Part shown: piece by piece, positions 1 through 64,000 of the stretch
Position numbering within the stretch: the stretch's first letter is position 1
Layout: the number at the start of each line of letters is the position of its first letter
Assembly: GCA_018238155.1 (NCBI GenBank)
Contig: JABCTZ010000011.1
Span: 62,001-126,000 of the forward strand
Source: Candidatus Heimdallarchaeota archaeon
GTDB lineage: Archaea; Asgardarchaeota; Heimdallarchaeia; JABLTI01
Direction of reading: 5' to 3'
Length of the DNA: 64,000 nt
Program-made: the position numbers and the translations under genes
The notes under the pieces: generated by a model
What the model was told of the DNA's origin: nothing
The model's input: only the letters and a program-made list of their open reading frames with translations
Databases searched by the model: none

Positions 1-715
1 CGGTAACTTTTGTTTGAAGCCAAATAAAGAATAATGCAACCATACTTGGAATCAAAGTAAAAGGGACAACAGCTAATAATTTTACCGGATTAAATTTACG
101 TTTGTAGAACAAAGCATAAAGTAATTCAGAAAACAAAGCAAGAAAAGTCCACAAACCGATTATGCTTAAAGTAGAAAAATACCATCCCTCAACTTCAAGA
201 GGATAAAATCCAATCAAAGCTAATTGACTATCAATTGCAAAGAAAAGCATTGCACCAATAATAATTGCTCCTTCAAAAAGCGTTCTGAGTGGTTCTGAAG
301 CTAAATACTGAAATATCTTTCTTGGAAGGAAGAAAAAAATAATTAACTCAAGAGATTTTTTACCAAATGAATCTTCCTTTTTTGTAACGCGTTTTACATT
401 TGATGCTTCAATTTGATCTCTATTTAAAATTATTAAATTATGAGCTACTTTACCAAGATCCGATAAAAGGTATTTCTTATTTTCATCTTGTTTAAGAAGT
501 TCCTTTAAGGAATTTAGTTGATGATAGAGTGAACCTACTTTGAGGGATTTGAATTCCTTTCTCAGATCATTAAAACCCACGATTTGATGTTTGTTTACAA
601 AAGAAAGAATGTTTCTTCTAATTTGATTACCTAAAGCAGTATAGATAATTTCTTCTTCAAGGTGAGATATTTCAACTTGCAGTAGATTGTTATCTAACTC
701 GTTTTTTTTGCCCAT
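1..715 (-). CDS. Winged-helix (ArsR-like) membrane protein, 3' end outside window
   Basis: About 238 codons are open from an ATG at 715 to the left edge, so the C-terminus is missing. Residues ~20-95 look like an ArsR/PadR-type winged helix (ALGNQIRRNILSFV, then a recognition-helix-like stretch and GSLYHQLNSL). This is followed by a charged linker and at least three hydrophobic segments at ~145-160, 180-203 and 211-232. The gene starts 27 nt downstream of the longin-like membrane gene on the same strand, so the two are probably co-transcribed. Function is inferred only: a membrane-tethered transcription regulator or sensor. No ligand-binding residues were recognised. Confidence 0.65.
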   Translation of the reverse strand, partial: MGKKNELDNNLLQVEISHLEEEIIYTALGNQIRRNILSFVNKHQIVGFNDLRKEFKSLKVGSLYHQLNSLKELLKQDENKKYLLSDLGKVAHNLIILNRDQIEASNVKRVTKKEDSFGKKSLELIIFFFLPRKIFQYLASEPLRTLFEGAIIIGAMLFFAIDSQLALIGFYPLEVEGWYFSTLSIIGLWTFLALFSELLYALFYKRKFNPVKLLAVVPFTLIPSMVALFFIWLQTKVT

Positions 716-742
716 TGATAATCACGTTAGAAGATAAATTGT

Positions 743-1756
743 CTATTGATTTTCCCGATCTTGTTGTTGATATTCTTGGGGAGGAGGCGGTGTTGGTAAT
801 TGTTGTTGTTCATCTACAAAAGAGCTACTCGCATAGTAATCTTCGGATTGAGTAGTGTCTTGTACGTAAATTTCTTGTTGAGGTGCTGCTTCTTGTGAAT
901 GTTCGTGAGTTTCATATATATCAAGAATTTGATTGGTCTCAACTCTTTCTGCTTCTGCAGGAAATTGAAAGAGTCTTTTTCGTTCTATTAATCCTCCACC
1001 TAAAATTGCAGATAAGAGGGCAATTGCGATATATTGTTCAGCCATAAGTAATACAATAGGAATTGTAGTAGCTAAATTAGAGGTATCTCCAAGTAAAATA
1101 CCGGCAACGGCAATATCATACACAAAATAACCAATTACAGGTAGAATACCAATAGTATTCGCAATCAATGCGTATTTTCTTGTTCCTGCAGTTATTGCTC
1201 CAACAAAAAAACCCGGAATACAAGCTAGAAAAATAAGATAAGGGAGATTACTCAATACACCTGAACCCAAATTGGGAAAGATATTCGGGATTTGTATTAT
1301 AATAAATAATGTGCCAATAGTAAGTGCCATTGTAACAATAGTACCAAATATTGTTGATGCTGCACCACGAGCTAAAATTTTCGGAAAAAGTATTTGATCA
1401 ATATCGGTTTCAAACCCTTCGAAGATATTTAGGTCTATATACATGTCATCAGTTAGATACTTGGAAAATTTTTCTTGAAAAGCAACAGAAATTTTATTTA
1501 TTAAATTTTCAACTAAGCTTGGATCATCTCTTTTATCTGCTAAAGCTGCAACAAGAAACTTTCCAGCGGAGCCATAAACAAATTGATTATCTTCTCCTCC
1601 TATTTGTTGTATGCCGCCAATACCACTCTCAGCAGAGAAAGCATTAAATGCTGTTAAAAGACCGGAAATTAATTGATCTTCAATATCCATTTTGATATAT
1701 TTATGACTAAAGATACATTGACCAGTTTCTGTAATTATCCATATAGCTTGGATCAA
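743..1756 (-). CDS. Longin/roadblock-like domain protein with four or five membrane segments
   Basis: The start is TTG at 1756, preceded by a GGAGG-type ribosome site. Residues 1-110 begin with strand-turn-strand text (MIQAIWIITETGQCIFSHKY) and contain the FQEKFSKYL helix typical of longin-like folds, which bind small GTPases in eukaryotes and Asgard archaea. Residues ~125-270 form four or five transmembrane helices. The last ~60 residues are a Gln/Pro-rich cytosolic tail ending in QQDRENQ. The gene is divergent from a small GTPase 308 bp away, so a membrane anchor or regulator for that GTPase is an attractive inference. The fold call rests on pattern alone. Confidence 0.6.
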   Translation of the reverse strand: MIQAIWIITETGQCIFSHKYIKMDIEDQLISGLLTAFNAFSAESGIGGIQQIGGEDNQFVYGSAGKFLVAALADKRDDPSLVENLINKISVAFQEKFSKYLTDDMYIDLNIFEGFETDIDQILFPKILARGAASTIFGTIVTMALTIGTLFIIIQIPNIFPNLGSGVLSNLPYLIFLACIPGFFVGAITAGTRKYALIANTIGILPVIGYFVYDIAVAGILLGDTSNLATTIPIVLLMAEQYIAIALLSAILGGGLIERKRLFQFPAEAERVETNQILDIYETHEHSQEAAPQQEIYVQDTTQSEDYYASSSFVDEQQQLPTPPPPQEYQQQDRENQ

Positions 1757-2012
1757 AATGATGCCTCCATAGCAAACAAGTTAGCTAACTTTATGATTAA
1801 AGATTGCGTAATAAGTAAAACGCGTAAACTACAATAAAAATAATTCTAAATCGGCATTCAGAAGAGATTAGATTGGAAAAATCTTACCCTAAACATAAGA
1901 ATTTTATGAGGAAAAAAGATATTTAGGTTAACTGAAATGGATTACTAGTAAATTGTTAAAAAACAAATAGCATCGAAATAGTAATACCTAAAAAACAAAA
2001 GATAGGAAAAGT

Positions 2013-2020
2013 GATATATA
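2013..2020 (+). promoter_or_regulatory. TATA-like element for the GTPase gene
   Basis: GATATATA lies about 45-50 nt upstream of the ATG at 2065 and is preceded by a purine stretch that could act as BRE. GGTGA at 2054-2058 is a plausible ribosome site. The rest of the 308-nt divergent spacer (1757-2064) shows no other recognisable element. Confidence 0.35.
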
Positions 2021-2064
2021 CAAAAAACACTTGGTAACTGCCTATCCTCTTTTGGTGAAAAATA

Positions 2065-3348
2065 ATGCAAAAAATACTCTTTATTGGAATTGACGGGGCA
2101 GGGAAAACTGCTCTCTATCAGAAATTCTTTGGAAAAAAACCACCAGCTCAGCTTCTAAATATACCACCTACAAGAGGGATTGCTAAATATAAACACGATT
2201 TCCTGCGATCTGATGTAGAGATTATTGATGTCGGTGGAGGAAAGAAATTTAGGCAAGGATATATCGGGAATAAGGAATTAGTGTCAAATCTAAGTGCTAT
2301 CGTATATTTTGTTGATGTACAAAACGTTTCAAAATACGAAGAAACAGCTAATTTCCTAATATTATGGACGAAAAGCATTGCTGACCAATTGAGAAACGTG
2401 AAAGGATATATTCTGTTCAATAAAATTGACCCAGGACTGGAAGCACAAATAAAAAATGGTTTAGCACAATTAGCTCAACTAATTGCTCCACTAGATGCGC
2501 TCATACCAGGTGGTCTTATAAAAAACATTACTAGTATCTATACGGATTCCTCAAATCAAACTATGCAAAGAATACTATTGGATACTTTGCCAAAGAAAAT
2601 GTCAAAAACACCTGTAAGTGCATTGCCACAAGTTCAACAAGAACCCGCAACACATTCTCCTCCTGTTCACAAAGTAATACTAAAACCACCAGTTGAAAAA
2701 CAAAAAAAATTTCTAACAGAACCAGCTGTATCAAAAACTGTTACTATACCAAAAACAACACCTTCTCCAACTGCTGGACCACCAAAACTAGTTGAATCAT
2801 CGATAACCGATGTTGCTCCCCCTAATATGAACATTGTTCAACCAATGAAAAAAGAAGAAGCAAAGCGAATACAAGAGAAAATAGCAGAAAGATTATCAGA
2901 TATCATTACAGCCACTTTGGATAATAATACTGAGCTAACTGCAATAGCAGTCTATACAGAAAATGCGGAACGGGTAGTTGGTGCAGTACAAAGAGGAGCC
3001 AACCCAGAGATATTACAATTAATTGAAATTACTCTCTCTAAAATTAACTTGGAAGAATATATGCAAAAAATAGGTAAAATACGAATTGGTGGAGAAGGGC
3101 ACCTGAAGATTGATGTTTATAATATATTCTTTGAAAAAATCTCACCAGAACATGTAAGTACAGTTATTTGCACTTCAATTGAAGAAAGCTCAATAAAGAA
3201 TATTCAGCAATTAAATAAATATCTCAACCAAGCTTTAAGCGTATCTCCAGATAGTGTGAGCGATGACACATTCAAAAGATCTGATCTTATGACTGAATTG
3301 AAAATGAGGCTACACAGAAGAGGAAAAAGTGTAGACGAGCTGCTCTAA
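2065..3348 (+). CDS. Arf/Rag-like small GTPase fused to a C-terminal roadblock/longin-like domain
   Basis: Residues 1-175 form a Ras-superfamily G domain: G1 GIDGAGKT (8-15), G2 Thr36, G3 DVGGG (55-59), G4 NKID (119-122), G5-like TSIYT (156-160). It lacks prenylation or Arf-type N-terminal sequences. Residues ~180-270 are a Pro/Thr/Lys-rich linker. Residues ~275-410 resemble a roadblock/longin module (helix, then TAIAVYTENAERVVGAVQRG, long helix, then two strands). G3 has Gly where canonical Ras/Rag/Arf proteins have the catalytic Gln (DxxGQ), so intrinsic hydrolysis may be weak or depend on a partner. Such fusions are known from Asgard archaea. The role in membrane or scaffold signalling is inferred, helped by the divergent longin-like membrane protein. 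Confidence 0.85.
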   Translation: MQKILFIGIDGAGKTALYQKFFGKKPPAQLLNIPPTRGIAKYKHDFLRSDVEIIDVGGGKKFRQGYIGNKELVSNLSAIVYFVDVQNVSKYEETANFLILWTKSIADQLRNVKGYILFNKIDPGLEAQIKNGLAQLAQLIAPLDALIPGGLIKNITSIYTDSSNQTMQRILLDTLPKKMSKTPVSALPQVQQEPATHSPPVHKVILKPPVEKQKKFLTEPAVSKTVTIPKTTPSPTAGPPKLVESSITDVAPPNMNIVQPMKKEEAKRIQEKIAERLSDIITATLDNNTELTAIAVYTENAERVVGAVQRGANPEILQLIEITLSKINLEEYMQKIGKIRIGGEGHLKIDVYNIFFEKISPEHVSTVICTSIEESSIKNIQQLNKYLNQALSVSPDSVSDDTFKRSDLMTELKMRLHRRGKSVDELL

Positions 3349-3382
3349 AATCCACTTTAGCAAAAAGAAAGAGAAAAGAAAG

Positions 3383-3411
3383 TGGTGGACCGGATGGAAT
3401 TTGAATCCATG
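3383..3411 (-). repeat. Copy of the tRNA-Ala 3' end (putative distal att site)
   Basis: These 29 nt are identical to 28387-28415, which is the CCA end, acceptor 3' strand and T-arm of the intact tRNA-Ala. Homology fades just beyond, with about 6 of the next 10 bases matching. The copy lies 35 nt after the GTPase stop codon. A truncated 3' tRNA copy at one end and the whole tRNA at the other is the classic footprint of site-specific integration. Confidence 0.8.
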
Positions 3412-3497
3412 ATCTCCATTACAAACCATTGACTTTACTACTTGATATACGGGTTTCTGAATTGTAATACTAAAATTAAACTCCTTATCTAATTCAA

Positions 3498-3665
3498 TTA
3501 ATTAGTCAAATCAGAAAGGAATATTTCAAAATCTCTATCTGATTTTAGAAATACAAAAACTTCTTCTTTCAAAATTTCTTCTAACAATGGAAATTTTTCA
3601 AGATCAATAAGTGGTAATGTTTCCAATGTAAATTCATTGTCTTTTTCAAGTGCATAAACAATCGC
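3498..3665 (-). pseudogene. Short acidic 3' coding remnant
   Basis: An open frame without a convincing start ends at TAA 3498-3500. It encodes about 55 residues rich in Glu, Leu and Phe (for example FPLLEEILKEEVFVFLK). It abuts the broken ArdC gene and could be the tail of that gene or of another lost gene. No family was recognised. Confidence 0.35.
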
Positions 3666-3674
3666 ATTTATTGA

Positions 3675-4148
3675 TCAATACAGGTTCTTCCGGAAGTGGT
3701 TCACCTTCGTCTGTTTTATGTCAAAGACATAGACCGCTCGGAAATAGATCCCTTTTTCGTTGACTTCCTCGCCTGTTCGGTCATCGAGACGTTTCTTCTC
3801 GTATGTGCATGGTGCTAAGATAGCAATTCCTTTCTCACCTTTTCTTACGAATCGGTTGAGCTTTTTCCACTTGTTGATTCTGACATCTTTTTTAGGGGTG
3901 TATCCAGCAACAAGGGAAGCGTTCGATTGCTGACATAGAATTAACAGAATATTGTTGTAGGAGTATTTGTGGAACTTGGACATCAATTGGAGATGCTTTT
4001 ACATTTCCTCTGAGATGCGAGCTTTTTCAGTTTGGTTGGCAAGTTCGTCGATAGCGTCTGTTATTTGCTCTTTTAGATCAGCTTGTTTTTGCTTCCAATC
4101 TTTTTTTGCCGTTATCGGATAGACCTCTTTAGGTTTTGGTTTATTAAG
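3675..4148 (-). pseudogene. ArdC-like antirestriction protein, broken
   Basis: The longest intact stretch (3675-3986, from TTG) carries the ArdC N-terminal signature: KYSYNNILLI, then VAGYTPKK, then WKKLNRFVRKGEKGIAILAP and VYVFDIKQT. This family binds single-stranded DNA and protects incoming elements from restriction. Homologous-looking sequence continues upstream to ~4148 (KDWKQKQADLKEQITDAIDEL) but is cut by an in-frame TAA at 3999-4001. Downstream, the expected Glu/Pro-rich continuation (EGEPLPEEP) is in another frame after FDIKQT. So there is at least one nonsense change and one frameshift, and the C-terminal peptidase-like domain is absent. ArdC is typical cargo of mobile elements, which fits the island edge. 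Confidence 0.7.
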
Positions 4149-4375
4149 TCAATAATTAATAGAGATGAAGATAGAACTGATCCTGTTAAGCTAAAGAGAT
4201 TCTTCGAACTCTAGGTATTAAAAATGAGCAAAAATGATTTTGTCCTATTAGTCCATATTTTAATAGCAACAACTGCCACACGATAAAATTGAAAAGAAGG
4301 AAAGAACGAGGGGGAAAAGAGGATTTGTTAATTGAATTATTTTAAAATGATTACTAAAATAGTGCTTAAATTAAT

Positions 4376-6943
4376 CTAATACCCCAAATATTCTTTTTCA
4401 ATAAAGTCTTTTATCTCTGTAATAAAACTACTTTCTGAGTCTTTTTGTGTATAGATAATTATCTGTTCTTTAGCTCGAGTTAAAGCAACATAAAATAATC
4501 TTCTTTCTTCTTGTTCACGTAATCCATCATTCTCTTTAATAGCTGTCTCAAAGACATCTGGATTTTCAAGTTCACAAGGAAATCCATATAATCCCTTATC
4601 TACATTTAATAAAATTACAACTTTCGATTCTAATCCCTTGCTTTTATGAACAGAGAATATACGAACACAATTTGGTTTATCAGGTTCTTCAGAAATAGGG
4701 ATACCATACATATTCTTCATGCCAAAATGATTTCTTAATTTAGGATTTTTTGCAATTCTTAAAAGAATCATAAAATCATCGTATTTGAAGCCTTTTTTAA
4801 CAAGTTCGTTTATTTTCTTTAGAGCGTGAGACGCAATTTGTTCATAATATTTACCAAAATATTCTTTTTTGTGTTTCGAGGAATAAACCAAAATTTTCGT
4901 TTCTTTATTTTTGTTAGCAATAGTCTGTTTTTTAATTTGATTAATGTTATTTTTTATTACGGTTGCTCCAACATTTACGATTGTTTTTATACTTCTATAA
5001 TTTCTTATCAAATCTGTTCTAGCTGGATGATCAAAATATCTATCAAAGTGAATAAAATAGTCAAGATTCGATCCCGCAAACCCCATGATACTCTGCCAAT
5101 CATCACCTACACAAAATAGTTTACACTTTGGATTTTTTTCCATTAAAGCCTTAATTAAATAATATCTTTGAGTACTAATATCCTGAAATTCATCAATGAG
5201 AATATGGTCATAAGTATCTAGATAGAAATCTTTGTTTTTATTTAGAAGCTTTGAAGCGTGATTGATCATATCACAAAAATCCATAGAATAATTTTTCTCT
5301 AGTTCTTTTTCGTATTCCTGATAGATTCTCAAAGCTATTTTAGTAAAAGCAAACTGTTTGGGTGACCAATTCATTTTATCTAATCGTTCTTCAATATCTG
5401 ATACAGTTAAACCATAGGTTTTTGCAATAGTAATATACCTTGAAATATTCATTGGTAACCCTTTAACAAATTCTTTACATTCTTCCCAAACTTTTTCTAC
5501 TAGTTCACTATATGATAGTAACGATTGTTTAAACTCTTCTTGAGGAAATTTCTTATAAAGTGCTGTCAGAAATTTTTCTTCCAATGTTTTGTCAATTGGT
5601 TTGGTCTTAAATTCTGCTTCTGTAGTTTCGATTAGAAATTTATTATTCTCTTTAAATTTACTTCTTTTTTTGCTCATACCTTTTCTATAATTTTCTGTTG
5701 GATTTTCACCGGAAAACCATCTGGGTACATTCCCATCCTCATCAATTGCCCAATGTTCCAAATAGATATCAAAATCAGGAAAATAGAAATCTGGATTTGG
5801 TATATGCTCTATTCCCTCTTCATCTACATAGGTCATCCATTCTGCTGGTTCTTCATATAAAATGTTAATTTTGTTTCCATTAATTTTGTTCCTTATGAAA
5901 AAATTGGCTATTAATCTTTCAGATTCACTTTTTACTTTTGTCCCATCTAAGGTTGTATAAGTCATGTTTCTTTGGTATTCATAAAATTCTTCTTTTTCTT
6001 CAAAATCAGCTTCCTCTTTAATGATTTTTTCATCAGAATAATGCTTCATAAATGAGATAATTTGATTTTGAAATGTTTCATCATTATTTCTTATATTCTC
6101 AAAAATTTCTTGAATATATTTTTGATATTTGTAATCATTGTTACAACGTTGATTTAGCTTTTTTGGATCAATAAATTTTTTTATGGCATCATCTTCGATT
6201 ACTTTTTTTCCAAATGAATGAAAAGTTCTGATTTCGATATCAATTTCATATCTCTTTTTCAATCGGTTCTTAATTTCTTCTTGAGCTTTATTTTGAAAAG
6301 CCAAAGCTAAAATTCGTTTTGGGTTAATTCTATTAGATTTCCTTTTAACAAGATATGCTATTCTTGTAGTCAAGACTTCTGTCTTACCAGATCCTGCTCC
6401 AGCGACAATTAAATTATGTTTATCATCAATTATAATTGCTCTTTGTTGTTCATCATCTAAGATTAAATTCTCTCTTTTAAAGAGATTCGCATATTCAATT
6501 TTTTTTCTTTGAATAAATTGTTCATTATAATGATTGATTTTATCTAATAGTGTAATGACTTCATCTTCTATTTGCTCACTTAGAATAATAATTTTCTCAG
6601 GTAAAAAATTTGAATAACTTTGAATATATCCCAACTTTCTAATGAAGTCTCTAATTTGAGAAAGGTATTTTTCTTTTTCAGAATAAATAAGGTAGGTATC
6701 ATTAATTACAATTTCTTGATATCTCTCCTGAAGAGTTAAGAGATTATCTTTAATAACAATAACAAGTTCCTGTAAGGTTTTTTCCTTCTCATCATACAGA
6801 TAAGATAATCTGATTTTTATCTTACTCAAAATATAAAAACCAATAAAAAAAGGAATGGTTAAATAACCAATAAATCTAAGATTCTTGAATTTCTTTATTT
6901 CCAATAGAAGTTCTTTAAGACGTATAAAATCATACTCTCTCAT
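4376..6943 (-). CDS. UvrD/HelD-like SF1 helicase with nuclease-like insertion
   Basis: The 855-aa protein has helicase motifs in order: Q-motif LDDEQQRAI (162-170), Walker A AGAGSGKT (181-188), DEFQD Walker B (HILIDEFQDIS), CVGDDWQSIMGFAGS (motif III), LIRNYRS (IV), VHKSKGLE (V) and YVALTRAKEQ (VI). Between motifs I and II is the segment found in helicase IV-type proteins: KSESERLIANFFI, then PDFYFPDFDIYLEHW, which resembles a PD-(D/E)XK active site. The N-terminus has one hydrophobic stretch (~24-40), suggesting membrane attachment, followed by a helical region. It is a DNA translocase/helicase, probably for DNA repair or defence. It stands alone between the broken ArdC gene and a 176-bp repeat. 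Confidence 0.88.
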   Translation of the reverse strand: MREYDFIRLKELLLEIKKFKNLRFIGYLTIPFFIGFYILSKIKIRLSYLYDEKEKTLQELVIVIKDNLLTLQERYQEIVINDTYLIYSEKEKYLSQIRDFIRKLGYIQSYSNFLPEKIIILSEQIEDEVITLLDKINHYNEQFIQRKKIEYANLFKRENLILDDEQQRAIIIDDKHNLIVAGAGSGKTEVLTTRIAYLVKRKSNRINPKRILALAFQNKAQEEIKNRLKKRYEIDIEIRTFHSFGKKVIEDDAIKKFIDPKKLNQRCNNDYKYQKYIQEIFENIRNNDETFQNQIISFMKHYSDEKIIKEEADFEEKEEFYEYQRNMTYTTLDGTKVKSESERLIANFFIRNKINGNKINILYEEPAEWMTYVDEEGIEHIPNPDFYFPDFDIYLEHWAIDEDGNVPRWFSGENPTENYRKGMSKKRSKFKENNKFLIETTEAEFKTKPIDKTLEEKFLTALYKKFPQEEFKQSLLSYSELVEKVWEECKEFVKGLPMNISRYITIAKTYGLTVSDIEERLDKMNWSPKQFAFTKIALRIYQEYEKELEKNYSMDFCDMINHASKLLNKNKDFYLDTYDHILIDEFQDISTQRYYLIKALMEKNPKCKLFCVGDDWQSIMGFAGSNLDYFIHFDRYFDHPARTDLIRNYRSIKTIVNVGATVIKNNINQIKKQTIANKNKETKILVYSSKHKKEYFGKYYEQIASHALKKINELVKKGFKYDDFMILLRIAKNPKLRNHFGMKNMYGIPISEEPDKPNCVRIFSVHKSKGLESKVVILLNVDKGLYGFPCELENPDVFETAIKENDGLREQEERRLFYVALTRAKEQIIIYTQKDSESSFITEIKDFIEKEYLGY

Positions 6944-7154
6944 AGAATTGTATTAACAATAAATAGTTTATAATTATTTTTAATGAAGACAAAACAAGTG
7001 AACTAAGAAAAATAGCTAAAACCGTATTAGATAAATCACGAGTACTCATCTGTTTTATTTATCCACCAATTCATATATTAGTCAACAATATTTGGTTGTC
7101 CTTCGCTATCCAAAATAATACCTTCTATTACCTTTAAAGAATAATAAGAGAAAA

Positions 7155-7330
7155 TTCTTTATAAAATACTAAATGAAAGCCAAAAATTAGTGAATTGTAA
7201 TATCAGATAAAGAAAGGGAAAGAATATTTCTCATTTAAATATCAAATGACTCTTTACTCCCTTTTCCTTTTATTTCAACAATTTTGTTTCTTTTTTCCCC
7301 TTCTACTTAATATAGAAATAAAAACAAAAA
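7155..7330. repeat. 176-bp direct repeat, copy 1
   Basis: This segment matches 11361-11536 over 176 positions with only about two differences (T/C in the 'cagataaag' stretch and one C/T in a pyrimidine run). It is non-coding, pyrimidine-rich in its second half, and begins with TTCTTTATAAAATAC. The two copies bracket 4.03 kb holding the SBBP, caspase-like and helical genes. It may be a duplicated target region or the ends of a mobile unit. No ORF or terminal inverted repeat was seen. Confidence 0.85.
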
Positions 7331-7365
7331 GAAGGATTATAAAAGACGGAAATTAGAAAAGAAAG

Positions 7366-7393
7366 TGGTGGACCGAGTGGAATTTGAATCCAC
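7366..7393 (-). repeat. Second tRNA 3'-end-like copy (att-like)
   Basis: On the minus strand this reads as T-stem/loop/T-stem, acceptor 3' strand and CCA, with paired T-arm arms GTGGA/TCCAC around TTCAAAT. It differs from the tRNA-Ala end by compensatory T-stem changes and two acceptor bases. It shares with the 3383 copy the same 20-nt left flank ending in AGAAAAGAAAGTGGTGG. No upstream tRNA half was found. It lies 30 nt after the SBBP stop codon. Confidence 0.6.
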
Positions 7394-7422
7394 GTCCTCT
7401 TTTTTGAAATGGAAAACTGAAA

Positions 7423-8991
7423 TCATTTGCGTTTTATGTAAAGAACAATAACTGCAAGCAGTACAACAGTCATTATACCTAGGAACCCATACAAAAATGT
7501 TGGTTGTACAGGTTCGAGTGGCTCAATAAATTTCGTCACAAAACATTCACTCTTGGCACTTTCACGGTCAACCGCATTTATCATTGGAAAATCATCTGAA
7601 TATGTTATGCCCACAATATAACAATAGCCATTATTAGTTACAGCAATATCCCGACCTTCATCTCCCGAGCTCCCTCCAAGATAGGTGCTCCAAAGTAAAA
7701 CACCATCTAATGAGAATTTTGATGCAAAGACATCATAGCCATCGTTTTTAGTAAAATCATAAGCGTTTTTAGTCGGAAAATTCGTTGATGCGGTATAACC
7801 TGTAATATAGCAACTATCATCTTTTGATGTGGTAATTGCGCAACCTCTGTCAGGACCATTTCCACCAAGAAATGTGCTCCATAGCAAACCTCCACTTGCA
7901 GAAAATTTGGCAACAAACGCATCTCCCCAATCATCGTACGTCTCATTAAAGGCATTTTGTACTGGAAATTCACTAGAAACTGTATAGCCCGTCACATAAC
8001 AACTTCCATCACTTGCAGCAGTAATACTATGACCTACATCCCACCACACCCCACCAAGAAAGGTACTCCACAAAAGTGAACCCTCAGTGGAAAATTTAGA
8101 TATATAAGTATCCGAATCACCATTATATGAGTCATCAAATGCATTCTTCACTGGAAAATCAACTGAGTCAGTTTCACCAGTCACATAACAACTCCCATCA
8201 TTTGACACAACAATATCTCCTACACGCTCCGAATAACTCCCTCCTAAATATGTGCTCCAAAGTAACCCCCCTTCTGTATCAAACTTGGAAACAAAAACGT
8301 CATACCCGCCATTATACGTATCACTATAGGCTTCTTTTGTTGGAAAATTAACAGATGAGGTTCTACCTGTGATATAGCAACTCCCATCTTTAGCAACAGA
8401 GATTCCTTGTGCTCTATCAAAATCATTGCCACCAAAGTAGGTGCTCCAAAGTAAAACACCATCTGATGAGAACTTTGAAACAAAAACATCTTCATAACCA
8501 CTAAAAGTACTGTTAAACGCATTTTTGGTTGGAAAATTGCTTGAATTAGTGTTTCCCAAAACATAGCAGCTTCCATCATCTCCCGCAGCAATAGCAAAAG
8601 CTCGATCCCGACTACTCCCTCCAAGATAAGAACTAAAGAGCAGGGAACCATCAAAAGCAAATTTAGTGATAAATGCATCGAGATTACCACCGAGAGTTTC
8701 ATCAAAAGCATTTTTTAAGGGAAAATCATTGGATCCTGTCAGCCCGGTGACATAACACTCTCCCTTGTCGGTTATTGTAGCACTATAGCCATGATCTTTA
8801 TCCTTCCCCCCTAGAAAAGTACTGAAATCAATAGTAAGATTAGCAGACAAAATAGCATTTACATATGGATTTATTTTCACGCTGTTTTTTGTAAAACTAT
8901 ATTGCTGCAGAATTGGTATTAGATTCCCAAAAATTAGTACAAAACCTATGCAACAGACCAGAATTAAATGACTTTTTTTTCTCAACTTCAA
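7423..8991 (-). CDS. Secreted, membrane-anchored SBBP (seven-bladed beta-propeller) repeat protein
   Basis: The TTG start at 8991 follows GGGGATT. Residues 1-28 form a basic-then-hydrophobic export signal. The body has seven near-identical repeats of about 63 residues, each with the core ST(Y/F)LGG, GSCY(V/I)TG, FP(T/V)KNA and D(V/A)F(V/I)(S/T)KF. This matches the SBBP repeat family, and seven units would close one propeller. A C-terminal transmembrane helix ends in YIKRK, so the propeller should face outside the cell. It probably binds protein or glycan (inference). The repeats are also visible at DNA level with a ~189-nt period, so copy number could change by recombination. It lies downstream of the exported caspase-fold gene on the same strand. 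Confidence 0.88.
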   Translation of the reverse strand: MKLRKKSHLILVCCIGFVLIFGNLIPILQQYSFTKNSVKINPYVNAILSANLTIDFSTFLGGKDKDHGYSATITDKGECYVTGLTGSNDFPLKNAFDETLGGNLDAFITKFAFDGSLLFSSYLGGSSRDRAFAIAAGDDGSCYVLGNTNSSNFPTKNAFNSTFSGYEDVFVSKFSSDGVLLWSTYFGGNDFDRAQGISVAKDGSCYITGRTSSVNFPTKEAYSDTYNGGYDVFVSKFDTEGGLLWSTYLGGSYSERVGDIVVSNDGSCYVTGETDSVDFPVKNAFDDSYNGDSDTYISKFSTEGSLLWSTFLGGVWWDVGHSITAASDGSCYVTGYTVSSEFPVQNAFNETYDDWGDAFVAKFSASGGLLWSTFLGGNGPDRGCAITTSKDDSCYITGYTASTNFPTKNAYDFTKNDGYDVFASKFSLDGVLLWSTYLGGSSGDEGRDIAVTNNGYCYIVGITYSDDFPMINAVDRESAKSECFVTKFIEPLEPVQPTFLYGFLGIMTVVLLAVIVLYIKRK

Positions 8992-9190
8992 ATCCCCAAA
9001 TGTTAATTAAGTAATTTACTAAAAAAAGTTATTTTCATAAAATTTCCGTCGTAATCACTAATGAACAATGTTGCTATCTATCATTTTTTTTAATGCTAGA
9101 CTTTTATTAATTGATGTTTTTTTTGACTTTTCACTTATTTTATTCTCTTCTAAAAAAGAAAAGGAATCCCAAAAGATTCCCTTATCTATG

Positions 9191-10105
9191 TTAATCAAAC
9201 CAAGTGTAGCTTGAATAGTCTCTTTTTTGTGAATTCTGATCAGAGCACTCATCTTCTGCATCTTCCCATGCTTCTACCGCAGTATCTTCTACTTCAACAG
9301 CATCAAAGAAGTAATATGAGAATTCTCCTTCTTGATTTGGATATCCTGTACGGAAGTCTGCTTCATGAGAAGTATCTGTAGAAGACATTGCTAAATAGGG
9401 ACTTGCAGTAAAATCTGTTGCCCAAGTACCGGAATAACAGGAATCAACAAGCAGACATTTTCGAGCCGAATCCCAATTATCCATATAGGATTTAAATGTG
9501 TCTGAGTAAACTTGTGAATTTTCATTTGATTTGAAATAGGTGTAAGATTTTCCTTCAGAACTATCGTATTCTCCATGACCAATAATATAGCAGAAAAGAG
9601 TATCGGCAGGACGTTCATAGTCATCAACTGTATCACAATCATCACTAACATCATCACTATTAGCAAATTTGAAATATTTTGTATATCCCTCATCATCTAG
9701 TATCTCTTCGTATATATCTATCGTATCCTCATTGCATGCATCATAGGCATAGAAAAAGACAGCAATTTTCTCAGTGATCGCATCAAGTTCGAAATCATTT
9801 GTACCTCCAGAATAGACTATTTTTGTATCAGTATCCCAACGGTAATTCTTCACTACAGATAAATAATAAGGTGAGTTGCCGCTTAATGTCACAGAAAGAC
9901 TATATTCACCTTGACCGTTTGTTGTTGTTGAACCAAGGATATTGAAATAACTATCGGCTAGAACAATTGATGCGCCACTCAATGGATCGCCATATTCACT
10001 TTCAACTGTTCCAGTAAAGTTCGTTGCTCCACGCACATTAATATTTGTGCTCATCATACCAACAAATAGAAAAACTAACATCATAATTCCTAATTTCTTT
10101 TTCAA
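9191..10105 (-). CDS. Secreted caspase-fold (clan CD, C13/C14-like) cysteine peptidase
   Basis: The TTG start at 10105 sits behind a strong GGGAGG. Residues 1-26 are a signal peptide. Residues 28-85 resemble a carboxypeptidase-regulatory/Ig-like module (FTGTVESEYGDPLSGASIVL). Residues 110-304 show the clan CD pattern: IAVFFYAYD first strand, IIGHG with His177-Gly178, and LLVDSCYSG with Cys223 after Asp221. This dyad is shared by caspases, legumain and gingipains. The protein lacks a C-terminal anchor and is rich in Asp/Glu. A likely role is extracellular proteolysis or self-processing. The specificity pocket was not identified. It and the SBBP protein form an exported pair inside the 176-bp repeat bracket. 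Confidence 0.82.
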   Translation of the reverse strand: MKKKLGIMMLVFLFVGMMSTNINVRGATNFTGTVESEYGDPLSGASIVLADSYFNILGSTTTNGQGEYSLSVTLSGNSPYYLSVVKNYRWDTDTKIVYSGGTNDFELDAITEKIAVFFYAYDACNEDTIDIYEEILDDEGYTKYFKFANSDDVSDDCDTVDDYERPADTLFCYIIGHGEYDSSEGKSYTYFKSNENSQVYSDTFKSYMDNWDSARKCLLVDSCYSGTWATDFTASPYLAMSSTDTSHEADFRTGYPNQEGEFSYYFFDAVEVEDTAVEAWEDAEDECSDQNSQKRDYSSYTWFD

Positions 10106-10430
10106 TTTTAATTCCTCCCCTCTTTCTTAATCAAAAGAGTTCAATGTACAATAACAAGGTAATTATATTTAAGACTTCTTGATATCTATGCTTAGATTGT
10201 ACTTACTGAATAACTATTTAGATTTTGTCAGACAAGTAATAATAAAACCGTTATTATCAGTAATGCAAGTCGAAATCAGCAATGGTTTCATATCATGAAT
10301 TTACTTAAGATTCTTCAATTCCATTGTATGAAAATAACACTAAACAATAAAAGATTTTTGTGAGTCGAGTAAGATGGGTTCAGATGCTACCTCAATAATG
10401 ATTTATTGAATTCGCGGTTTTAGTGAAATC
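10106..10430. other. Intergenic spacer without recognisable gene
   Basis: This 325-nt A+T-rich spacer lies between the caspase-like gene and the upstream helical gene, both on the minus strand. Apart from the GGGAGG ribosome site of the caspase-like gene at its left end, nothing was recognised. Confidence 0.5.
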
Positions 10431-11330
10431 CTATTCTTGTAATTGATGTTTTGCTCTGAAATCTTCCAAACCATGAAATTCCATTATCTCATCGATAATC
10501 ATTTTTGCTCCTTCATTATTGTTATAGAGAAAGTCTAATTTCTCTAGAAGAAATCTGGAAGCATGTGGTATTTCTTGAATATAGGAGGAAAATGTTCGAG
10601 CAACAGCTGTAATATATTCATCAATTTGATAATCAAGCGTCATGAATTCTAATAATGGATTAGCAATGAGTTCAAATTGATCGGGAAAATTGGAAAGACT
10701 GTCAATAGCTGATTCTTTGATATCAATGATCCAATATTCGGAATATTCTGGATCAAATGTATCATTAGTAGATATTATTGATGTTCCACCATCATGTCCA
10801 GCAAAGTAGGGGTCCTCAAAATAATGTTCGTCTAGGGCAAGGATTTGAAGAAAAATGGGGATAAGTGATGGGTTTTTGTCAGTATGTGAAAGACGATTTA
10901 AAATCTCAGTAGATTCATAACGCATATCCATATGATTCTCTTTGTTAAGAATAATTCGACGAGAAATTTCAATACTTCTAGCTTGAAATTCTTTCATATG
11001 ATAAAGAACATAAGCTAACCGATATAAAATATAAGGACATTCAGTATCATCCTTCAAGAGATTAGTAACAAAAGAGGGTATGACTTGAGCTATTTCTATG
11101 ATTTTTGCAATAATAAAAACTAAACATTTTCTATTGGTAACATCAACTTCCTGTTCAAGCTGGGCTAACAGGAACTCAAAAATACTGGAAATAAAATCCG
11201 GCTTTATATTAATGGTTGAATTTTCAAAATATTGGAAATCAATCGCTAAAACATCTATTCCTATTGCTTCACAAAGCTGCTCAATAATTGCATCACCTTT
11301 ATCATCAAATTGTAAAACTTCATCAATCAT
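10431..11330 (-). CDS. Helical (HEAT/ARM-like) protein of unknown function
   Basis: The 299-aa protein has no signal peptide or membrane segment. It is almost entirely helical, acidic and repetitive, as in HEAT/ARM solenoids (CLVFIIAKIIEIAQVIPSFVTNLL, then RYESTEILNRLSHTDKNPSLIPIF). It contains a central acidic non-helical insert (GGTSIISTNDTFDPEYSEYW). No enzyme motif was seen. The 176-bp repeat copy 2 begins 30 nt upstream of its ATG, so its promoter is probably inside the repeat. This resembles adaptor proteins or island cargo. No family was recognised. Confidence 0.6.
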   Translation of the reverse strand: MIDEVLQFDDKGDAIIEQLCEAIGIDVLAIDFQYFENSTINIKPDFISSIFEFLLAQLEQEVDVTNRKCLVFIIAKIIEIAQVIPSFVTNLLKDDTECPYILYRLAYVLYHMKEFQARSIEISRRIILNKENHMDMRYESTEILNRLSHTDKNPSLIPIFLQILALDEHYFEDPYFAGHDGGTSIISTNDTFDPEYSEYWIIDIKESAIDSLSNFPDQFELIANPLLEFMTLDYQIDEYITAVARTFSSYIQEIPHASRFLLEKLDFLYNNNEGAKMIIDEIMEFHGLEDFRAKHQLQE

Positions 11331-11360
11331 TAGAAATCCTCACTCTTTCCTAGTGTTATC

Positions 11361-11536
11361 TTCTTTATAAAATACTAAATGAAAGCCAAAAATTAGTGAA
11401 TTGTAATATCAGACAAAGAAAGGGAAAGAATATTTCTCATTTAAATATCAAATGACTCTTTACTCCCTTTTTCTTTTATTTCAACAATTTTGTTTCTTTT
11501 TTCCCCTTCTACTTAATATAGAAATAAAAACAAAAA
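11361..11536. repeat. 176-bp direct repeat, copy 2
   Basis: It has the same length and orientation as 7155-7330, with about 174 of 176 positions identical. It fills most of the 331-nt gap between the divergent helical-protein gene (minus) and the restriction-modification gene (plus), so it may supply promoter sequence to one or both. Confidence 0.85.
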
Positions 11537-11679
11537 TATTCCAGAGCTAAGTGTTACAAACATCTTAATTACACAATCTTAAAAAATATGGGAAACGATA
11601 AAAACATGCGGTGTAGGCACAAATTTTAATAATTTCTAAGCAATCAATATTTAGTATTTAAATGAGAAGGAAGTGGCTA

Positions 11680-11880
11680 ATGATAAAGGAAATTGAAAGT
11701 AAACTTGAAGAATTTCTATCTTTTGCAAAAAAATTGTCTGGTAGAGAAAAACAAGAAGCCCAAACTTTCTTGAACCATTTATTCGAAGCATTTGGACATG
11801 AAGGGGTTATTGAGTGTGGAGCTTCTTTTGAAACCTCAATAAAAATCGAGAACAAAACCTATTATGCAGATTTGTTTTGA
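11680..11880 (+). pseudogene. N-terminal nuclease fragment of the MmeI-like enzyme, ended by in-frame TGA
   Basis: The ATG at 11680 follows GAAGGAAG by a good distance (an in-frame ATG also exists at 11662). The frame stops at TGA 11878-11880 and continues in the same frame into the 898-aa methyltransferase ORF. With TGA read as a residue, the text gives Asp64, nine positions, then Glu74-Met-Lys76. This is the D-X9-E-X-K spacing described for the MmeI nuclease site. Family members have Trp at the TGA position (DLFWP), so a TGG-to-TGA change is the simplest explanation. The fragment alone cannot hold a complete active site. Confidence 0.75.
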
Positions 11881-11901
11881 CCTGAAAAAGTATTAATAGA
11901 A

Positions 11902-14598
11902 ATGAAATCAAGAGGGGAAGATTTAAACAAACATATAAGTCAAGCTAAATTCTACTGGATAAATATCTATAAAATGCGACCTTCTTATGTCATTTTGTGT
12001 AATTTTGATGAATTTTGGATATTTGATTGGAACAAACAACCCGATCCAATTGATAAAATACATATAGATAATTTAGTAATTAGATGGAGAGCTTTATCAT
12101 TTCTTTACACTGGTGGAGATATAAAACCTATATTCAATAATGATAGAGTTGCTGTTACAGAAGTAGCAGCACAAAAAATAGCAAAATTATATTTGAGTCT
12201 AATAAAGAGAGGTGTAAGTCATGAAAAAGCTCAAATGTTTACACTTCAATGTTTAGTTTGTTTTTTTGCTGAAGATACTGGTTTATTTCCAGTCCGAGGT
12301 TTTTTCACAGAATTAATCCAAGATTGTATAAATGGAGCTAATAGTTACGATCTTTTTAAATTACTTTTTACTAAGATGAATTCAACAAAAAAAGAAACAG
12401 GAGGTAGATTTAAAGAAGTTTCATATTTCGATGGTGGTATTTTTGAAATCATACAACCTATTGAATTAAACAAGAGTGAATTGGAAAATTTACTCGCAGT
12501 AGCTCTTCATGATTGGTCTAAAATCCAACCTGCTATTTTTGGCAATATATTTGAATCAAGTCTAAGAAAAGATGAACGTCATAAATATGGTGCTCATTAT
12601 ACAAGAGAATCAGACATTATGAAAATAATTGAGCCAACTATTCTGCGACCGATTAGATTAAAAATTAATGAGGTAAAATCACTAAAAGATTTGGAGAAGA
12701 TTTGGATTTCTTTAAGTAAAATGAGAATTCTAGATCCTGCTTGTGGAAGTGGTAATTTTCTCTATATAGCGTTTAGGGAACTAAAATATTTAGAACTTGA
12801 TTTAATACGAAAAATGATAACTGATTATCCATCACTTGAGAAGAAAAAATTCTCTTTACAATCAAAAATTAAATCAACACAATTTTTCGGAATTGATACT
12901 AATCCTTTTGCAATAGAACTTGCCAAAATAACATTATCATTCGCAAAGAAAGATGCAATAGATACTTTTAATGAATTCAATAATCAGCGTTTGTTGCATT
13001 ATGATGGTGAGAGTCCTTTGCCTTTTGATAATCTAGATACAAATTTCATCATTGATGATGCCCTATTTATTGAATGGCCGGTTGCAGATATAATCATTGG
13101 TAATCCTCCATTTCAGTCTAAAAATAAGATGATTGAAGAATTTGGACCAGAATATGTGGAGAAGTTAAGAAAACAATTTCCAGATGTAAATGGTAGAGTA
13201 GATTACTGTGTTTATTGGTTCCGCAAAGCTCATAACAAGTTAAAAGAAGGTGGTAAAGCAGGGCTTGTTGGTACAAATACAATCAGACAAACTTATTCAA
13301 AAAAAGATGGGTTAGAGTATATTATTGAAAATAATGGGACTATTATAGAAGCTGTTTCCACTATGCCATGGAGTGGGGAAGCTCAAGTTCACGTTTCCAT
13401 TGTAAATTGGATTAAGGGAGAGATAGATGAATCTAAGAATAAGAAATTACTATTCTATGATGAGAAAAACCCCAATAATTTACTTGAGGAATATGATCTA
13501 GAATGGATACCTTCTTCTCTATCACAAAAAATAGATGTCATCTCAGCTAAAGAATTGATTACAAATAAGAATTCAGGAACTTGTTACCAAGGTCAAACTC
13601 ATGGACACAGCGGGTTTATTTTATCTCGACAACAAGCTAAAGATATTTTCAAAAGGGAACCTGAAGCAAGAGAAATAATTTTTCCTTACTTAATAGCGAA
13701 CGCAATGCTGGGTAATATAAAATCTCGTCCAGACCGATTAGTGATAGATTTTCAATCGATGTCTTTATTTGATGCACAGAGATTTAAAACCCCATTTAAA
13801 ATAGTAAAACAAAAAGTTCTACCAACAATTGAACAAAAAGCTGATGAAGAAAAGAAGTTATTTGAAAAACTAAAGAAAAAAGATACCGTTCGTCAAAATC
13901 ATTTAAAGAAATGGTGGTTATTTTGGAGAACTAGAAAGGATTTAATAAATCAAATTCAGACTATTCCAAGATACATTGCTTGTAGTCAGGTTGCAAAAAG
14001 ATCAATATTTGATTTTGTCTCATCAAATATTAGACTAAATGCTGCACTAATAGCATTTCCTTTAAGTGATGATTATTCATTTGGTATTTTACAGAGTTTA
14101 TTTCATTGGGAATGGATAAAAGCACGCTGTTCAACTTTGAAAGGAGATTATAGATATACAATAACAACAATCTATAATACATTTCCCTGGCCTCAATTTG
14201 GTATTATAAACGATATTGATATTCAAGATAACTTGGATGAAAAAATTGAACTTTGTATTGATGTAGCAAATAAAGCTAGAGAATTAAGAGTAACGCGGAA
14301 CAAACTAAGAGACGAAAAACATTTGTCATTAAGAGATATGTATAGAACACTAGAATTGCCTGGAGATAATATTCTAAGAAAATTACATGAAGAACTAGAT
14401 AACGCTGTAAGAAAAGCTTATTCCTATGGATTAATAGATACAGAAAAAACTTTTGATCCATTAAAACTACTTCTTCAATTGAATAACGCTTGTAAACATT
14501 TTGAAGAAGAAAATAAAAACCTTATAAAACCTGGGTTGCCATTTTTCTGTAAGAAAAAAGAATTCTATTCAGATGATTGTATAAGTTATCAAATATAA
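11902..14598 (+). CDS. Type IIL/IIG (MmeI-like) DNA methyltransferase, remainder of an R-M fusion
   Basis: The 898-aa ORF begins at the Met inside the nuclease E-M-K motif and has no ribosome site of its own, so it is best seen as the rest of a ~970-aa single-chain restriction-modification enzyme. Residues ~60-240 are the helical spacer. SAM-binding motif I DPACGSGNF starts at residue 278, and the amino-methyltransferase motif IV NPPF starts at 401, as in adenine-N6 enzymes. A target-recognition region follows (GQTHGHSGFIL) with helical C-terminal parts (LRVTRNKLRDEKHLSLRDMYRTLE). If translated separately, it would methylate without cutting. The MmeI-family assignment is strong. The recognition site cannot be read from sequence. 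Confidence 0.85.
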   Translation: MKSRGEDLNKHISQAKFYWINIYKMRPSYVILCNFDEFWIFDWNKQPDPIDKIHIDNLVIRWRALSFLYTGGDIKPIFNNDRVAVTEVAAQKIAKLYLSLIKRGVSHEKAQMFTLQCLVCFFAEDTGLFPVRGFFTELIQDCINGANSYDLFKLLFTKMNSTKKETGGRFKEVSYFDGGIFEIIQPIELNKSELENLLAVALHDWSKIQPAIFGNIFESSLRKDERHKYGAHYTRESDIMKIIEPTILRPIRLKINEVKSLKDLEKIWISLSKMRILDPACGSGNFLYIAFRELKYLELDLIRKMITDYPSLEKKKFSLQSKIKSTQFFGIDTNPFAIELAKITLSFAKKDAIDTFNEFNNQRLLHYDGESPLPFDNLDTNFIIDDALFIEWPVADIIIGNPPFQSKNKMIEEFGPEYVEKLRKQFPDVNGRVDYCVYWFRKAHNKLKEGGKAGLVGTNTIRQTYSKKDGLEYIIENNGTIIEAVSTMPWSGEAQVHVSIVNWIKGEIDESKNKKLLFYDEKNPNNLLEEYDLEWIPSSLSQKIDVISAKELITNKNSGTCYQGQTHGHSGFILSRQQAKDIFKREPEAREIIFPYLIANAMLGNIKSRPDRLVIDFQSMSLFDAQRFKTPFKIVKQKVLPTIEQKADEEKKLFEKLKKKDTVRQNHLKKWWLFWRTRKDLINQIQTIPRYIACSQVAKRSIFDFVSSNIRLNAALIAFPLSDDYSFGILQSLFHWEWIKARCSTLKGDYRYTITTIYNTFPWPQFGIINDIDIQDNLDEKIELCIDVANKARELRVTRNKLRDEKHLSLRDMYRTLELPGDNILRKLHEELDNAVRKAYSYGLIDTEKTFDPLKLLLQLNNACKHFEEENKNLIKPGLPFFCKKKEFYSDDCISYQI

Positions 14599-14689
14599 AC
14601 CTAAATATTTCTAGACACTCTTTAGAATTAAATCATTTGTCTACTTATTCTAAAAAAAGAGTCTACAAGAAGGAAAAGAGAAAAGAATG

Positions 14690-14716
14690 TGGCGGACACA
14701 GTAGAATATGAATCCA
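14690..14716 (-). repeat. Third, degenerate tRNA 3'-end-like copy
   Basis: It aligns with the copies at 3383 and 7366 (GTGGCGGACACAGTAGAATA and onward, with about six substitutions) and keeps the same left flank GAGAAAAGAATGTGG. It sits in the short gap between two convergent genes. This is a probable decayed attachment site or tRNA-derived repeat. Confidence 0.45.
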
Positions 14717-14726
14717 AGCTCTTTTG

Positions 14727-15596
14727 TTAAATATTAAATAGATCTTTATTTTCCTTCCCTTTTTTAGTAACATATTCCCTTTTTTCTTCATTATAATAAA
14801 TAGTATCAATAGGTAGTATATCTTTAGGTATTGGAGTATTTGCTACTGGATTAATATAGAGAGTTGCTTTCTTATCAGTCAATGTAAACGCATTTAAATT
14901 TGTAGTAATTAAGATAGCACTCACATCACGATTTCTGTAAAAAAAAGTGTTATTTTTTTCATCATATTTTCCAATTTGACCTTCAATAATTAATTGTATC
15001 TCAGATTCTTCAATTGACATAACAAATCCATAAATAGCATCCTTAATTGTTTCATTATCAATTGGTAATCCATTAGTACAGATATTCAAAGCTAAAATGT
15101 ATGGTTTATTTTGTAAAGAATATTTTGCTGGGTGTTTTTTATTTATTGCAACTCTCAATATTTCAATTGGTCTTGTTTCGTGTATCGTTAAGGAACCAAC
15201 TCTTCCTTCTTTTGTTTCCTGTTGTGATTTTTTTTTACTTACTTTTGCTTCAAGATAGAATTTAGTTTGTTTCCGTTTGGCATAAAAATCTGGAGTATTT
15301 TCCTCATTTTCTATATCCGGATGAATTTTAATATCATAACCACTTAAAAATAACATCTCATGTAAATAGAGTTCAAATAGTGCTCCTCTATGAACTCCAA
15401 TTTCATTTGCGATAAATCTTCGGTAAACCTCACAATTTATATTTTCGGGAAATCTATTAAACCATTTTTGTAATCTAAATTTGACCTTAGTAATTTCTGA
15501 ACTATCTGATTCAAGTAAACAACAATACTCAGAATCATTCTTTTTCTTCTCATTACAATTTTCTTTTCGTTCTGAATTAAATAATTTAAGGTTCAC
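14727..15596 (-). CDS. PD-(D/E)XK-type nuclease, probable restriction or defence effector
   Basis: The GTG start at 15596 follows the AbrB-like gene by 8 nt. Residues 70-118 contain GALFELYLHEML (Glu75/Glu80), GYDIKIHPDIE, TPDFYAK (Asp103) and FYLEAKV (Glu116-Ala-Lys118). This gives the E, PD and ExK layout of the nuclease superfamily. The remaining ~170 residues alternate strands and helices with no recognised domain. Length and context suggest a restriction-like endonuclease or a toxin with its regulator upstream. No methyltransferase partner accompanies it unless it borrows the MmeI-like one, which faces it convergently. Confidence 0.7.
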   Translation of the reverse strand: MNLKLFNSERKENCNEKKKNDSEYCCLLESDSSEITKVKFRLQKWFNRFPENINCEVYRRFIANEIGVHRGALFELYLHEMLFLSGYDIKIHPDIENEENTPDFYAKRKQTKFYLEAKVSKKKSQQETKEGRVGSLTIHETRPIEILRVAINKKHPAKYSLQNKPYILALNICTNGLPIDNETIKDAIYGFVMSIEESEIQLIIEGQIGKYDEKNNTFFYRNRDVSAILITTNLNAFTLTDKKATLYINPVANTPIPKDILPIDTIYYNEEKREYVTKKGKENKDLFNI

Positions 15597-15604
15597 TGTT
15601 TTTC

Positions 15605-15775
15605 CTAATCCTTTGGATATGATATTTCAACTTCTTTAGTTATAAATATTAAACCGTTGTCGTCTTGTAAGAAGATTAAATCATCTCCTTTACAAAGATC
15701 TAATTTATCTCTTACTGTTTTTGGTAATGTAATCTGACTTTTAGTTGCTAATTTAGCACTTCCGAGAAATTTCAT
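15605..15775 (-). CDS. AbrB/SpoVT-type swapped-hairpin DNA-binding protein, 56 aa
   Basis: This small gene reads MKFLGSAKLATKSQITLPKT, then VRDKLDLCKGDDLIF, the standard AbrB/MazE-like N-terminal hairpin dimer domain (K-x-Q-I-T-L-P-K-x-V-R). It lies directly upstream of the PD-(D/E)XK nuclease on the same strand and divergent from the 711-aa gene. It may act as antitoxin, controller of the nuclease, or local repressor of the divergent promoters in 15776-15918. This family often autoregulates. The sequence alone does not choose between these roles. Confidence 0.8.
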   Translation of the reverse strand: MKFLGSAKLATKSQITLPKTVRDKLDLCKGDDLIFLQDDNGLIFITKEVEISYPKD

Positions 15776-15918
15776 TAATTGCACCTATATAATTATTTGA
15801 TTCAAGTAAAATAAACCTTTCCTTAAAATCAATTAAAAATAACAATATTGGTAAAACCCAATAATTTGGGAACCCCTTAAATAAAACCTTCTCCTATATA
15901 TCTATAGGTGATAAGAAA

Positions 15919-18054
15919 ATGGCTCTAGTAATAAAAAACAAGATTTCTTCATACACAAAAGAAAACAGAGTACTCATTTATCAAAAAGAGAAAAAAATTA
16001 GAGGTTCTCATTATAGTATTTATTCGGATGGAACAATAGAGATTAGAGGAAAGCTATTGAGTAGTACTAAATTTACTATACCAAAAGATTTGTTCCAATG
16101 GTTTGAAATCTCCAATCCATCAAGGATATTTTATGTGGAAATCAAATTGTTTCCAATAAACACCTATAGTGCTGATATTAAAGCACGGTTTTTATGCGAA
16201 AAATATGGAACCTTCATTCAATTTTTGGAACAGCTAGATCTAAAGATTGGAGAACAAGTTTTATTTAAACTTGATTTTAGAAATTCGAATATCAAACCCA
16301 CTCCTAAATTCCATAAAACACTAGCTTTGTTAGAATTACATTCCTTACCCTCTATTGAAACTCTAACTTATCTTTTTACTGGCGGTAAAGGGAATCGCGA
16401 GTTCTCTCTCTATAAAGATAACAGAAATGTTCTTTTTGTAAAGGCTAATGGGACGCTAAGAGATGGTGGTTCAGTCTCTCTGTCACAAGAATTGGGATAT
16501 TATATTGAGGATTGGTTTGAAAAAGATCATTTAGTTTACGCTTCCAAGGATAAAGAAGAAGCAAAAATAATAGAATCTAGAATAATTCGAAAAAATACTA
16601 CAAGACATCTTGAAAAATGCATCTATTTTCCTTATCAAGGGAAAAGTAAACCAATTTCATTTGTGATCTCTTCCCATGAATTTCAGTTAACAAGAGATGC
16701 AATTCAAGACTTTGATATCAAACAATCTTTAACAGAAAAAGGAATATCAATAAGTCGTTTTAAATCACATTCTCTTTTAATTGGAAATCATTGTGATTAT
16801 AAATTTGAGGCTAAAATTAGAAAAATTGCTCATCAATTCTCTTCGAATTATGATTGGTTCAATTCTCCTGAGGTTTACTTAGAATTTAATAATCAAAATT
16901 ATACCATTCAAGGAAATTTCAAAACAGTTGACAATATCATTACAGAAAGAAACCTACTAAAAATACTACTAATGGAAATAAAGACATCTGATAAAAATTT
17001 AGGAAGTGAATTAGAATATGCTATTGCGAGTATATTACACACTAAAAGCATGTTTAATCGAGACTACGTTTTTCCTATTCTTTTTATCAACCAAGATACT
17101 AAACGATTGAATGGTAGTTTAATCATAACTGAAAATTTCGGTTTCTCTTGCGGAATTATACTTATTGGTCCCGAAAAGGCATCTTCCCTTCAAGAATCTC
17201 CTCAAAAATTATTGAGTATTTTGAATGATTACACTGAAAAAATGAATATTCTTTCCAAAGAACGGTCAAAACTAATTCATCCCATTTCAGGCAATATAAC
17301 AACAAATATACTTCTGCAGAAAGAGGCATATCAACTTTTAGCTAATTCAAAACTTTCTGAAAACAAGATAATTCCTATTTATTGTTTATTAATGGGAATT
17401 ACTCTTACTGATTTTTGGTTATTATATAGATATTTTAGAGAATCAATTAATAATTGTCAAATGCAAAACCAGAGTGATTTTGGTATTCTTCAAGATGTTG
17501 AAAAGAAATCACCAAATTTAGCAATTTTTGATTATTTACATAATCTTTTAGTGGAAAAGGGCTATTTTGCTCTTTTAGCGCTAAAATCAAAGTTACCTCA
17601 AAATGAAGACTTGCACATTCTTTTACAAAATCAAGATCTCATACTTGAAAGATTCCCAGCTTGTATAAAAATTCGTGACATCTGGAAACGAAAGAGAGGT
17701 AAGGGAACTGCTTATGAACATGAAATAAGAAAGAAATTAATTAAGAATGGATATCAAGTAGCTTCCAATGTTATGCTTTCAAATCTTAGTAAACCATTTG
17801 AAGTTGACCACTTAGCTTTTAAGAATAACGCAATTACTCTTGTAAGCTGTAAAGATAGACGAAATATATCTTATGAACCAGATCTTCCACATTTGATAAG
17901 AGAAGCAGCAAACGTTCTTGAGTTTCGCAAAAACCTTCTTAATATTGATACTGCAATTCTTTATGTAAAAGTCAACCCCAACTTCTTTCACAATCAACAA
18001 TTACTGTTTGGACAGAAACCTTGGGTCAAAAATGTTGAAATAATAATTGAATGA
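15919..18054 (+). CDS. 711-aa protein with C-terminal PD-(D/E)XK-like nuclease domain
   Basis: The ATG follows AGGTGAT, and a TATATAT-rich stretch lies ~20 nt upstream. The first ~590 residues match nothing recognised. Within them is TKFTIPKDLFQWFEI, an AbrB-like hairpin phrase near residue 50, and a largely strand-rich middle. Residues ~590-650 give KGTAYEHEIRKKLIKNGY, FEVDHLAFKNN (Glu628, Asp630) and ITLVSCKD (Ser643-Cys-Lys645). This matches the E/D and (x)CK pattern of Mrr- or Card1/DUF1887-like nucleases. The ORF ends in ATGA overlap with the next gene, so the two are translationally coupled. It is probably a sensor-nuclease (inference). The activating signal is unknown and no CARF domain could be confirmed. 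Confidence 0.65.
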   Translation: MALVIKNKISSYTKENRVLIYQKEKKIRGSHYSIYSDGTIEIRGKLLSSTKFTIPKDLFQWFEISNPSRIFYVEIKLFPINTYSADIKARFLCEKYGTFIQFLEQLDLKIGEQVLFKLDFRNSNIKPTPKFHKTLALLELHSLPSIETLTYLFTGGKGNREFSLYKDNRNVLFVKANGTLRDGGSVSLSQELGYYIEDWFEKDHLVYASKDKEEAKIIESRIIRKNTTRHLEKCIYFPYQGKSKPISFVISSHEFQLTRDAIQDFDIKQSLTEKGISISRFKSHSLLIGNHCDYKFEAKIRKIAHQFSSNYDWFNSPEVYLEFNNQNYTIQGNFKTVDNIITERNLLKILLMEIKTSDKNLGSELEYAIASILHTKSMFNRDYVFPILFINQDTKRLNGSLIITENFGFSCGIILIGPEKASSLQESPQKLLSILNDYTEKMNILSKERSKLIHPISGNITTNILLQKEAYQLLANSKLSENKIIPIYCLLMGITLTDFWLLYRYFRESINNCQMQNQSDFGILQDVEKKSPNLAIFDYLHNLLVEKGYFALLALKSKLPQNEDLHILLQNQDLILERFPACIKIRDIWKRKRGKGTAYEHEIRKKLIKNGYQVASNVMLSNLSKPFEVDHLAFKNNAITLVSCKDRRNISYEPDLPHLIREAANVLEFRKNLLNIDTAILYVKVNPNFFHNQQLLFGQKPWVKNVEIIIE

Positions 18055-18503
18055 GAGTTAACTATATGAAACAAGATGTTCCTTTACTTGAAAGTTTATT
18101 CGGAACAAGTGATTTACCAACAATTGAAAAATATCTAACAGATGTAGAAGAAGAAACTAGAGCCAAAGCAATATGGGCATTAACGAAATTTTCTGTGGGG
18201 ATAACTTTTGAACAAGTTAGAGAAGAATTAATATCTGCAAAAAAAGACCGAACAAGGATTTTTCTAGCGGGAGCTTTATACCTTCTAAATTCTTCTTATC
18301 AATCACGAGAAATGATTTTCCTTTCCAAATATTATTTACAACATTATTTTGATGTAGAAAAAGAAGAGTTAAAAGTTGATTTTACAGGAGATTATGGACG
18401 TTCAGCAATAGTCATAGGACTTATTCTCTGGGATGTGGGATATGAAATATTTGCAACAAATACCTTGGACTTTTACGGTTTAAATTGGCTAATTGAAAAA
18501 TAA
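18051..18503 (+). CDS. Small helical partner protein (HEAT-like), 150 aa
   Basis: It starts inside the stop codon region of the nuclease gene (ATGA overlap), which argues for a stoichiometric partner. The N-terminal 60 residues resemble a single HEAT repeat pair (LPTIEKYLTDVEEETRAKAIWALTKF), followed by helices and a hydrophobic segment (SAIVIGLILWDVGYEIF). No catalytic motif was seen. It may be an immunity, adaptor or structural subunit of the 711-aa protein. No family was recognised. Confidence 0.6.
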   Translation: MRVNYMKQDVPLLESLFGTSDLPTIEKYLTDVEEETRAKAIWALTKFSVGITFEQVREELISAKKDRTRIFLAGALYLLNSSYQSREMIFLSKYYLQHYFDVEKEELKVDFTGDYGRSAIVIGLILWDVGYEIFATNTLDFYGLNWLIEK

Positions 18504-18573
18504 ACAGTTTTTCTTTTTCAATATCTGTTTTTGAAGTGGAGAATATAACACTAGATTGGAAGTACATTTTGAA

Positions 18574-20190
18574 ATGAACCAACAAAACTTTCTCACCTGG
18601 AAAACTGATCCATTTCTTATAGATCCAATACCCACAAGGAAAAATGATTGGTTAACTGCGAATAAGCTATTAGAACAAAAAGAGCAGTCAAAAATTTTCC
18701 TCAAAAATGATATCCTCAACCTTTATTCCATAATGGTTCGCAAAAACGATTTTCTTGCCGGAGAACGCCTTATTCAACGATTGCCTTATGTCTCTTTACC
18801 ACCTGATTTAGCTTCTAGTTTGCGTAAACCGTCACTAAAATTAGCTGAGAGATGCCATTACTATTTTCAAGATACTGCTATCAATTATTCTATCAAGAAG
18901 TGGCAGCAAAAGATTATTGATTATACGGAGAAGCAGCATCGACTACCATTTCCTTTATTTAGGATGAGTGATTTCTGGCAAGACTTTCTAATGCAAAAGT
19001 ACGTTCCCTTCCAATCTGCACGAGGAGAAACCTTCCATTTACCAACTATTCTCTCTAAAGATTTAGCTTATTTCTTAGGAGTAGTTATTGGCGATGGTCA
19101 TTTGAACTATTATAATATCGAATTAGTGGACTTTTCCCAAGAGCACACGATTATGTTACAAAAATTAGCCATGAAATTATTTGGTATTGAGGGTGCAATT
19201 TCTGGTGAGAAAAAAGTGTGGTTGTTACATTTGAATAATAAATGGCTTGTACGGTTAGCTAATTTCCTAACGGATCAACCAATTACCGGGAAAAAATACC
19301 ATGCTTTACGCGAACCACTTATTTTTACGTCGGATGAGAATCTTCGATGGGAATTCTGGAATGGAGTATTAGATGCAGATGGCAGCTATAAATCACAGAT
19401 CAATTTCTGTTCTTCATCAAAAAAATTCATAGAAGCATTTGGCTCATTTCTAGATTCATACAATTTTGACTATAAAATACGAGAATTAACCTCTGACTTG
19501 GGGAATGGTTATTCTTTAAATATTAAAGCGAAACATAAACATTTTTTTAGCCAATTCATACAACCAAGACATCCAATAAAGCAAGAAGATTTTTCACAGC
19601 ACTTAAATCGTCAATCAAACAAAAATCTCAATAATCCTACATTCAAGCGTATGTATATTAAAGATATTAATCCTCAGACACTAGTTACTATTAATGATAC
19701 TGCTTTTTTTAATTTCGAACTCATACCTATGCTCAATGTCACAAATTGCACCAGCTATTTACGAAAGTCTCGTGAAACTAACCAATGGACACAGCAAGAT
19801 TTAGCTAATTTTCTAGAAATTCAAAAAGGACGATTAGCAGCATATGAATACACCGGAAATCTCCCTATTGCTTATCTTGTCAAACTTCTTCCAATTATCC
19901 CTAAGAGTACTCCTCATTTAATGCTATTTCTAAAACGGAACAAACATAATTATTTTCGTTCACGAAAAACAATTGCTAAGTTAGATCTAGAACCAACTAG
20001 TAGTTTGCTTTCTTTAATGAAATCATTAGTGTTCTGTAAGGATTATATTACGATTAAAAATAAAAGACCAATTATTACTGAATTGAAAGACCAATTTGAA
20101 ATAGAAATTGTGAAAAAGAATCTAATTAAAAATTCGGTTTTGCATCGATTTATTAAAACATTTTTTTTGCTGAGTACAGAACGAGAATAA
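18574..20190 (+). CDS. LAGLIDADG homing endonuclease with C-terminal helix-turn-helix
   Basis: ATG at 18574 is preferred over TTG at 18556 because the paralogue at 63345 aligns from it residue for residue. Two LAGLIDADG helices are visible: LAYFLGVVIGDGHLNY and WEFWNGVLDADGSYK, each ending in the catalytic acidic residue, so one chain can form the complete active site. A lambda-repressor/XRE-like helix-turn-helix follows near residues ~405-435 (SRETNQWTQQDLANFLEIQKGRLAAYE), then a basic tail. No intron or intein host sequence flanks it, so it is free-standing. It sits inside the island and has a decayed copy at 62.5-63.3 kb. It probably mobilises itself or neighbouring DNA by double-strand cutting. 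Confidence 0.88.
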   Translation: MNQQNFLTWKTDPFLIDPIPTRKNDWLTANKLLEQKEQSKIFLKNDILNLYSIMVRKNDFLAGERLIQRLPYVSLPPDLASSLRKPSLKLAERCHYYFQDTAINYSIKKWQQKIIDYTEKQHRLPFPLFRMSDFWQDFLMQKYVPFQSARGETFHLPTILSKDLAYFLGVVIGDGHLNYYNIELVDFSQEHTIMLQKLAMKLFGIEGAISGEKKVWLLHLNNKWLVRLANFLTDQPITGKKYHALREPLIFTSDENLRWEFWNGVLDADGSYKSQINFCSSSKKFIEAFGSFLDSYNFDYKIRELTSDLGNGYSLNIKAKHKHFFSQFIQPRHPIKQEDFSQHLNRQSNKNLNNPTFKRMYIKDINPQTLVTINDTAFFNFELIPMLNVTNCTSYLRKSRETNQWTQQDLANFLEIQKGRLAAYEYTGNLPIAYLVKLLPIIPKSTPHLMLFLKRNKHNYFRSRKTIAKLDLEPTSSLLSLMKSLVFCKDYITIKNKRPIITELKDQFEIEIVKKNLIKNSVLHRFIKTFFLLSTERE

Positions 20191-20250
20191 TGTTTAGAGA
20201 TGGTTAAGAGTTCCTCTGTCATTTTGAAAAATTGAAGTATTTTGGAAATG

Positions 20251-20380
20251 CTCTCACAGCTCAGAAGTGAGAGTGAATGTTCTTGACCAAAACTCTATCG
20301 CTGAACGCTCCACTCGTGCGACCTAAAAGCCCACGCTTCGGTGGTCTTTTTTAACGGTCGTCTTCGACACGAAAACCAGA
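20251..20380. other. Locally GC-rich, hairpin-dense non-coding stretch
   Basis: Within the 455-nt gap after the homing endonuclease gene there is a 7-bp hairpin (20251-20257 with 20267-20273). Further inverted repeats are CGACC (20319-20323) with GGTCG (20356-20360), and GTCG/CGAC near 20357-20368. Base composition is clearly less A+T-rich than the surroundings. This could be a small structured RNA, a terminator array or the scar of a module boundary. No tRNA, CRISPR or known riboswitch pattern was recognised. Confidence 0.4.
20331..20352 (+). terminator. Hairpin plus T-run
   Basis: CCAC and GTGG pair around a GCTTCG loop and are followed by CTTTTTT. This looks like an intrinsic-type terminator downstream of the homing endonuclease gene. 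Confidence 0.45.
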
Positions 20381-20546
20381 GAGAAATCAAAGAGATGATT
20401 TTGTCGTGAAAAAATACCCAAGAAAGAACATGAAAATAGGAAAAAAAGCAGAAAAAGAGATTCTAAAGGGACTTAGAATAACCTTCCGCTATACAAAAAG
20501 AAGCCTTCTCCTGCCTTATTTTCAGGCTGATTTTTCGAGACTTTTT

Positions 20547-20603
20547 GTTTTTTGACGAATTCTTAACATACAGTAAATTCTTGTTTCTGTTTTTTGGCGA
20601 ATT
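20547..20603 (+). promoter_or_regulatory. Paired direct repeats upstream of the eight-gene operon
   Basis: GTTTTTTGACGAATT (20547-20561) recurs as GTTTTTTGGCGAATT (20589-20603), with 14 of 15 positions equal and starts 42 nt apart, close to four helical turns. A TTTTTAAA-like TATA element lies near 20610. AGGTGA at 20635-20640 is the ribosome site for the ATG at 20646. Tandem sites on one DNA face suit cooperative binding by a regulator, plausibly the winged-helix protein encoded first in the operon. Confidence 0.45.
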
Positions 20604-20645
20604 TTGTGCTTTTTAAACAAAATTTGATAGAATTAGGTGAGAATA

Positions 20646-21275
20646 ATGACTTTGGAATCATCTGTGACGCAAGAACAGCATATTCATAAGGATTTATCTA
20701 GTGCTAAAGTTAAAGTGACAAACACAGTTCAAACTTTCTGTAAATACTTAATTGACAGCGCATTGAATCATGGCAGATATTATTATCCTTCATTGAATAC
20801 TTTCAAATTTGATGAGAAATTGACATTAGTCTCAAGAACAATAGATCGCTTAGTGAGATTTTTAGTTCAAGTTAATATTCTAACTAAATTAACACGATCG
20901 AAAACACAAGCTTATCAAGTCAATGTCAATAATCCATTATTCCACCTTATTTTGAGAATATATCATCCTGTTCATCCAATTACCATTTGTACAAAACAAG
21001 ACATCATTTCAATAAAAAGAATTGAAGAACTACAAAGCGGTGTAGAGCACTTGAAACATGTTTTTAGTCTATTAGAATCAAAAGAGGATCATAGATTAGA
21101 ACTTCATAGAGATTTGTTGGATGAAATAACTGAATATACTACAGTCTCAGATATTTCAACAGAAGATCTAAAAGAGAAATTAAGGTCAATCATCTTAGGC
21201 TCTAGCACAAGTGCAGAGATTAACAACTTTTCCATATTAAATGAATTTTTGCTAGAGTATAACAAGGGGGATTAA
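20646..21275 (+). CDS. Operon gene 1: winged-helix-like protein
   Basis: ATG at 20646 is chosen for its AGGTGA site (GTG at 20637 is in frame but overlaps that site). The 209-aa product has a helix-rich N-terminal half (TVQTFCKYLIDSAL, then VSRTIDRLVRFLVQVNILTKLTRS, then QAYQVNVNNPLF) that reads as a winged helix with a beta wing. The C-terminal half is helical and acidic. It could repress the operon through the paired repeats just upstream, or act as a DNA-binding subunit. The next gene begins 1 nt after its stop. No named family was recognised. Confidence 0.6.
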   Translation: MTLESSVTQEQHIHKDLSSAKVKVTNTVQTFCKYLIDSALNHGRYYYPSLNTFKFDEKLTLVSRTIDRLVRFLVQVNILTKLTRSKTQAYQVNVNNPLFHLILRIYHPVHPITICTKQDIISIKRIEELQSGVEHLKHVFSLLESKEDHRLELHRDLLDEITEYTTVSDISTEDLKEKLRSIILGSSTSAEINNFSILNEFLLEYNKGD

Positions 21276-21276
21276 T

Positions 21277-22842
21277 TTGGGATTCATAAACACTCTACCT
21301 AAAGCCATCACTACCGTTCTTCGAGATTATTCTTTTCCTTCTGGTGTTGATAAAGACACCATTCGCAAAGCTGTTAGGTGTGATGAAGACCTGCTTTTTG
21401 TTACACCAGATCTAGATGAGCAATTGCAGGTTGCAGTTACTTTAGCTCTTCTAAATGCTCGATTTGCCGACTCATCATCTATGATTATTGTGCGAACTTC
21501 TGATGATGCAAGAAAAATATACAGTATACTCAACCCACAACATCAGGTTAACGTTTCTAGTGATAGTGTAACAAATGAAACTATTTCTCCACCAATAGAT
21601 AAATATGCCATTCGTGTTGCTTCCACTTTTTCCAAATTTAAGGGAAATAGCTTCTCTTCAGCTAATGATTGTATAATAATTACAAGCTATGATTGCTTGC
21701 TTCGAAATTTACTCTATCGAAAAAGTTCCGAAGTGGATTTAAAGAACAGAATTACTTTACCACATACAAATGCCTATATTTTCGTTGACCCATTTGGCGA
21801 AAATAGATCTCTACGAAGAGCTTTAGAGAGCTTCATAACTTTTGATATAGATAGCATATTGTTTTTCAAGAGAAGAACAAATAACCTTAACATCAGAATG
21901 CATTATATCTCACCTGGCATAGTTTCTTTAGATGAACAGAAGAATATGCTAAAAGTAACATCAACAGTCAAAATTTCTGGAAATCTTGAGCTTGACTTTA
22001 GTTTTTCAACGGATAGACATGACATTAGAGAAAATCTCCAATCTGTTCTACCATATTTAATGTTATTAAGACTTTATTCTGGGCATCCAACTAAAAAACA
22101 ATTAACACGTCGAGTGCAAAATTCGGTTAATTATCGTTTACTTCAAAACACTCACGAATCAAAAACTAATCCTGAATTTCTTCAGGAAGTTTTAATTGAG
22201 ACATTGTTTCAATCAACTGATTCTACTGAATGCTTATTTGAATCGTATCAGCAAAGTCTTGGAAAATTCGCTCTTGCATTAAGAGCTAATGGAAATTCAG
22301 GAAAATATATCCTCACACCATTTGGCAAGAAGTTTCTCATAGCCTCAACATATTTTAAAGAAATACAAGATGATCCCATTAGTGTTATATTGGATATTAA
22401 AAACAGAACACAGAATGATATTCTAGATTGGAACAGCATCTCAGAAATATTCCATAATTTTACTAATGGAAAATTAGCTTACGATGATCTGCAAATACTG
22501 CTAGGGATATTAAAAACAGAAGCGAATGTTGAAGATGAGACAATTGCTAACATTCTATCCAGAACACAAGATAGTTATTCTGTTTTTAAAGTCTGTAGAT
22601 TACTTGCAAGCTTTCAGGATCATATGACACCTGAAGCAAAAAAGAGCTTCAATATCATTAGCAAGGCATTAGGGCAAAATCTTGACACAGTAAATGAACC
22701 GTTAGTAGGAAAGAAAGATAGATTAGCAATCGAGCAAGCGATAAAAGAAGAACTAGAATTTGCTACAGATCCAATGACAAAAGCACAAATTGCTCTAAAT
22801 CTCTCATTATTGAGTTCTGATGTAAAACAAGCAATTGGTTAA
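21277..22842 (+). CDS. Operon gene 2: degenerate SF2-helicase-like protein lacking Walker motifs
   Basis: The TTG start follows a strong GGGGG. The N-terminal ~210 residues track the first RecA-like domain of the operon's own helicase (gene 7). IRKAVRCDEDLLFVTPDLDEQ replaces the Walker A region. MIIVRTSDDARKIYSIL matches motif Ia. IIITSYDCLLRNLLYRK matches the ATIDKL segment. AYIFVDPFGE stands where DEIH should be, and SILFF stands in place of SAT. The P-loop lysine and DExH acid pair are absent, so it should not hydrolyse ATP there. The rest is helical (LTRRVQNSVNYRLL, then a winged-helix-like stretch). It may pair with gene 7 as an inactive regulatory or structural subunit (inference). Confidence 0.6.
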   Translation: MGFINTLPKAITTVLRDYSFPSGVDKDTIRKAVRCDEDLLFVTPDLDEQLQVAVTLALLNARFADSSSMIIVRTSDDARKIYSILNPQHQVNVSSDSVTNETISPPIDKYAIRVASTFSKFKGNSFSSANDCIIITSYDCLLRNLLYRKSSEVDLKNRITLPHTNAYIFVDPFGENRSLRRALESFITFDIDSILFFKRRTNNLNIRMHYISPGIVSLDEQKNMLKVTSTVKISGNLELDFSFSTDRHDIRENLQSVLPYLMLLRLYSGHPTKKQLTRRVQNSVNYRLLQNTHESKTNPEFLQEVLIETLFQSTDSTECLFESYQQSLGKFALALRANGNSGKYILTPFGKKFLIASTYFKEIQDDPISVILDIKNRTQNDILDWNSISEIFHNFTNGKLAYDDLQILLGILKTEANVEDETIANILSRTQDSYSVFKVCRLLASFQDHMTPEAKKSFNIISKALGQNLDTVNEPLVGKKDRLAIEQAIKEELEFATDPMTKAQIALNLSLLSSDVKQAIG

Positions 22843-23350
22843 TATTAAAAAAAATAGTTCGTTACCACTAAAAACTGTTACAGGAAAACCACCAATAGGG
22901 AGAAATGTTACGTACTATTCTACAAAAGAAATCCCAGAGCATTTCTATAAAAAATGCGGTGACTGTTACTATTTTAGCAAAAATTATTGCATTTTCTGGC
23001 GACGAGTGAAAGAGACTGCAGAGCGAAAAGTCCCAAAAGACAAAATGGGCTATATTTCAACCTCAATTCTTAGAAAAAATACTGTTGCCTGTGAAGCATT
23101 TCTAGAAGTAGAAACAATGGTGATACATTTCACTATTGATGAATTCAATAAAACAGTAACAAAAAGATTTGATGGCTATACTGAAGATGGGGAGGAAAAA
23201 TTTACTCATTTTTGCCCAATCTGTAGTAAGCAAGGAGAAATGGTACCGCTAAAGGCATTAGGCAATGCTGCGTTTCCTCAGCAGGGATCAACTCCGACAA
23301 GATGTCCAAGATGTGGTTCATCATTTAAGCTTTATCAGGAAAGAAATTGA
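22835..23350 (+). CDS. Operon gene 3: two-cluster zinc-ribbon protein
   Basis: The TTG start overlaps the previous gene by 8 nt. Residues ~42-52 contain CGDCYYFSKNYC, a three-Cys cluster that could use a further Cys downstream. Near residues 127-160, FCPICSK and RCPRCGSSF supply four Cys in the CxxC...CxxC arrangement of a zinc ribbon. Between them is a strand-rich piece (MVIHFTIDEFNKTVTKRFDGY). The protein has 171 aa and no enzyme motif. It probably acts as a nucleic-acid or protein-binding subunit in the complex. No named family was recognised. Confidence 0.65.
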   Translation: MVNIKKNSSLPLKTVTGKPPIGRNVTYYSTKEIPEHFYKKCGDCYYFSKNYCIFWRRVKETAERKVPKDKMGYISTSILRKNTVACEAFLEVETMVIHFTIDEFNKTVTKRFDGYTEDGEEKFTHFCPICSKQGEMVPLKALGNAAFPQQGSTPTRCPRCGSSFKLYQERN

Positions 23351-23375
23351 AACATTTAGTAGTTAAGTGATAAAA

Positions 23376-24872
23376 ATGACTGAAAAAAATACTGGAAAAC
23401 AACAAATAAAATGTGTGAAAGATAGCAGTCATATACTTTATGACCGGATATACAATTTAACAGGTTTGGCAGCTGAAGAGATAGAAGAAGCAAGAACTAA
23501 TTTAGGAACTCCTATTTATCAAGGCTATGATGTACGATTGATCGATGATGATCTGTTTATTGGAGATGTAAGGTATAAACTAAAGGATATTAAATTCATC
23601 TTTGATTATGCAGGCATTCAAGAAGAGATTAAACAACGATTGCTTGATTATGGCTGTTATTATGAACGGAAAACTAATTTGAGTGGATGGTTTAATGTCG
23701 AAAGAATCGAGCCAAAAAGAGCTGTTTATGTTGATGCTATTAGATTAAGCAATGGGTTCAACAATCTCTATCTAAAATCAGTGATCAAGAGTGACCTTAG
23801 CATTATCTTCGCACTGCAAGGAATGATACCCGATCAAAGAGTGCTAAAGAAGTATGTAGATAAAATTGGTGATGCATATCTCTATGGCTATCACAGTCAT
23901 GCAAATAAGCTATGCAATTCAGCAGAAGGTTTAGCAGCAGATGTTCTCTGGGAATTCACTAACAAGCTGATAGAACCTTACAACTTTAAAATAAGTAATC
24001 GAATTTCTGACCGACTCTGCCAATTGAGACGCATGGTTGGAAATTATAGCAGTATGGCAAAAACAGCTACAGATGCCTTATTTAACACCACATACCAACT
24101 CTTTGAGGAAGAAATATGGAAGATTCTTGAAGAGAAAAAAATTAATTATTTGGGAGTTGGCGGTTTTTCACATTTCAGTTATTATTCAGACCTTTCTTGG
24201 ATGGGATTGCCATTAGATCTTGGTGATGCATTAAAGAAAGGAGGGCACTATACATTAGTCGATACTATATTAGCTGAAGAAATAACTCATGAAGATATTA
24301 AGCGGCTAACTGCATTCAAAGGAGAGGATAATTATACTGTTACGAAATATGGGTGTGACATCCTCTATGAGAAGAAGGAAGAACTTTTCGAAAGCTCATG
24401 CTTTTATCGTGGGAAACAATATTCATCTTTTAGAGAAGCTTGCAGGGAAGAAATTGACAAATTTGATCGCCTATTATCGAATATCGGTGATAGATTAGAA
24501 GAGGAGCATCTGTCTATTAAAAGCCCTGATCTAGGGAATAATTTAGCCGTTAAACTCTGGCGATTAACGTTAGACTGGGAATATTTGCCAGCAAAATTGA
24601 GGGAGAACCTGGGAGAAAGTGTTTTTCAAATATGTCAAGAAGAGATCCAAAAGCTTGACTTTCAGCCATTAGTATGGATGCGATCGAAACACATAGAACA
24701 AAGAGTGAATCAGGAAATTGCTAATTTTGAGGAACTTGCATTCTTATTTACTGATAGGGAAGAAAAGCACCACCAAAAACATGGCAGAAAAATCGGTCAA
24801 TTATCACCAATCACTAAAGAATTCAGTGAAACATTATTGGAGTTACCTGTATCATGGATAAACTTGGAGTAA
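23376..24872 (+). CDS. Operon gene 4: large protein of unknown function
   Basis: ATG at 23376 is preferred, with GTGA at 23367-23370 as ribosome site (GTG at 23367 is in frame). The 498-aa product is soluble, mixed alpha/beta at the N-terminus (DVRLIDDDLFIGDVRYKLKDIKFIFDYAG) and helical further on (FNTTYQLFEEEIWKILEEKKINYLGVGG). Possible metal ligands include YHSHANKLC and a His-rich DREEKHHQKHG near the C-terminus, but no classic nuclease or ATPase motif was seen. Its last 19 nt overlap the next gene, a sign of coupled translation. It may be the system-specific core component. No family was recognised. Confidence 0.6.
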   Translation: MTEKNTGKQQIKCVKDSSHILYDRIYNLTGLAAEEIEEARTNLGTPIYQGYDVRLIDDDLFIGDVRYKLKDIKFIFDYAGIQEEIKQRLLDYGCYYERKTNLSGWFNVERIEPKRAVYVDAIRLSNGFNNLYLKSVIKSDLSIIFALQGMIPDQRVLKKYVDKIGDAYLYGYHSHANKLCNSAEGLAADVLWEFTNKLIEPYNFKISNRISDRLCQLRRMVGNYSSMAKTATDALFNTTYQLFEEEIWKILEEKKINYLGVGGFSHFSYYSDLSWMGLPLDLGDALKKGGHYTLVDTILAEEITHEDIKRLTAFKGEDNYTVTKYGCDILYEKKEELFESSCFYRGKQYSSFREACREEIDKFDRLLSNIGDRLEEEHLSIKSPDLGNNLAVKLWRLTLDWEYLPAKLRENLGESVFQICQEEIQKLDFQPLVWMRSKHIEQRVNQEIANFEELAFLFTDREEKHHQKHGRKIGQLSPITKEFSETLLELPVSWINLE

Positions 24873-25093
24873 TGCTCTTTTTGCTAAAGGAGTACAATGA
24901 ATTTGGCACTATTCATCCAAAGAGCGCAAAAGAGATCTCTATAGAGGTGGAATTGGCTCCCAGTGAAACATATCTTACTCTTGAGACATTACAGCAAGAT
25001 GGATTGATCTGGCGAGTGGGTAGGAAAAATCTTTACAGGTATGGTATTAAGGAAGAATCTTTAGCTCATCTAAACAAGCTATTCTCTGCTTAA
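24854..25093 (+). CDS. Operon gene 5: small winged-helix protein, 79 aa
   Basis: It starts 19 nt inside gene 4. The sequence runs helix (KLGVMLFLLKEYNEF), helix (SAKEISIEVEL), recognition helix (SETYLTLETLQQDGLI) and wing (WRVGRKNLYRYGI), a textbook MarR/Lrp-like winged helix. With no effector domain, it may serve as a DNA-binding subunit of the encoded machinery or as a second regulator. Confidence 0.65.
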   Translation: MDKLGVMLFLLKEYNEFGTIHPKSAKEISIEVELAPSETYLTLETLQQDGLIWRVGRKNLYRYGIKEESLAHLNKLFSA

Positions 25094-25107
25094 TTAATGG
25101 TAAACAA

Positions 25108-25404
25108 TTGCCGTCTGAGATGTTAATTGATTATCAGAAGCTTGATGAAGTAGCAGAAAATTATGAGAAGAAGTTTGAGATAGAGAAACAAGAAGGGCTC
25201 CTTGTGAAGGAGATCAAGGCATTGCTTAGTCAACTGGTCTTTATTGAATATAATAACCGATTCGACATGATTGATTCAGCTGTTGATGATATTGTTGAGG
25301 CTTGTTCTCCTGAAAATTTAGATGAAAAATTCGAGCAATTTTTAGAGGATAAGCTTGAATCAATTTGGGAATATATTATCAGTGCAAGATTGGTGGAGGG
25401 ATAA
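25108..25404 (+). CDS. Operon gene 6: small acidic helical protein, 98 aa
   Basis: It lies between gene 5 (14-nt gap) and the helicase (3-nt gap). The TTG start has no strong ribosome site, and ATG at 25120 is the alternative. It is wholly helical and acidic (LDEVAENYEKKFEIEKQEGLLVKEIKALLSQL split by short turns), like a small oligomerisation or adaptor protein. No family was recognised. Confidence 0.55.
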   Translation: MPSEMLIDYQKLDEVAENYEKKFEIEKQEGLLVKEIKALLSQLVFIEYNNRFDMIDSAVDDIVEACSPENLDEKFEQFLEDKLESIWEYIISARLVEG

Positions 25405-25407
25405 GGA

Positions 25408-27735
25408 ATGTCTCGAGGAATTCTTGTAAAATCGGTTTTTGATTTGCCACCATCAGTGTGTAAAGTATCTGATTGCTATGTAGGCGATGACGAAGTTGGA
25501 TTAGAGAATATAGGAAAAAGTATCCAAGAGCTATTCTCACACAAGCTCTACTCTTATCAATTAGAAGCAATTAGAACTGTACTCAAAGGAAATGATTGTT
25601 TCCTTGCTGTTGGAACAGGTTCTGGAAAATCTGAAGCATTTTTATTCCCAATTTTGGAGGATATCGTTGCCGGAAAAATTAATTGTGCGATTATAATTTA
25701 TCCAACAAAACAACTAGCAGAGGATCAAGAACAACGCATTGCAAAATACTGCAATAAGATTCATGAAACGACCGGCAAAAGAATTACTTACAGTAGGTAC
25801 AATGGTGATTTAACTCGAAAGGAAATTGACTTTGTAGAAAAAAGTAAACCAAATATTATTCTTGCAACTATTGACAAATTATTTTATCGTTTCTTTAAGG
25901 AAGGCAATGAAGACTTTCTTGATTGGCTGCTCAATGCTGGTGCTTTCGTTGTTGATGAGATTCATGCCGGCTCAGGAGGATATTTAGATCATGTTCGAGA
26001 AATAATTTCAATCTTGAAAAAGATTAATCCAACTTTAAGAGTTATTCTTGCTTCCGCTACTGTAAAGGAAGTGGAAACTTTTCGCGATAAATTTCTCCCA
26101 TCAGCTCAAATAATTACAGGAAATGCTACAAGAGGTTCTGTTAGAGTGATGATTCTTCAGCCAGAGTCAATAGAAGATCTGCTTTTGGAAAAGATAGACC
26201 CCTATTTGTGCAAAGTAAAAGGAGTTTGCGTAATTTTTGTTGATGATATTCGAAAGGTAGGTGAGTTGGTTGCAAAATGTAATGAACTGTATAAGAAAAA
26301 AACAAACATACCTGATGAAATCCTAAGAATACATTCACCATTTGCTTGCATTAATAGTCAGTTAAATAGTCAAGAGAAAACATACGTTGTAAAAGGAGTT
26401 CATAATGGTACAATTAGGTTTGTGTTTACAACGTCCTTATTGGAACTGGGGATGGACATACCAAATATCGTTCATATAATAAATATTTCTTGGCCCATTA
26501 CGGGAGTTAATGGTCTATTGCAACGATTGGGGAGATTGCGATTTGTAGACCTTTCCGAGAAAAAGAATTTCTCATTAGTGCTAAATCCAGAAAGAACAAT
26601 TGATGAATATTACTTGAGCCATCCTGAAAAAATAGAAGAAATCATGATGAAAAACAAGACTGAACGAATATTATTTGACTCAAAATCATTGCAAAGAGCA
26701 CAAGCATTCGTTCTCTTAAGACTTGTTCTTGGTGTAACTAAAATTAAAGATATCTTATCCCTATGCACAGATGAGCTAGATAACGGAATTACACGAACCG
26801 CAATATCATTACTTTTCGCCAAAGGTTTGTTATCAACTGAAAATCATCACTTGCCGTTTCTGGAAAGAACCTTAATTATAGCAGAAAGAAATGAAGTTAA
26901 TGCTTTTATTCGAAAGCATCGTATTCGCTCAACTGAATACCAATGGGAAATAATACTGAAGAATTCCAAAAATCAAGAAGAAAAAATCGCTTCAATAGAT
27001 GAACGACGAATAATCTTTTCAGCTTTGCAAAGGAATTTGTTACATCTAGGAAGCAAAGGGAATGTTTTTCGAGTAAAAAGTTTGACTAATGAAAAAGTGT
27101 TCGTTGAAAAGCTAAATATCATCAAAACAAATATTGAACGAAACAAAGTAAAGCCACCAATTTTTATTATCGATGGTCAATCTAGAACGCAGCAATTTGA
27201 ACAGCTAAATATTAGATTTGGAAGGATGATCATTCGCTGGGAAACAAGTGAAATAAAGGAATATTCTCGAGATGGACAATTACTTGAAAACCAAATGAAA
27301 AAGTCAACTCAAGGAAATGACACATTAGTAGTTACTGATAATGAAAAGCGTCAAAATCACATTTGGGATGAAAAAACAAGTGGAGTGCTCATAGAATTTG
27401 TGAACATCTCAAAAGCTCTTACCAACAAACAAAAGAAACAATCACTAAGGCTATTTAGAGAATTACTGGTGAAAAGTATTGAGCTAGAGCTTCACATCTC
27501 AGAATCATCATTTCGCACATATTTGAATAATTTTGAAAACAAAATTGCTCTTTATGATCGAGGTGGGGAGCTGGGAAATGCTGAAGCAGTTTTCACACAA
27601 ATAAAACGAGTGCTAAAGCACATGCTCAGCTTATTGCTTGAGAATACAAACGACTCTATACTCCCTCTAGTTGGCAATATCTCGGAAAAATCAATAGAAA
27701 TAACCAAAAAAATGTTAGAGGAGATGGTAAAGTAA
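25408..27735 (+). CDS. Operon gene 7: SF2 DEAD/DEAH-type helicase (Lhr/YprA-like)
   Basis: The ATG follows GGAGGGATAAGG. Motifs: Q-like YSYQLEAI (49-56), Walker A GTGSGKS (69-75), Ia IIYPTKQLAEDQ, ATIDKL, DEIH (183-186), SAT (216-218), motif V FTTSLLELGMDIP and motif VI QRLGRLRF. The pattern is closest to Lhr- and YprA/MrfA-like SF2 enzymes that move on DNA. The usual DUF1998 cysteine cluster is not apparent. The C-terminal ~350 residues (winged-helix-like TRTAISLLFAKGLL, then strand-rich, then helical) are unassigned. It is probably the motor of the eight-gene system. It differs from the host Lhr encoded at 38.8-41.6 kb. Confidence 0.85.
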   Translation: MSRGILVKSVFDLPPSVCKVSDCYVGDDEVGLENIGKSIQELFSHKLYSYQLEAIRTVLKGNDCFLAVGTGSGKSEAFLFPILEDIVAGKINCAIIIYPTKQLAEDQEQRIAKYCNKIHETTGKRITYSRYNGDLTRKEIDFVEKSKPNIILATIDKLFYRFFKEGNEDFLDWLLNAGAFVVDEIHAGSGGYLDHVREIISILKKINPTLRVILASATVKEVETFRDKFLPSAQIITGNATRGSVRVMILQPESIEDLLLEKIDPYLCKVKGVCVIFVDDIRKVGELVAKCNELYKKKTNIPDEILRIHSPFACINSQLNSQEKTYVVKGVHNGTIRFVFTTSLLELGMDIPNIVHIINISWPITGVNGLLQRLGRLRFVDLSEKKNFSLVLNPERTIDEYYLSHPEKIEEIMMKNKTERILFDSKSLQRAQAFVLLRLVLGVTKIKDILSLCTDELDNGITRTAISLLFAKGLLSTENHHLPFLERTLIIAERNEVNAFIRKHRIRSTEYQWEIILKNSKNQEEKIASIDERRIIFSALQRNLLHLGSKGNVFRVKSLTNEKVFVEKLNIIKTNIERNKVKPPIFIIDGQSRTQQFEQLNIRFGRMIIRWETSEIKEYSRDGQLLENQMKKSTQGNDTLVVTDNEKRQNHIWDEKTSGVLIEFVNISKALTNKQKKQSLRLFRELLVKSIELELHISESSFRTYLNNFENKIALYDRGGELGNAEAVFTQIKRVLKHMLSLLLENTNDSILPLVGNISEKSIEITKKMLEEMVK

Positions 27736-27736
27736 A

Positions 27737-28408
27737 ATGCCTGATACAGTAATAATTGGTGATGTTCATCTTGGAGCAGATGGTTGTTTAAAGGAGGAAT
27801 TCAAAGAAGCACTGCTGAGCGTTGCAGAAGAAGTGGATCTAATTCTATTCAATGGTGACTTTATCGATAATTATGGAGAGAAGGGAAAAAAAGCTCTTGA
27901 ACAATTCTTAGAATGGATAGACAATAAAAGTTGGAAAGAAAAAATAGTCTTCATAACTGGTGGTATGGGTCACGAGGGAAATATTCTATTTGATTGTCCT
28001 ACAATTCAAATTTTGCCTTGGGCAATTTTAAACACAAAAGAAGGGCGAATTATTGTCTGTCATGGACATAATATTGGTCTGGTGAAAAAAGATGATGAGA
28101 CGTGGGTAGAAGCATCCTGTCGACTTAAGCAGCGCTTAGTGCGCAATGGTTCTGAGTTCTTGCCAGAGATTTTATCGACAGACAAGATTATTATCAGCCA
28201 CACTCATGTACCATTTTACAAAATGGATAATGGTATGTTTGCAACAGGGGGATGGCGAATAAAAGAGGACTGGTCTGAGGACTATATCAGAAGGAATGTT
28301 GGAGTGTTTATCATAATAGATGATGAAGATAGAGATGACCCAATAAAAATGAAAAGATGGTTAAATGATAAAAAGGGAAGAAAAATTGGTGGACCGGATG
28401 GAATTTGA
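27737..28408 (+). CDS. Operon gene 8: metallophosphoesterase (calcineurin-like, ICC/YfcE-type)
   Basis: It begins 1 nt after the helicase stop. Metal-site motifs: GDVHLG (Asp9, His11), NGDF (Asp41), a modified third motif GGMGHEGN (His79; the usual Asn is absent), CHGHN (His109, His111) and HTHVPF (His155, His157). The family includes archaeal phosphoesterases linked to Lhr helicases, and Mre11-like nucleases. Here the likely substrate is nucleic acid processed with the helicase. The last residues (GGPDGI) and TGA are encoded by the inverse complement of the tRNA-Ala CCA end and T-arm. The C-terminus is therefore shaped by the attachment site, and the gene overlaps the tRNA tail-to-tail. Confidence 0.85.
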   Translation: MPDTVIIGDVHLGADGCLKEEFKEALLSVAEEVDLILFNGDFIDNYGEKGKKALEQFLEWIDNKSWKEKIVFITGGMGHEGNILFDCPTIQILPWAILNTKEGRIIVCHGHNIGLVKKDDETWVEASCRLKQRLVRNGSEFLPEILSTDKIIISHTHVPFYKMDNGMFATGGWRIKEDWSEDYIRRNVGVFIIIDDEDRDDPIKMKRWLNDKKGRKIGGPDGI

Positions 28409-28494
28409 ATCCATGGCCTCCTCAATTTTTTTCTTATAGGACGCATCCTTTAAGATTGCAAATGAGGCGATCTACCAGTCTGATCTACCGGCCC
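28387..28494 (-). tRNA. tRNA-Ala (anticodon TGC) with ~31-nt intron and encoded CCA
   Basis: Acceptor GGGCCGG pairs with CCGGTCC including G3-U70, the alanine identity pair. D-stem is GATC/GATC with loop AGACTGGTA. Anticodon stem CCTCA/TGAGG carries loop TTTGCA plus T38, giving anticodon TGC. About 31 nt (from ATCTTAAAGG to the A7 run) interrupt between positions 37 and 38, the canonical archaeal intron site. T-stem ATGGA/TCCAT surrounds TTCAAAT. Discriminator A73 and CCA are in the DNA. Its 3' 29 nt are duplicated exactly at 3383-3411. It is the presumed insertion target of the island to its left. Confidence 0.9.
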
Positions 28495-28571
28495 TGTTAG
28501 TTATTTTTTTTGAGTATGTTTCTCTTTTTGAATCTTTGTATTAGGAAATTCTTTCTTCTTTTTCTTTCTTT

Positions 28572-29444
28572 TTACTTTGCATAAGTTACTATTATTAATA
28601 CATTTAGCAGTACATGTCCTACTGATACGCCAAAGATATTTTCTGTTTCCATTACTGTTATTCCTGTTAGCACTCCTGATACTATAATGAATATTATTGA
28701 ATTGCCCACTCCAATATAATTTTGCAACCAGAAGAATTCTTGTATATGTCCACCTAGCCAGGCAATATTTTGTAGAATGAATCCTAATATTTTCCCGCTT
28801 TTTATCTCCAGAGCTCCTTTAAACAGTTTCAGTGAACCTTTTGCTTGGCTAAATTGTATTTGTATGAATGCTTTTGAATAGAATTCGAAAACAAGGACAT
28901 TTATTGCAAAGAACGCTATTAGAGTCACCCACTCCCCTGGTCCAAAAAGAAAATAACTTATCTGATTTACATTTGTCAAATATTTTTGTGAAAGTAGTAT
29001 CCAAGGGTAAAATAGTCCTGCGTGCATTACACACCCTTGTATTAAGCTGCTTATGACTTTCTTTGTAGACATTCCTTTTTTCGTTGCCAAAAAGAAATAT
29101 TTTGCTTTGCCCGTTTTTATTTGAAAAACAGTTAAATAAATTATTGGGACCACTACAAAACAAATTAATGCTAAAAAAACATGAAAATAATATTCGCTTC
29201 CAAACATCTCAAAATGTCCAAGATATTCTACTGGAAAATAAATGGCTAAAGCAATTATTCCAACAATAATATTAGCGATCACTGCGTCTTTCAAGCTTAA
29301 CTCATTCGTTTTATCTCCCTCAAAATAAAATTCCATCACTCGAGTAGATTTTATTTGATGTGCAGTAACAGAAGTGTCTGTTTTTTTTTCCGACATTTGG
29401 TCTGTTCCTTTTTGACCCTTAGATATTTCTTCTGCTTTTGTCAT
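28572..29444 (-). CDS. CPBP-like (type II CAAX protease family) membrane protein
   Basis: After a ~45-residue polar N-terminus there are seven or eight hydrophobic helices. Late in the chain are FEFYSKAF, WLGGH and GHVLLN. These resemble the three CPBP motifs (EExxxR, FxxxH, HxxxN), with the second Glu and the Arg of motif 1 replaced. The family includes intramembrane CAAX proteases and bacteriocin-immunity proteins. With motif 1 altered, activity is uncertain. It lies just outside the island boundary, downstream of nothing obvious, with its own promoter in 29445-29829. Confidence 0.5.
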   Translation of the reverse strand: MTKAEEISKGQKGTDQMSEKKTDTSVTAHQIKSTRVMEFYFEGDKTNELSLKDAVIANIIVGIIALAIYFPVEYLGHFEMFGSEYYFHVFLALICFVVVPIIYLTVFQIKTGKAKYFFLATKKGMSTKKVISSLIQGCVMHAGLFYPWILLSQKYLTNVNQISYFLFGPGEWVTLIAFFAINVLVFEFYSKAFIQIQFSQAKGSLKLFKGALEIKSGKILGFILQNIAWLGGHIQEFFWLQNYIGVGNSIIFIIVSGVLTGITVMETENIFGVSVGHVLLNVLIIVTYAK

Positions 29445-29829
29445 AGAACAATTAACTACAATATGATTTAATTAAGCTTCCTTTTTCGAGTCATAATTCT
29501 CTATTGGCAAGAAGTGTTATTAAAAGCGAATATTGACTAATGTGTTTAATTTCTCTTTTTTCTTGCAATTGAAATAAATCTTGAAGGAATAATATATCCA
29601 AAAAACAAAATACTGGTAGGAAGAGAAATAGGTTTTGTTCCAGACGTGATGACATAATAACCAAAAAAATATAAGTACCATTGGAAATATTTCAATGTTG
29701 TTAAGTGATGTAGAAACACTCAGTACTACAATAAATGTTGATGTTTCTTTCACTGACATGAAACAGCTGACTTGGAGAGGATAATTGCCTTAAAGAAGAG
29801 CTGGTTTGAAGCAAAGGTTGAGAAGTTAA
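29445..29829. other. Divergent intergenic spacer
   Basis: This 385-nt A+T-rich region separates the CPBP-like gene (minus) and the EndoQ-like gene (plus) and must hold both promoters. A 79-codon minus-strand frame at 29520-29759 looks like low-complexity translation of A+T-rich DNA and was not accepted as a gene. Confidence 0.45.
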
Positions 29830-31212
29830 ATGTCTAACGAAAACTCATTTGATAGCACCCGCGGGATTATCTGCGATTTACATTGTCATTCTTCGTATGC
29901 TGGTGGCACTGGTAGTTTAGATTTACGTACTGCAGTAGAAAACATGCCAATGAAAGGCGTGCAATTAGTTGGTACAGGTGATTGTCTTTTTCAGCCATGG
30001 TTGAAAACTCTGAAAGAACAATTACATGATCCTGCTGAAACTGGTATTTTCGAATTGAAAGATGCTTCAGAGCAAGACAGAGCTACTAAATTTGTTCTCC
30101 AAACTGAATTAGCTTTTACTGCTCCTATCGGAGTAAATAGGAAAGTAGTTCATTGTGTTTTTCTCTGGCCAAGTTTTGATGTAGTTGATGAAGCAATTCA
30201 AGTGATAGAAAAAATGGGCGTAAAGAATTCTATGGGTCGTCCTTTTGTTACCAATAATTCTATCGAGGAAGTTGGCTCGAAAATTAATACCATGTTGGAC
30301 ATCGATCCGTTAGTAGAATTTTTCCCAGCACATATTTTAGTTCCTTTAGGGATTTATGGTCCAAAACCTTCCATAACACGTATGTCCGATTATTTTGGTG
30401 ATGCTGCAGAGCGAATCCATGCTTTTGAAACCGGATTAAGCGCCGATCCAACAATTACTGCTCTGATACCCGAATTAGATAAGCTTACTTTACTTTCAAA
30501 TAGTGATGCGCACTCTGCAGCTCTAAATCGCCTTGGAAGAGAATTAACGAGTTTAGATATGAAAAAAATGACTTTTGCAGAATTAATTGATACTATTAGA
30601 AACAATCGAGTTTGTTATACAGCTGAATTTCATCCTTCTGAAGGACGTTATTTCCTAACAGGACATAGAGCGGGTGTAAACAACCACAAGGCTGACGAGT
30701 ACTGTGTATTTTCTCCTGATACTGCACCCAAGGATATGATATGCCCGATTTGTGATTTAAGTTTGAAACCAGGCGTTCTTCAGAGAGCAATGGAATTAGC
30801 AAAAGCACAAGGCAGTGAAAGGGTCTATGGTACGATGTATGGTCCAAAAAGAAACTTTTACCGAATGGTTCCACTTGTAGAAATTATTGCAAATGGTATT
30901 GGAATCAAGAGCCCAAACACAAAAAGTGTAAGAAAAATTTACGAATTAATAATTGGAGCTATAGGCAATGAATGCAAATTATGGACCACTCCTCTTGCTG
31001 AACTAGAAGAGCTTCTCCAAAAATTAGTTGCTGAAAAAATAGCTAATGCAATCATTCAAGTGCGTCAAGGGAATTTTTGCTTCGCCCCACCAGGATTCGA
31101 TGGCAGCTATGGAGAACTAACTGTTGGAGCAACATCAGATTATTATGGAATTAAGATCATCAAAGGAGAAATAAAAAACAAAAAACAAAGAATCTTAGAT
31201 GATTTTAGCTAG
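29830..31212 (+). CDS. Endonuclease Q (EndoQ)-like PHP-domain DNA repair nuclease
   Basis: Residues ~15-300 form a PHP phosphoesterase domain: CDLHCHSSYAGGTGSLDL (first metal motif), GVQLVGTGDCLFQPWL (the TGD motif characteristic of EndoQ), LQTELAF, FPAHILVPLGIYG, and SNSDAHSA. A zinc-finger-like CPICDL (one CxxC) with a helical region follows. This order matches EndoQ, which nicks 5' of deaminated bases (uracil, hypoxanthine) and abasic sites in Thermococcales and some other lineages. The stop overlaps the convergent neighbour by 4 nt. A role in repair of deaminated DNA is well supported by family membership; the exact specificity is inferred. Confidence 0.85.
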   Translation: MSNENSFDSTRGIICDLHCHSSYAGGTGSLDLRTAVENMPMKGVQLVGTGDCLFQPWLKTLKEQLHDPAETGIFELKDASEQDRATKFVLQTELAFTAPIGVNRKVVHCVFLWPSFDVVDEAIQVIEKMGVKNSMGRPFVTNNSIEEVGSKINTMLDIDPLVEFFPAHILVPLGIYGPKPSITRMSDYFGDAAERIHAFETGLSADPTITALIPELDKLTLLSNSDAHSAALNRLGRELTSLDMKKMTFAELIDTIRNNRVCYTAEFHPSEGRYFLTGHRAGVNNHKADEYCVFSPDTAPKDMICPICDLSLKPGVLQRAMELAKAQGSERVYGTMYGPKRNFYRMVPLVEIIANGIGIKSPNTKSVRKIYELIIGAIGNECKLWTTPLAELEELLQKLVAEKIANAIIQVRQGNFCFAPPGFDGSYGELTVGATSDYYGIKIIKGEIKNKKQRILDDFS

Positions 31213-32579
31213 TGAATATTTTTACTTATCTTAGCTAAAATATTTGGTAATCGTAATAGATATCTCTCTGCTGCTGAGTTAGTTGAATCTAGTGCTACAA
31301 AAAGAACTGACTTTTCTTTAATCTTCAATATAAGAATTTCTTTTCCACCCATCGCTAATTTCACAAATTCATTTGGTTTTTTTGTTGCAGTAAGGTTTAG
31401 TAATTTATTTATCTGTAGTCCTAAAACAGATTGCATCCAATCATTGATATCTGAAGTTCTCCTGCTTACAAAGAATTTACTTTCCGGACAAATTACTCCA
31501 ACTAAGAAAATCTCTTTGTAAATATCCATCAAAGTATAGAGTTGATCTTCTTCTTTCTTCCATTTATTATCGTCATCACCAAATGATATTTTAGATGTTT
31601 GACGTTCTAGTTCACTTTTCTCGGATTCATTTTCTCCTTTAATTTCCCTCATTTCCATTGAAAGTTGACCAAGAATCTCATGTTCAGATGTGGTCTCCAA
31701 ATTTTGAAGAATCTTTATTCCAGAAGTATCCCGTCGTAAACCTTCACATCTATTCATCAATTTTGTAATAGTATTGGTTAACTTCTTTTCATTCGCTAGT
31801 CCTTTGATTACTTCAAAAACACAATAATAGTTGTCACTTTCACGGATAATAAAACGATAACTTTGAGTACTAACTTCTTCCAGAGTGCCTGGATCAAGAT
31901 TTTTCATCGATTTCTTAATGCCAATAATAAAATTAGAAAGTGTTTGGATATTGAAAATTGACTCTCCTCGATAAAATTCCGAATGAATCATTTGGTCGCT
32001 CTCTTTTGAAATGATAAATAACCCATCCACTCCTGCAAGTTTATCGACAATGTATTTGATATCTCTACTCTTTTTAATATCTGATTCGAGTTTCTTATGA
32101 GCGTCAATATATCGTGCTTCTTTGGTGCGGAGCTTTACTAATCTACGACCAAATTTCTCATATTCAGGTGTTTCAGTTAAATTTGAAATTAATAATGCGT
32201 TATCAATATCTGAATTACTTGCTCCCTCAAACCGAGAGATAATTTTCATAATAAAGGAATCGTAATTTTCTGTACTATTCTTTGTTTTTTCTATCCAAAT
32301 AACATAAAAGAATTTTTCACGTAATTCAAAAATAAAGCTGGAATTTGAAGTGACAATTGTTTTAATTTTCTCTGCACTAATAATTTCTGAGAGTGCTTGT
32401 AGACTTGAGAGAAGACCTGCTAGAAGGATTACATCTATTTTTTCTTCGGTTAAAAATTCGACATATTTTGGCAGCCCTGATTCTTCAATAACAACAAAAC
32501 CTCTAACAGAATTATAAAATTCCTCTGCTAATTGTGTATCTTCTGTTTCTTGAGAAGTCAAGATAACTTTTACCCCCAA
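31209..32579 (-). CDS. Large longin/roadblock-like protein, Asgard-type, function unknown
   Basis: The TTG start at 32579 is the only candidate. Residues 1-110 look like a receiver-like alpha/beta unit without the phosphoacceptor pattern. Residues ~170-280 read as a longin/roadblock fold (VDGLFIISKESDQMIHSEFY, then helices, then YRFIIRESDNYYCVFEVIKG). An acidic low-complexity hinge (~295-345) follows. The last ~110 residues repeat the motif (LVGVICPESKFFVSRRTSD, then EILILKIKEKSVLFVALD). Such double modules could scaffold small GTPases. It is convergent with EndoQ. No family name was recognised. Confidence 0.6.
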   Translation of the reverse strand: MGVKVILTSQETEDTQLAEEFYNSVRGFVVIEESGLPKYVEFLTEEKIDVILLAGLLSSLQALSEIISAEKIKTIVTSNSSFIFELREKFFYVIWIEKTKNSTENYDSFIMKIISRFEGASNSDIDNALLISNLTETPEYEKFGRRLVKLRTKEARYIDAHKKLESDIKKSRDIKYIVDKLAGVDGLFIISKESDQMIHSEFYRGESIFNIQTLSNFIIGIKKSMKNLDPGTLEEVSTQSYRFIIRESDNYYCVFEVIKGLANEKKLTNTITKLMNRCEGLRRDTSGIKILQNLETTSEHEILGQLSMEMREIKGENESEKSELERQTSKISFGDDDNKWKKEEDQLYTLMDIYKEIFLVGVICPESKFFVSRRTSDINDWMQSVLGLQINKLLNLTATKKPNEFVKLAMGGKEILILKIKEKSVLFVALDSTNSAAERYLLRLPNILAKISKNIH

Positions 32580-32790
32580 ATGATTCGTTGTAAATATTGA
32601 GTTGTAAAGACTTTTCTAACCAATACACCTTCAGTAGTCGATATTAAAAACTCAACCTTTGAGGCAAAAACTAGTGAAATGTTAGATTTAATTTTGATTA
32701 ATTTTCAATCAAAAAGAAAAAGCTTCATCATATTTATTAATTGAAATCTATTTCAATGTTACATGAACGGTATAAAGGACTATTTTTAAA

Positions 32791-33927
32791 ATGACCGGTA
32801 AAATTGACATCACCGAATTGCTGAAAAAGTGTGTCCAATGTGGTTCATGCATATTAATCTGCCCAATTTATAGAGCAACTGGCCAAGAGGTTTTTTCACC
32901 TCGAGGAAAGCTATACTATTTGAAATTAAAAGATGCCTTACCAGAGAAATTCGATGATGGAGAGTTAGCCAAGGATTATGCTTCCACTATTTTCACCTGT
33001 GCTTTTTGCGGACGCTGTGTTGAAACTTGTTCCTCCGAAGTAAAGTTAACAGATATCTTTAGGGAACAAAGAAAGGATACTGTAAAGCTCTTTCCTAAAT
33101 TAATGCAAATTGAAGAAAATATTAACGATGAAATGAATGTTTATGGGCTAGACAATGAAATGAGGTCAGAATCTTGGACTATGGAGCTCGAAGATGATTT
33201 CCCTGATATAGAGGATAAAATCTATAGTAAAGGTAAAACATCTGATATAGTCTTTTTCGTTGGTTGTTTAATGTCATTTAGAAGTAGACATACAAACGTA
33301 TTGAAATCCATTTTCAAAGTAATGAAGTATATAGATGAAGATTATCTTGTTCTTGGAGGAGAAGAATTCTGTTGTGGGCATCCACTTGATCTTCTTGGAA
33401 AAGTAGAGGAAGCAGATGAATTGAGGGCACACAACACAGAGGTCTTCAACAAAATAAAAGCAAAAACGATTGTTACAGATTGTCCTGGTTGTTTAGAAGC
33501 TTTAAGAGATCATCATAAAATCGATTCTTCTGTGAGAATTTTACATTTAACGGAATATTTTGATGAGAAAATCGATTCAGTTCCCAAGAAATTGAACATC
33601 AAACTCAAATATCATGATCCATGTGAATTATTTAGAAATAACAAAGTAATTCAAGCGCCTAGGAATTTAATGAAAAAGATAGGCATTGAAGTAATTGAAA
33701 TGGAACCATCTTGTTGTGGAGGTGGAGGAATGTTACGTGTTACAAATAATGAAATAGCACAAGATATTATTGATCAAAGGATAGTCAAAGAGAAACTCAA
33801 AGAGGAAGATATTTGTGTTGTGACTTGTTGTCCTTCCTGCCTCGAGCAATTTGAACAAAGTGGCATAACAACGTGGGACATCGTAGAACATCTTGCCCAA
33901 GCGATTTCAACTGAGGAGGAGAAATAA
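32791..33927 (+). CDS. GlcF/LutA-like Fe-S oxidoreductase with two CCG domains
   Basis: Two ferredoxin clusters occur near the N-terminus (CVQCGSCILICP and CAFCGRCVETCS). Two CCG-type cysteine-rich domains follow (EEFCCGHPLD with DCPGCLEAL; YHDPCELFR, EPSCCGGGGML and CCPSCLEQF), as in glycolate/lactate oxidase GlcF, HdrD/HdrB and LutA. The domain passes electrons from a flavoprotein to a quinone-like or thiol acceptor. The partner flavoprotein starts 1 nt downstream with a GGAGG site inside this gene's end, so the two form an oxidoreductase. Confidence 0.88.
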   Translation: MTGKIDITELLKKCVQCGSCILICPIYRATGQEVFSPRGKLYYLKLKDALPEKFDDGELAKDYASTIFTCAFCGRCVETCSSEVKLTDIFREQRKDTVKLFPKLMQIEENINDEMNVYGLDNEMRSESWTMELEDDFPDIEDKIYSKGKTSDIVFFVGCLMSFRSRHTNVLKSIFKVMKYIDEDYLVLGGEEFCCGHPLDLLGKVEEADELRAHNTEVFNKIKAKTIVTDCPGCLEALRDHHKIDSSVRILHLTEYFDEKIDSVPKKLNIKLKYHDPCELFRNNKVIQAPRNLMKKIGIEVIEMEPSCCGGGGMLRVTNNEIAQDIIDQRIVKEKLKEEDICVVTCCPSCLEQFEQSGITTWDIVEHLAQAISTEEEK

Positions 33928-33928
33928 A

Positions 33929-35326
33929 ATGGAAAAATTACGTCGAATAATTATCGGTTCAAATGCATCTATTTTTCAGAAGATTGATCCCGATTCAAAC
34001 ATAGCAGTCTTTTCACCAACAAATGAATCTGAAATAAATGAGGCAATCACTTTTGCTCGAGAGAACAATTTACCTATTACAACTAAAGGTGGTGGTTCAG
34101 GTTTAAGTGGTGCTTGTACAGGTGCTTCGAGGAAGAAAGTAGTTATTAGTGCTATGCGATTGAAAAAAGTGCTTGAACTGAATTTTGAGGATGGATATGC
34201 AGTTGTTGAGCCCGGAATCACTCCAGATGAATTAAATGAGATAATTCAAAAACAAAAAGCAAATTGGAAATTTTTCATTGCTCCCTCGAGTAGAGACATC
34301 GCCACTTTAGGAGGAATTCTAAGCACAGATGGTGGGGGAAATGATGCTTGGTTAGCGGGAACAATGATTGATAATGTTCTTGCTGTTGAGTTAATCGATT
34401 ACAATAACAACAAAATCATCATAGATCAGCTTGAGGGTCAAAAAGACAAGCTCAAAGTAAAAATATCTTCTGAAAATAAAGAACTAGAGAAGAAATTACA
34501 AGAAACACATTTTTCACTGATGGATATTGCGGGATCTCACGGAGTGCTTGGTTTTATTTCTAAAATCAAAGTTGAAATTAAGGCATTACCCGATACTGGA
34601 AAACCAAGTTATGCTTTTGTTCATTGTGATAACCTAGATGCATTCGGAAAAGTGATTTATGATTTAATTGAAAATGATATTCCATTAACATATGGTGAAA
34701 GTATCATACAAGCAGAACATCCTGATATCGCTACTAAAACAAATCCTCCAATGTTTATCTTTGAATATCCTCAAAAATACAATGATAAAATGATTGAGAT
34801 AATTAAAAACATCTCCTCCTCCACTTTTTCTGAAGTAGATTTGAAAGAATTTGAAATGATAAAGGATGTACGAATAAAAATGGCTAAAAGAAATCCTCCC
34901 GAAGGATATCAAATCGCTCTATTCGAAGGATATGGGATATATGGTGAAAATCTCTTAAGATTTGAAGAAATGATTAAGGAAATCAATAAAACATTAGGAA
35001 AATACCATTTCTTACCCTTTATTAAATTCGGTCATGCACCATCTTTATGGCATGTTGGAAATGAAAAAATAAAAGGAATTATTATGCATTCACGTGAAAT
35101 TCGTCCGACGAATTTTACTCGAGATTTAGTTTTTGATGGTATTGTAGATTTAGTGAAAACGTGTGAAAGACTCGGAATAACACCAAAACCAGAACATAAA
35201 TGGCCATTCTCAAAAACAACCGTAAAGCATAAAAGACTCTCAGAATTAACAAAAGTTCTGGGAACCAATTTCAATCCATTTTTGTTGGATTGTACATTAA
35301 AAGAACTATCAGGAATGGTATTCTAA
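33929..35326 (+). CDS. FAD-binding oxidase, GlcD/D-lactate dehydrogenase-like
   Basis: ATG at 33929 is chosen because GAGGAGG lies 9-15 nt upstream. An in-frame extension to 33893 overlaps the previous gene and lacks a site. The PCMH FAD-binding domain is clear: ITTKGGGSGLSGACTG, YAVVEPGITPDELNEII, FIAPSSRDIATLGGIL, DGGGNDAWLAGT and GSHGVLGFISKIKVEIK. The C-terminal cap contains HAPSLWHVGNEK (substrate/metal site). The protein probably oxidises a 2-hydroxy acid (glycolate or D-lactate) and hands electrons to the upstream Fe-S subunit. The actual substrate is not determined by sequence. Confidence 0.88.
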   Translation: MEKLRRIIIGSNASIFQKIDPDSNIAVFSPTNESEINEAITFARENNLPITTKGGGSGLSGACTGASRKKVVISAMRLKKVLELNFEDGYAVVEPGITPDELNEIIQKQKANWKFFIAPSSRDIATLGGILSTDGGGNDAWLAGTMIDNVLAVELIDYNNNKIIIDQLEGQKDKLKVKISSENKELEKKLQETHFSLMDIAGSHGVLGFISKIKVEIKALPDTGKPSYAFVHCDNLDAFGKVIYDLIENDIPLTYGESIIQAEHPDIATKTNPPMFIFEYPQKYNDKMIEIIKNISSSTFSEVDLKEFEMIKDVRIKMAKRNPPEGYQIALFEGYGIYGENLLRFEEMIKEINKTLGKYHFLPFIKFGHAPSLWHVGNEKIKGIIMHSREIRPTNFTRDLVFDGIVDLVKTCERLGITPKPEHKWPFSKTTVKHKRLSELTKVLGTNFNPFLLDCTLKELSGMVF

Positions 35327-35643
35327 GTTTGAATTTACCGAATAAGCCCTAACTACAAATTCGGTATTTCTTCTGACTTAATTTTTCTTTAGGTATTTTT
35401 AAAATAATGTTTTTAGAATTAAATTTGAAATAGTTATTATTGATATGTATCAAAACCTGAGGAGGTCTATTTTTAGTTTTAGGTATCATATACCAATGCT
35501 CGAAAATGTTTTTGGACCTATGCTTGCTTTGATATTAATTAAAAGACAAGTTTAGTTCATTACTCAAATGCTTTGATCATAATTTCATCTACAAATTTGT
35601 TAAAAAAATGCTTTAGTAAAAATAAGATTTTTTTTAAAAACTA
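35327..35643. other. Intergenic spacer
   Basis: This 317-nt, strongly A+T-rich region lies between the convergent FAD oxidase and C_GCAxxG_C_C genes. T-runs near 35380-35400 and 35620-35650 could end transcription from both sides. No gene, repeat or structured element was recognised. Confidence 0.45.
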
Positions 35644-36090
35644 TTATTTTTTGAAAAAATCCAAAACGATATTTACTGCTTCAACAACAAATTTAGGGCA
35701 ATTCTCTTTATACCTTCCTTCTTCTGAAGCTCTTTGTTTTGCATCAGGATCATTTGGATCTATACCTATTAATCCATAACAAGTGCTATGCCTGAATTTC
35801 TCTTGGAAGATTTTATAAAATTCAATTGTATCATCTCTAGTCTTCATTTTTACATCGATGATATCATCAAAAAGCTGCCCGTTCAAAACTCCGATTGCCA
35901 TAATTGCACCTGAAACAACTCCACATATCTCTCCTCTTCCAACTATACCCCCACCATAAGAGGCTGTAACAAAAGGCGCTTGATCAAAATAGGCTCCTTT
36001 TTCTTCCAAAATAGTTCTCAGAACAGCTTGAGAGCAATTATAGTCTCCCTTAAAATATTTCAATGCTTTTTCTTCTATTTCATTATACAA
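35644..36090 (-). CDS. C_GCAxxG_C_C family redox-type protein
   Basis: The 148-aa protein carries the defining cysteines: NCSQAVL near residue 19, GGIVGRGEICGVVSGAIMAIG around 46-66 (the GxCGxxxG-like core), STCYGLIG near 103, and NCPKFV near 130. This family is widespread in anaerobes, is usually of unknown activity, and is often linked to redox or metal chemistry. It is monocistronic. The four spaced cysteines suggest a metal site or disulfide relay (inference). Confidence 0.85.
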   Translation of the reverse strand: MYNEIEEKALKYFKGDYNCSQAVLRTILEEKGAYFDQAPFVTASYGGGIVGRGEICGVVSGAIMAIGVLNGQLFDDIIDVKMKTRDDTIEFYKIFQEKFRHSTCYGLIGIDPNDPDAKQRASEEGRYKENCPKFVVEAVNIVLDFFKK

Positions 36091-36314
36091 AATAACTTCC
36101 TCACTTAAAGATTAATTTGAAATCAATTATCTTGTATATTTCCTAAATAAAAAACTACTGAATACTAGAACAATAGTTCATATTGGTATATTTATTTTTA
36201 GTGTTTTCTTCACCGAATGAAATAGTTCTAATTATCGGGTTAGATCGTTTACTAGATTTAAACCCGAATCTTTGTTTTGTCGAAAATGTAATATTGCTTC
36301 AATACTAAAATAGT

Positions 36315-37460
36315 GTGGAGCTTCCTATGTGGTTTCTACATCGTCCTGATGCTGCGAATGTTTGGAAAAATGACGCCGTATGTAATCGTTACTCGAGATA
36401 CAAAGGCATACTAGATGGCACTAAAATACCTCGCTATCTTATAGCGAAAAAATTAGTCGTTAATATTTCATTTGAAGAACCATTGGAAAAATTATGGCTT
36501 GCTCATGAACAAGCTTCAAAAGAATTCATAGAGCTCCTTAGGAAAATCGATTCTGAAGAAATTTTACTAAATGAACTATCATCTCCTGAAAAATCATTTC
36601 TTGATTTGAAAGAAAAGATAGCTTGTAAAATATTAGAATCTTGTCATTTTTGTGAACGGCGTTGCGGGGTAAATAGAGCACAAGGAAAAATTGGATTCTG
36701 TAGATTGGGAAAGGATAGCTATATTTCTTCTGCTTTTGCTCACACAGGTGAAGAGTCAGTGTTAGTTCCAAGTGGAACGATATTCTTCACTGGTTGTACA
36801 TTCACTTGTGTTTTTTGTCAAAATTCTGATATTTCTCAAGAATGGGGTGATGTTATAGACAACAAAGTTTCAGAAGGTGTAAAAGTGACCTCTAAACAAG
36901 TTGCTTTAATGGCTGAAAAATTATGGAAAGATGGAGTGAGAAATATTAATTTCGTTGGTGGAGACCCTACACCTAATTTGCATACAATTATTTCCGCTCT
37001 GAAACAATTTGAAAGAAATATTACTATTCTTTGGAATTCCAATATGTATCAATCTTTAGAAGCAACGAAATTATTACTTGAATTAATGGATTTTTGGTTA
37101 CCTGATTTCAAATTCTGGGAAAATGATTTTGCTAAACAAATGTCAGGAGTAAATAATTATCGAGAAATTATTACTAGAAATATCAAGTTAGCTTATGCTG
37201 AGGGTTCTGGAGAAATTCTTATTCGGCATCTAATTATGCCTGGGAGAGTAGAACAAGATACATTTCCGATTTTAGATTGGTGTGCAAAAGATATTCCAAA
37301 AGCAATGATTAATCTAATGGATCAATATCGTCCCGAATATCTTGTCAGAAGAACACCGAATATCTATCGTTCAATAAACCAAAGAATTTCCACTATTGAA
37401 TGGCAAAAAGCAACTGAAAAAGCAGATGCATTGGATCTACTTTGGAAACCTGTTTCATGA
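36315..37460 (+). CDS. Radical SAM protein, PflA/PflX-like activase family
   Basis: It starts at GTG 36315. An N-terminal Cys-rich segment (CHFCERRCGVNRAQGKIGFC) precedes the radical SAM cluster motif CTFTCVFCQN (CxxxCxxC). VGGDPTPNL is the GGEP-like SAM-binding motif. LWNSNMYQS and PDFKFW follow at barrel strands. This architecture matches the COG1313-like group related to pyruvate-formate-lyase activating enzymes and the AmmeMemoRadiSam proteins. The substrate is unknown. No glycyl-radical enzyme is encoded nearby. Confidence 0.85.
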   Translation: MELPMWFLHRPDAANVWKNDAVCNRYSRYKGILDGTKIPRYLIAKKLVVNISFEEPLEKLWLAHEQASKEFIELLRKIDSEEILLNELSSPEKSFLDLKEKIACKILESCHFCERRCGVNRAQGKIGFCRLGKDSYISSAFAHTGEESVLVPSGTIFFTGCTFTCVFCQNSDISQEWGDVIDNKVSEGVKVTSKQVALMAEKLWKDGVRNINFVGGDPTPNLHTIISALKQFERNITILWNSNMYQSLEATKLLLELMDFWLPDFKFWENDFAKQMSGVNNYREIITRNIKLAYAEGSGEILIRHLIMPGRVEQDTFPILDWCAKDIPKAMINLMDQYRPEYLVRRTPNIYRSINQRISTIEWQKATEKADALDLLWKPVS

Positions 37461-37505
37461 AAAATTACTTGCTTTGCAAATAAAAAAATTGATTAGCAAG
37501 CAGAA

Positions 37506-38036
37506 TTAATCTCTGCTAGCTTTTGTTCCATAAACTCTTGATTGTCTTGTATTATACCAGAAGGCAATGAATATTATTAGTACTAATCCCACTATTTGAC
37601 AAAGTGCATATTGCTCTACCGGATTTAGTATAGTGAAAAGGTCAACACCATTTAGAATAGCAAACGTAATGTAATAACACAGATAATAAACAATAGTTAT
37701 TGCTGTTGCGGATATGAACGGTGCTCTATAATCTTTGATATCATAGCTTCTTAATCGCACAAGAAGAGCTTCATATAAAATGATTTCTGCGTTAGCAATA
37801 ATGAATACTGCTGCAATAGTAATGGTAATATATGCTGCCAGATATTCACTTTCTATTACATTGAGAATCTCTCGTGCGTGATAAATAATCGGCATTTGTG
37901 TTAATAAAGCGAACCCTGCTAGTATAGCTAAGACACCTAAGGGTTTTCCAAGTTTCCATTGAATATTAAGATTTGACATTCTACAGACCTTTCGTATATG
38001 TTGTTCAAAGTTTGAAGTATCAAATATTCGATACAT
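37506..38036 (-). CDS. Four-helix membrane protein of unknown function
   Basis: A polar N-terminus is followed by four transmembrane segments (PLGVLAILAGFALLTQMPII, AAYITITIAAVFIIANAEI, ATAITIVYYLCYYITFAIL and ALCQIVGLVLIIFIAFWY) and a short basic tail. ATG at 37979 (Met20) is an alternative start. No conserved charged residue inside the membrane suggests transport or catalysis. It lies 78 nt downstream of engB on the same strand. No family was recognised. Confidence 0.55.
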   Translation of the reverse strand: MYRIFDTSNFEQHIRKVCRMSNLNIQWKLGKPLGVLAILAGFALLTQMPIIYHAREILNVIESEYLAAYITITIAAVFIIANAEIILYEALLVRLRSYDIKDYRAPFISATAITIVYYLCYYITFAILNGVDLFTILNPVEQYALCQIVGLVLIIFIAFWYNTRQSRVYGTKASRD

Positions 38037-38114
38037 AATGAATTATACTTTCGGTTTTTCTTCTACACATTAAAAATTGTTTCGGAAAAACTCAAATTTT
38101 CCCTTTAAATTATC

Positions 38115-38738
38115 CTATTTTGAAAGTTTAATATATCGTTCAAACTCTTCTACTCCGCCATCACGAAGCCTTTGACGAATTAAATCTCTCAGAGAATCTA
38201 AATTGGTCCCTCGTTTTGCACTAACAAAGAGAAATGATTCTTGGAGTTGCTTGGATAATCGGTTGAAATTTACCGAGTCCTTAAAATATTCCATTGCTTG
38301 ATCTGCTTCGTGCTTATAGATTTTGTCAATTTTATTCAAGACAACAATAGGCTTAATTTTGTTCGATAGTAAGAATTGATATAATTCTTGATCAATAGGA
38401 ATGATCCCCTTTTTTGAAAGGCGTTTAGAAACATCAATCAAACTTTTAGCATCAATTACTAGAACACAAGCCGGTATTCGAAAACTATTCTCTTCAAAAT
38501 AATCAACGATTTCTTGTTTTACTCTTTCTTCAAATTCTTTAGTTCTACTATGAACTTTACCCCAACCTGGGACATCAACAACTTTGAATTTCTTAGAGAG
38601 ATTATATTCATTTATACGTCTGGTAGAACCGGGCTTCTTTCCAATAGTAGGATTGACTGCAGTTAATTTTCCAATTAACGAACTCTTACCAGCATTTGGT
38701 CTTCCTACGAAAATAAGTAACCAAGCAAAAGCTTCCAT
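38115..38738 (-). CDS. engB: EngB (YihA/YsxC-type) GTP-binding protein
   Basis: The TRAFAC GTPase motifs are G1 GRPNAGKSS near residue 12, the switch-I phrase KPGSTRRIN (G2 Thr), G3 DVPGWG with the EngB-typical Trp, G4 NKID and G5 VSAKRG. The 207-aa length fits the family. Bacterial EngB acts in large-subunit ribosome assembly, and archaeal members are presumed to do similarly. It lies 45 nt downstream of the lhr stop on the same strand, so the two may be co-transcribed. Confidence 0.9.
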   Translation of the reverse strand: MEAFAWLLIFVGRPNAGKSSLIGKLTAVNPTIGKKPGSTRRINEYNLSKKFKVVDVPGWGKVHSRTKEFEERVKQEIVDYFEENSFRIPACVLVIDAKSLIDVSKRLSKKGIIPIDQELYQFLLSNKIKPIVVLNKIDKIYKHEADQAMEYFKDSVNFNRLSKQLQESFLFVSAKRGTNLDSLRDLIRQRLRDGGVEEFERYIKLSK

Positions 38739-38783
38739 ATAGTAACAGAGAAACTACGATAGATATGTCTTTTCTCTCGAGTG

Positions 38784-41648
38784 TTAATCACCCCAGAAAG
38801 GACGTGTACGTGAATATTCTTTTTCCGCATCAATTATTTCAGAATAGAACTCATAATCTTCCTTAGAGTAACTTTTCTGAAGAACTTTACTTGCACTTCT
38901 TGGACCTATACCTCGAGCAGAGAGGGCAATAATAGCTTTCTTTCCTGAAGCAATAACTAAATCAGCGCTTTTGAATCCTCTTTTGAGGATCTTTTCTTCA
39001 TCTGGGTCCAATTTTTCTCTTCGAAGGTGTTTTCTAATTATTGGATGAAGATCTTCATTATATGTTGATACCGCAGCAAGATAGCGAGCACCACACTTTG
39101 GACATTCAGGTTTATCATCAAGATTACCTACAGTGGAAATGACATTATATTTTCCACACCACATACAAATTAAGCGTATCTTTTTCTTGTCAAGTCTTTC
39201 CTGTACTTTCTTAGCTAGTTGCCGGTCTGGTTTTGAAGGGATAATAAATCCCGTAAATCTCAATTGATTCAGTGCCGAACGAGCAAGAGGAGAAATGTCT
39301 TCTAAAGATTTCTTTTCAATTAGAGCAAATTCAATCTCCCGTTTGTTTATTTTTTCAAGAACTTTCTTGGTTTGTTCAATATCTAATTTATCATGGAGAA
39401 GTTCTTGAAATGTAGAATCGGCAATTAGTGTTCCTTCATAAGCTCTAGCTATTCGTTTTGGAGATATTTTTCTTCCTTCCCAGTGTCCTCTAATTGCTCC
39501 GAAACGCTTTGCAATGTGAATAAACCGCCAATCATACATTGATGTTTGTGGGATAGTTCTTCGAAGAAGCTCTTCAACGAAATTTCCTCGCAATTCGCGG
39601 AAAGCACCTTCTATATGCTGAGGTTTGAGATAATATGGAAAACTAAGAATAATTCTATAGGAATCAGCTCGGATACTAATTGCACAAGCAAATCTAGCCA
39701 TTAACAAAGAACCAACAAGTTGCCCTAATGTTTGATTCACATTCGTACCAAAATCAGTATGGATAATACCAAAATTACCCAACGTCTCAATAACAATTCT
39801 TTTGTTGGTGGGCATTGGATTATCTTTCGAGTAATGATTAAATAGGTATTTAATAATTTCATCTTTGGAATCTTCGTCAATAGGATAATCGGTAAGCGCT
39901 TCTTTTGCATCATTCAAATCGTCAGATCCATTGAATTTCTCCCAAATCTTCCCACGTATTTCACCTACCTCTTGAGCTACTGAAAAGGGGACAGGAATTA
40001 GTTCGCCACCCCAAGCAGGAATAGCGCCAATAGGATTATGAACTGGTGCTACTTCAATTCTTTCTTCATGAATTGCAAGGATTTTCCAAGGAACACCTTT
40101 AACAATAAAAACAGTTCCAACAGCGCCTGAAATTTGAACAAACTCCTCATCAAGAGAACCTACAATGCGGTTCGTAGCAACATCATAGATTTGACATCGT
40201 TTCACATCTCTAATTGGACTAAGATTCCCAAAGTAATAATGTAGTGTATACTTTCTTCGAGTAACTTTACCATCGTCCTCTACCCAGAGAGTACCTAATT
40301 CCTTCATTAATCGAAGCAGTTCCCATAATTTCTCTTTGGTAATATCTTTGAAAGGATAAGCACGACTAATAATAGTAAATAGTTCATCAACCGTTCGAGG
40401 TGCATTCTCCATCAAAATACCTGCAATTTGATGGGCCAATACTTCCCACGGGGCGAAGTGTGGTTTTGGTGGCTCAAGTTCTTTGTTGAGAGCTTTGCGA
40501 CCAATTACTGCTGCTTCTAGAATATCTTCTGCATCAATAGTAATGAGTATACCATTACTAGTCTTGTCAATTTTATGACCACTTCTACCTATCCTTTGAA
40601 GGAGTGGAGCAATTTCTCGGCTGGACATCATTTGGATTACAGTATCTACAGAACCAATATCAATACCTAATTCAAGACTAGACGTGCAAATTATGGCTTT
40701 CAAATCACCACTTTTAAAACGGTCTTCAGCTTCTTTTCGAATATCTTTGGAAAGAGATCCATGATGAACACCAAAGGGAAAATCGGTGCCTATCAAACGC
40801 ATTCTGTTACCAAGTATTTCAGTAAATTGGCGAGTATTAGTAAAAACAAGAGTGTGAGCGTTCTCACGAATTATATCAATAACCTTTCTAGCTCGAGCAG
40901 CGGCTTCAGGACTCGAAAAAATCTTCTCTGCGAGCTCTTCATCTTCTTTAGAAATTTGAGGGTAAATAATTGATAGATTGATTGATTTAATTGTTGGCTC
41001 TTCAAGGATAGCACATTCTCTATCTTTTCCTACCAGGAGATTGGCGACTAAATGAGAATCACCAACTGTTGCTGAAAGACCTATCCTTTGGAAACTGTTT
41101 TTACAAAATTGTTCAAGACGTTCTAAAGAAAGAAATAATTGTGTCCCTCTCTTCGAATCAACAAGCTCATGAATTTCATCAATTATTACCCATGAAACGT
41201 TACGAAGATGCTGACCAAGACGTTTAGCAGTAAGAATAATACCCAACGTTTCAGGAGTAGTAACTAAAAGGTGAGGTGGGTCAAGTGTTTGTTTTCTGCG
41301 TTCATGTTGTGTTGTATCAGAATGACGGATACTAGTTTTAATATCCAACTGTTCACCAATATCGATAACTCGCTTGAAAATATCTCGATTAAGGGCTCGG
41401 AGAGGAGTGATATATAAAATATTGATACCTGGTTTAAGACCGGTAGATTCACGATCTCGAATAAGCTGATCAAAAACAGGGAAAACAGCTGCCTCAGTTT
41501 TTCCAGAACCTGTGGCACTAATAATAAGTGCATTTGTATTTTTTTGAAGTACCGGAAAGGCTAACTCCTGAATAGGGGTGAATTTTTCAAAACCAAGAGA
41601 AGTAATTACTTCTCGTAAGGCTGGACTAAAATTGCTGAAATCAAGCAT
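38784..41648 (-). CDS. lhr: Lhr-type SF2 helicase with C-terminal zinc finger
   Basis: ATG at 41648 is preferred over the longer frame starting at 41765, whose extra 39 residues are basic and A+T-derived. Motifs: Q FTPIQELAFP, Walker A ATGSGKTE, Ib TTPETLGI, DEIH (VIIDEIHEL), SATVGD, CTSSLELGIDIG (V) and QRIGRSGH (VI). The Lhr-core winged helix and beta-barrel region follow (for example LHYYFGNLSPIRDVKRC and AHQIAGILMENAPRTVDELF). Near the C-terminus CMWCGKYN and CPKCGARY form a zinc finger. Archaeal Lhr enzymes unwind DNA/RNA hybrids and forks in repair. Here it is a chromosomal gene, separate from the island helicase. Confidence 0.9.
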   Translation of the reverse strand: MLDFSNFSPALREVITSLGFEKFTPIQELAFPVLQKNTNALIISATGSGKTEAAVFPVFDQLIRDRESTGLKPGINILYITPLRALNRDIFKRVIDIGEQLDIKTSIRHSDTTQHERRKQTLDPPHLLVTTPETLGIILTAKRLGQHLRNVSWVIIDEIHELVDSKRGTQLFLSLERLEQFCKNSFQRIGLSATVGDSHLVANLLVGKDRECAILEEPTIKSINLSIIYPQISKEDEELAEKIFSSPEAAARARKVIDIIRENAHTLVFTNTRQFTEILGNRMRLIGTDFPFGVHHGSLSKDIRKEAEDRFKSGDLKAIICTSSLELGIDIGSVDTVIQMMSSREIAPLLQRIGRSGHKIDKTSNGILITIDAEDILEAAVIGRKALNKELEPPKPHFAPWEVLAHQIAGILMENAPRTVDELFTIISRAYPFKDITKEKLWELLRLMKELGTLWVEDDGKVTRRKYTLHYYFGNLSPIRDVKRCQIYDVATNRIVGSLDEEFVQISGAVGTVFIVKGVPWKILAIHEERIEVAPVHNPIGAIPAWGGELIPVPFSVAQEVGEIRGKIWEKFNGSDDLNDAKEALTDYPIDEDSKDEIIKYLFNHYSKDNPMPTNKRIVIETLGNFGIIHTDFGTNVNQTLGQLVGSLLMARFACAISIRADSYRIILSFPYYLKPQHIEGAFRELRGNFVEELLRRTIPQTSMYDWRFIHIAKRFGAIRGHWEGRKISPKRIARAYEGTLIADSTFQELLHDKLDIEQTKKVLEKINKREIEFALIEKKSLEDISPLARSALNQLRFTGFIIPSKPDRQLAKKVQERLDKKKIRLICMWCGKYNVISTVGNLDDKPECPKCGARYLAAVSTYNEDLHPIIRKHLRREKLDPDEEKILKRGFKSADLVIASGKKAIIALSARGIGPRSASKVLQKSYSKEDYEFYSEIIDAEKEYSRTRPFWGD

Positions 41649-41873
41649 AAAAGTACCCTTGTTTTCATACGCTTTGCTTCTTCTTTTAAAATAAAAGATA
41701 ACTTCGAGAAATTTCTTGTAATGGAGATAAGTAATTATTGATATTTGTCTCTTTTCAATTTTCATTAAAACAAGAATAAGAAAAAAGAACGTGTTTGTAT
41801 AACTACTCTTTGTTATTTTAAGTGCATTTGTAAGAGAATGCTAGTATAACAGTAAAAAATGGGAGCAGCGAAT

Positions 41874-41978
41874 TTACTCTTCTTCTTCACCGCTGACAAG
41901 ATGATAACCCAGTGCTAAGAAACCACCGAGAATTAAAACCAGGTAAACAATGTAAAGGATAGTATTTGAGTCAATCAT
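41874..41978 (-). CDS. 34-aa single-span membrane microprotein
   Basis: The ORF reads a short polar start (MIDSNT), one transmembrane helix (ILYIVYLVLILGGFLALGY) and an acidic tail (SGEEEE). It lies alone between lhr and the next small ORF. The composition is that of a real small membrane protein rather than chance A+T-rich sequence. It could be a subunit of a membrane complex. No family was recognised. Confidence 0.5.
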   Translation of the reverse strand: MIDSNTILYIVYLVLILGGFLALGYHLVSGEEEE

Positions 41979-42117
41979 AATCATTCATCTCTTTCGACTT
42001 TTTTTTATAAGCGTATAAGTTCCTAATTTCTTCCCTTAAAAACTCTTTCAACCTTTTTATTATTTATTTAAATTAATTATAAAAACAAATGATTCAAAAA
42101 TATTAAGTGAGAATATT

Positions 42118-42264
42118 ATGGTTGAAGAAAAATCATTCTATAATGAAGATGATTTTGGTGATGATCCAAGTAAATTAACTGAAAATGATATCCCTAAATT
42201 ACTTTGGATGGTTGAAAAAAGAATGCAAAGATCGAATATGCTTTATATTGATAATATGCATTAG
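42118..42264 (+). CDS. Small acidic hypothetical protein, 48 aa
   Basis: The ORF starts MVEEKSFYNEDDFGDDPSKL and continues with an amphipathic helix (IPKLLWMVEKRMQRSN). A GTGAG site lies upstream of the ATG. It is a plausible genuine small protein because of its biased, structured composition. No function was recognised. Confidence 0.45.
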   Translation: MVEEKSFYNEDDFGDDPSKLTENDIPKLLWMVEKRMQRSNMLYIDNMH

Positions 42265-42375
42265 GTCGAGAACAATCTTAATAGTCTTAATTTTGATTCA
42301 ATTAGTTCCAATTATTCTGTCTTGCATTAGTTTATTTATCTAGAAAAGAGAAAAACAACCATTTTTAATTAATAG

Positions 42376-42696
42376 TTATTTTTCAATAGCTAATCTTACA
42401 TGAATAATTTTTTTAGAATGTTTATGAGTTTCAACTTTTGTTGCAATAATATTATAGAAAAATAATTTGTCAATCACTGAAACGGGTAAAAATAATATGT
42501 TATCTTTTTCATGTATACCTTGAACAGTTGTTGTGATAAATATTGCTTTATAATTAAAATTAAAATTCTTAATAAGTAAATCAAGAATTTTTTGAACGTA
42601 TACAGGTGGGATGAGTTTCTGAATCCCATTGGACATATGGATACAAACATCCTTCTTTACCAAAAGAATTTTTCTTTCTCCTATAATGGTGCTCAC
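42376..42696 (-). CDS. Hypothetical protein, 106 aa
   Basis: Strand-rich N- and C-termini (IIGERKILLVKKDVCIHM; NIIATKVETHKHSKKIIHVRLAI) flank a helix (YVQKILDLLIKNFNFN). The pattern PPVYVQKIL and FLPVSVIDKL suggests a small soluble alpha/beta domain. No motif or family was recognised. It is divergent from the dinB gene. Confidence 0.45.
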   Translation of the reverse strand: MSTIIGERKILLVKKDVCIHMSNGIQKLIPPVYVQKILDLLIKNFNFNYKAIFITTTVQGIHEKDNILFLPVSVIDKLFFYNIIATKVETHKHSKKIIHVRLAIEK

Positions 42697-42949
42697 TATT
42701 AATCTCTCTTATAACAACATTCGAAATACATCATATAAACACCGTTTTTATCATTTTTAGCGAAAGAAATTTGTTTGAATCATCTTCTAGTATTATATGA
42801 GGAAAATGGAAAAGTGAAGTTTGATTACCGATCAGAGAAGTATTTTGGTCGTTTATCTTACAAGAGGATAGAATAGTTTCGTTTATCTCCCAAGATAACC
42901 GTTAATATTATTATTTTGAATTGATAGAATATCTTCTATCTAACTAATT

Positions 42950-44125
42950 GTGGTCGCAATCGTGGCATTTTTACAAAAATCACAGAATCAAGCAAAGGTT
43001 CCAAAAAAAGAACGAAATTTTCTTTTTCATGTAGATTTAGATTGTTTTTTTGCTGCTGTTGAAATTAGGGAACAACCATCATTGAAAGGGTTACCCATTA
43101 TCGTTGGAGGTGATAAAGAATCAAAAAGGGGAGTTGTTACTACATGTACTTATGAAGCAAGACGATTTGGAGTACATTCTGGGATGTCTATCGTTGATGC
43201 ACTGAAATTGTGCCCTGAATCTATTTGTTTGCCAAGAGGAAATTATCTTCTATATAGGGAAGTTTCTGATAGTGTTATGTCTATATTATCAACATATACA
43301 GACGAATTTCGGTGTGCATCTATTGATGAAGCTTATTTGAATTTAACAAAAATAATCAATAAAGAATTTAATGGAAATCCCATTCCAATAGCTGAGGAAA
43401 TTAAAAAAGAAATTTTTGAAATAGAGGGAATAACATGTTCTATTGGTATTGGATCAAATACAACTATCGCTAAAATGGCCACATCTCAAAATAAACCGAA
43501 TGGAATAACATATATTCCTAAAGAGCACATCAAAGAATTTCTAAAACCTTTACCTGTAAGGAGAATTAGTGGCATAGGTCCTAAATCAGCAGAACGTCTC
43601 CAGAAAAACCATGGCGTTGAAACAATCGGTCAAATTATGAAATTAGAAACAGAATATGAAATGATAAGAAAATATGGAAGCTTGGGGAAATTTTTCTATC
43701 GGATTATATCTGGTGAAGGAAGAACCAAGTTGAAAACTAATGATTATTATGGCGCGCAATCAATCAGTAAAGGTAGAACGTTCTATGGATATCTTGAAGA
43801 TGGAGAGCCAATTACTGCAGAGAAACTGTTACCAAAACTCATAGATCAAGTTCATGAGCGCTTAACTAAAAAATCTTTCAGATTTAAGACAGTAACACTC
43901 GAGATAAAATTACAAAATAGTTTCAAAAATATCAATAAAAGCAGATCTTTCTTAGCTGCAAATGATGATAAAGAGAGAATAAATTCAACTGTTTTTGAAC
44001 TTCTAGAAGAATTTAGGAATACGCACAAAGATGAACCCATAAGAAAAGTCGCTGTACGAGTATCTAATTTTGGAAAAAAGGATTCAAATCAGAAATCCAT
44101 CACAGATTTCTTTAGTGAAAAATAA
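42950..44125 (+). CDS. dinB: Y-family DNA polymerase IV (Dpo4/DinB)
   Basis: It starts at GTG 42950. The catalytic palm is clear: FHVDLDCFFAAVE (Asp29, Asp31; steric gate Phe33/Phe34) and CASIDEAYL (Asp126, Glu127). The fingers contain TTCTYEARRFGVHSGMS. The helix-hairpin-helix thumb part (RRISGIGPKSAERLQKNHGV) and little-finger domain follow. The last eleven residues carry a canonical PIP box, QKSITDFF (381-388), for PCNA binding. It carries out translesion synthesis at stalled forks. It is convergent with the PUA-protein gene 12 nt away. Confidence 0.93.
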   Translation: MVAIVAFLQKSQNQAKVPKKERNFLFHVDLDCFFAAVEIREQPSLKGLPIIVGGDKESKRGVVTTCTYEARRFGVHSGMSIVDALKLCPESICLPRGNYLLYREVSDSVMSILSTYTDEFRCASIDEAYLNLTKIINKEFNGNPIPIAEEIKKEIFEIEGITCSIGIGSNTTIAKMATSQNKPNGITYIPKEHIKEFLKPLPVRRISGIGPKSAERLQKNHGVETIGQIMKLETEYEMIRKYGSLGKFFYRIISGEGRTKLKTNDYYGAQSISKGRTFYGYLEDGEPITAEKLLPKLIDQVHERLTKKSFRFKTVTLEIKLQNSFKNINKSRSFLAANDDKERINSTVFELLEEFRNTHKDEPIRKVAVRVSNFGKKDSNQKSITDFFSEK

Positions 44126-44136
44126 TCATCATTCAA

Positions 44137-44643
44137 TTATTCTTTATTTAATTTCTTTATACCATAACGGACTTTCACTGCTGTTCCACTTTGAAAAGCA
44201 ATCATATATTCAGCAGATAGCTTGGCTCTACCAACAGCTAAGAGTTTGTCCTCTTCTGATACAATAACTACCTCATCTTCAGGTTGAATTTCAGGGTCAA
44301 CACATACAACGTGTTTAGCAAAAACATTTCGTCCATCAGCAATAAATTCAGCAACATCAGTTTTCACTACAACTCTTCTCTTTGGACTTTTTGTTTTCTG
44401 TACTATTCTTTCTGCTCCTGCCAATCCAAGGGAATATGCACCATCAGTTGGTCTCAATGTTGCTAACCTTTGCTCTTTGTAGATGATTTCTCTGACTTTT
44501 TTGGTTCTTTTAGAAAAGCTTACAAAGATACCTTCTGGAGATAATATATCAGCAAATTCGGAACCAAATTGGTATTGGGCAATTATACGCAATTGTCTTA
44601 TTGTCCAATCATCTGGTTTTATACCCTTAGTTTTTGGAGTCAT
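44137..44643 (-). CDS. PUA-domain RNA-binding protein (archaeosine-TGT/ArcS-tail-like)
   Basis: Residues 10-60 (WTIRQLRIIAQYQFGSEFADIL) match the helical C2-like domain next to PUA domains in archaeal tRNA-guanine transglycosylase and ArcS. Residues ~85-165 form a PUA fold (RRVVVKTDVAEFIADGRNVFAKHVVC, EDEVVIVSEEDKLLAVGRA and GTAVKVRYGIKK). It lacks any catalytic domain, so it may bind tRNA as a free-standing partner. The neighbouring tRNA methyltransferase supports an RNA-modification context. Confidence 0.75.
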   Translation of the reverse strand: MTPKTKGIKPDDWTIRQLRIIAQYQFGSEFADILSPEGIFVSFSKRTKKVREIIYKEQRLATLRPTDGAYSLGLAGAERIVQKTKSPKRRVVVKTDVAEFIADGRNVFAKHVVCVDPEIQPEDEVVIVSEEDKLLAVGRAKLSAEYMIAFQSGTAVKVRYGIKKLNKE

Positions 44644-44680
44644 TTCTTACACCACATTAATTACTATTCTATTTCATATT

Positions 44681-45550
44681 CTAATTAATCTTCACATCAA
44701 ATACGATATGATTCATACCGGGTGAAATTTTTTTCACTCGTTTAAAGGCAATATCCATATCCGATATAGTTTCTTGTTCAATAATAACTGCTATTTGTTT
44801 AATCATTTTATCTGTTTCTTTTTCTTTTGCCTGAATAATTTCATGGAAATGAACCATCCCTCCCTTCTTACATAATCTTATTGCTAATCTTTTCTGTTGA
44901 TTATCGCCATTAAAATATCCAAAAAGGACTCTATCAGCTTGACCATGATACTCAGATAAGACTGTTCGATTATCACCAAATATGGCAATCATTCTATTCT
45001 CAACTTTATTCAGTTTGATATTTTGTTCAAGGTATCTATATGCTAAAGGGTTTATTTCAACGGCAACAATTTTCTTTGGCTCATTATTAATAGCAAGAGG
45101 TAGTGAGAGGTTTCCAACACAACTGAACATATCAACAATGAATTCATTTTTTTGTACAATATCGATTAACCTTTTTCTTTCTCCGTGATTACCTGGAGAA
45201 AAAGTAAGCTTGGCGGCATCAATTTTAAACTGACCTCCTAATTCTTTATGAATGGTTTCAGAGTTAGTATCTCCGGCTAGAAAAACAAATTCAGGCGTTC
45301 GAATAATATCTCTTGTAGGACCCACTTTGCCAAAAACGGAGCGAGCTTTCCCTTGTTCTACTTGAAGAAATACTTCACCAAGAATGTGTTTAAAATTAAG
45401 GAGTTGCTTTGGGACAGAAACAATGAGAATGTCTCCAATATACCACCAGCTGTGAGGAATATAAGAGGAAAGATTCGATGGGATTTGATCTTCGAGTAAT
45501 TTGTGTATTATGGCTCTTTTACTTTCACGACCACGAATCAACAAAATCAA
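44681..45550 (-). CDS. Taw2/Trm5-like tRNA methyl- or aminocarboxypropyl-transferase
   Basis: The N-terminal substrate-binding part is followed by LTFSPGNHGERKRLI, the FSxGNxxER signature of the Trm5/TYW2 group, and a class I SAM fold: VDMFSCVGNLSLPLA (motif I), VAVEINPLAYRYLEQNIKLN (motif II) and FGDNRTV. The usual NPP(Y/R) motif IV is replaced by FGYFNGD, which favours Taw2 (wybutosine side-chain) over Trm5, though this is only suggestive. The gene overlaps the end of the protease gene upstream by 4 nt, indicating one transcript. Confidence 0.78.
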   Translation of the reverse strand: MILLIRGRESKRAIIHKLLEDQIPSNLSSYIPHSWWYIGDILIVSVPKQLLNFKHILGEVFLQVEQGKARSVFGKVGPTRDIIRTPEFVFLAGDTNSETIHKELGGQFKIDAAKLTFSPGNHGERKRLIDIVQKNEFIVDMFSCVGNLSLPLAINNEPKKIVAVEINPLAYRYLEQNIKLNKVENRMIAIFGDNRTVLSEYHGQADRVLFGYFNGDNQQKRLAIRLCKKGGMVHFHEIIQAKEKETDKMIKQIAVIIEQETISDMDIAFKRVKKISPGMNHIVFDVKIN

Positions 45551-46068
45551 TCCTTTGAATCATGCCTTTCTAAAAGATCAATCAAGTATCTTGAAATGCA
45601 TTCAACGCTATTCTTTACTTCAGTTGACATTTCTTCCATGTATTCAAGAGATTTAGGTTCGATACCAATAAATATTGCAGAAATATCTTTCAAGTAATGT
45701 TTTAGATACTTCATATACATGGTCATTGATACTTGATGTGGAGTGACCATATAAGCATCATCAATATCTTTCTCTGTAAAAACTCTAATTGTACCTGGTT
45801 TCTCATCCATTTTTGCAGCATCAATTACAACAAGAATTTCTGTATGAAAATCTTTAATCACTCCAGTAAAAGCTTCAGGAACAGGACCTGCATTGATAAT
45901 TTTGATGTTTTCTGCGAATTTTTTTCTTTCAAGCTTCTCTATAACTGCCAATCCAGAATAATCATCTGCTCGGTCAAAATTTCCAATACCCATTAAACAG
46001 ATTTTTTTATTCGTTGAAATAATTTTTAGTAGCTTTTCCTTTTTGATTTCATGATTCATAGAATGCAC
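45547..46068 (-). CDS. Hydrogenase maturation endopeptidase (HycI/HyaD-like, M52)
   Basis: The N-terminal CLMGIGNFDRADDYSGLAVIE contains the family's GxGNxxxxDDxxG metal/substrate site. LVVIDAAKMDEKPGTIRVF supplies the second acidic ligand, TPHQVSM the conserved His, and AIFIGIEPKSLEY the final strand motif. M52 enzymes clip the C-terminus of NiFe-hydrogenase large subunits after nickel insertion. No hydrogenase gene is in the window, so its substrate must be encoded elsewhere. It is co-transcribed with the tRNA-modification gene by a 4-nt overlap. Confidence 0.85.
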   Translation of the reverse strand: MHSMNHEIKKEKLLKIISTNKKICLMGIGNFDRADDYSGLAVIEKLERKKFAENIKIINAGPVPEAFTGVIKDFHTEILVVIDAAKMDEKPGTIRVFTEKDIDDAYMVTPHQVSMTMYMKYLKHYLKDISAIFIGIEPKSLEYMEEMSTEVKNSVECISRYLIDLLERHDSKD

Positions 46069-46092
46069 CTACAATTAAAAGAAAACTAGGTC

Positions 46093-47667
46093 CTATAGAA
46101 AAGTAGGACCTGAGGGAAGTTCATCAATATATTTCAGTAATTTTTCTGGCCATTTATCTGGATTCGTTCCCTTCTGAGCAACGAAGGCAGAGATATATCT
46201 TTCAAAACTACCACCACCACAACCTGACCAAAGTTCTTTTCCTGATTGTGATTTTACCGTGAAATTCTTGGTATATTTATTTCCTAAAATTGATACATTT
46301 TGTGTCTCTAACCAATTACTTTGATTGCGTTTTCCTCGATAAGGCATATAAATTTCCATATCGATTGTACCAATTTGATCGAAGTTTTTCAATTCAATAG
46401 TGCTCTCCTCTTCATCATCACCTTTGCCTTCTTGTGAAGACCACCAAGGAGTTACCCATGCTTCCCTAAATTCTAGATCAAGAACATCGCCAATAATCTT
46501 CCTAAAATTAGCTCGAAGATCTTGGGCTACCTTCTTTATCTGTTCTGGGAAACCAATATACAAAGTTTCAATACGATGAAGTTCATCTACACGCTCAAAA
46601 CCATGTGCTGCACCACTTTCATATCGAAAAGTTGGTCCTGACCAATCATAATAAAATAATGGAAAACTATCATCACTAATAGTTTTGCCTTGTAAGTAGG
46701 TCCAAAATGGTGGGCATTGAGCAAAACTCAATCCACCGATAGGAGGTCGAAGTTTTTCCATAATTTTTTCAGGTTCAATTTCAAGTGTAATCCTAAAGTA
46801 ATCAGCAATTTCCTCCCAATATTCTGGATCAGCTGTTTTTGGCGTACAAACAAAATATGGTTCAAATCCTCCTTGGTAAATACCTGATAAATGACCGCTT
46901 CTTTTCCATACTTCCCAAGGAACAACTTTGGGAAAAACCATATTTTTAAAACCTAGAGGCTTGTAAAGATGTTCGACCATAATTTCCTTTAGTGTTTCAG
47001 TTAAAGCACTAATAGCTGGTGCAAAAATCCATTGATTGCGATAACTAGTTCTTTGTATCCAACCATCTTTAATCATAATATCAGTAGGATTTTCGTTGGT
47101 AACAGGTTTTTTCTGCTCACTGGACCAAACTACAAGATGATGCTCATCTTTTCCTCGAATGATTTGTTCTACAATCTTATTTCTAACCAATTTAACAATT
47201 CTATCAATAGATCCTTTTTCGATAAAATCAATTGGAATGTTTTTTTCAAGGGTTATTTTTGCAGTGTCATTTGTAAATATAATTGTAGAAACGAAAGGTA
47301 ATGTAAATTCCTTTGCTGGTTTATTTGGAATATCGATGTCTATTTTGTATGACTTAATATCAATACCACTTATTCCTAATCGAAATTCTTTGCCAAATTT
47401 CCCACTGAAAAATTTTCTCATTCTTAGTAAGGCATGATGGGCCGGCATTGTCTCTCCACTAACTACCGTTAAGAGCAGCTCATCTTCTTTCTCATTCACT
47501 GATTTTAAAACCCATTTCTTAACTTTAGAAATCTTCTTTAAATCTCTCTCTTGAATACCTTTTTCTAATAACTGCTGAAGTTCAGTAAACCATTCTTTCA
47601 TTCTTTCTTGAGCTTCAACTGGGAATTTTCCTCGTAACTTAAAACTAAACTGCAAATTATACTTCAT
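46093..47667 (-). CDS. serS: Seryl-tRNA synthetase, methanogenic (type 2) form
   Basis: The 524-aa protein has the divergent SerRS N-domain (residues 1-160) and a class II core. Signatures: FKNMVFPKVVPWEVW (motif 1), SFAQCPPFWTYLQGK with the zinc-binding Cys unique to this form, SGPTFRYESGAAHGFERVDELHRIE (motif 2, split here by annotation only) and GCGGGSFERYISAF (motif 3). It charges tRNA-Ser. This rare SerRS type was described from methanogens. No bacterial-type serS is in the window. Confidence 0.9.
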   Translation of the reverse strand: MKYNLQFSFKLRGKFPVEAQERMKEWFTELQQLLEKGIQERDLKKISKVKKWVLKSVNEKEDELLLTVVSGETMPAHHALLRMRKFFSGKFGKEFRLGISGIDIKSYKIDIDIPNKPAKEFTLPFVSTIIFTNDTAKITLEKNIPIDFIEKGSIDRIVKLVRNKIVEQIIRGKDEHHLVVWSSEQKKPVTNENPTDIMIKDGWIQRTSYRNQWIFAPAISALTETLKEIMVEHLYKPLGFKNMVFPKVVPWEVWKRSGHLSGIYQGGFEPYFVCTPKTADPEYWEEIADYFRITLEIEPEKIMEKLRPPIGGLSFAQCPPFWTYLQGKTISDDSFPLFYYDWSGPTFRYESGAAHGFERVDELHRIETLYIGFPEQIKKVAQDLRANFRKIIGDVLDLEFREAWVTPWWSSQEGKGDDEEESTIELKNFDQIGTIDMEIYMPYRGKRNQSNWLETQNVSILGNKYTKNFTVKSQSGKELWSGCGGGSFERYISAFVAQKGTNPDKWPEKLLKYIDELPSGPTFL

Positions 47668-47735
47668 TATACTATCCTCTGGCTACTAAAAAAAATAATC
47701 GAAAGATAAAACTTTCGAGCAATTCCTTTATTTTT

Positions 47736-48695
47736 TCATATGAAGATTGCAATTATGGGATAAATAAAGAACCCTATACCCATTAGGAAAAAGAATAGTG
47801 AGATAATTATTCGGCGAGAACGTTTAATATCAAAGTAAAGAGCGTTTAAGCGCATTTTTGCAACGCGCTCAAAGGAGAACGGAACGAATTTATCTTTGGA
47901 AGCATCTTTGCCTGGATTGAAAATGTTAGTTGTTCCGCCTCTGCTTAGAGGAACATTTTCAATTACTCCCTTCTCTTTTCTACGGGGATCAAAGATAGCT
48001 TTGGCTTTGTCAGCAAAATCTTTGTATACTCGAGGGAAAAAGTGAAAACTACCAATTTTAATTCCCTCTGAATCAAAATTCATTTCCTCAAGTTTGATAT
48101 CTTTGACAACAAACTTTCTTTCTTTAGTTTTTGAAGAAACTATCCACGCTTCTATAACAATAGATGTTGTTTTCTTTTTTGGAGCAAAGTTTTCCATTAT
48201 CTCAGTATAAAAGAGTCCATCTTCTTGGATTTGTAATATTTCTTCGTAGAGAATGTTTTGCTTCAAATCATAAATGGTAAATTCAATTTCATTATCAATA
48301 CAGTCTTCTATGACATATCCACATACAAGCATACCTTTTCCAACAACAGAAGCATCACTTGGACTAACTAAACGAATGGGGATTTTTCTTTGACCGCCCC
48401 AAAAACCACTTGCTCCACCACCAATAATTGCAATTCCACCAAACATCATTAAATAGATAATGACCCATTCTCCAAAAGTAGACGGATGTTCTGCAGCCAA
48501 AGTATTTGTTATTGCACCTAAAGCTACTGCGATTCCTGAAGAAACAACAAGAATTACAAGAAAAATCAATAATAATTTGTTAAGAGGAATTGGTGGTTTT
48601 GTTTCTTTTTCTTCTTTGTGTAATTCAAGCTGTAAATCATCAATTTCTCCCTCTTCAACATCTTCGGAAATATCTTCAACATTATTCTCTGACAT
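47736..48695 (-). CDS. Membrane protein with large extracytoplasmic or cytosolic beta domain
   Basis: An acidic polar N-terminus (~40 aa) is followed by two transmembrane helices (KLLLIFLVILVVSSGIAVALG; EWVIIYLMMFGGIAIIGGG). A strand-rich, Ig-like domain (~105-200; IPIRLVSPSDASVVGKG) comes next, then a charged linker and a final transmembrane pair region (IIISLFFFLMGIGFFIYPII). No catalytic motif was seen. It may bind a ligand or scaffold. No family was recognised. Confidence 0.55.
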   Translation of the reverse strand: MSENNVEDISEDVEEGEIDDLQLELHKEEKETKPPIPLNKLLLIFLVILVVSSGIAVALGAITNTLAAEHPSTFGEWVIIYLMMFGGIAIIGGGASGFWGGQRKIPIRLVSPSDASVVGKGMLVCGYVIEDCIDNEIEFTIYDLKQNILYEEILQIQEDGLFYTEIMENFAPKKKTTSIVIEAWIVSSKTKERKFVVKDIKLEEMNFDSEGIKIGSFHFFPRVYKDFADKAKAIFDPRRKEKGVIENVPLSRGGTTNIFNPGKDASKDKFVPFSFERVAKMRLNALYFDIKRSRRIIISLFFFLMGIGFFIYPIIAIFI

Positions 48696-48806
48696 ATACG
48701 ACCACCAAATTGTATAGATTAATATTTGAAATGGCTTTTATTTATCTTTACAAATAAGTGAAAATAGAAATTTTATCAAGAAAACATGTCATTGAAATAG
48801 AATAAT

Positions 48807-49064
48807 TCAACTACTAACAACATTTTGTTCTTGACATATTAAACGATAAGCAATACGTGAAAGATTCATTGCTACACTAAAATTTTCTAATTTGATGAAT
48901 ATAACTGCAAGCTTATTCCAAATTCTTGCATTTTCCGGTTCAAAAGATAATGCTCTGAAAAAATAATTCAGTGAACGTAAATAATTACCTGTATCAAAGT
49001 GTTCTTGCGCTAGTTGAATAAGTAGTTCTGAATTTGTATTGTTTAAAATGAGATTTTGTTCCAA
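48807..49064 (-). CDS. Small TPR-repeat protein, 85 aa
   Basis: It has about two TPR units: ELLIQLAQEHFDTGNYLRSLNYFFRALSFEP (with the W/LG/Y-A-P spacing) and ARIWNKLAVIFIKLENFSVAMNL. The TTG start lacks a clear ribosome site, and the frame is closed by TAA 12 codons upstream. It is a probable protein-protein interaction module. No partner is evident. Confidence 0.5.
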   Translation of the reverse strand: MEQNLILNNTNSELLIQLAQEHFDTGNYLRSLNYFFRALSFEPENARIWNKLAVIFIKLENFSVAMNLSRIAYRLICQEQNVVSS

Positions 49065-49260
49065 TTCGATTATTTTTTTGATTTCTAAAAATTGTTAAAT
49101 CGTGTTTAAGATTATTAGTTTTAGCAGTCATCTATCATTGTCTCAGTTTGTTCTTTAATAATATATATTGATTTTTACTTTAAAACATATAAATTAAAAA
49201 TCAGAAGAGCTTTTTATTAGATAAGAACAAGAAAATGTTCTCAAGAGCGTGCCGTAATTA

Positions 49261-50667
49261 ATGCATAAAGAAATCAAACTGACAGTTAGTGGTACAGGTT
49301 TTGTTGGATTAATAACTGCTGGAATATTTGCCGACAGAGGATTTTTAACAACAGCATTAGATACCGATGAAAATAAAATTGTTACTGTAAATAAGGGAGA
49401 AACATTCTTCTTTGAACCATATCTTCCAGAATTAATCAAGCGAGTAGTTTTGGAGAAAAAAACCTTAATAGCGAGTACAGAAAGGATAAAGTCAATCAAA
49501 GAAAGTGATGTTACACTCATTTGTGTAGGTACACCCTCTAAAAGTGATGGAAGCTGTAATCTAAGCTTTATTGAAAGCGCAGCAGAGGATATTGGAAAAG
49601 CACTAGCACAAAAGGAAGGTTATCATCTTGTTGTAGCAAAATCAACTATTGTCCCTGAGACAACTAGAACATTGATCAAAACAATTATTGAAAAACAGTC
49701 CAATAAAAAAGCGGGTGTTGATTTTGGTTTATGTATGAGTCCAGAATTTCTAAGAGAAGGGCAAAGTGTTCATGATACCATTTTTCCAGATAAAATTGTT
49801 ATAGGACAATTTGATGAAAAGTCGGGTGAAAAATTGGAAGCAATTTTCCAACACTTATATAGAGTTGAAGATGATGACTTTTCCAAAACATGGGGAACAA
49901 TTTTTGGTAAGAAAGTTTCTTGTCCAAAAATACTGCGTCGTTCAATTGAAACTGCAGAATGCATTAAATATGCTAATAATTCATTTCTTGCAACAAAAAT
50001 ATCTTTCATCAATGAATTTGCCAATATTTGTGAACGAGTTCCAGGGGTAGATATCAAACACGTTGCAGAAGCAATTGGTTTTGACTTTAGAATAAGTGAT
50101 AAATTTCTGCAAGCAGGAACAGGATTCGGTGGCTCATGCTTCCCAAAAGATGTAAATGCAATGATTACTTTTGCAAAAGATCATAATTATAGCCCGAAAC
50201 TATTGGAAAGCGTAATGGCTGTAAATATCCAACAAGCAAAAAGAATGGTTCAACTAACAGAAAACGCAATTGGAGATCTAAAAGGGAAACAAATTGCAAT
50301 TTTGGGTTTGTCATTTAAACCCGAAACTGATGATATGAGAAATGCTCCATCAATAAAAATTATTGATGAGTTATTGTCAAAGGGAGCCAATGTAATTGCA
50401 TGGGATCCTAAAGCAATCGAAAAAGCAAAAAAAGAAAGTGAGCTTAGTGATAAGATAACTTATGCAAATACTCTCGGAGAAATTTTTGACAATACTGATG
50501 CATGCCTCTTAGTGACTGAATGGAATCAATTTAAGAAATTAGAACCAAAAGATTTCAAAAAGATGGCAAAACCTGTTGTGATAGATGGGCGAAGGATTTA
50601 TGATTATAAGAAATTCAGAGAAGAAGGTATTATCTGCGTTGGAATAGGTTTAGGAGAAATAAAATAA
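49261..50667 (+). CDS. UDP-glucose/GDP-mannose 6-dehydrogenase
   Basis: The Rossmann motif GTGFVGLITAGIFADRG starts at residue ~11. ICVGTPSKSDGSCNL follows. KYANNSFLATKISFINEFAN holds the conserved Lys/Asn, and GTGFGGSCFPKDVNAM holds the catalytic Cys. The C-terminal domain begins ILGLSFKPETDDMRNAPS and ends VTEWNQF. The enzyme performs the double NAD-dependent oxidation of a UDP-hexose (or GDP-mannose) to the uronic acid for surface polysaccharide or N-glycan precursors. It starts at ATG without a strong site. The specific sugar is not determined. Confidence 0.92.
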   Translation: MHKEIKLTVSGTGFVGLITAGIFADRGFLTTALDTDENKIVTVNKGETFFFEPYLPELIKRVVLEKKTLIASTERIKSIKESDVTLICVGTPSKSDGSCNLSFIESAAEDIGKALAQKEGYHLVVAKSTIVPETTRTLIKTIIEKQSNKKAGVDFGLCMSPEFLREGQSVHDTIFPDKIVIGQFDEKSGEKLEAIFQHLYRVEDDDFSKTWGTIFGKKVSCPKILRRSIETAECIKYANNSFLATKISFINEFANICERVPGVDIKHVAEAIGFDFRISDKFLQAGTGFGGSCFPKDVNAMITFAKDHNYSPKLLESVMAVNIQQAKRMVQLTENAIGDLKGKQIAILGLSFKPETDDMRNAPSIKIIDELLSKGANVIAWDPKAIEKAKKESELSDKITYANTLGEIFDNTDACLLVTEWNQFKKLEPKDFKKMAKPVVIDGRRIYDYKKFREEGIICVGIGLGEIK

Positions 50668-50696
50668 ATTAGCCACAAAAATAAGGTGAATAAGTA

Positions 50697-51647
50697 ATGA
50701 ATCATAACATTTCATTGACAAAAGAATCCATGAGATATCTAAAAGATTTGAAAGAAAATGCTGAGAAATATCAAGTAAAAATTTCAACAATAAACGATGC
50801 AACTATTATTGATTGTGGAATAAACTGTGAAGGGAGTATTGCTGCAGGATTACTCTTTACAAAAATAAGCTTGGGTGGTATAGCAAAGGTAAACATTGAT
50901 TTTCCTGCTGTGAAAAGTATTCCAATGATAGCAATGCGTGTGGAAACTTCATATCCCGTATTGGCAACTATTGGATGCCAGGCAGCAAGCTGGAATATTA
51001 ACAAAGGTGATTTCTTTGGTATGGCTTGTGGTCCTGGACGTGCAGTTGCTCATAAACCATCAAAAATTTACAAATTGATCAATTACAAGGATACTGCATC
51101 ACAAGCGATTCTTTGTATTGAATCGGACAAATTACCTACTACTGAAGTAATAGAATATCTTGCAGATAAATGCAAAGTAGAAAAGAAAAATCTAACCTTG
51201 TTAATGATAAAAACAAGTTGCTTGATCGAGTATTTACAAATGGCTGCTAGAGCAATTGAGTTGGGAGTATTCAAACTAGTAGAGCAATTAGGATATCCTC
51301 ATGAGCGAATTCTCCATGCAATAGGTACAGGTATTGTTGCACCATTATCAATTGATGATGACCTTTCCAATGATCGAGTAAATAATGCTTTAATTTATGG
51401 AACACGATTATATCTGATAATCAAATCAGATGTTGAAGATAATCTAGATGAGCTAGTAAAGCAAATACCCTCTACTTCATCCCATTCTTATGGCAGGAAA
51501 TTTCTAGAACTTTTCAAAGAAGCTGATGGCGATTTTTCAAAAATGGATTTAAATCTCTTAGCACCGTCTGAAGTAATATTAAATGATGTCAGAACAGGAA
51601 AGCTATATCAAGCAGGTAAAATAGATATGAGCTTTATCATGGATTGA
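50697..51647 (+). CDS. mch: N5,N10-methenyltetrahydromethanopterin cyclohydrolase
   Basis: Full-length family match: DCGINCEGSIAAGLLFTKI, RVETSYPVLATIGCQAASW, FFGMACGPGRA and SSHSYGRKFLELF. It interconverts methenyl- and formyl-H4MPT in the archaeal C1 (Wood-Ljungdahl type) pathway. No other C1-pathway gene lies nearby. It begins 29 nt after the sugar dehydrogenase, so transcription may be shared though the functions are not. Confidence 0.93.
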   Translation: MNHNISLTKESMRYLKDLKENAEKYQVKISTINDATIIDCGINCEGSIAAGLLFTKISLGGIAKVNIDFPAVKSIPMIAMRVETSYPVLATIGCQAASWNINKGDFFGMACGPGRAVAHKPSKIYKLINYKDTASQAILCIESDKLPTTEVIEYLADKCKVEKKNLTLLMIKTSCLIEYLQMAARAIELGVFKLVEQLGYPHERILHAIGTGIVAPLSIDDDLSNDRVNNALIYGTRLYLIIKSDVEDNLDELVKQIPSTSSHSYGRKFLELFKEADGDFSKMDLNLLAPSEVILNDVRTGKLYQAGKIDMSFIMD

Positions 51648-51717
51648 GTTAGAATTCAATCCAACATCATTCTTTTTCTCCTCAAGGAAAACTGGCAATA
51701 AAAGTAGATAATTGATT

Positions 51718-52230
51718 TTACTCGACAATTTCAAGTTGTTCTTCTTCTTCTTCATCTGTTTTTGGACGTGAATCAATAACTTTGTTAATAATCTCAAGCC
51801 CATGCGTAAGTGAATAAGATGACATATCAAAGTGTTTTACACCACTGTCAGTTAGGAAAACCATCGATTTTATTCTTCTAAGGACAGAATTATGATCTTT
51901 CGTTTGGATATCATTTGCTCGTCCAACAGAGATAACGTCTGACCAACTAATGCGTTCCCACAAGAAACGGTCCCGATAGCGAATTTCTTCTGTATTTACA
52001 TAAAGTTTTACTGTGGCAATTCGGAGAATTCTCCAAAGAGTAATGAAAATCATAACTCCACCAGAGAAAATAATTACAAATTGAGCCATCGTGCTATCAT
52101 CCAAAAGAATCAATGCACCTGTAATAATAATGATCCCAATTACACAACCAATAATTGCTCTAATTGAGCCTAATATTCTTTCCTTAAAATAAGGTGAAAG
52201 TTCAATATTGAAGGGTTCATTATTTACCAT
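51718..52230 (-). CDS. Membrane protein with PH-like (bPH) domain
   Basis: Two transmembrane helices (IIGCVIGIIIITGALILLD; AQFVIIFSGGVMIFITLW) are followed by a strand-rich segment (TVKLYVNTEEIRYRDRFLWERISWSDVISVGRAND), which has the WxxI and strand pattern of bacterial PH-like domains. The tail is acidic (ending TDEEEEEQLEIVE). No enzyme motif was seen. It may be a membrane stress or scaffold protein (inference). Confidence 0.55.
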   Translation of the reverse strand: MVNNEPFNIELSPYFKERILGSIRAIIGCVIGIIIITGALILLDDSTMAQFVIIFSGGVMIFITLWRILRIATVKLYVNTEEIRYRDRFLWERISWSDVISVGRANDIQTKDHNSVLRRIKSMVFLTDSGVKHFDMSSYSLTHGLEIINKVIDSRPKTDEEEEEQLEIVE

Positions 52231-52575
52231 TATTGTTTATCTCCTAGTAAAAGTAACCATTAAATTACTTGTATGTATTTATTATCCTACTATTGTTTAA
52301 AACTTTTCATTTAATAGACAATAAAAGCCAAAAAAACCATCCAAAACGCAAACAGAACTTGATAAATTATTAAAAAAAAACTCGGTGATAAGATATTGCT
52401 GAAAAATATGATGAATATTGACTACTTCATACCATTTATACTATATCTCTAAAGCAAATGCTGGTCCCAGACAAGTACATTCCTTTTTCTCTCACTATGA
52501 ATGATCAATAGAAGCTTTTGCAAAAATAATCTATTTCTACTTTGTATCATTTTGATGCAATGGTAATGTTTATTA
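52231..52575. other. Intergenic spacer upstream of the FeoA gene
   Basis: This 345-nt A+T-rich stretch lies between the divergent PH-like and FeoA-like genes, with long A-runs at ~52370-52385. Apart from the operator-like palindrome that follows, no gene or structured RNA was recognised. Confidence 0.4.
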
Positions 52576-52593
52576 AGTTTGGTTAACCTAACT
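52576..52593. promoter_or_regulatory. DtxR/IdeR-like palindromic operator
   Basis: AGTTTGGTTAACCTAACT is an 18-bp inverted repeat with a single mismatch pair, centred on GGTTAACC, 43 nt upstream of the FeoA start. The TTAGGTTAACCTAA-like core resembles sites for iron-dependent DtxR-family repressors, and the downstream gene is an iron-uptake protein. No such regulator gene is in the window. Confidence 0.5.
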
Positions 52594-52635
52594 CAAAATA
52601 TACTTGTAAATAACATTTTTAACAGGAGCTAAGAT

Positions 52636-52920
52636 TTGAACAATTCTAAAACCAACGGAAAGCGATACCCAATTGGTTCCAATATTAAGGGTCAAAAGAA
52701 AACATTGCTATCTTTAAAAGTTGGAGAAAAAGGCATTGTTGTAAAGATACTTGGTGGACAAGGTGCTTGCAAACGCCTAAATGAGTTGGGATTTGTTCCT
52801 GGAACAGAAGTAAAACTAGTAAACAAAATTTCAAGTGGACCAGTAATGATTCGAGTAAAAGGATCAAAACTTGCACTTGGAAGAGGATTAGCAAATAAGG
52901 TAGAAGTTATTATAAAATAA
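52636..52920 (+). CDS. FeoA-domain protein (ferrous iron transport)
   Basis: It starts at TTG behind AGGAG. The SH3-like FeoA fold is seen in LLSLKVGEKGIVVKILGG, ACKRLNELGFVPGTEVKLV and GPVMIRVKGSKLALGRGLA. FeoA modulates the FeoB ferrous-iron transporter. A FeoB gene is not adjacent, so this may be a separately encoded or regulatory paralogue. The palindromic site upstream suggests iron control. Confidence 0.85.
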   Translation: MNNSKTNGKRYPIGSNIKGQKKTLLSLKVGEKGIVVKILGGQGACKRLNELGFVPGTEVKLVNKISSGPVMIRVKGSKLALGRGLANKVEVIIK

Positions 52921-52950
52921 CTTCAAGATAGAACTTTTTCTTTAACTAGG

Positions 52951-53634
52951 TTATACATATTTGAAAGTGCCAGGAAGAGGTTCGAAAATATCTCCTTCAC
53001 TTTGCAAGGAACGTAATTCAGGTTCGAGTTCTTTTGTACTTAACCCTAATTCTTTTTTAATACTATCAAAAGTGCATCCATCTTCAAGGTTCTCTTTCTT
53101 CTTCAATAATGTAAGAATATGATCTTTGATTTCATCGCTCTCTGAAAGTTTTGCTTGCTTTTTCATTGCTGTTTCAATACTTTCTGTAGCTTCAGCTGTC
53201 AACCCTTTTTTGCGATAGTATCTTGAAATTTCAAGATCTCTTAGAACTTTTAAAGCTTCATCTTGAACAAGGGCACAAAGTTCACAACTTATGTAGACTT
53301 TACCATCAGATGCTTCTCGGATCAATCCAACAATATCTACTGTAGAACCTTCAACTAACCCTTTCATTTCTAAATATACTTGACCTGCCCATTCATTGCC
53401 CCCACCTTTAACTTTCACAGTTCCAGTTTCATCTTCAACATCAATCAGTATACTTTCATCACTCTCAATATCAACTTTTGAGGTGATTTTACCCATGATT
53501 CTTGCTCTTCGAACAATATCATTTGTTTTAACGTGTAAAGCTTTGGAACCATCTTGTTCTGTTGTAAATTCACCTTCAACAATATCTTTAATTTTCATTT
53601 TTAGTGCTACTGCGCGTCGCCTACCTGACATCAA
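52951..53634 (-). CDS. RPA32-like single-strand DNA-binding protein (OB fold plus winged helix)
   Basis: An OB fold spans residues ~25-130 (RRARIMGKITSKVDIESDESILIDVEDETGTVKVKG, DIVGLIREASDGKVYISCELCA), followed by a coiled linker. A C-terminal winged helix spans ~165-227 (DHILTLLKKK, TFDSIKKELGL, LEPELRSLQSEGDIFEPLPGTFKYV). This layout is that of RPA32/archaeal RPA-associated proteins in replication and repair. No large RPA subunit is encoded here. Confidence 0.78.
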   Translation of the reverse strand: MMSGRRRAVALKMKIKDIVEGEFTTEQDGSKALHVKTNDIVRRARIMGKITSKVDIESDESILIDVEDETGTVKVKGGGNEWAGQVYLEMKGLVEGSTVDIVGLIREASDGKVYISCELCALVQDEALKVLRDLEISRYYRKKGLTAEATESIETAMKKQAKLSESDEIKDHILTLLKKKENLEDGCTFDSIKKELGLSTKELEPELRSLQSEGDIFEPLPGTFKYV

Positions 53635-53757
53635 AAATCCTCAAATTAGTTTTACTTTATTATAAATAATTCACTCGTTAATAAAAAATTCCCAAACTCG
53701 AACTAAAAAGATACCGAAAGAAAAAGGAGAGAAATCTCTCCAAGGAATAAATAGCGC

Positions 53758-54534
53758 CTATTTTATCATCGGTTTGAAAGGTTCTACAGTCTTTAATTTC
53801 TGACAAAAATCAAATGCTTTCTTTACTACTTCTTTATCACCAATGAGAAGCAAAGTAACAGCTCCTTCTGCGCCACCAACTCCACCACTTGCAATATGAA
53901 GAACCTCATCTAATTCAAAGAGCGTTTCTAAAGCTTCAATTTCTGTGAATGTTTCACCAAATATCGGGAAGAGACCAGATTTATATCCATCCACAAAATC
54001 AATTTCCTCAATGCCCATATCCTGGGATGTATAGAGAACGGAATGAGTAACTAGTTTCTCTAAACCAATTGGAATTAAGAGCTCAAAACCTTTAGCTTTC
54101 AAAGAACCCCAGAAAGCACCAACAGTACCTCCTTGAGGATGAGCAATAAGCACACCCGCAACACCATCAGGATCAAGAGCATTAGCTCCTTTAACGATAA
54201 TATCACCTTTGGTCATTTCTTCTAATGCTTGTTGTATAGGCATCTCTTTTGATTTACCATTAACGAAAAGAATTTCTGGCAAACGCTTGTCACTTGGACA
54301 AGCAGTTAACCGCTCACCTTCGGGGATGATTTGTCCTGCGACATAACACTTTTTATCAAAAGAAGAGATGGCTAGCATTTCTTGTAAAACATAAGCGTTT
54401 GTTGTTCCTCTTGTAATAAAGATTCTCCCTTTTTTCATTTTCTCTTTGATATAATCATTGCTTGTAATTCCAACAGCAATCAATTTTTTAGATTCACTGG
54501 GTAATAAAGTAATTAATGCTTTAGCAGTAGTCAT
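53758..54534 (-). CDS. Conserved-looking alpha/beta protein of unknown function
   Basis: The 258-aa soluble protein has repeated strand-helix units and Gly-rich loops: IFITRGTTNAYVLQEML, YVAGQIIPEGERLT, DIIVKGANALDPDGVAGVLIAHPQGGTVGAF, and ASGGVGGAEGAVTLLLIGD. The GANALDPDG and HPQGGT phrases look like a ligand or phosphate-binding site. No family name could be given with confidence. It has its own promoter region, with no operon partner close by. Confidence 0.6.
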   Translation of the reverse strand: MTTAKALITLLPSESKKLIAVGITSNDYIKEKMKKGRIFITRGTTNAYVLQEMLAISSFDKKCYVAGQIIPEGERLTACPSDKRLPEILFVNGKSKEMPIQQALEEMTKGDIIVKGANALDPDGVAGVLIAHPQGGTVGAFWGSLKAKGFELLIPIGLEKLVTHSVLYTSQDMGIEEIDFVDGYKSGLFPIFGETFTEIEALETLFELDEVLHIASGGVGGAEGAVTLLLIGDKEVVKKAFDFCQKLKTVEPFKPMIK

Positions 54535-54650
54535 TTCAATAACATCCTTAAAGTTAGGTTTTTCCTATCTTATTTCTTAGATACTAATAAGACACTTTTT
54601 AATTTATTTGATTATTTAATTAAAGTAGAATTAAAATCTAGGTGAAAATT

Positions 54651-55097
54651 ATGAGTGAAACTGAACATAAATACCATGTAATAATGGATATGATTGCTGA
54701 TAGAGAAGGAAATTTTATTCTTGATGATAAGGATAAACCAGTTATCCGAGTAGTAACCCCTCCAGAATTTAAAGGAGGAAAACCAGGAAAACACTCTCCT
54801 GAGGATCTCTTTGTTGGTGCAGTAGCTGCTTGTAAAATGACCACCTTTTGCGCGATGGCTGAAAAATTGGATATCGGTTTACAATCATTAAAAGTAGATG
54901 CAACAGGATATCTTGGACAAGCTGAAACAAGAGGAATGGCTTTTACTAAAATTGAAACTCATTTAATAATTGCTATTGATGATGAAGAAAATAGAAAGTC
55001 GGCTGAGAAATGTGTTGATTTGACCAAAAAATACTGTCTTATTACTAATTCAATAAAATCAGAAACCACACTTACATTTGATATATCAGTAGTTTAA
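54651..55097 (+). CDS. OsmC-family peroxiredoxin-like protein
   Basis: ATG at 54651 is chosen for AGGTGA directly upstream (GTG at 54642 is in frame). The fold shows PEFKGGKPGKHSPEDLFVGAVAACKMTTFCAMA, with the first Cys in the AACKM helix. A second Cys is in the CVDLTKKYCLIT helix. OsmC/Ohr proteins reduce organic hydroperoxides with this Cys pair. It is probably an oxidative-stress enzyme in an otherwise anaerobic-looking gene set. Confidence 0.85.
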   Translation: MSETEHKYHVIMDMIADREGNFILDDKDKPVIRVVTPPEFKGGKPGKHSPEDLFVGAVAACKMTTFCAMAEKLDIGLQSLKVDATGYLGQAETRGMAFTKIETHLIIAIDDEENRKSAEKCVDLTKKYCLITNSIKSETTLTFDISVV

Positions 55098-55136
55098 AGG
55101 AAAAAAGAGAAAATCTAGAATGTAAAGATACGTGAT

Positions 55137-55718
55137 CTAAACATTCTTTCTTTTTTTAGTTATTAAGGTTCTAGCAAAAAGAATCACTGAAAAAGTGATT
55201 ACCAATTCTCCAAGACCAAATGAAAGAGGTGCGGATTTTGTAGAAGTATTTGTAGTACCTTTTGTCATATTAATTGAGAAATAGAATGTATCTGCAATGG
55301 GTTCAAAGATATTATCGTATCCAAGATAATCAATTGAGTCAGGTGCAATTAGAGCACTACCATTTGTTAAAGAAATTAATAATTCGTACCCTATCAAACC
55401 AGTTTCTTCGACAACAGTAAAATTACCATTCCAAACATTCTCAGTTTCTGTAGTCATAGCAATTTTTGGGAAATGACAAATGAAATCAGGTACCAAAGCA
55501 CAATATTGTATTTGTATTCCAGAAACATTCGTATCGTCATTAAAAGTAATTTCAACAGTAACTTTGATATCCTTTGAAATATCAGTTGGACTATGAGATA
55601 CTGATACTACTGCTATTTCAGCTGAAGCAACCTTCAAGGATGAACTAGTAAGGAATAATGTTGCAATGATCGCTATTGCGAAAATTGCTATCCATTTTGT
55701 ATGTTGTTGTTTTTTCAT
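55137..55718 (-). CDS. Secreted, C-terminally anchored Ig-like protein
   Basis: A signal peptide (residues ~8-33, ending ASA) precedes a beta-sandwich-like stretch (IAVVSVSHSPTDISKDIKVTVEITF, CALVPDFICHF, GLIGYELLISL) with two Cys that could pair. A C-terminal transmembrane helix and KKRKNV follow. It faces the same way as the thioredoxin-CcdA gene upstream, 39 nt away, so it may be a substrate or partner in extracytoplasmic disulfide exchange (inference). No family was recognised. Confidence 0.55.
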   Translation of the reverse strand: MKKQQHTKWIAIFAIAIIATLFLTSSSLKVASAEIAVVSVSHSPTDISKDIKVTVEITFNDDTNVSGIQIQYCALVPDFICHFPKIAMTTETENVWNGNFTVVEETGLIGYELLISLTNGSALIAPDSIDYLGYDNIFEPIADTFYFSINMTKGTTNTSTKSAPLSFGLGELVITFSVILFARTLITKKRKNV

Positions 55719-55756
55719 CTATTTTTACCTCACTTTCTTATTTTGTTATGCTATAT

Positions 55757-57211
55757 CTAACTTACACGGAAGTGGTTCCAGAAGAAATATCCAATGAGGA
55801 ATCCACCTGCAAGAATAAGGAGAGCTCCACTCAATATTTTTACAAACTTTGTCGAAGCTTGTAATCTATTAATTAATGTTTCTTTTGAAAGACCAACTAG
55901 TATAGTAATAATTATCATTGGTAATCCCATTGCTAATGAATAAATCGCAAAGATGAGTATTGCTTTAGCAAAAGCACCGGATTCTATCGCACTGAATGAC
56001 ATCGCAAGCAAAATCGGTAAATTACAACCAATTGATGCAAGTGCATACGTAACTCCATAGAAGAATAATTGGACAAATTGTGGCGTTTCAGAAGATGTTT
56101 TATTTTGAAATTCATTAGTAATTCCATCTTCTCCTTCTGCCATATCATTAGCTTGTAATTCTAGTTTCTCGACTTCTTTCCTTCTCTTTCTTCGAGTTGC
56201 AAGATTATTAATGGCATTAATTGCTTTACTCATATCAAGTGAAACTGGTGTTAAAGAAATAATTCCTAAAATAACAAGTAAAATTCCTATTGCAAGGGAA
56301 ATGTATTCAGTAGCATTAGCAAGACGATCTAACCCTTCTCCTACACCTTCACTTACGGAAGCAACAATGATACCAATTATCATATAGAATAATACAATAC
56401 CTAAAGCAGCAGCTGTCCCCCAGCTAAGTGATTTCCAGATGCGTCTTTTTATTGCAGCTTTCTTTTCTTCTTTATCCTTCTTTCCATTTTTCTCTTCTTG
56501 CTCATGTTGTTCGTCCCTCATTAACAAATCTAAATTATACGCCATATATCCTGGCAATAATGGAAATGCACATGGAGAGAAGAAAGACAATACTCCCGCA
56601 AAAACTGCAGTTAGCATAGAAAATTCGATACCTGAAGAGATTGGATCTGCAGTACCAGCAATTGTTTCGCTGATCTTTTCAGTTAAACCACTACCAGCAG
56701 TAAAACCTGTTTCAGCAAGGGTAATATATCCATTAGCATCAATTACTACTGTTTTTGGAATATCCAATACAGAATACTTTTCAAAAAGATTGTCTGAATC
56801 TAATGCAAAATCCCAAGTAGCATTGAAGTTATTTTTAAAAGTAAGCAATTGTGATTCAGTATCAGTTGGATCAACATCAATTGACAGTATTACTAAATCA
56901 TCAGTAAATTCTTCTGAAATTGATACTAATTCAGGCATAAGTTGCTTACAAGGAGCACATGTTACGCTCATAAAATCTAAAAGAACAACCTTTCCTCTAT
57001 AATCTGATAAGGTGAAATTCGCTCCTGCAAGGGTAGTTACTGAGAAATCTTGTGCGGGTTCTGAATTTCCAGTATTTGTAATGAAATAGAATCCTCCGTA
57101 CCCAAGTCCACCAAGTACAACAATTATAGCAAGTGATATACCGATAATTTTCAACCATTTTCTGTTTTTTGATGGGGCAATATTTTCATCACTCATTTGA
57201 AACACGCTCAT
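55757..57211 (-). CDS. TlpA-like thioredoxin fused to CcdA/DsbD membrane domain
   Basis: Residues 20-42 are a signal anchor. Residues ~50-180 are a TlpA/ResA-type thioredoxin domain with active site TCAPC (DFMSVTCAPCKQL) and the cis-Pro loop VLDIPKTVV. Residues ~195-484 form the CcdA six-helix electron conductor with SFFSPCAFPLLPGYMAYN and the second Cys in YALASIGCNLPILLAM. A charged cytosolic loop interrupts the core. The fused pair would carry reductant across the membrane to extracytoplasmic disulfides. The next gene encodes another TlpA-like protein. Confidence 0.88.
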   Translation of the reverse strand: MSVFQMSDENIAPSKNRKWLKIIGISLAIIVVLGGLGYGGFYFITNTGNSEPAQDFSVTTLAGANFTLSDYRGKVVLLDFMSVTCAPCKQLMPELVSISEEFTDDLVILSIDVDPTDTESQLLTFKNNFNATWDFALDSDNLFEKYSVLDIPKTVVIDANGYITLAETGFTAGSGLTEKISETIAGTADPISSGIEFSMLTAVFAGVLSFFSPCAFPLLPGYMAYNLDLLMRDEQHEQEEKNGKKDKEEKKAAIKRRIWKSLSWGTAAALGIVLFYMIIGIIVASVSEGVGEGLDRLANATEYISLAIGILLVILGIISLTPVSLDMSKAINAINNLATRRKRRKEVEKLELQANDMAEGEDGITNEFQNKTSSETPQFVQLFFYGVTYALASIGCNLPILLAMSFSAIESGAFAKAILIFAIYSLAMGLPMIIITILVGLSKETLINRLQASTKFVKILSGALLILAGGFLIGYFFWNHFRVS

Positions 57212-57300
57212 TATTTTGTTTTACAATAAAAGCTTAGTGAGATGATTGAGAAAAAAATAAGCAACTGTCCGTGATTAGAGGACAGTATCTTTAAATTCTT

Positions 57301-58590
57301 TTATTTTTTCTTGGCAAGCCTTTGAAGAGGCACAGCTATAATTCCACTAAGAACAAATAATGCTATAATGGTAGGGAGAGCAAAACCTGCAGCACCACTT
57401 GTAACAGTGTAATTGAACTCAACAGTAATGTTTTTACCTGAGACATCATTAGCATTAACTTTGATGACTAATTCCTCAGCTGGACCAACTTTTAAACTAT
57501 ATAACTTAGCATTATAAGTGTCCCCAACATTGGTCATCACTTGACTCGCGTTTAACTTACCGTTTGTCCAAATTTCTAATGTTGCACCAAGAACCATAGT
57601 ATCGTCCGTAATGGTCACATTGATATCGAAAGTCTGTCCATAATCTCCATCTATTTCAACAACAGAATCTAAAGTAATTACTGGTGGCGTAGTATCTGGT
57701 AATTTAGCAACGTCAACCGTCAATGTATCTGTTGTCTGATTACCTCTGAAATCTTGAACCACTATCTCTATTGTTGCTGAGGTGATGCTATTTTGTGTTT
57801 CATTCCAAATAACAATAGGATCAAGCACAAATTCACATTCGTTCTTGCCTGAATCTGGTGACCAGAATTTTCGTCCTTCAGTATAACTTCCCAATGTTAA
57901 TTCATATTCAACGAAACGTAGTGCATCATCGGTGATATCTACAGAAGCAGTGAAAGTGCTGTCTAAAATTGATATAGGTTCTACATCTGATTCAAAATTT
58001 GACAGAATAGGAGCTGTCTTATCATCCATTGCTAAAAGCTCATCAATAATCCCCTTAAGTGCTTCTTCTCCACCAAATCCTTCCTCAACGTAGTAAACAT
58101 ATTGGTACTGATTAAATATCATTAATGTAGGAATAGCAGATATCTCATAGTAGTTACTAATTGAAGCTGTATCTCTAAAGATAAACCAGTTCATGTTATA
58201 TGTTCCAGCAAACGTTTCAATCGCTGCCTCTTGTTCACTGATGTCAGTATCAACACTCATCATTACAAAATCTGGTTCAGCTGCATAATAATCATTGATA
58301 TTTCTTAGATATGGCATAGCAGCTTTGCAAGGACCACACCACATAGCAAAAAAGTCTATCAAAACAACTTTTCCTGCGAAACTGGAAAAGGTTTTGCTTG
58401 TATCGCTCATAATTTCTTCCATTGTCCAATCAATGGCTTCTTCTCCAGCATTAACCAAATTTGGTGTTAAGTCATTTCCTGTTTCAGGATTAGTACTAAC
58501 ACTGTGGATATTTGTTATTTTAAATAAAACTGAAGAAAGCACCAATAGAGTGAGTAAAATAAAGCTTACTTTTTTCATTCTCATAATCAA
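57301..58590 (-). CDS. Extracytoplasmic TlpA-like thioredoxin with Ig-like domains and membrane anchor
   Basis: A signal peptide occupies residues 1-30. The thioredoxin domain has FFAMWCGPCKAAMP (WCGPC, near residue 90) and cis-Pro ISAIPTLMIF. Residues ~190-390 are strand-rich, with two fibronectin/Ig-like units. A C-terminal transmembrane helix precedes RLAKKK. It is a likely redox partner receiving electrons from the neighbouring CcdA fusion. Substrates are unknown. Confidence 0.85.
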   Translation of the reverse strand: MIMRMKKVSFILLTLLVLSSVLFKITNIHSVSTNPETGNDLTPNLVNAGEEAIDWTMEEIMSDTSKTFSSFAGKVVLIDFFAMWCGPCKAAMPYLRNINDYYAAEPDFVMMSVDTDISEQEAAIETFAGTYNMNWFIFRDTASISNYYEISAIPTLMIFNQYQYVYYVEEGFGGEEALKGIIDELLAMDDKTAPILSNFESDVEPISILDSTFTASVDITDDALRFVEYELTLGSYTEGRKFWSPDSGKNECEFVLDPIVIWNETQNSITSATIEIVVQDFRGNQTTDTLTVDVAKLPDTTPPVITLDSVVEIDGDYGQTFDINVTITDDTMVLGATLEIWTNGKLNASQVMTNVGDTYNAKLYSLKVGPAEELVIKVNANDVSGKNITVEFNYTVTSGAAGFALPTIIALFVLSGIIAVPLQRLAKKK

Positions 58591-58680
58591 TCACATACTC
58601 TCTCAACATCAAGAGATTTTATAGCTTTCTATTTTTAACAGTAAAGCTCAATTAAACTGTCTGATTTAGTTCTTAATAAT

Positions 58681-60042
58681 CTAATCATTTGTTTCAATAT
58701 CACCAGCTTCTCCCTTAGCAATAGTCTTTTCTTCTACATCTTGTTTTGAATTAAAAGCTAAGACAAAAGGGATGAGTGTCACTATCAATCCAATACTTGC
58801 CAATGAAATGCCAGTATAGAATTCTGCTGTTCTTCTGATGGTTAGCGTTGAAATCATTTGAGTTTGTACTTGAAAGTCAATAGAACTATTCCAATCTACA
58901 AGAATGAAGACTGAATAGAGTGTAGCTTTTTGAGATAAAACGAAGGAGATTTCTTGAGTGCTATTTGCTACAACATTATGATGTTTAAGAGAAGAAGCTA
59001 AAAAATGATTGACCGTCGTTTGATAGTTAGTAATTAACCAACTATATGATAGCGAAAGAGATTCATTGTTATATTGATTAAAAATAACCTCTAAACTACC
59101 TGCTAAGGTAGAAAATTGCTCACCAGTAGCGATAGCTGCACCAATTGTACAGTAGGAATTATTTTCCGCAAAATCAGCAGCAAGATTTAAAGAATCTCTC
59201 TTATCTAGCTCGAAACTTTGTACAAGACCATAATTTGTTTGTTCTTCAGAGAAAAAGAGTGTTGAAGTAAATTCCCTGTCTTCAACTCGCTCGAGACGAA
59301 GAGCAGGACCTAGTATGATGCCAAATGATAGCAATATTAATCCGAATGCTAATAATGGATTTCTAAATTTCTTAATGCTAGTATAGAGTTTCATTGGTTT
59401 TTGATATTTTTTAGTCCAATCAATAATTGCCATCATTGGGAAGAAAATAAACCAAGCAACGAAAATCAGTGCATGTAAGGGAAAATCAGTAATGTAGATA
59501 TAGATGAATTCTGCACCAAAATACTGAATTCTATCTTCAGGTGAAAGATTTAGAAAATAAGTACTAATTCCCTCTTTCAAAGAAATGCTTGTCCACTCGA
59601 AATTGAATCCTTTGAAAAGCAAAGGAAAATCAAGGTCCCAAATCATATAAGCGTTAAGATTATACAATCGATTATCAAAAGGATAGAATAATAGAACGGG
59701 TCCAGTTGTTAAATCTAGAATGCAATGTAGGAGTATGAATACACCAATAATAATAAGACTTCTAGCAAATAAATCAGCTTTTTCTCCTAACGTCTTCTTT
59801 TGAATATATTTTGTAACAATAAGCCAGATAATTGTACCAAGGATTAAACCAATAGGCCAAACAATCGAATGAAGGTACGTTCTGTGTAAAAAAATGAAAA
59901 TATCAATATCCGGGAAAAGAGCAAAGAGTGATAAAAGAGCAAAGAGCCCTCTTTTATCACTGAAAATCTCACGATTCTTCTTTCCTATACCGACCCAAAC
60001 GAGAAAAGCTTCTAATGCAACATGAGTTGGACCCCAAGTCAA
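58681..60042 (-). CDS. YdjM-like membrane metal-dependent hydrolase family protein
   Basis: It begins at TTG. The YdjM/DUF457 pattern is visible: THVALEAFLVWVG, FALFPDIDIFIFLHRTYLHSIVWP with Asp/His ligands, and LLHCILDLTTGPVLLFYPFDNR. About six transmembrane helices are interrupted by a large extracytoplasmic strand-rich domain (~250-415), with a final helix and an acidic tail. The family is named for predicted membrane hydrolases of unknown substrate. The inserted domain is unusual. Confidence 0.7.
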   Translation of the reverse strand: MTWGPTHVALEAFLVWVGIGKKNREIFSDKRGLFALLSLFALFPDIDIFIFLHRTYLHSIVWPIGLILGTIIWLIVTKYIQKKTLGEKADLFARSLIIIGVFILLHCILDLTTGPVLLFYPFDNRLYNLNAYMIWDLDFPLLFKGFNFEWTSISLKEGISTYFLNLSPEDRIQYFGAEFIYIYITDFPLHALIFVAWFIFFPMMAIIDWTKKYQKPMKLYTSIKKFRNPLLAFGLILLSFGIILGPALRLERVEDREFTSTLFFSEEQTNYGLVQSFELDKRDSLNLAADFAENNSYCTIGAAIATGEQFSTLAGSLEVIFNQYNNESLSLSYSWLITNYQTTVNHFLASSLKHHNVVANSTQEISFVLSQKATLYSVFILVDWNSSIDFQVQTQMISTLTIRRTAEFYTGISLASIGLIVTLIPFVLAFNSKQDVEEKTIAKGEAGDIETND

Positions 60043-60190
60043 AGTGTATCAATCCTACAAATAATCTACTATAAGAATAAGTATTACTTATCTTTCAATT
60101 ATTCGACGAGTTCTTTTCAAACTTGATAGAAAAAATATATATGGCTCCCATGAACGAGGAATAATTAATTAAAAGGATAGATGAAATCTC

Positions 60191-60916
60191 ATGTTCGATG
60201 CGGTATTATTTGATGCAGATAGAACCATTTTCAATAATGATGGATTACATGAACTTGTAACGTTAAAAATAATTGAGAAAGTAGGATTAGATGAAGCCTT
60301 GGCTGACCATGTACACAAAGCATGGGATAAAAAATATTTCGAAGAACAAACGAGATTGATGGAAAATGAAGGGTTCTGTGTAGATAGAGAAACATCTGCA
60401 AAATCACTTGTAATCGCTCTAAAGGAATTTGGAAAAGAAATTTCCTATGAAGACGCATATAAGATGTACCAAATAATGGTTGATGAATTCACAGAAAGAT
60501 CAAAACCATATCCTGACATGTTAACGTTAATGGATTTCTTGATAGAAAAAGGAATAAAAATGGCTATAGTATCAAATGGAGATAATGAAGTAATTATGAA
60601 CCGCTTGAAAAAAGCCAATATAGAAAATCATTTCGAGTTTGTAATTGCTCCATGCGAACAATATCCACTCACAAAACCAGATGTTAAAATCTTTGAGGAG
60701 TCATTAGCAAAGATCAGAACTACTGCCAAAAGAACCATTTTTGTAGGAGATAATCCTTACGCAGATGTCAAAGGAGCAAATAACGCAGGGATGTTCTCAG
60801 TGCTTATTGATAGATGGGAAGCATATAATCAACTTGAAGGATTAGAAGTTCCTGATTTACAAATAACCAATTTTGATGAATTGAAAGCGTATATCTGTGA
60901 AAGAATAACCAGTTAA
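60191..60916 (+). CDS. HAD-superfamily hydrolase
   Basis: HAD motif I is LFDADRTIFNN (nucleophile Asp8; Asp10), motif II is MAIVSNGDN, motif III Lys is in LTKPDVKIFEES, and motif IV is FVGDNPYADVKGANNAGM. An alpha-helical cap lies between motifs I and II. The length (241 aa) and cap type resemble the phosphoglycolate/haloacid group. The substrate is unknown. It is followed 28 nt later by the flavodoxin-ferredoxin gene on the same strand. Confidence 0.88.
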   Translation: MFDAVLFDADRTIFNNDGLHELVTLKIIEKVGLDEALADHVHKAWDKKYFEEQTRLMENEGFCVDRETSAKSLVIALKEFGKEISYEDAYKMYQIMVDEFTERSKPYPDMLTLMDFLIEKGIKMAIVSNGDNEVIMNRLKKANIENHFEFVIAPCEQYPLTKPDVKIFEESLAKIRTTAKRTIFVGDNPYADVKGANNAGMFSVLIDRWEAYNQLEGLEVPDLQITNFDELKAYICERITS

Positions 60917-60944
60917 ATTATTAATTACAAAAAGCAAATATTAA

Positions 60945-61805
60945 TTGGAGCTGTTTTCGATAAAAATAACAATCTTCTATTTTAGTGGCACAGGTAATAC
61001 TTGGTGGGCAACAGAACAATTACAACAAATGCTTAAAGAAAAAAAATTTGAGGTAGAATATTTCTCAGCAGAATCGAAAGTTGTTCAAGATGGAAATAAA
61101 GTAAATGAACTAATCAACCAATCCGATTTAGTTGGTTTTGGTTATCCAATATATGGATCGGATATTCCATTAGTTTTTATGGATTTCATTAAGAATCTTG
61201 CACCATTAAAAAACAAGAATGCTTTTGTGTATACTACAATGATGCTTTTTAGTGGAGACGGCGCATTAGTAGCGAGAAGACAACTAAGAAAGAAAGGATT
61301 CAAAGTAAAACAAGCAACCAATATACGAATGCCAAATAATATTAGACTGCCATATCCAATCTTCAAACATTTTCCAATAAATAATGGCGCAGAAAATGAT
61401 TGGGTAAAGAAGAAAAAAGCATTGCCAAAAATCGCTAAATTAGTAGACCGCATAGTAAATAATAAGCGATGGATACAAGGGTGGGATCCGGCAAATGTTG
61501 CATTAGGGTTAATGCAAAGGATGGAAATGAGATTTGGTAAAGTGTATAAATATGCTCGAAATTATTCCGTAGATGAAGAAACATGCACACAATGTATGCA
61601 ATGTGTTGACAACTGCCCAACAGAGAATATTACTTTTGAAGATGAAATTTTCTCCTGGGGAAAAAATTGCCTATTCTGTTTAAGATGTTATCACTTCTGC
61701 CCAGAAGATGCAGTACTATTCAAAAAACCAACTCTAGATAGAAAACAATATCCAAGGTACAAAGGACCAGGAGATGGCTTTACTCTAGATAAATTAAAGA
61801 AATAA
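60945..61805 (+). CDS. EFR1-like flavodoxin-ferredoxin fusion
   Basis: The TTG start is followed by a flavodoxin fold (ITIFYFSGTGNTWWATEQL, the FMN phosphate loop; GYPIYGSDIPLVFMDFI). The C-terminus carries two 4Fe-4S motifs (CTQCMQCVDNCP and CLFCLRCYHFCP). The EFR1 family couples flavin and Fe-S electron transfer in anaerobes. The donor and acceptor are not encoded nearby. Confidence 0.85.
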   Translation: MELFSIKITIFYFSGTGNTWWATEQLQQMLKEKKFEVEYFSAESKVVQDGNKVNELINQSDLVGFGYPIYGSDIPLVFMDFIKNLAPLKNKNAFVYTTMMLFSGDGALVARRQLRKKGFKVKQATNIRMPNNIRLPYPIFKHFPINNGAENDWVKKKKALPKIAKLVDRIVNNKRWIQGWDPANVALGLMQRMEMRFGKVYKYARNYSVDEETCTQCMQCVDNCPTENITFEDEIFSWGKNCLFCLRCYHFCPEDAVLFKKPTLDRKQYPRYKGPGDGFTLDKLKK

Positions 61806-61851
61806 GCTGAACATTCGATATTCAAATTATTTCAGCTTTGTTTGTCTCTGC

Positions 61852-62391
61852 TTAATAGGAGAAATGAGGATTATCTTTATCCTCAAGTCTCATCTGATAG
61901 ACTTTACTATTTTTCAAATCAATATTTTGTAAATGAAAACGTTTGTGAACGGACTCAAATTTAATAATTCTCAATGGCACCACTTTGACCAAAACCATCT
62001 CCTTGACACACGAAAAAGAATCATACCATTTGGGCGAAAATTTAGCTCGAAATAAATCACCAATAACATTGAATTTTTTGTCACCCGCCCAACCAAGCAC
62101 CTCAGCTTCACCCTCAATTTGAAGCTTACGCAAATTAAAAGCTACATTCTTATTCCCTCTCAATTGAATGATTTTCTTGTTGTGCTCCCAAGAAAAGAAA
62201 TAGATTGTGAAATCTTCATTGACAAAGGAAACAATTCTGGCAGAAACTCTATTGTCAAGGGAAGTAGCAAGAACCATATCTTTATTGTCTGCAAACAAAG
62301 TTAGAATTTCACTTCTAACATTGTTAAAATCAGGTTCTTCTCTCATTTTTACTATTGTTTCATAACTGTCAAGATCCTCAAAGTTCAACAT
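61852..62391 (-). CDS. Pyridoxamine 5'-phosphate oxidase-like flavin-binding protein
   Basis: The 179-aa protein has the split-barrel pattern: ADNKDMVLATSLDNRVSARIVSFVN, FTIYFFSWEHNKKIIQL, NVAFNLRKLQIEGEAEVLGW, then a helix with RAKFSPKWYDSF and a final strand LRIIKFESV. These are typical of PNPOx-like FMN- or F420-binding proteins, usually reductases or general stress proteins. The cofactor and substrate are not fixed by sequence. Confidence 0.78.
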   Translation of the reverse strand: MLNFEDLDSYETIVKMREEPDFNNVRSEILTLFADNKDMVLATSLDNRVSARIVSFVNEDFTIYFFSWEHNKKIIQLRGNKNVAFNLRKLQIEGEAEVLGWAGDKKFNVIGDLFRAKFSPKWYDSFSCVKEMVLVKVVPLRIIKFESVHKRFHLQNIDLKNSKVYQMRLEDKDNPHFSY

Positions 62392-62478
62392 TTAATTCTC
62401 CAAAAACTACCTTACCAAAGGTAATTGTACTAAATAAATAGAATATCAAATTATAAAATTATTGTGTAGAGAAAAATC

Positions 62479-63345
62479 TTACTCACAGAGAGAGACTCTT
62501 GAAATTATCAATACAAAAAAAGTAAATGGTTGATTATTCGCATCCATCCCACCAGATCAATAATGAGAACGAAAGGGCTGCTCTTGGAAAAGCAGCGGTT
62601 CTCGTAAAGCATGATATTTCTTTCCACCAATAGGTTGACTGGTAAGAAAAGAGAAGAAACGGACAACCCAGAGATTGGTAATAATAAGTGTGGGACTATT
62701 TTCGGTTTGCAGCTGAATTCTGCCGATTTGATCAAACAATCGCTGAAACTGTTCCTTTAGTTGACGAATATTCTCTATGGAATAATCAACAATGAGGAGA
62801 ACATATTTCTTAAGACTACCATCACCATTGACCATGCCGGAGAGATAAGCGATTTCATCTGTTAAGTGTAAAGGCAGAGTAAACGCTTCACCTCGAGCAG
62901 ATTCAAAAGAACGATTGTGAAAATCAATTTTTAATTCCTCAGGGAAACAGCGGAGAAAAGGAAGCGGAACAAACCCTCGTTCAAGGTCTTTCTGCAAAAT
63001 ATCTCGCCACTCTAAAATTCGTCTATTGTCCGATTTATAGAAATAATCACGTAATTTCTCAGCAATGAGTAACTCTTGGCTAGTAATGATCTCTTTTTCT
63101 TCTTCAGTCAATTGCACATAGGGAAAGCGTGCAAGGATACGATCTGCTGATTTTTCACGAATAAAATCACTACGACGAACCATCAACGGATACAAGTTGA
63201 GGGTTTTTTTATCTTCCAGAAAAATATCGTTTATCCTGTTGTTTGTTACTAGTTCATTTGCATTAAGCCATTCGCTAACAGGTCTAGCTTCTGAATCAAA
63301 ATAAATTGGATCCTCTTGCCAATTAAGGTGTAATTCAGCAGTCAT
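62479..63345 (-). pseudogene. Decayed LAGLIDADG homing endonuclease, relative of the 18.6-kb gene
   Basis: ATG at 63345 opens a frame aligned throughout with the 18574 gene, including the first LAGLIDADG helix (IAYLSGMVNGDGSLKKY) and the GKKYHALREPL block. It stops at TGA 62557-62559, precisely where the intact relative has Trp of WEFWNG. The same frame continues SGGMDANN to TAA at 62479, losing the catalytic second helix pattern (DAN for DAD). The C-terminal half and helix-turn-helix are absent. It is a dead copy next to a TnpB gene, pointing to a mobile neighbourhood. Confidence 0.75.
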
Positions 63346-63526
63346 TGTTCTTGCAAACCATTTGTTCTATACTTCTGTAACAATTCTAGTTCTTAAATAC
63401 CTCTTTGAAAAGATGTACGGTATTCTATTTTAATAACCATTTAATTAAGTTAATAATTATTAGTTTCGGTAATCTCTTTAAATAATAGCTATATATCGAG
63501 CTATCTATAATACTATATGTTGCAAA

Positions 63527-64000
63527 ATGTCTGACAAAAAAATCATTTACCGAACTTATAAGTATCGGCTCTATCCAACCAAAAAACAAGAAGCAGTCTT
63601 TAATGAATGGTTAGAAACATGCAGACGACTTTACAATTACTTTGTCCAACAACGATTTGAGCATTGGGAAATCGAAAAACATTTACCAAAAGAATATCGA
63701 GTGTACAAGTCTTATTTTGACCAATGTAAACAACTACCAGAACTAAAAAAAGATAATCACTATCTAAAACGAGCATATGCAGCAGTTTTAGTTAATGTTG
63801 CAAAAAGAGTCGATAAGACTTTTTCGGATTTTATCCGAGAAATAAGTGAAGGAAACTCAAAATACGGAAAACCAAAATTCAAGTATAGATTTTATTACAA
63901 TTCATTCACATATCCCCAACCAGGTATTAAAAATCAAAAATTCAGAATAGAGGGTAACAGATTATATCTTGGAAAAATAGGGCATGTTAAGATTATTCTA
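63527..64000 (+). CDS. tnpB: TnpB (IS200/IS605 OrfB-type) RNA-guided nuclease, 3' end outside window
   Basis: The 158 visible codons show the TnpB N-terminus: YRTYKYRLYPTKKQEAVFN, then TCRRLYNYFVQQRF, YAAVLVNVAKRVDKTFSDF, and GNSKYGKPKFK. This is the helical/WED region common to TnpB and Cas12 proteins. TATA-like CTTTAAATAATA lies about 50 nt upstream. RuvC motifs and the guide RNA should lie to the right, beyond the window. No TnpA gene is visible to the left, so the element may be TnpB-only. Confidence 0.85.
   Translation, partial: MSDKKIIYRTYKYRLYPTKKQEAVFNEWLETCRRLYNYFVQQRFEHWEIEKHLPKEYRVYKSYFDQCKQLPELKKDNHYLKRAYAAVLVNVAKRVDKTFSDFIREISEGNSKYGKPKFKYRFYYNSFTYPQPGIKNQKFRIEGNRLYLGKIGHVKIIL

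Follow-up and report, generated by a model that had tools for sequence, protein, structure and literature searches.

To our knowledge, few kinds of DNA mobilised by Cas1 are known. Casposon target duplications are 14-15 bp long, and casposon integrases are regarded as the ancestors of CRISPR adaptation. Casposons carry a PolB, inverted repeats and short target duplications (PMC4046053; review PMC9939771), and their target overlaps 4-7 nt of a tRNA (PMC4046053). Helicases of the YprA/MrfA family, components of DISARM, Dpd, Druantia and ARMADA, also travel in tRNA islands (PMC12458937), and of the integrative mobile elements described from Heimdallarchaeum, one was placed beside a tRNA gene by a viral integrase (PMC8813620).

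The operon described here lies in a 64,000-nt stretch (the window) of Candidatus Heimdallarchaeota archaeon (GTDB Asgardarchaeota; Heimdallarchaeia; JABLTI01), namely positions 62,001-126,000 of the forward strand of contig JABCTZ010000011.1 (GCA_018238155.1). It sits in a 25-kb tRNA-integrated mobile island of this Heimdall-type Asgard archaeon, with the following features:

3379..3411, no strand: distal direct repeat at the far boundary, with a 29-bp exact copy of the tRNA 3' end
7362..7399, no strand: internal near-copy of the tRNA-end repeat, 21 kb from the tRNA; composite or tandem island
11902..14598, + strand: MmeI-like restriction-modification enzyme (Pfam), cargo
15919..18054, + strand: 711-aa protein, a recurrent neighbour, with a C-terminal NERD nuclease-like stretch just under the Pfam cut-off
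18051..18503, + strand: 150-aa protein, a recurrent neighbour of the NERD gene, with no Pfam family
18556..20190, + strand: LAGLIDADG and HTH protein, 544 aa, beside nearly every Cas1-like locus
20286..20380, no strand: conserved non-coding segment, GC-rich, that separates the LAGLIDADG gene from gene 1
20637..21275, + strand: gene 1, which opens the operon, 212 aa; looks winged-helix-like, judged by eye only
21277..22842, + strand: gene 2, predicted degenerate RecA-1 domain (about aa 20-215), helical region and winged-helix-like C-terminus
22835..23350, + strand: gene 3, zinc (or Fe-S) domain rich in Cys, which in relatives forms the C-terminus of the gene 2 protein and is frameshifted off here
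23367..24872, + strand: gene 4, predicted Cas1-like integrase, 501 aa, with invariant E187, H269 and D284
24854..25093, + strand: gene 5, N-terminal piece with an HTH that is TrmB-like in an intact relative; its frame is broken in the window
25108..25404, + strand: gene 5, C-terminal piece; a single 172-188 aa protein in relatives
25408..27735, + strand: gene 7, SF2 DEAD/DEAH helicase, YprA/MrfA-like, with intact Walker A and DEIH
27737..28408, + strand: gene 8, calcineurin-like metallophosphoesterase whose 3' end overlaps the tRNA gene
28390..28494, - strand: intron-bearing tRNA gene that forms the near boundary, 3' end toward the island (Rfam RF00005, 52.7 bits)

Like casposons (Cas1-solo group 2; Krupovic et al. 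2014, PMC4046053), this appears to be a mobile element with a stand-alone Cas1-family integrase. Further points of likeness are the tRNA 3' end as the insertion site, proteins with HTH or zinc-binding regions, tandem copies and, in some cases, Cas4-like nucleases and helicases, and no CRISPR array was found in the window, where TRF reported neither tandem repeats nor a CRISPR-like array. There are differences as well. No PolB was found among the larger genes of the window island, and no terminal inverted repeats were found in the islands examined (nothing above 13 bp within 700 bp of the ends of five islands, or six boundary pairs). The Heimdall repeats measure 24-42 bp and lie inside the tRNA, whereas the casposon target has a short overlap with the last nucleotides, and the Heimdall Cas1 of ~500 aa carries, or is partnered with, zinc, winged-helix and Walker-less RecA modules. 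A YprA-type helicase, a calcineurin-type phosphoesterase, a LAGLIDADG companion and an Asgard host also set it apart. Because a PolB, inverted repeats and a short target duplication were looked for and not found, we do not class the element among the casposons, though it may act in a similar way.

With the CRISPR adaptation module (Cas1-Cas2, Cas4) the locus has in common the Cas1 fold and the E/H/D triad, and the N-terminus of a PD-(D/E)XK nuclease from the solo loci described below resembles Cas4 by eye; it differs in that no Cas2 was recognised and no CRISPR-like array was found in the window. It is also akin to the YprA/MrfA systems (PMC12458937), as gene 7 is nearest to YprA and has fused relatives with an MZB (DUF1998-type) zinc domain, but its helicase is partnered with Cas1 and a calcineurin phosphoesterase. 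The Aloposons, HeimV and HeimM of Heimdallarchaeum (PMC8813620) are likewise integrative mobile elements of Heimdall-group archaea. The words Cas1 and casposon are absent from the paper that describes them, the 2025 survey of YprA (PMC12458937) has the string 'Cas1' once, in a passage on Cas11, and we found no description of the present element in the open-access literature, which is weak evidence of absence.

Gene 4 drew attention by a pattern spotted by eye, EGLAA...GGFSHF...LPLDLGD, which was then tested against Cas1. Compared alone with 26 genuine Cas1 proteins from the same class it gave P 4.8e-4; together with its fused homologues the match improved to P 9e-8 (hhalign) over 289 columns covering both Cas1 domains, in register on the E/H/D triad, while the best of 60 column shuffles reached 0.017 and the reversed control 0.68. 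E187, H269 and D284 are invariant in nine gene 4 homologues and align on the triad positions of Cas1. A Foldseek search of the PDB with the AlphaFold2 model of gene 4, itself a poor model, returned Cas1 structures at ranks 1 to 6 (best E 1.9e-3, probability 0.99). Sister proteins strengthen the connection: among the solo proteins of the same genomes, in which HTH, zinc and Cas1 regions form one chain of 620-700 aa, two members exceed the Pfam Cas1 cut-off (25.6 and 22.8 against 22.3 bits), which gene 4 itself does not reach, and the profile of the solo family scores 1.8e-58 with gene 4-type proteins and 7e-11 with the Cas1 family. These profile and model comparisons identify gene 4 as a divergent member of the Cas1 family. 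An NCBIfam match to hisZ was dismissed (20 bits against a cut-off of 272). The genome also encodes an ordinary Cas1, on contig C15.

Cas1-like loci are numerous, with about 8-14 per genome in the better-assembled genomes, and take several forms. The split type (the window and eight or more other loci) has gene 1, gene 2/3, gene 4, gene 5, helicase and phosphoesterase in succession. In the fused type, found on contig C19 of the same genome and at three more loci, genes 1-4 form one chain of 1000-1311 aa, the RecA-like part N-terminal and the zinc and then the Cas1-like domain at the end, with helicase and phosphoesterase separate. A third type combines one long chain with zinc and Cas1-like parts and a helicase-phosphoesterase fusion. 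The solo type pairs the HTH-zinc-Cas1 protein with a PD-(D/E)XK nuclease gene (Pfam PDDEXK_1, E 3e-9 to 3e-14) and lacks helicase, phosphoesterase and RecA-like domain. Near relatives are labelled Candidatus Heimdallarchaeota. Outside the genus one clear relative was seen, in G016 of the same class, for which the SOLO profile E-value of 3.6e-101 is too flattering because the G016 sequence was itself drawn into that profile. Searches of viral contigs found no relatives.

The last 29 bp of the tRNA at the window island (anticodon TGC, read from the sequence) are repeated exactly 25.0 kb away. Beyond these repeats the island is bordered at one end by a small-GTPase gene (2065-3348) and at the opposite end by CPBP-PHP genes. 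Four congeners (G005, G002, G007 and G006) have their GTPase, tRNA, CPBP and PHP genes adjacent, with nothing resembling the 25-kb stretch in between; the site is empty. In G008 this tRNA bears a 16-kb island whose gene 4 is only 43% identical to that of the window, although the PHP protein of G008 is 91% identical to its window counterpart; G008 also has a second att, followed by a phosphoesterase-like fragment, which looks like a tandem insertion. At the same tRNA site in G004 there is a six-kb insert (L208 907-6994) that encodes an ABC transporter and a permease and lacks Cas1; it is perhaps a relict or an element made up of cargo alone. The four-kb segment between two att copies of the window (3412-7361), which holds a UvrD-like helicase gene (4376-6943), is perhaps the remnant of a second element.

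A second island, of the solo type, occupies 8.0 kb of contig C6 (L160 3946-11925) at a Leu-type tRNA, again read from the sequence. This site is empty in G001, where the right flank, which in G000 follows the distal repeat, starts 2 bp past the tRNA; it is also empty in G003 and G002, and in G008 a third-type element, and more, is found at that tRNA. The distal repeat copy at the tRNA-Leu site is closer to the empty-site tRNA than the proximal copy is, as if the element carries its own tRNA end. An Orc1/Cdc6-type initiator is encoded inside the C6 island (L160 10066-11241) and in its G008 relative (L211 1897-3681), which suggests that some elements self-replicate. Three other loci have imperfect direct repeats, and the repeats overall span 24-42 bp and include the T-arm. 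A tRNA stands at the edge of 9 of the 27 scanned loci (eight by Rfam, one by sequence), with its 3' end directed inward in 9 of 9; a rough binomial estimate for this pattern is below 1e-9 (28 loci), to be read with the caution that the loci are non-independent, two pairs sharing a site and many stretches being short. For about two thirds of the scanned loci there is no tRNA in the stretch available, many such stretches being short.

Gene 2 was the starting point of this analysis. The initial annotation had described it as a Walker-less helicase paralogue, alignable by eye with the first RecA domain of gene 7 and paired with that helicase in a heteromeric machine. The open reading frame is as described (21277-22842, + strand, 521 aa), with TPDLDEQ at the P-loop position and VDPFGE at the DExH position. 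Its end is a frameshift: genes 2 and 3 are a single protein of ~680 aa with a Cys-rich C-terminal domain in intact relatives, and one extra base near 22,836 separates them in the window, where gene 5 is also split, near 25,090. Similar splits are present in several relatives, so decay is as likely as assembly error, and several copies of the element, including that of the window, carry frameshifts and may be dead.

Searches with single sequences or families (Pfam, PADLOC, PHROGs, PDB) were uninformative for both gene 2 and gene 4, and Pfam, PADLOC and PHROGs assigned gene 2 to no family; BLASTP of gene 2 against gene 7 returned no match (best E 2.7). Profiles were more informative. Homologues of gene 2 were gathered within the genus from split operons (full copies), from fused genes and from a third set with another fusion pattern, and 15 homologous domains made up the N-terminal profile. 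Against gene 7-type helicases this profile gave a weak score (P 0.026), with motifs Ic, II and III in register. In comparison with a broad profile of 34 DEAD RecA-1 sequences it reached P 1.3e-5 in local and 3.7e-7 in global mode, with 0.17 for the best of 40 column shuffles, and the alignment runs from the strand ahead of the P-loop through motif III with all motif strands in order. Since the pooled profile matches DEAD RecA-1, the alignment first made by eye was right. The P-loop position has the consensus VTPD..E, and the DExH position reads VDPF, VNPL or YLPV; as both are non-canonical in all members, the loss is ancient rather than a local accident. Residues after 230 have no match to helicases (P 0.38), and profile comparison found no RecA-2 domain. 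The notion of a helicase paralogue thus holds for one RecA-1-like domain lacking Walker A, and gene 2 is not a helicase. Profile comparisons suggest that its first ~215 residues are a degenerate SF2 RecA-1 domain, a likeness visible at profile level only, which bears out the earlier proposal in part.

Two other readings of gene 2 deserve consideration. Its N-terminus could be an unrelated Rossmann-like domain that resembles RecA by convergence, as might be argued from the weak scores of single gene 2 subfamilies against RecA-1 (P 0.16 to 7e-4) and from structure prediction. AlphaFold2, run with nine sequences, yielded poor models (mean pLDDT 43 and 51, the latter for gene 2, with most of its N-terminus below 50), and no RecA fold is among the Foldseek matches listed for gene 2; only the predicted order of strands and helices agrees with RecA-1. 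Convergence is unlikely, given the strength of the pooled match and the ordered motif strands. We regard as more improbable still that genes 2 and 7 form a heteromeric helicase with one inactive half, at the core of a DISARM-, BREX- or Druantia-like antiviral system. Gene 7 does look active, with SF2 DEAD and Helicase_C domains and intact motifs, and it scores against BrxH, Cas3 and DruE models. The degenerate RecA-1 domain would suit such a pair, and it was seen only in loci that also carry the helicase, being absent from the solo loci without one, a pattern that fits physical coupling. Yet homologues of gene 2 are fused to Cas1 rather than to the helicase, which is itself separate or fused to the phosphoesterase; gene 2 offers no RecA-2 domain; and the locus is a tRNA-bounded island with a predicted Cas1 integrase. 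Among the other genes of the operon none was recognised as part of DISARM, BREX or Druantia, and a reading as a DISARM or BREX defence system was rejected, as the partners are absent.

The fusion of genes 1-4 in paralogous loci indicates that the Walker-less domain is a part of the Cas1 protein and not of a helicase dimer, and comparison of these architectures points to the Cas1-like gene 4, which went unrecognised in the initial annotation, as the primary partner of gene 2. A multi-subunit machine remains likely, as the initial annotation supposed from the shared operon, although the view of gene 2 as chiefly its inactive helicase half is not supported; gene 2 is most likely a DNA-binding or docking arm of the Cas1 complex, and its co-occurrence with the helicase means that it may also hold the latter, so that part of the earlier idea is kept.

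How would such an element move? Genes 1-8 would constitute the core of an integrative mobile element, in which the gene 4 Cas1 most probably inserts the element into the 3' portion of a tRNA gene, an event that would leave a copy of the tRNA 3' end as a direct repeat at each boundary. For the other genes we infer the following tasks: gene 2/3, with its predicted Walker-less RecA-1, winged-helix and zinc regions, would be the arm of the integrase for DNA binding and assembly, as a covalent part of the Cas1 chain in some relatives; helicase gene 7 and phosphoesterase gene 8 would probably unwind and trim the ends; and in solo members the PD-(D/E)XK nuclease takes the place of both. The cargo includes restriction-modification enzymes. 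No tyrosine recombinase (PF00589) was found in the examined islands, and the genome has only two matches (C8:50 kb and C19:71 kb); on this ground we infer that Cas1 is the integrase, and that these are mobile elements whose integration Cas1 catalyses seems to us the favoured, if far from certain, interpretation.

Some observations sit uneasily with catalysis by Cas1. Repeats of 24-42 bp that reach into the tRNA are longer than casposon target duplications and like the att sites of tyrosine recombinases, terminal inverted repeats were not found in the islands examined, and the repeats are partly element-like; the cutting could be done by the LAGLIDADG protein or by a recombinase in trans. The islands might then be ordinary tRNA-targeting elements moved by another enzyme, either a tyrosine recombinase in trans or a LAGLIDADG cut followed by homologous recombination through the carried tRNA end, with the Cas1-like operon as cargo, for example a DNA-capture or defence module. 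Repeats of this kind, a distal copy like the ancestral tRNA and the lack of inverted repeats all fit site-specific recombination, a LAGLIDADG gene lies beside nearly all loci, restriction-modification cargo is common and YprA-type helicases are typical of defence systems (PMC12458937). We nevertheless consider movement by another enzyme a distinctly less probable account, because no recombinase gene was found in the examined islands and only two in the genome, because the Cas1-like gene is the sole gene common to element types of very different content, and because its catalytic triad is conserved. Returning to Cas1-driven movement, the chances are about even that these loci, expanded to some 8-14 per genome in one Heimdall-group genus, represent a separate class of tRNA-inserting elements that lack the PolB and inverted repeats of casposons and combine Cas1 with a Walker-less RecA/zinc arm and with either a helicase-phosphoesterase pair or a PD-(D/E)XK nuclease. 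If true, the range of Cas1 partners would widen to a pseudo-helicase arm, a YprA-type helicase and a phosphoesterase, and its targets to the 3' half of tRNA genes; the elements would offer a concrete system for testing target choice and duplication by Cas1, and would be a main route for the flow of defence genes in archaea that stand near the origin of eukaryotes.

Other features of the island and its relatives may be useful in future comparisons. The PDB chain nearest to gene 7 is YprA (6znp, E 8.5e-16); its DEAD core is clear, and the C-terminal MZB domain has E 0.12 in the window protein and is above the Pfam cut-off in a fused relative. Upstream of gene 1, the non-coding segment at 20286-20380 has a mean column identity of 80% in eight loci whose proteins are about 40% identical; evidence for RNA structure was unconvincing (covariation term +1.25, z -1.6), and the segment could be a recombination site, an operator or an RNA. 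Just 5' of gene 1, short repeats (TTTYTGTTTTTTGRCGAATT) at 20542-20561 and 20584-20603 are 42 bp apart, with one to three copies in relatives by eye; because the 'spacers' are related across different genomes, we read the TTTYTGTTTTTTGRCGAATT repeats as degenerate tandem duplications or operators. A complete type I restriction-modification set (HsdM, HsdS, HsdR) lies beside a third-type element (L096 11955-17823). The LAGLIDADG and HTH protein is multi-copy, with 13 matches in the genome and an intein-like middle part, and a shortened copy of its gene at 62557-63345 (- strand) of the window is possibly the remnant of another island.
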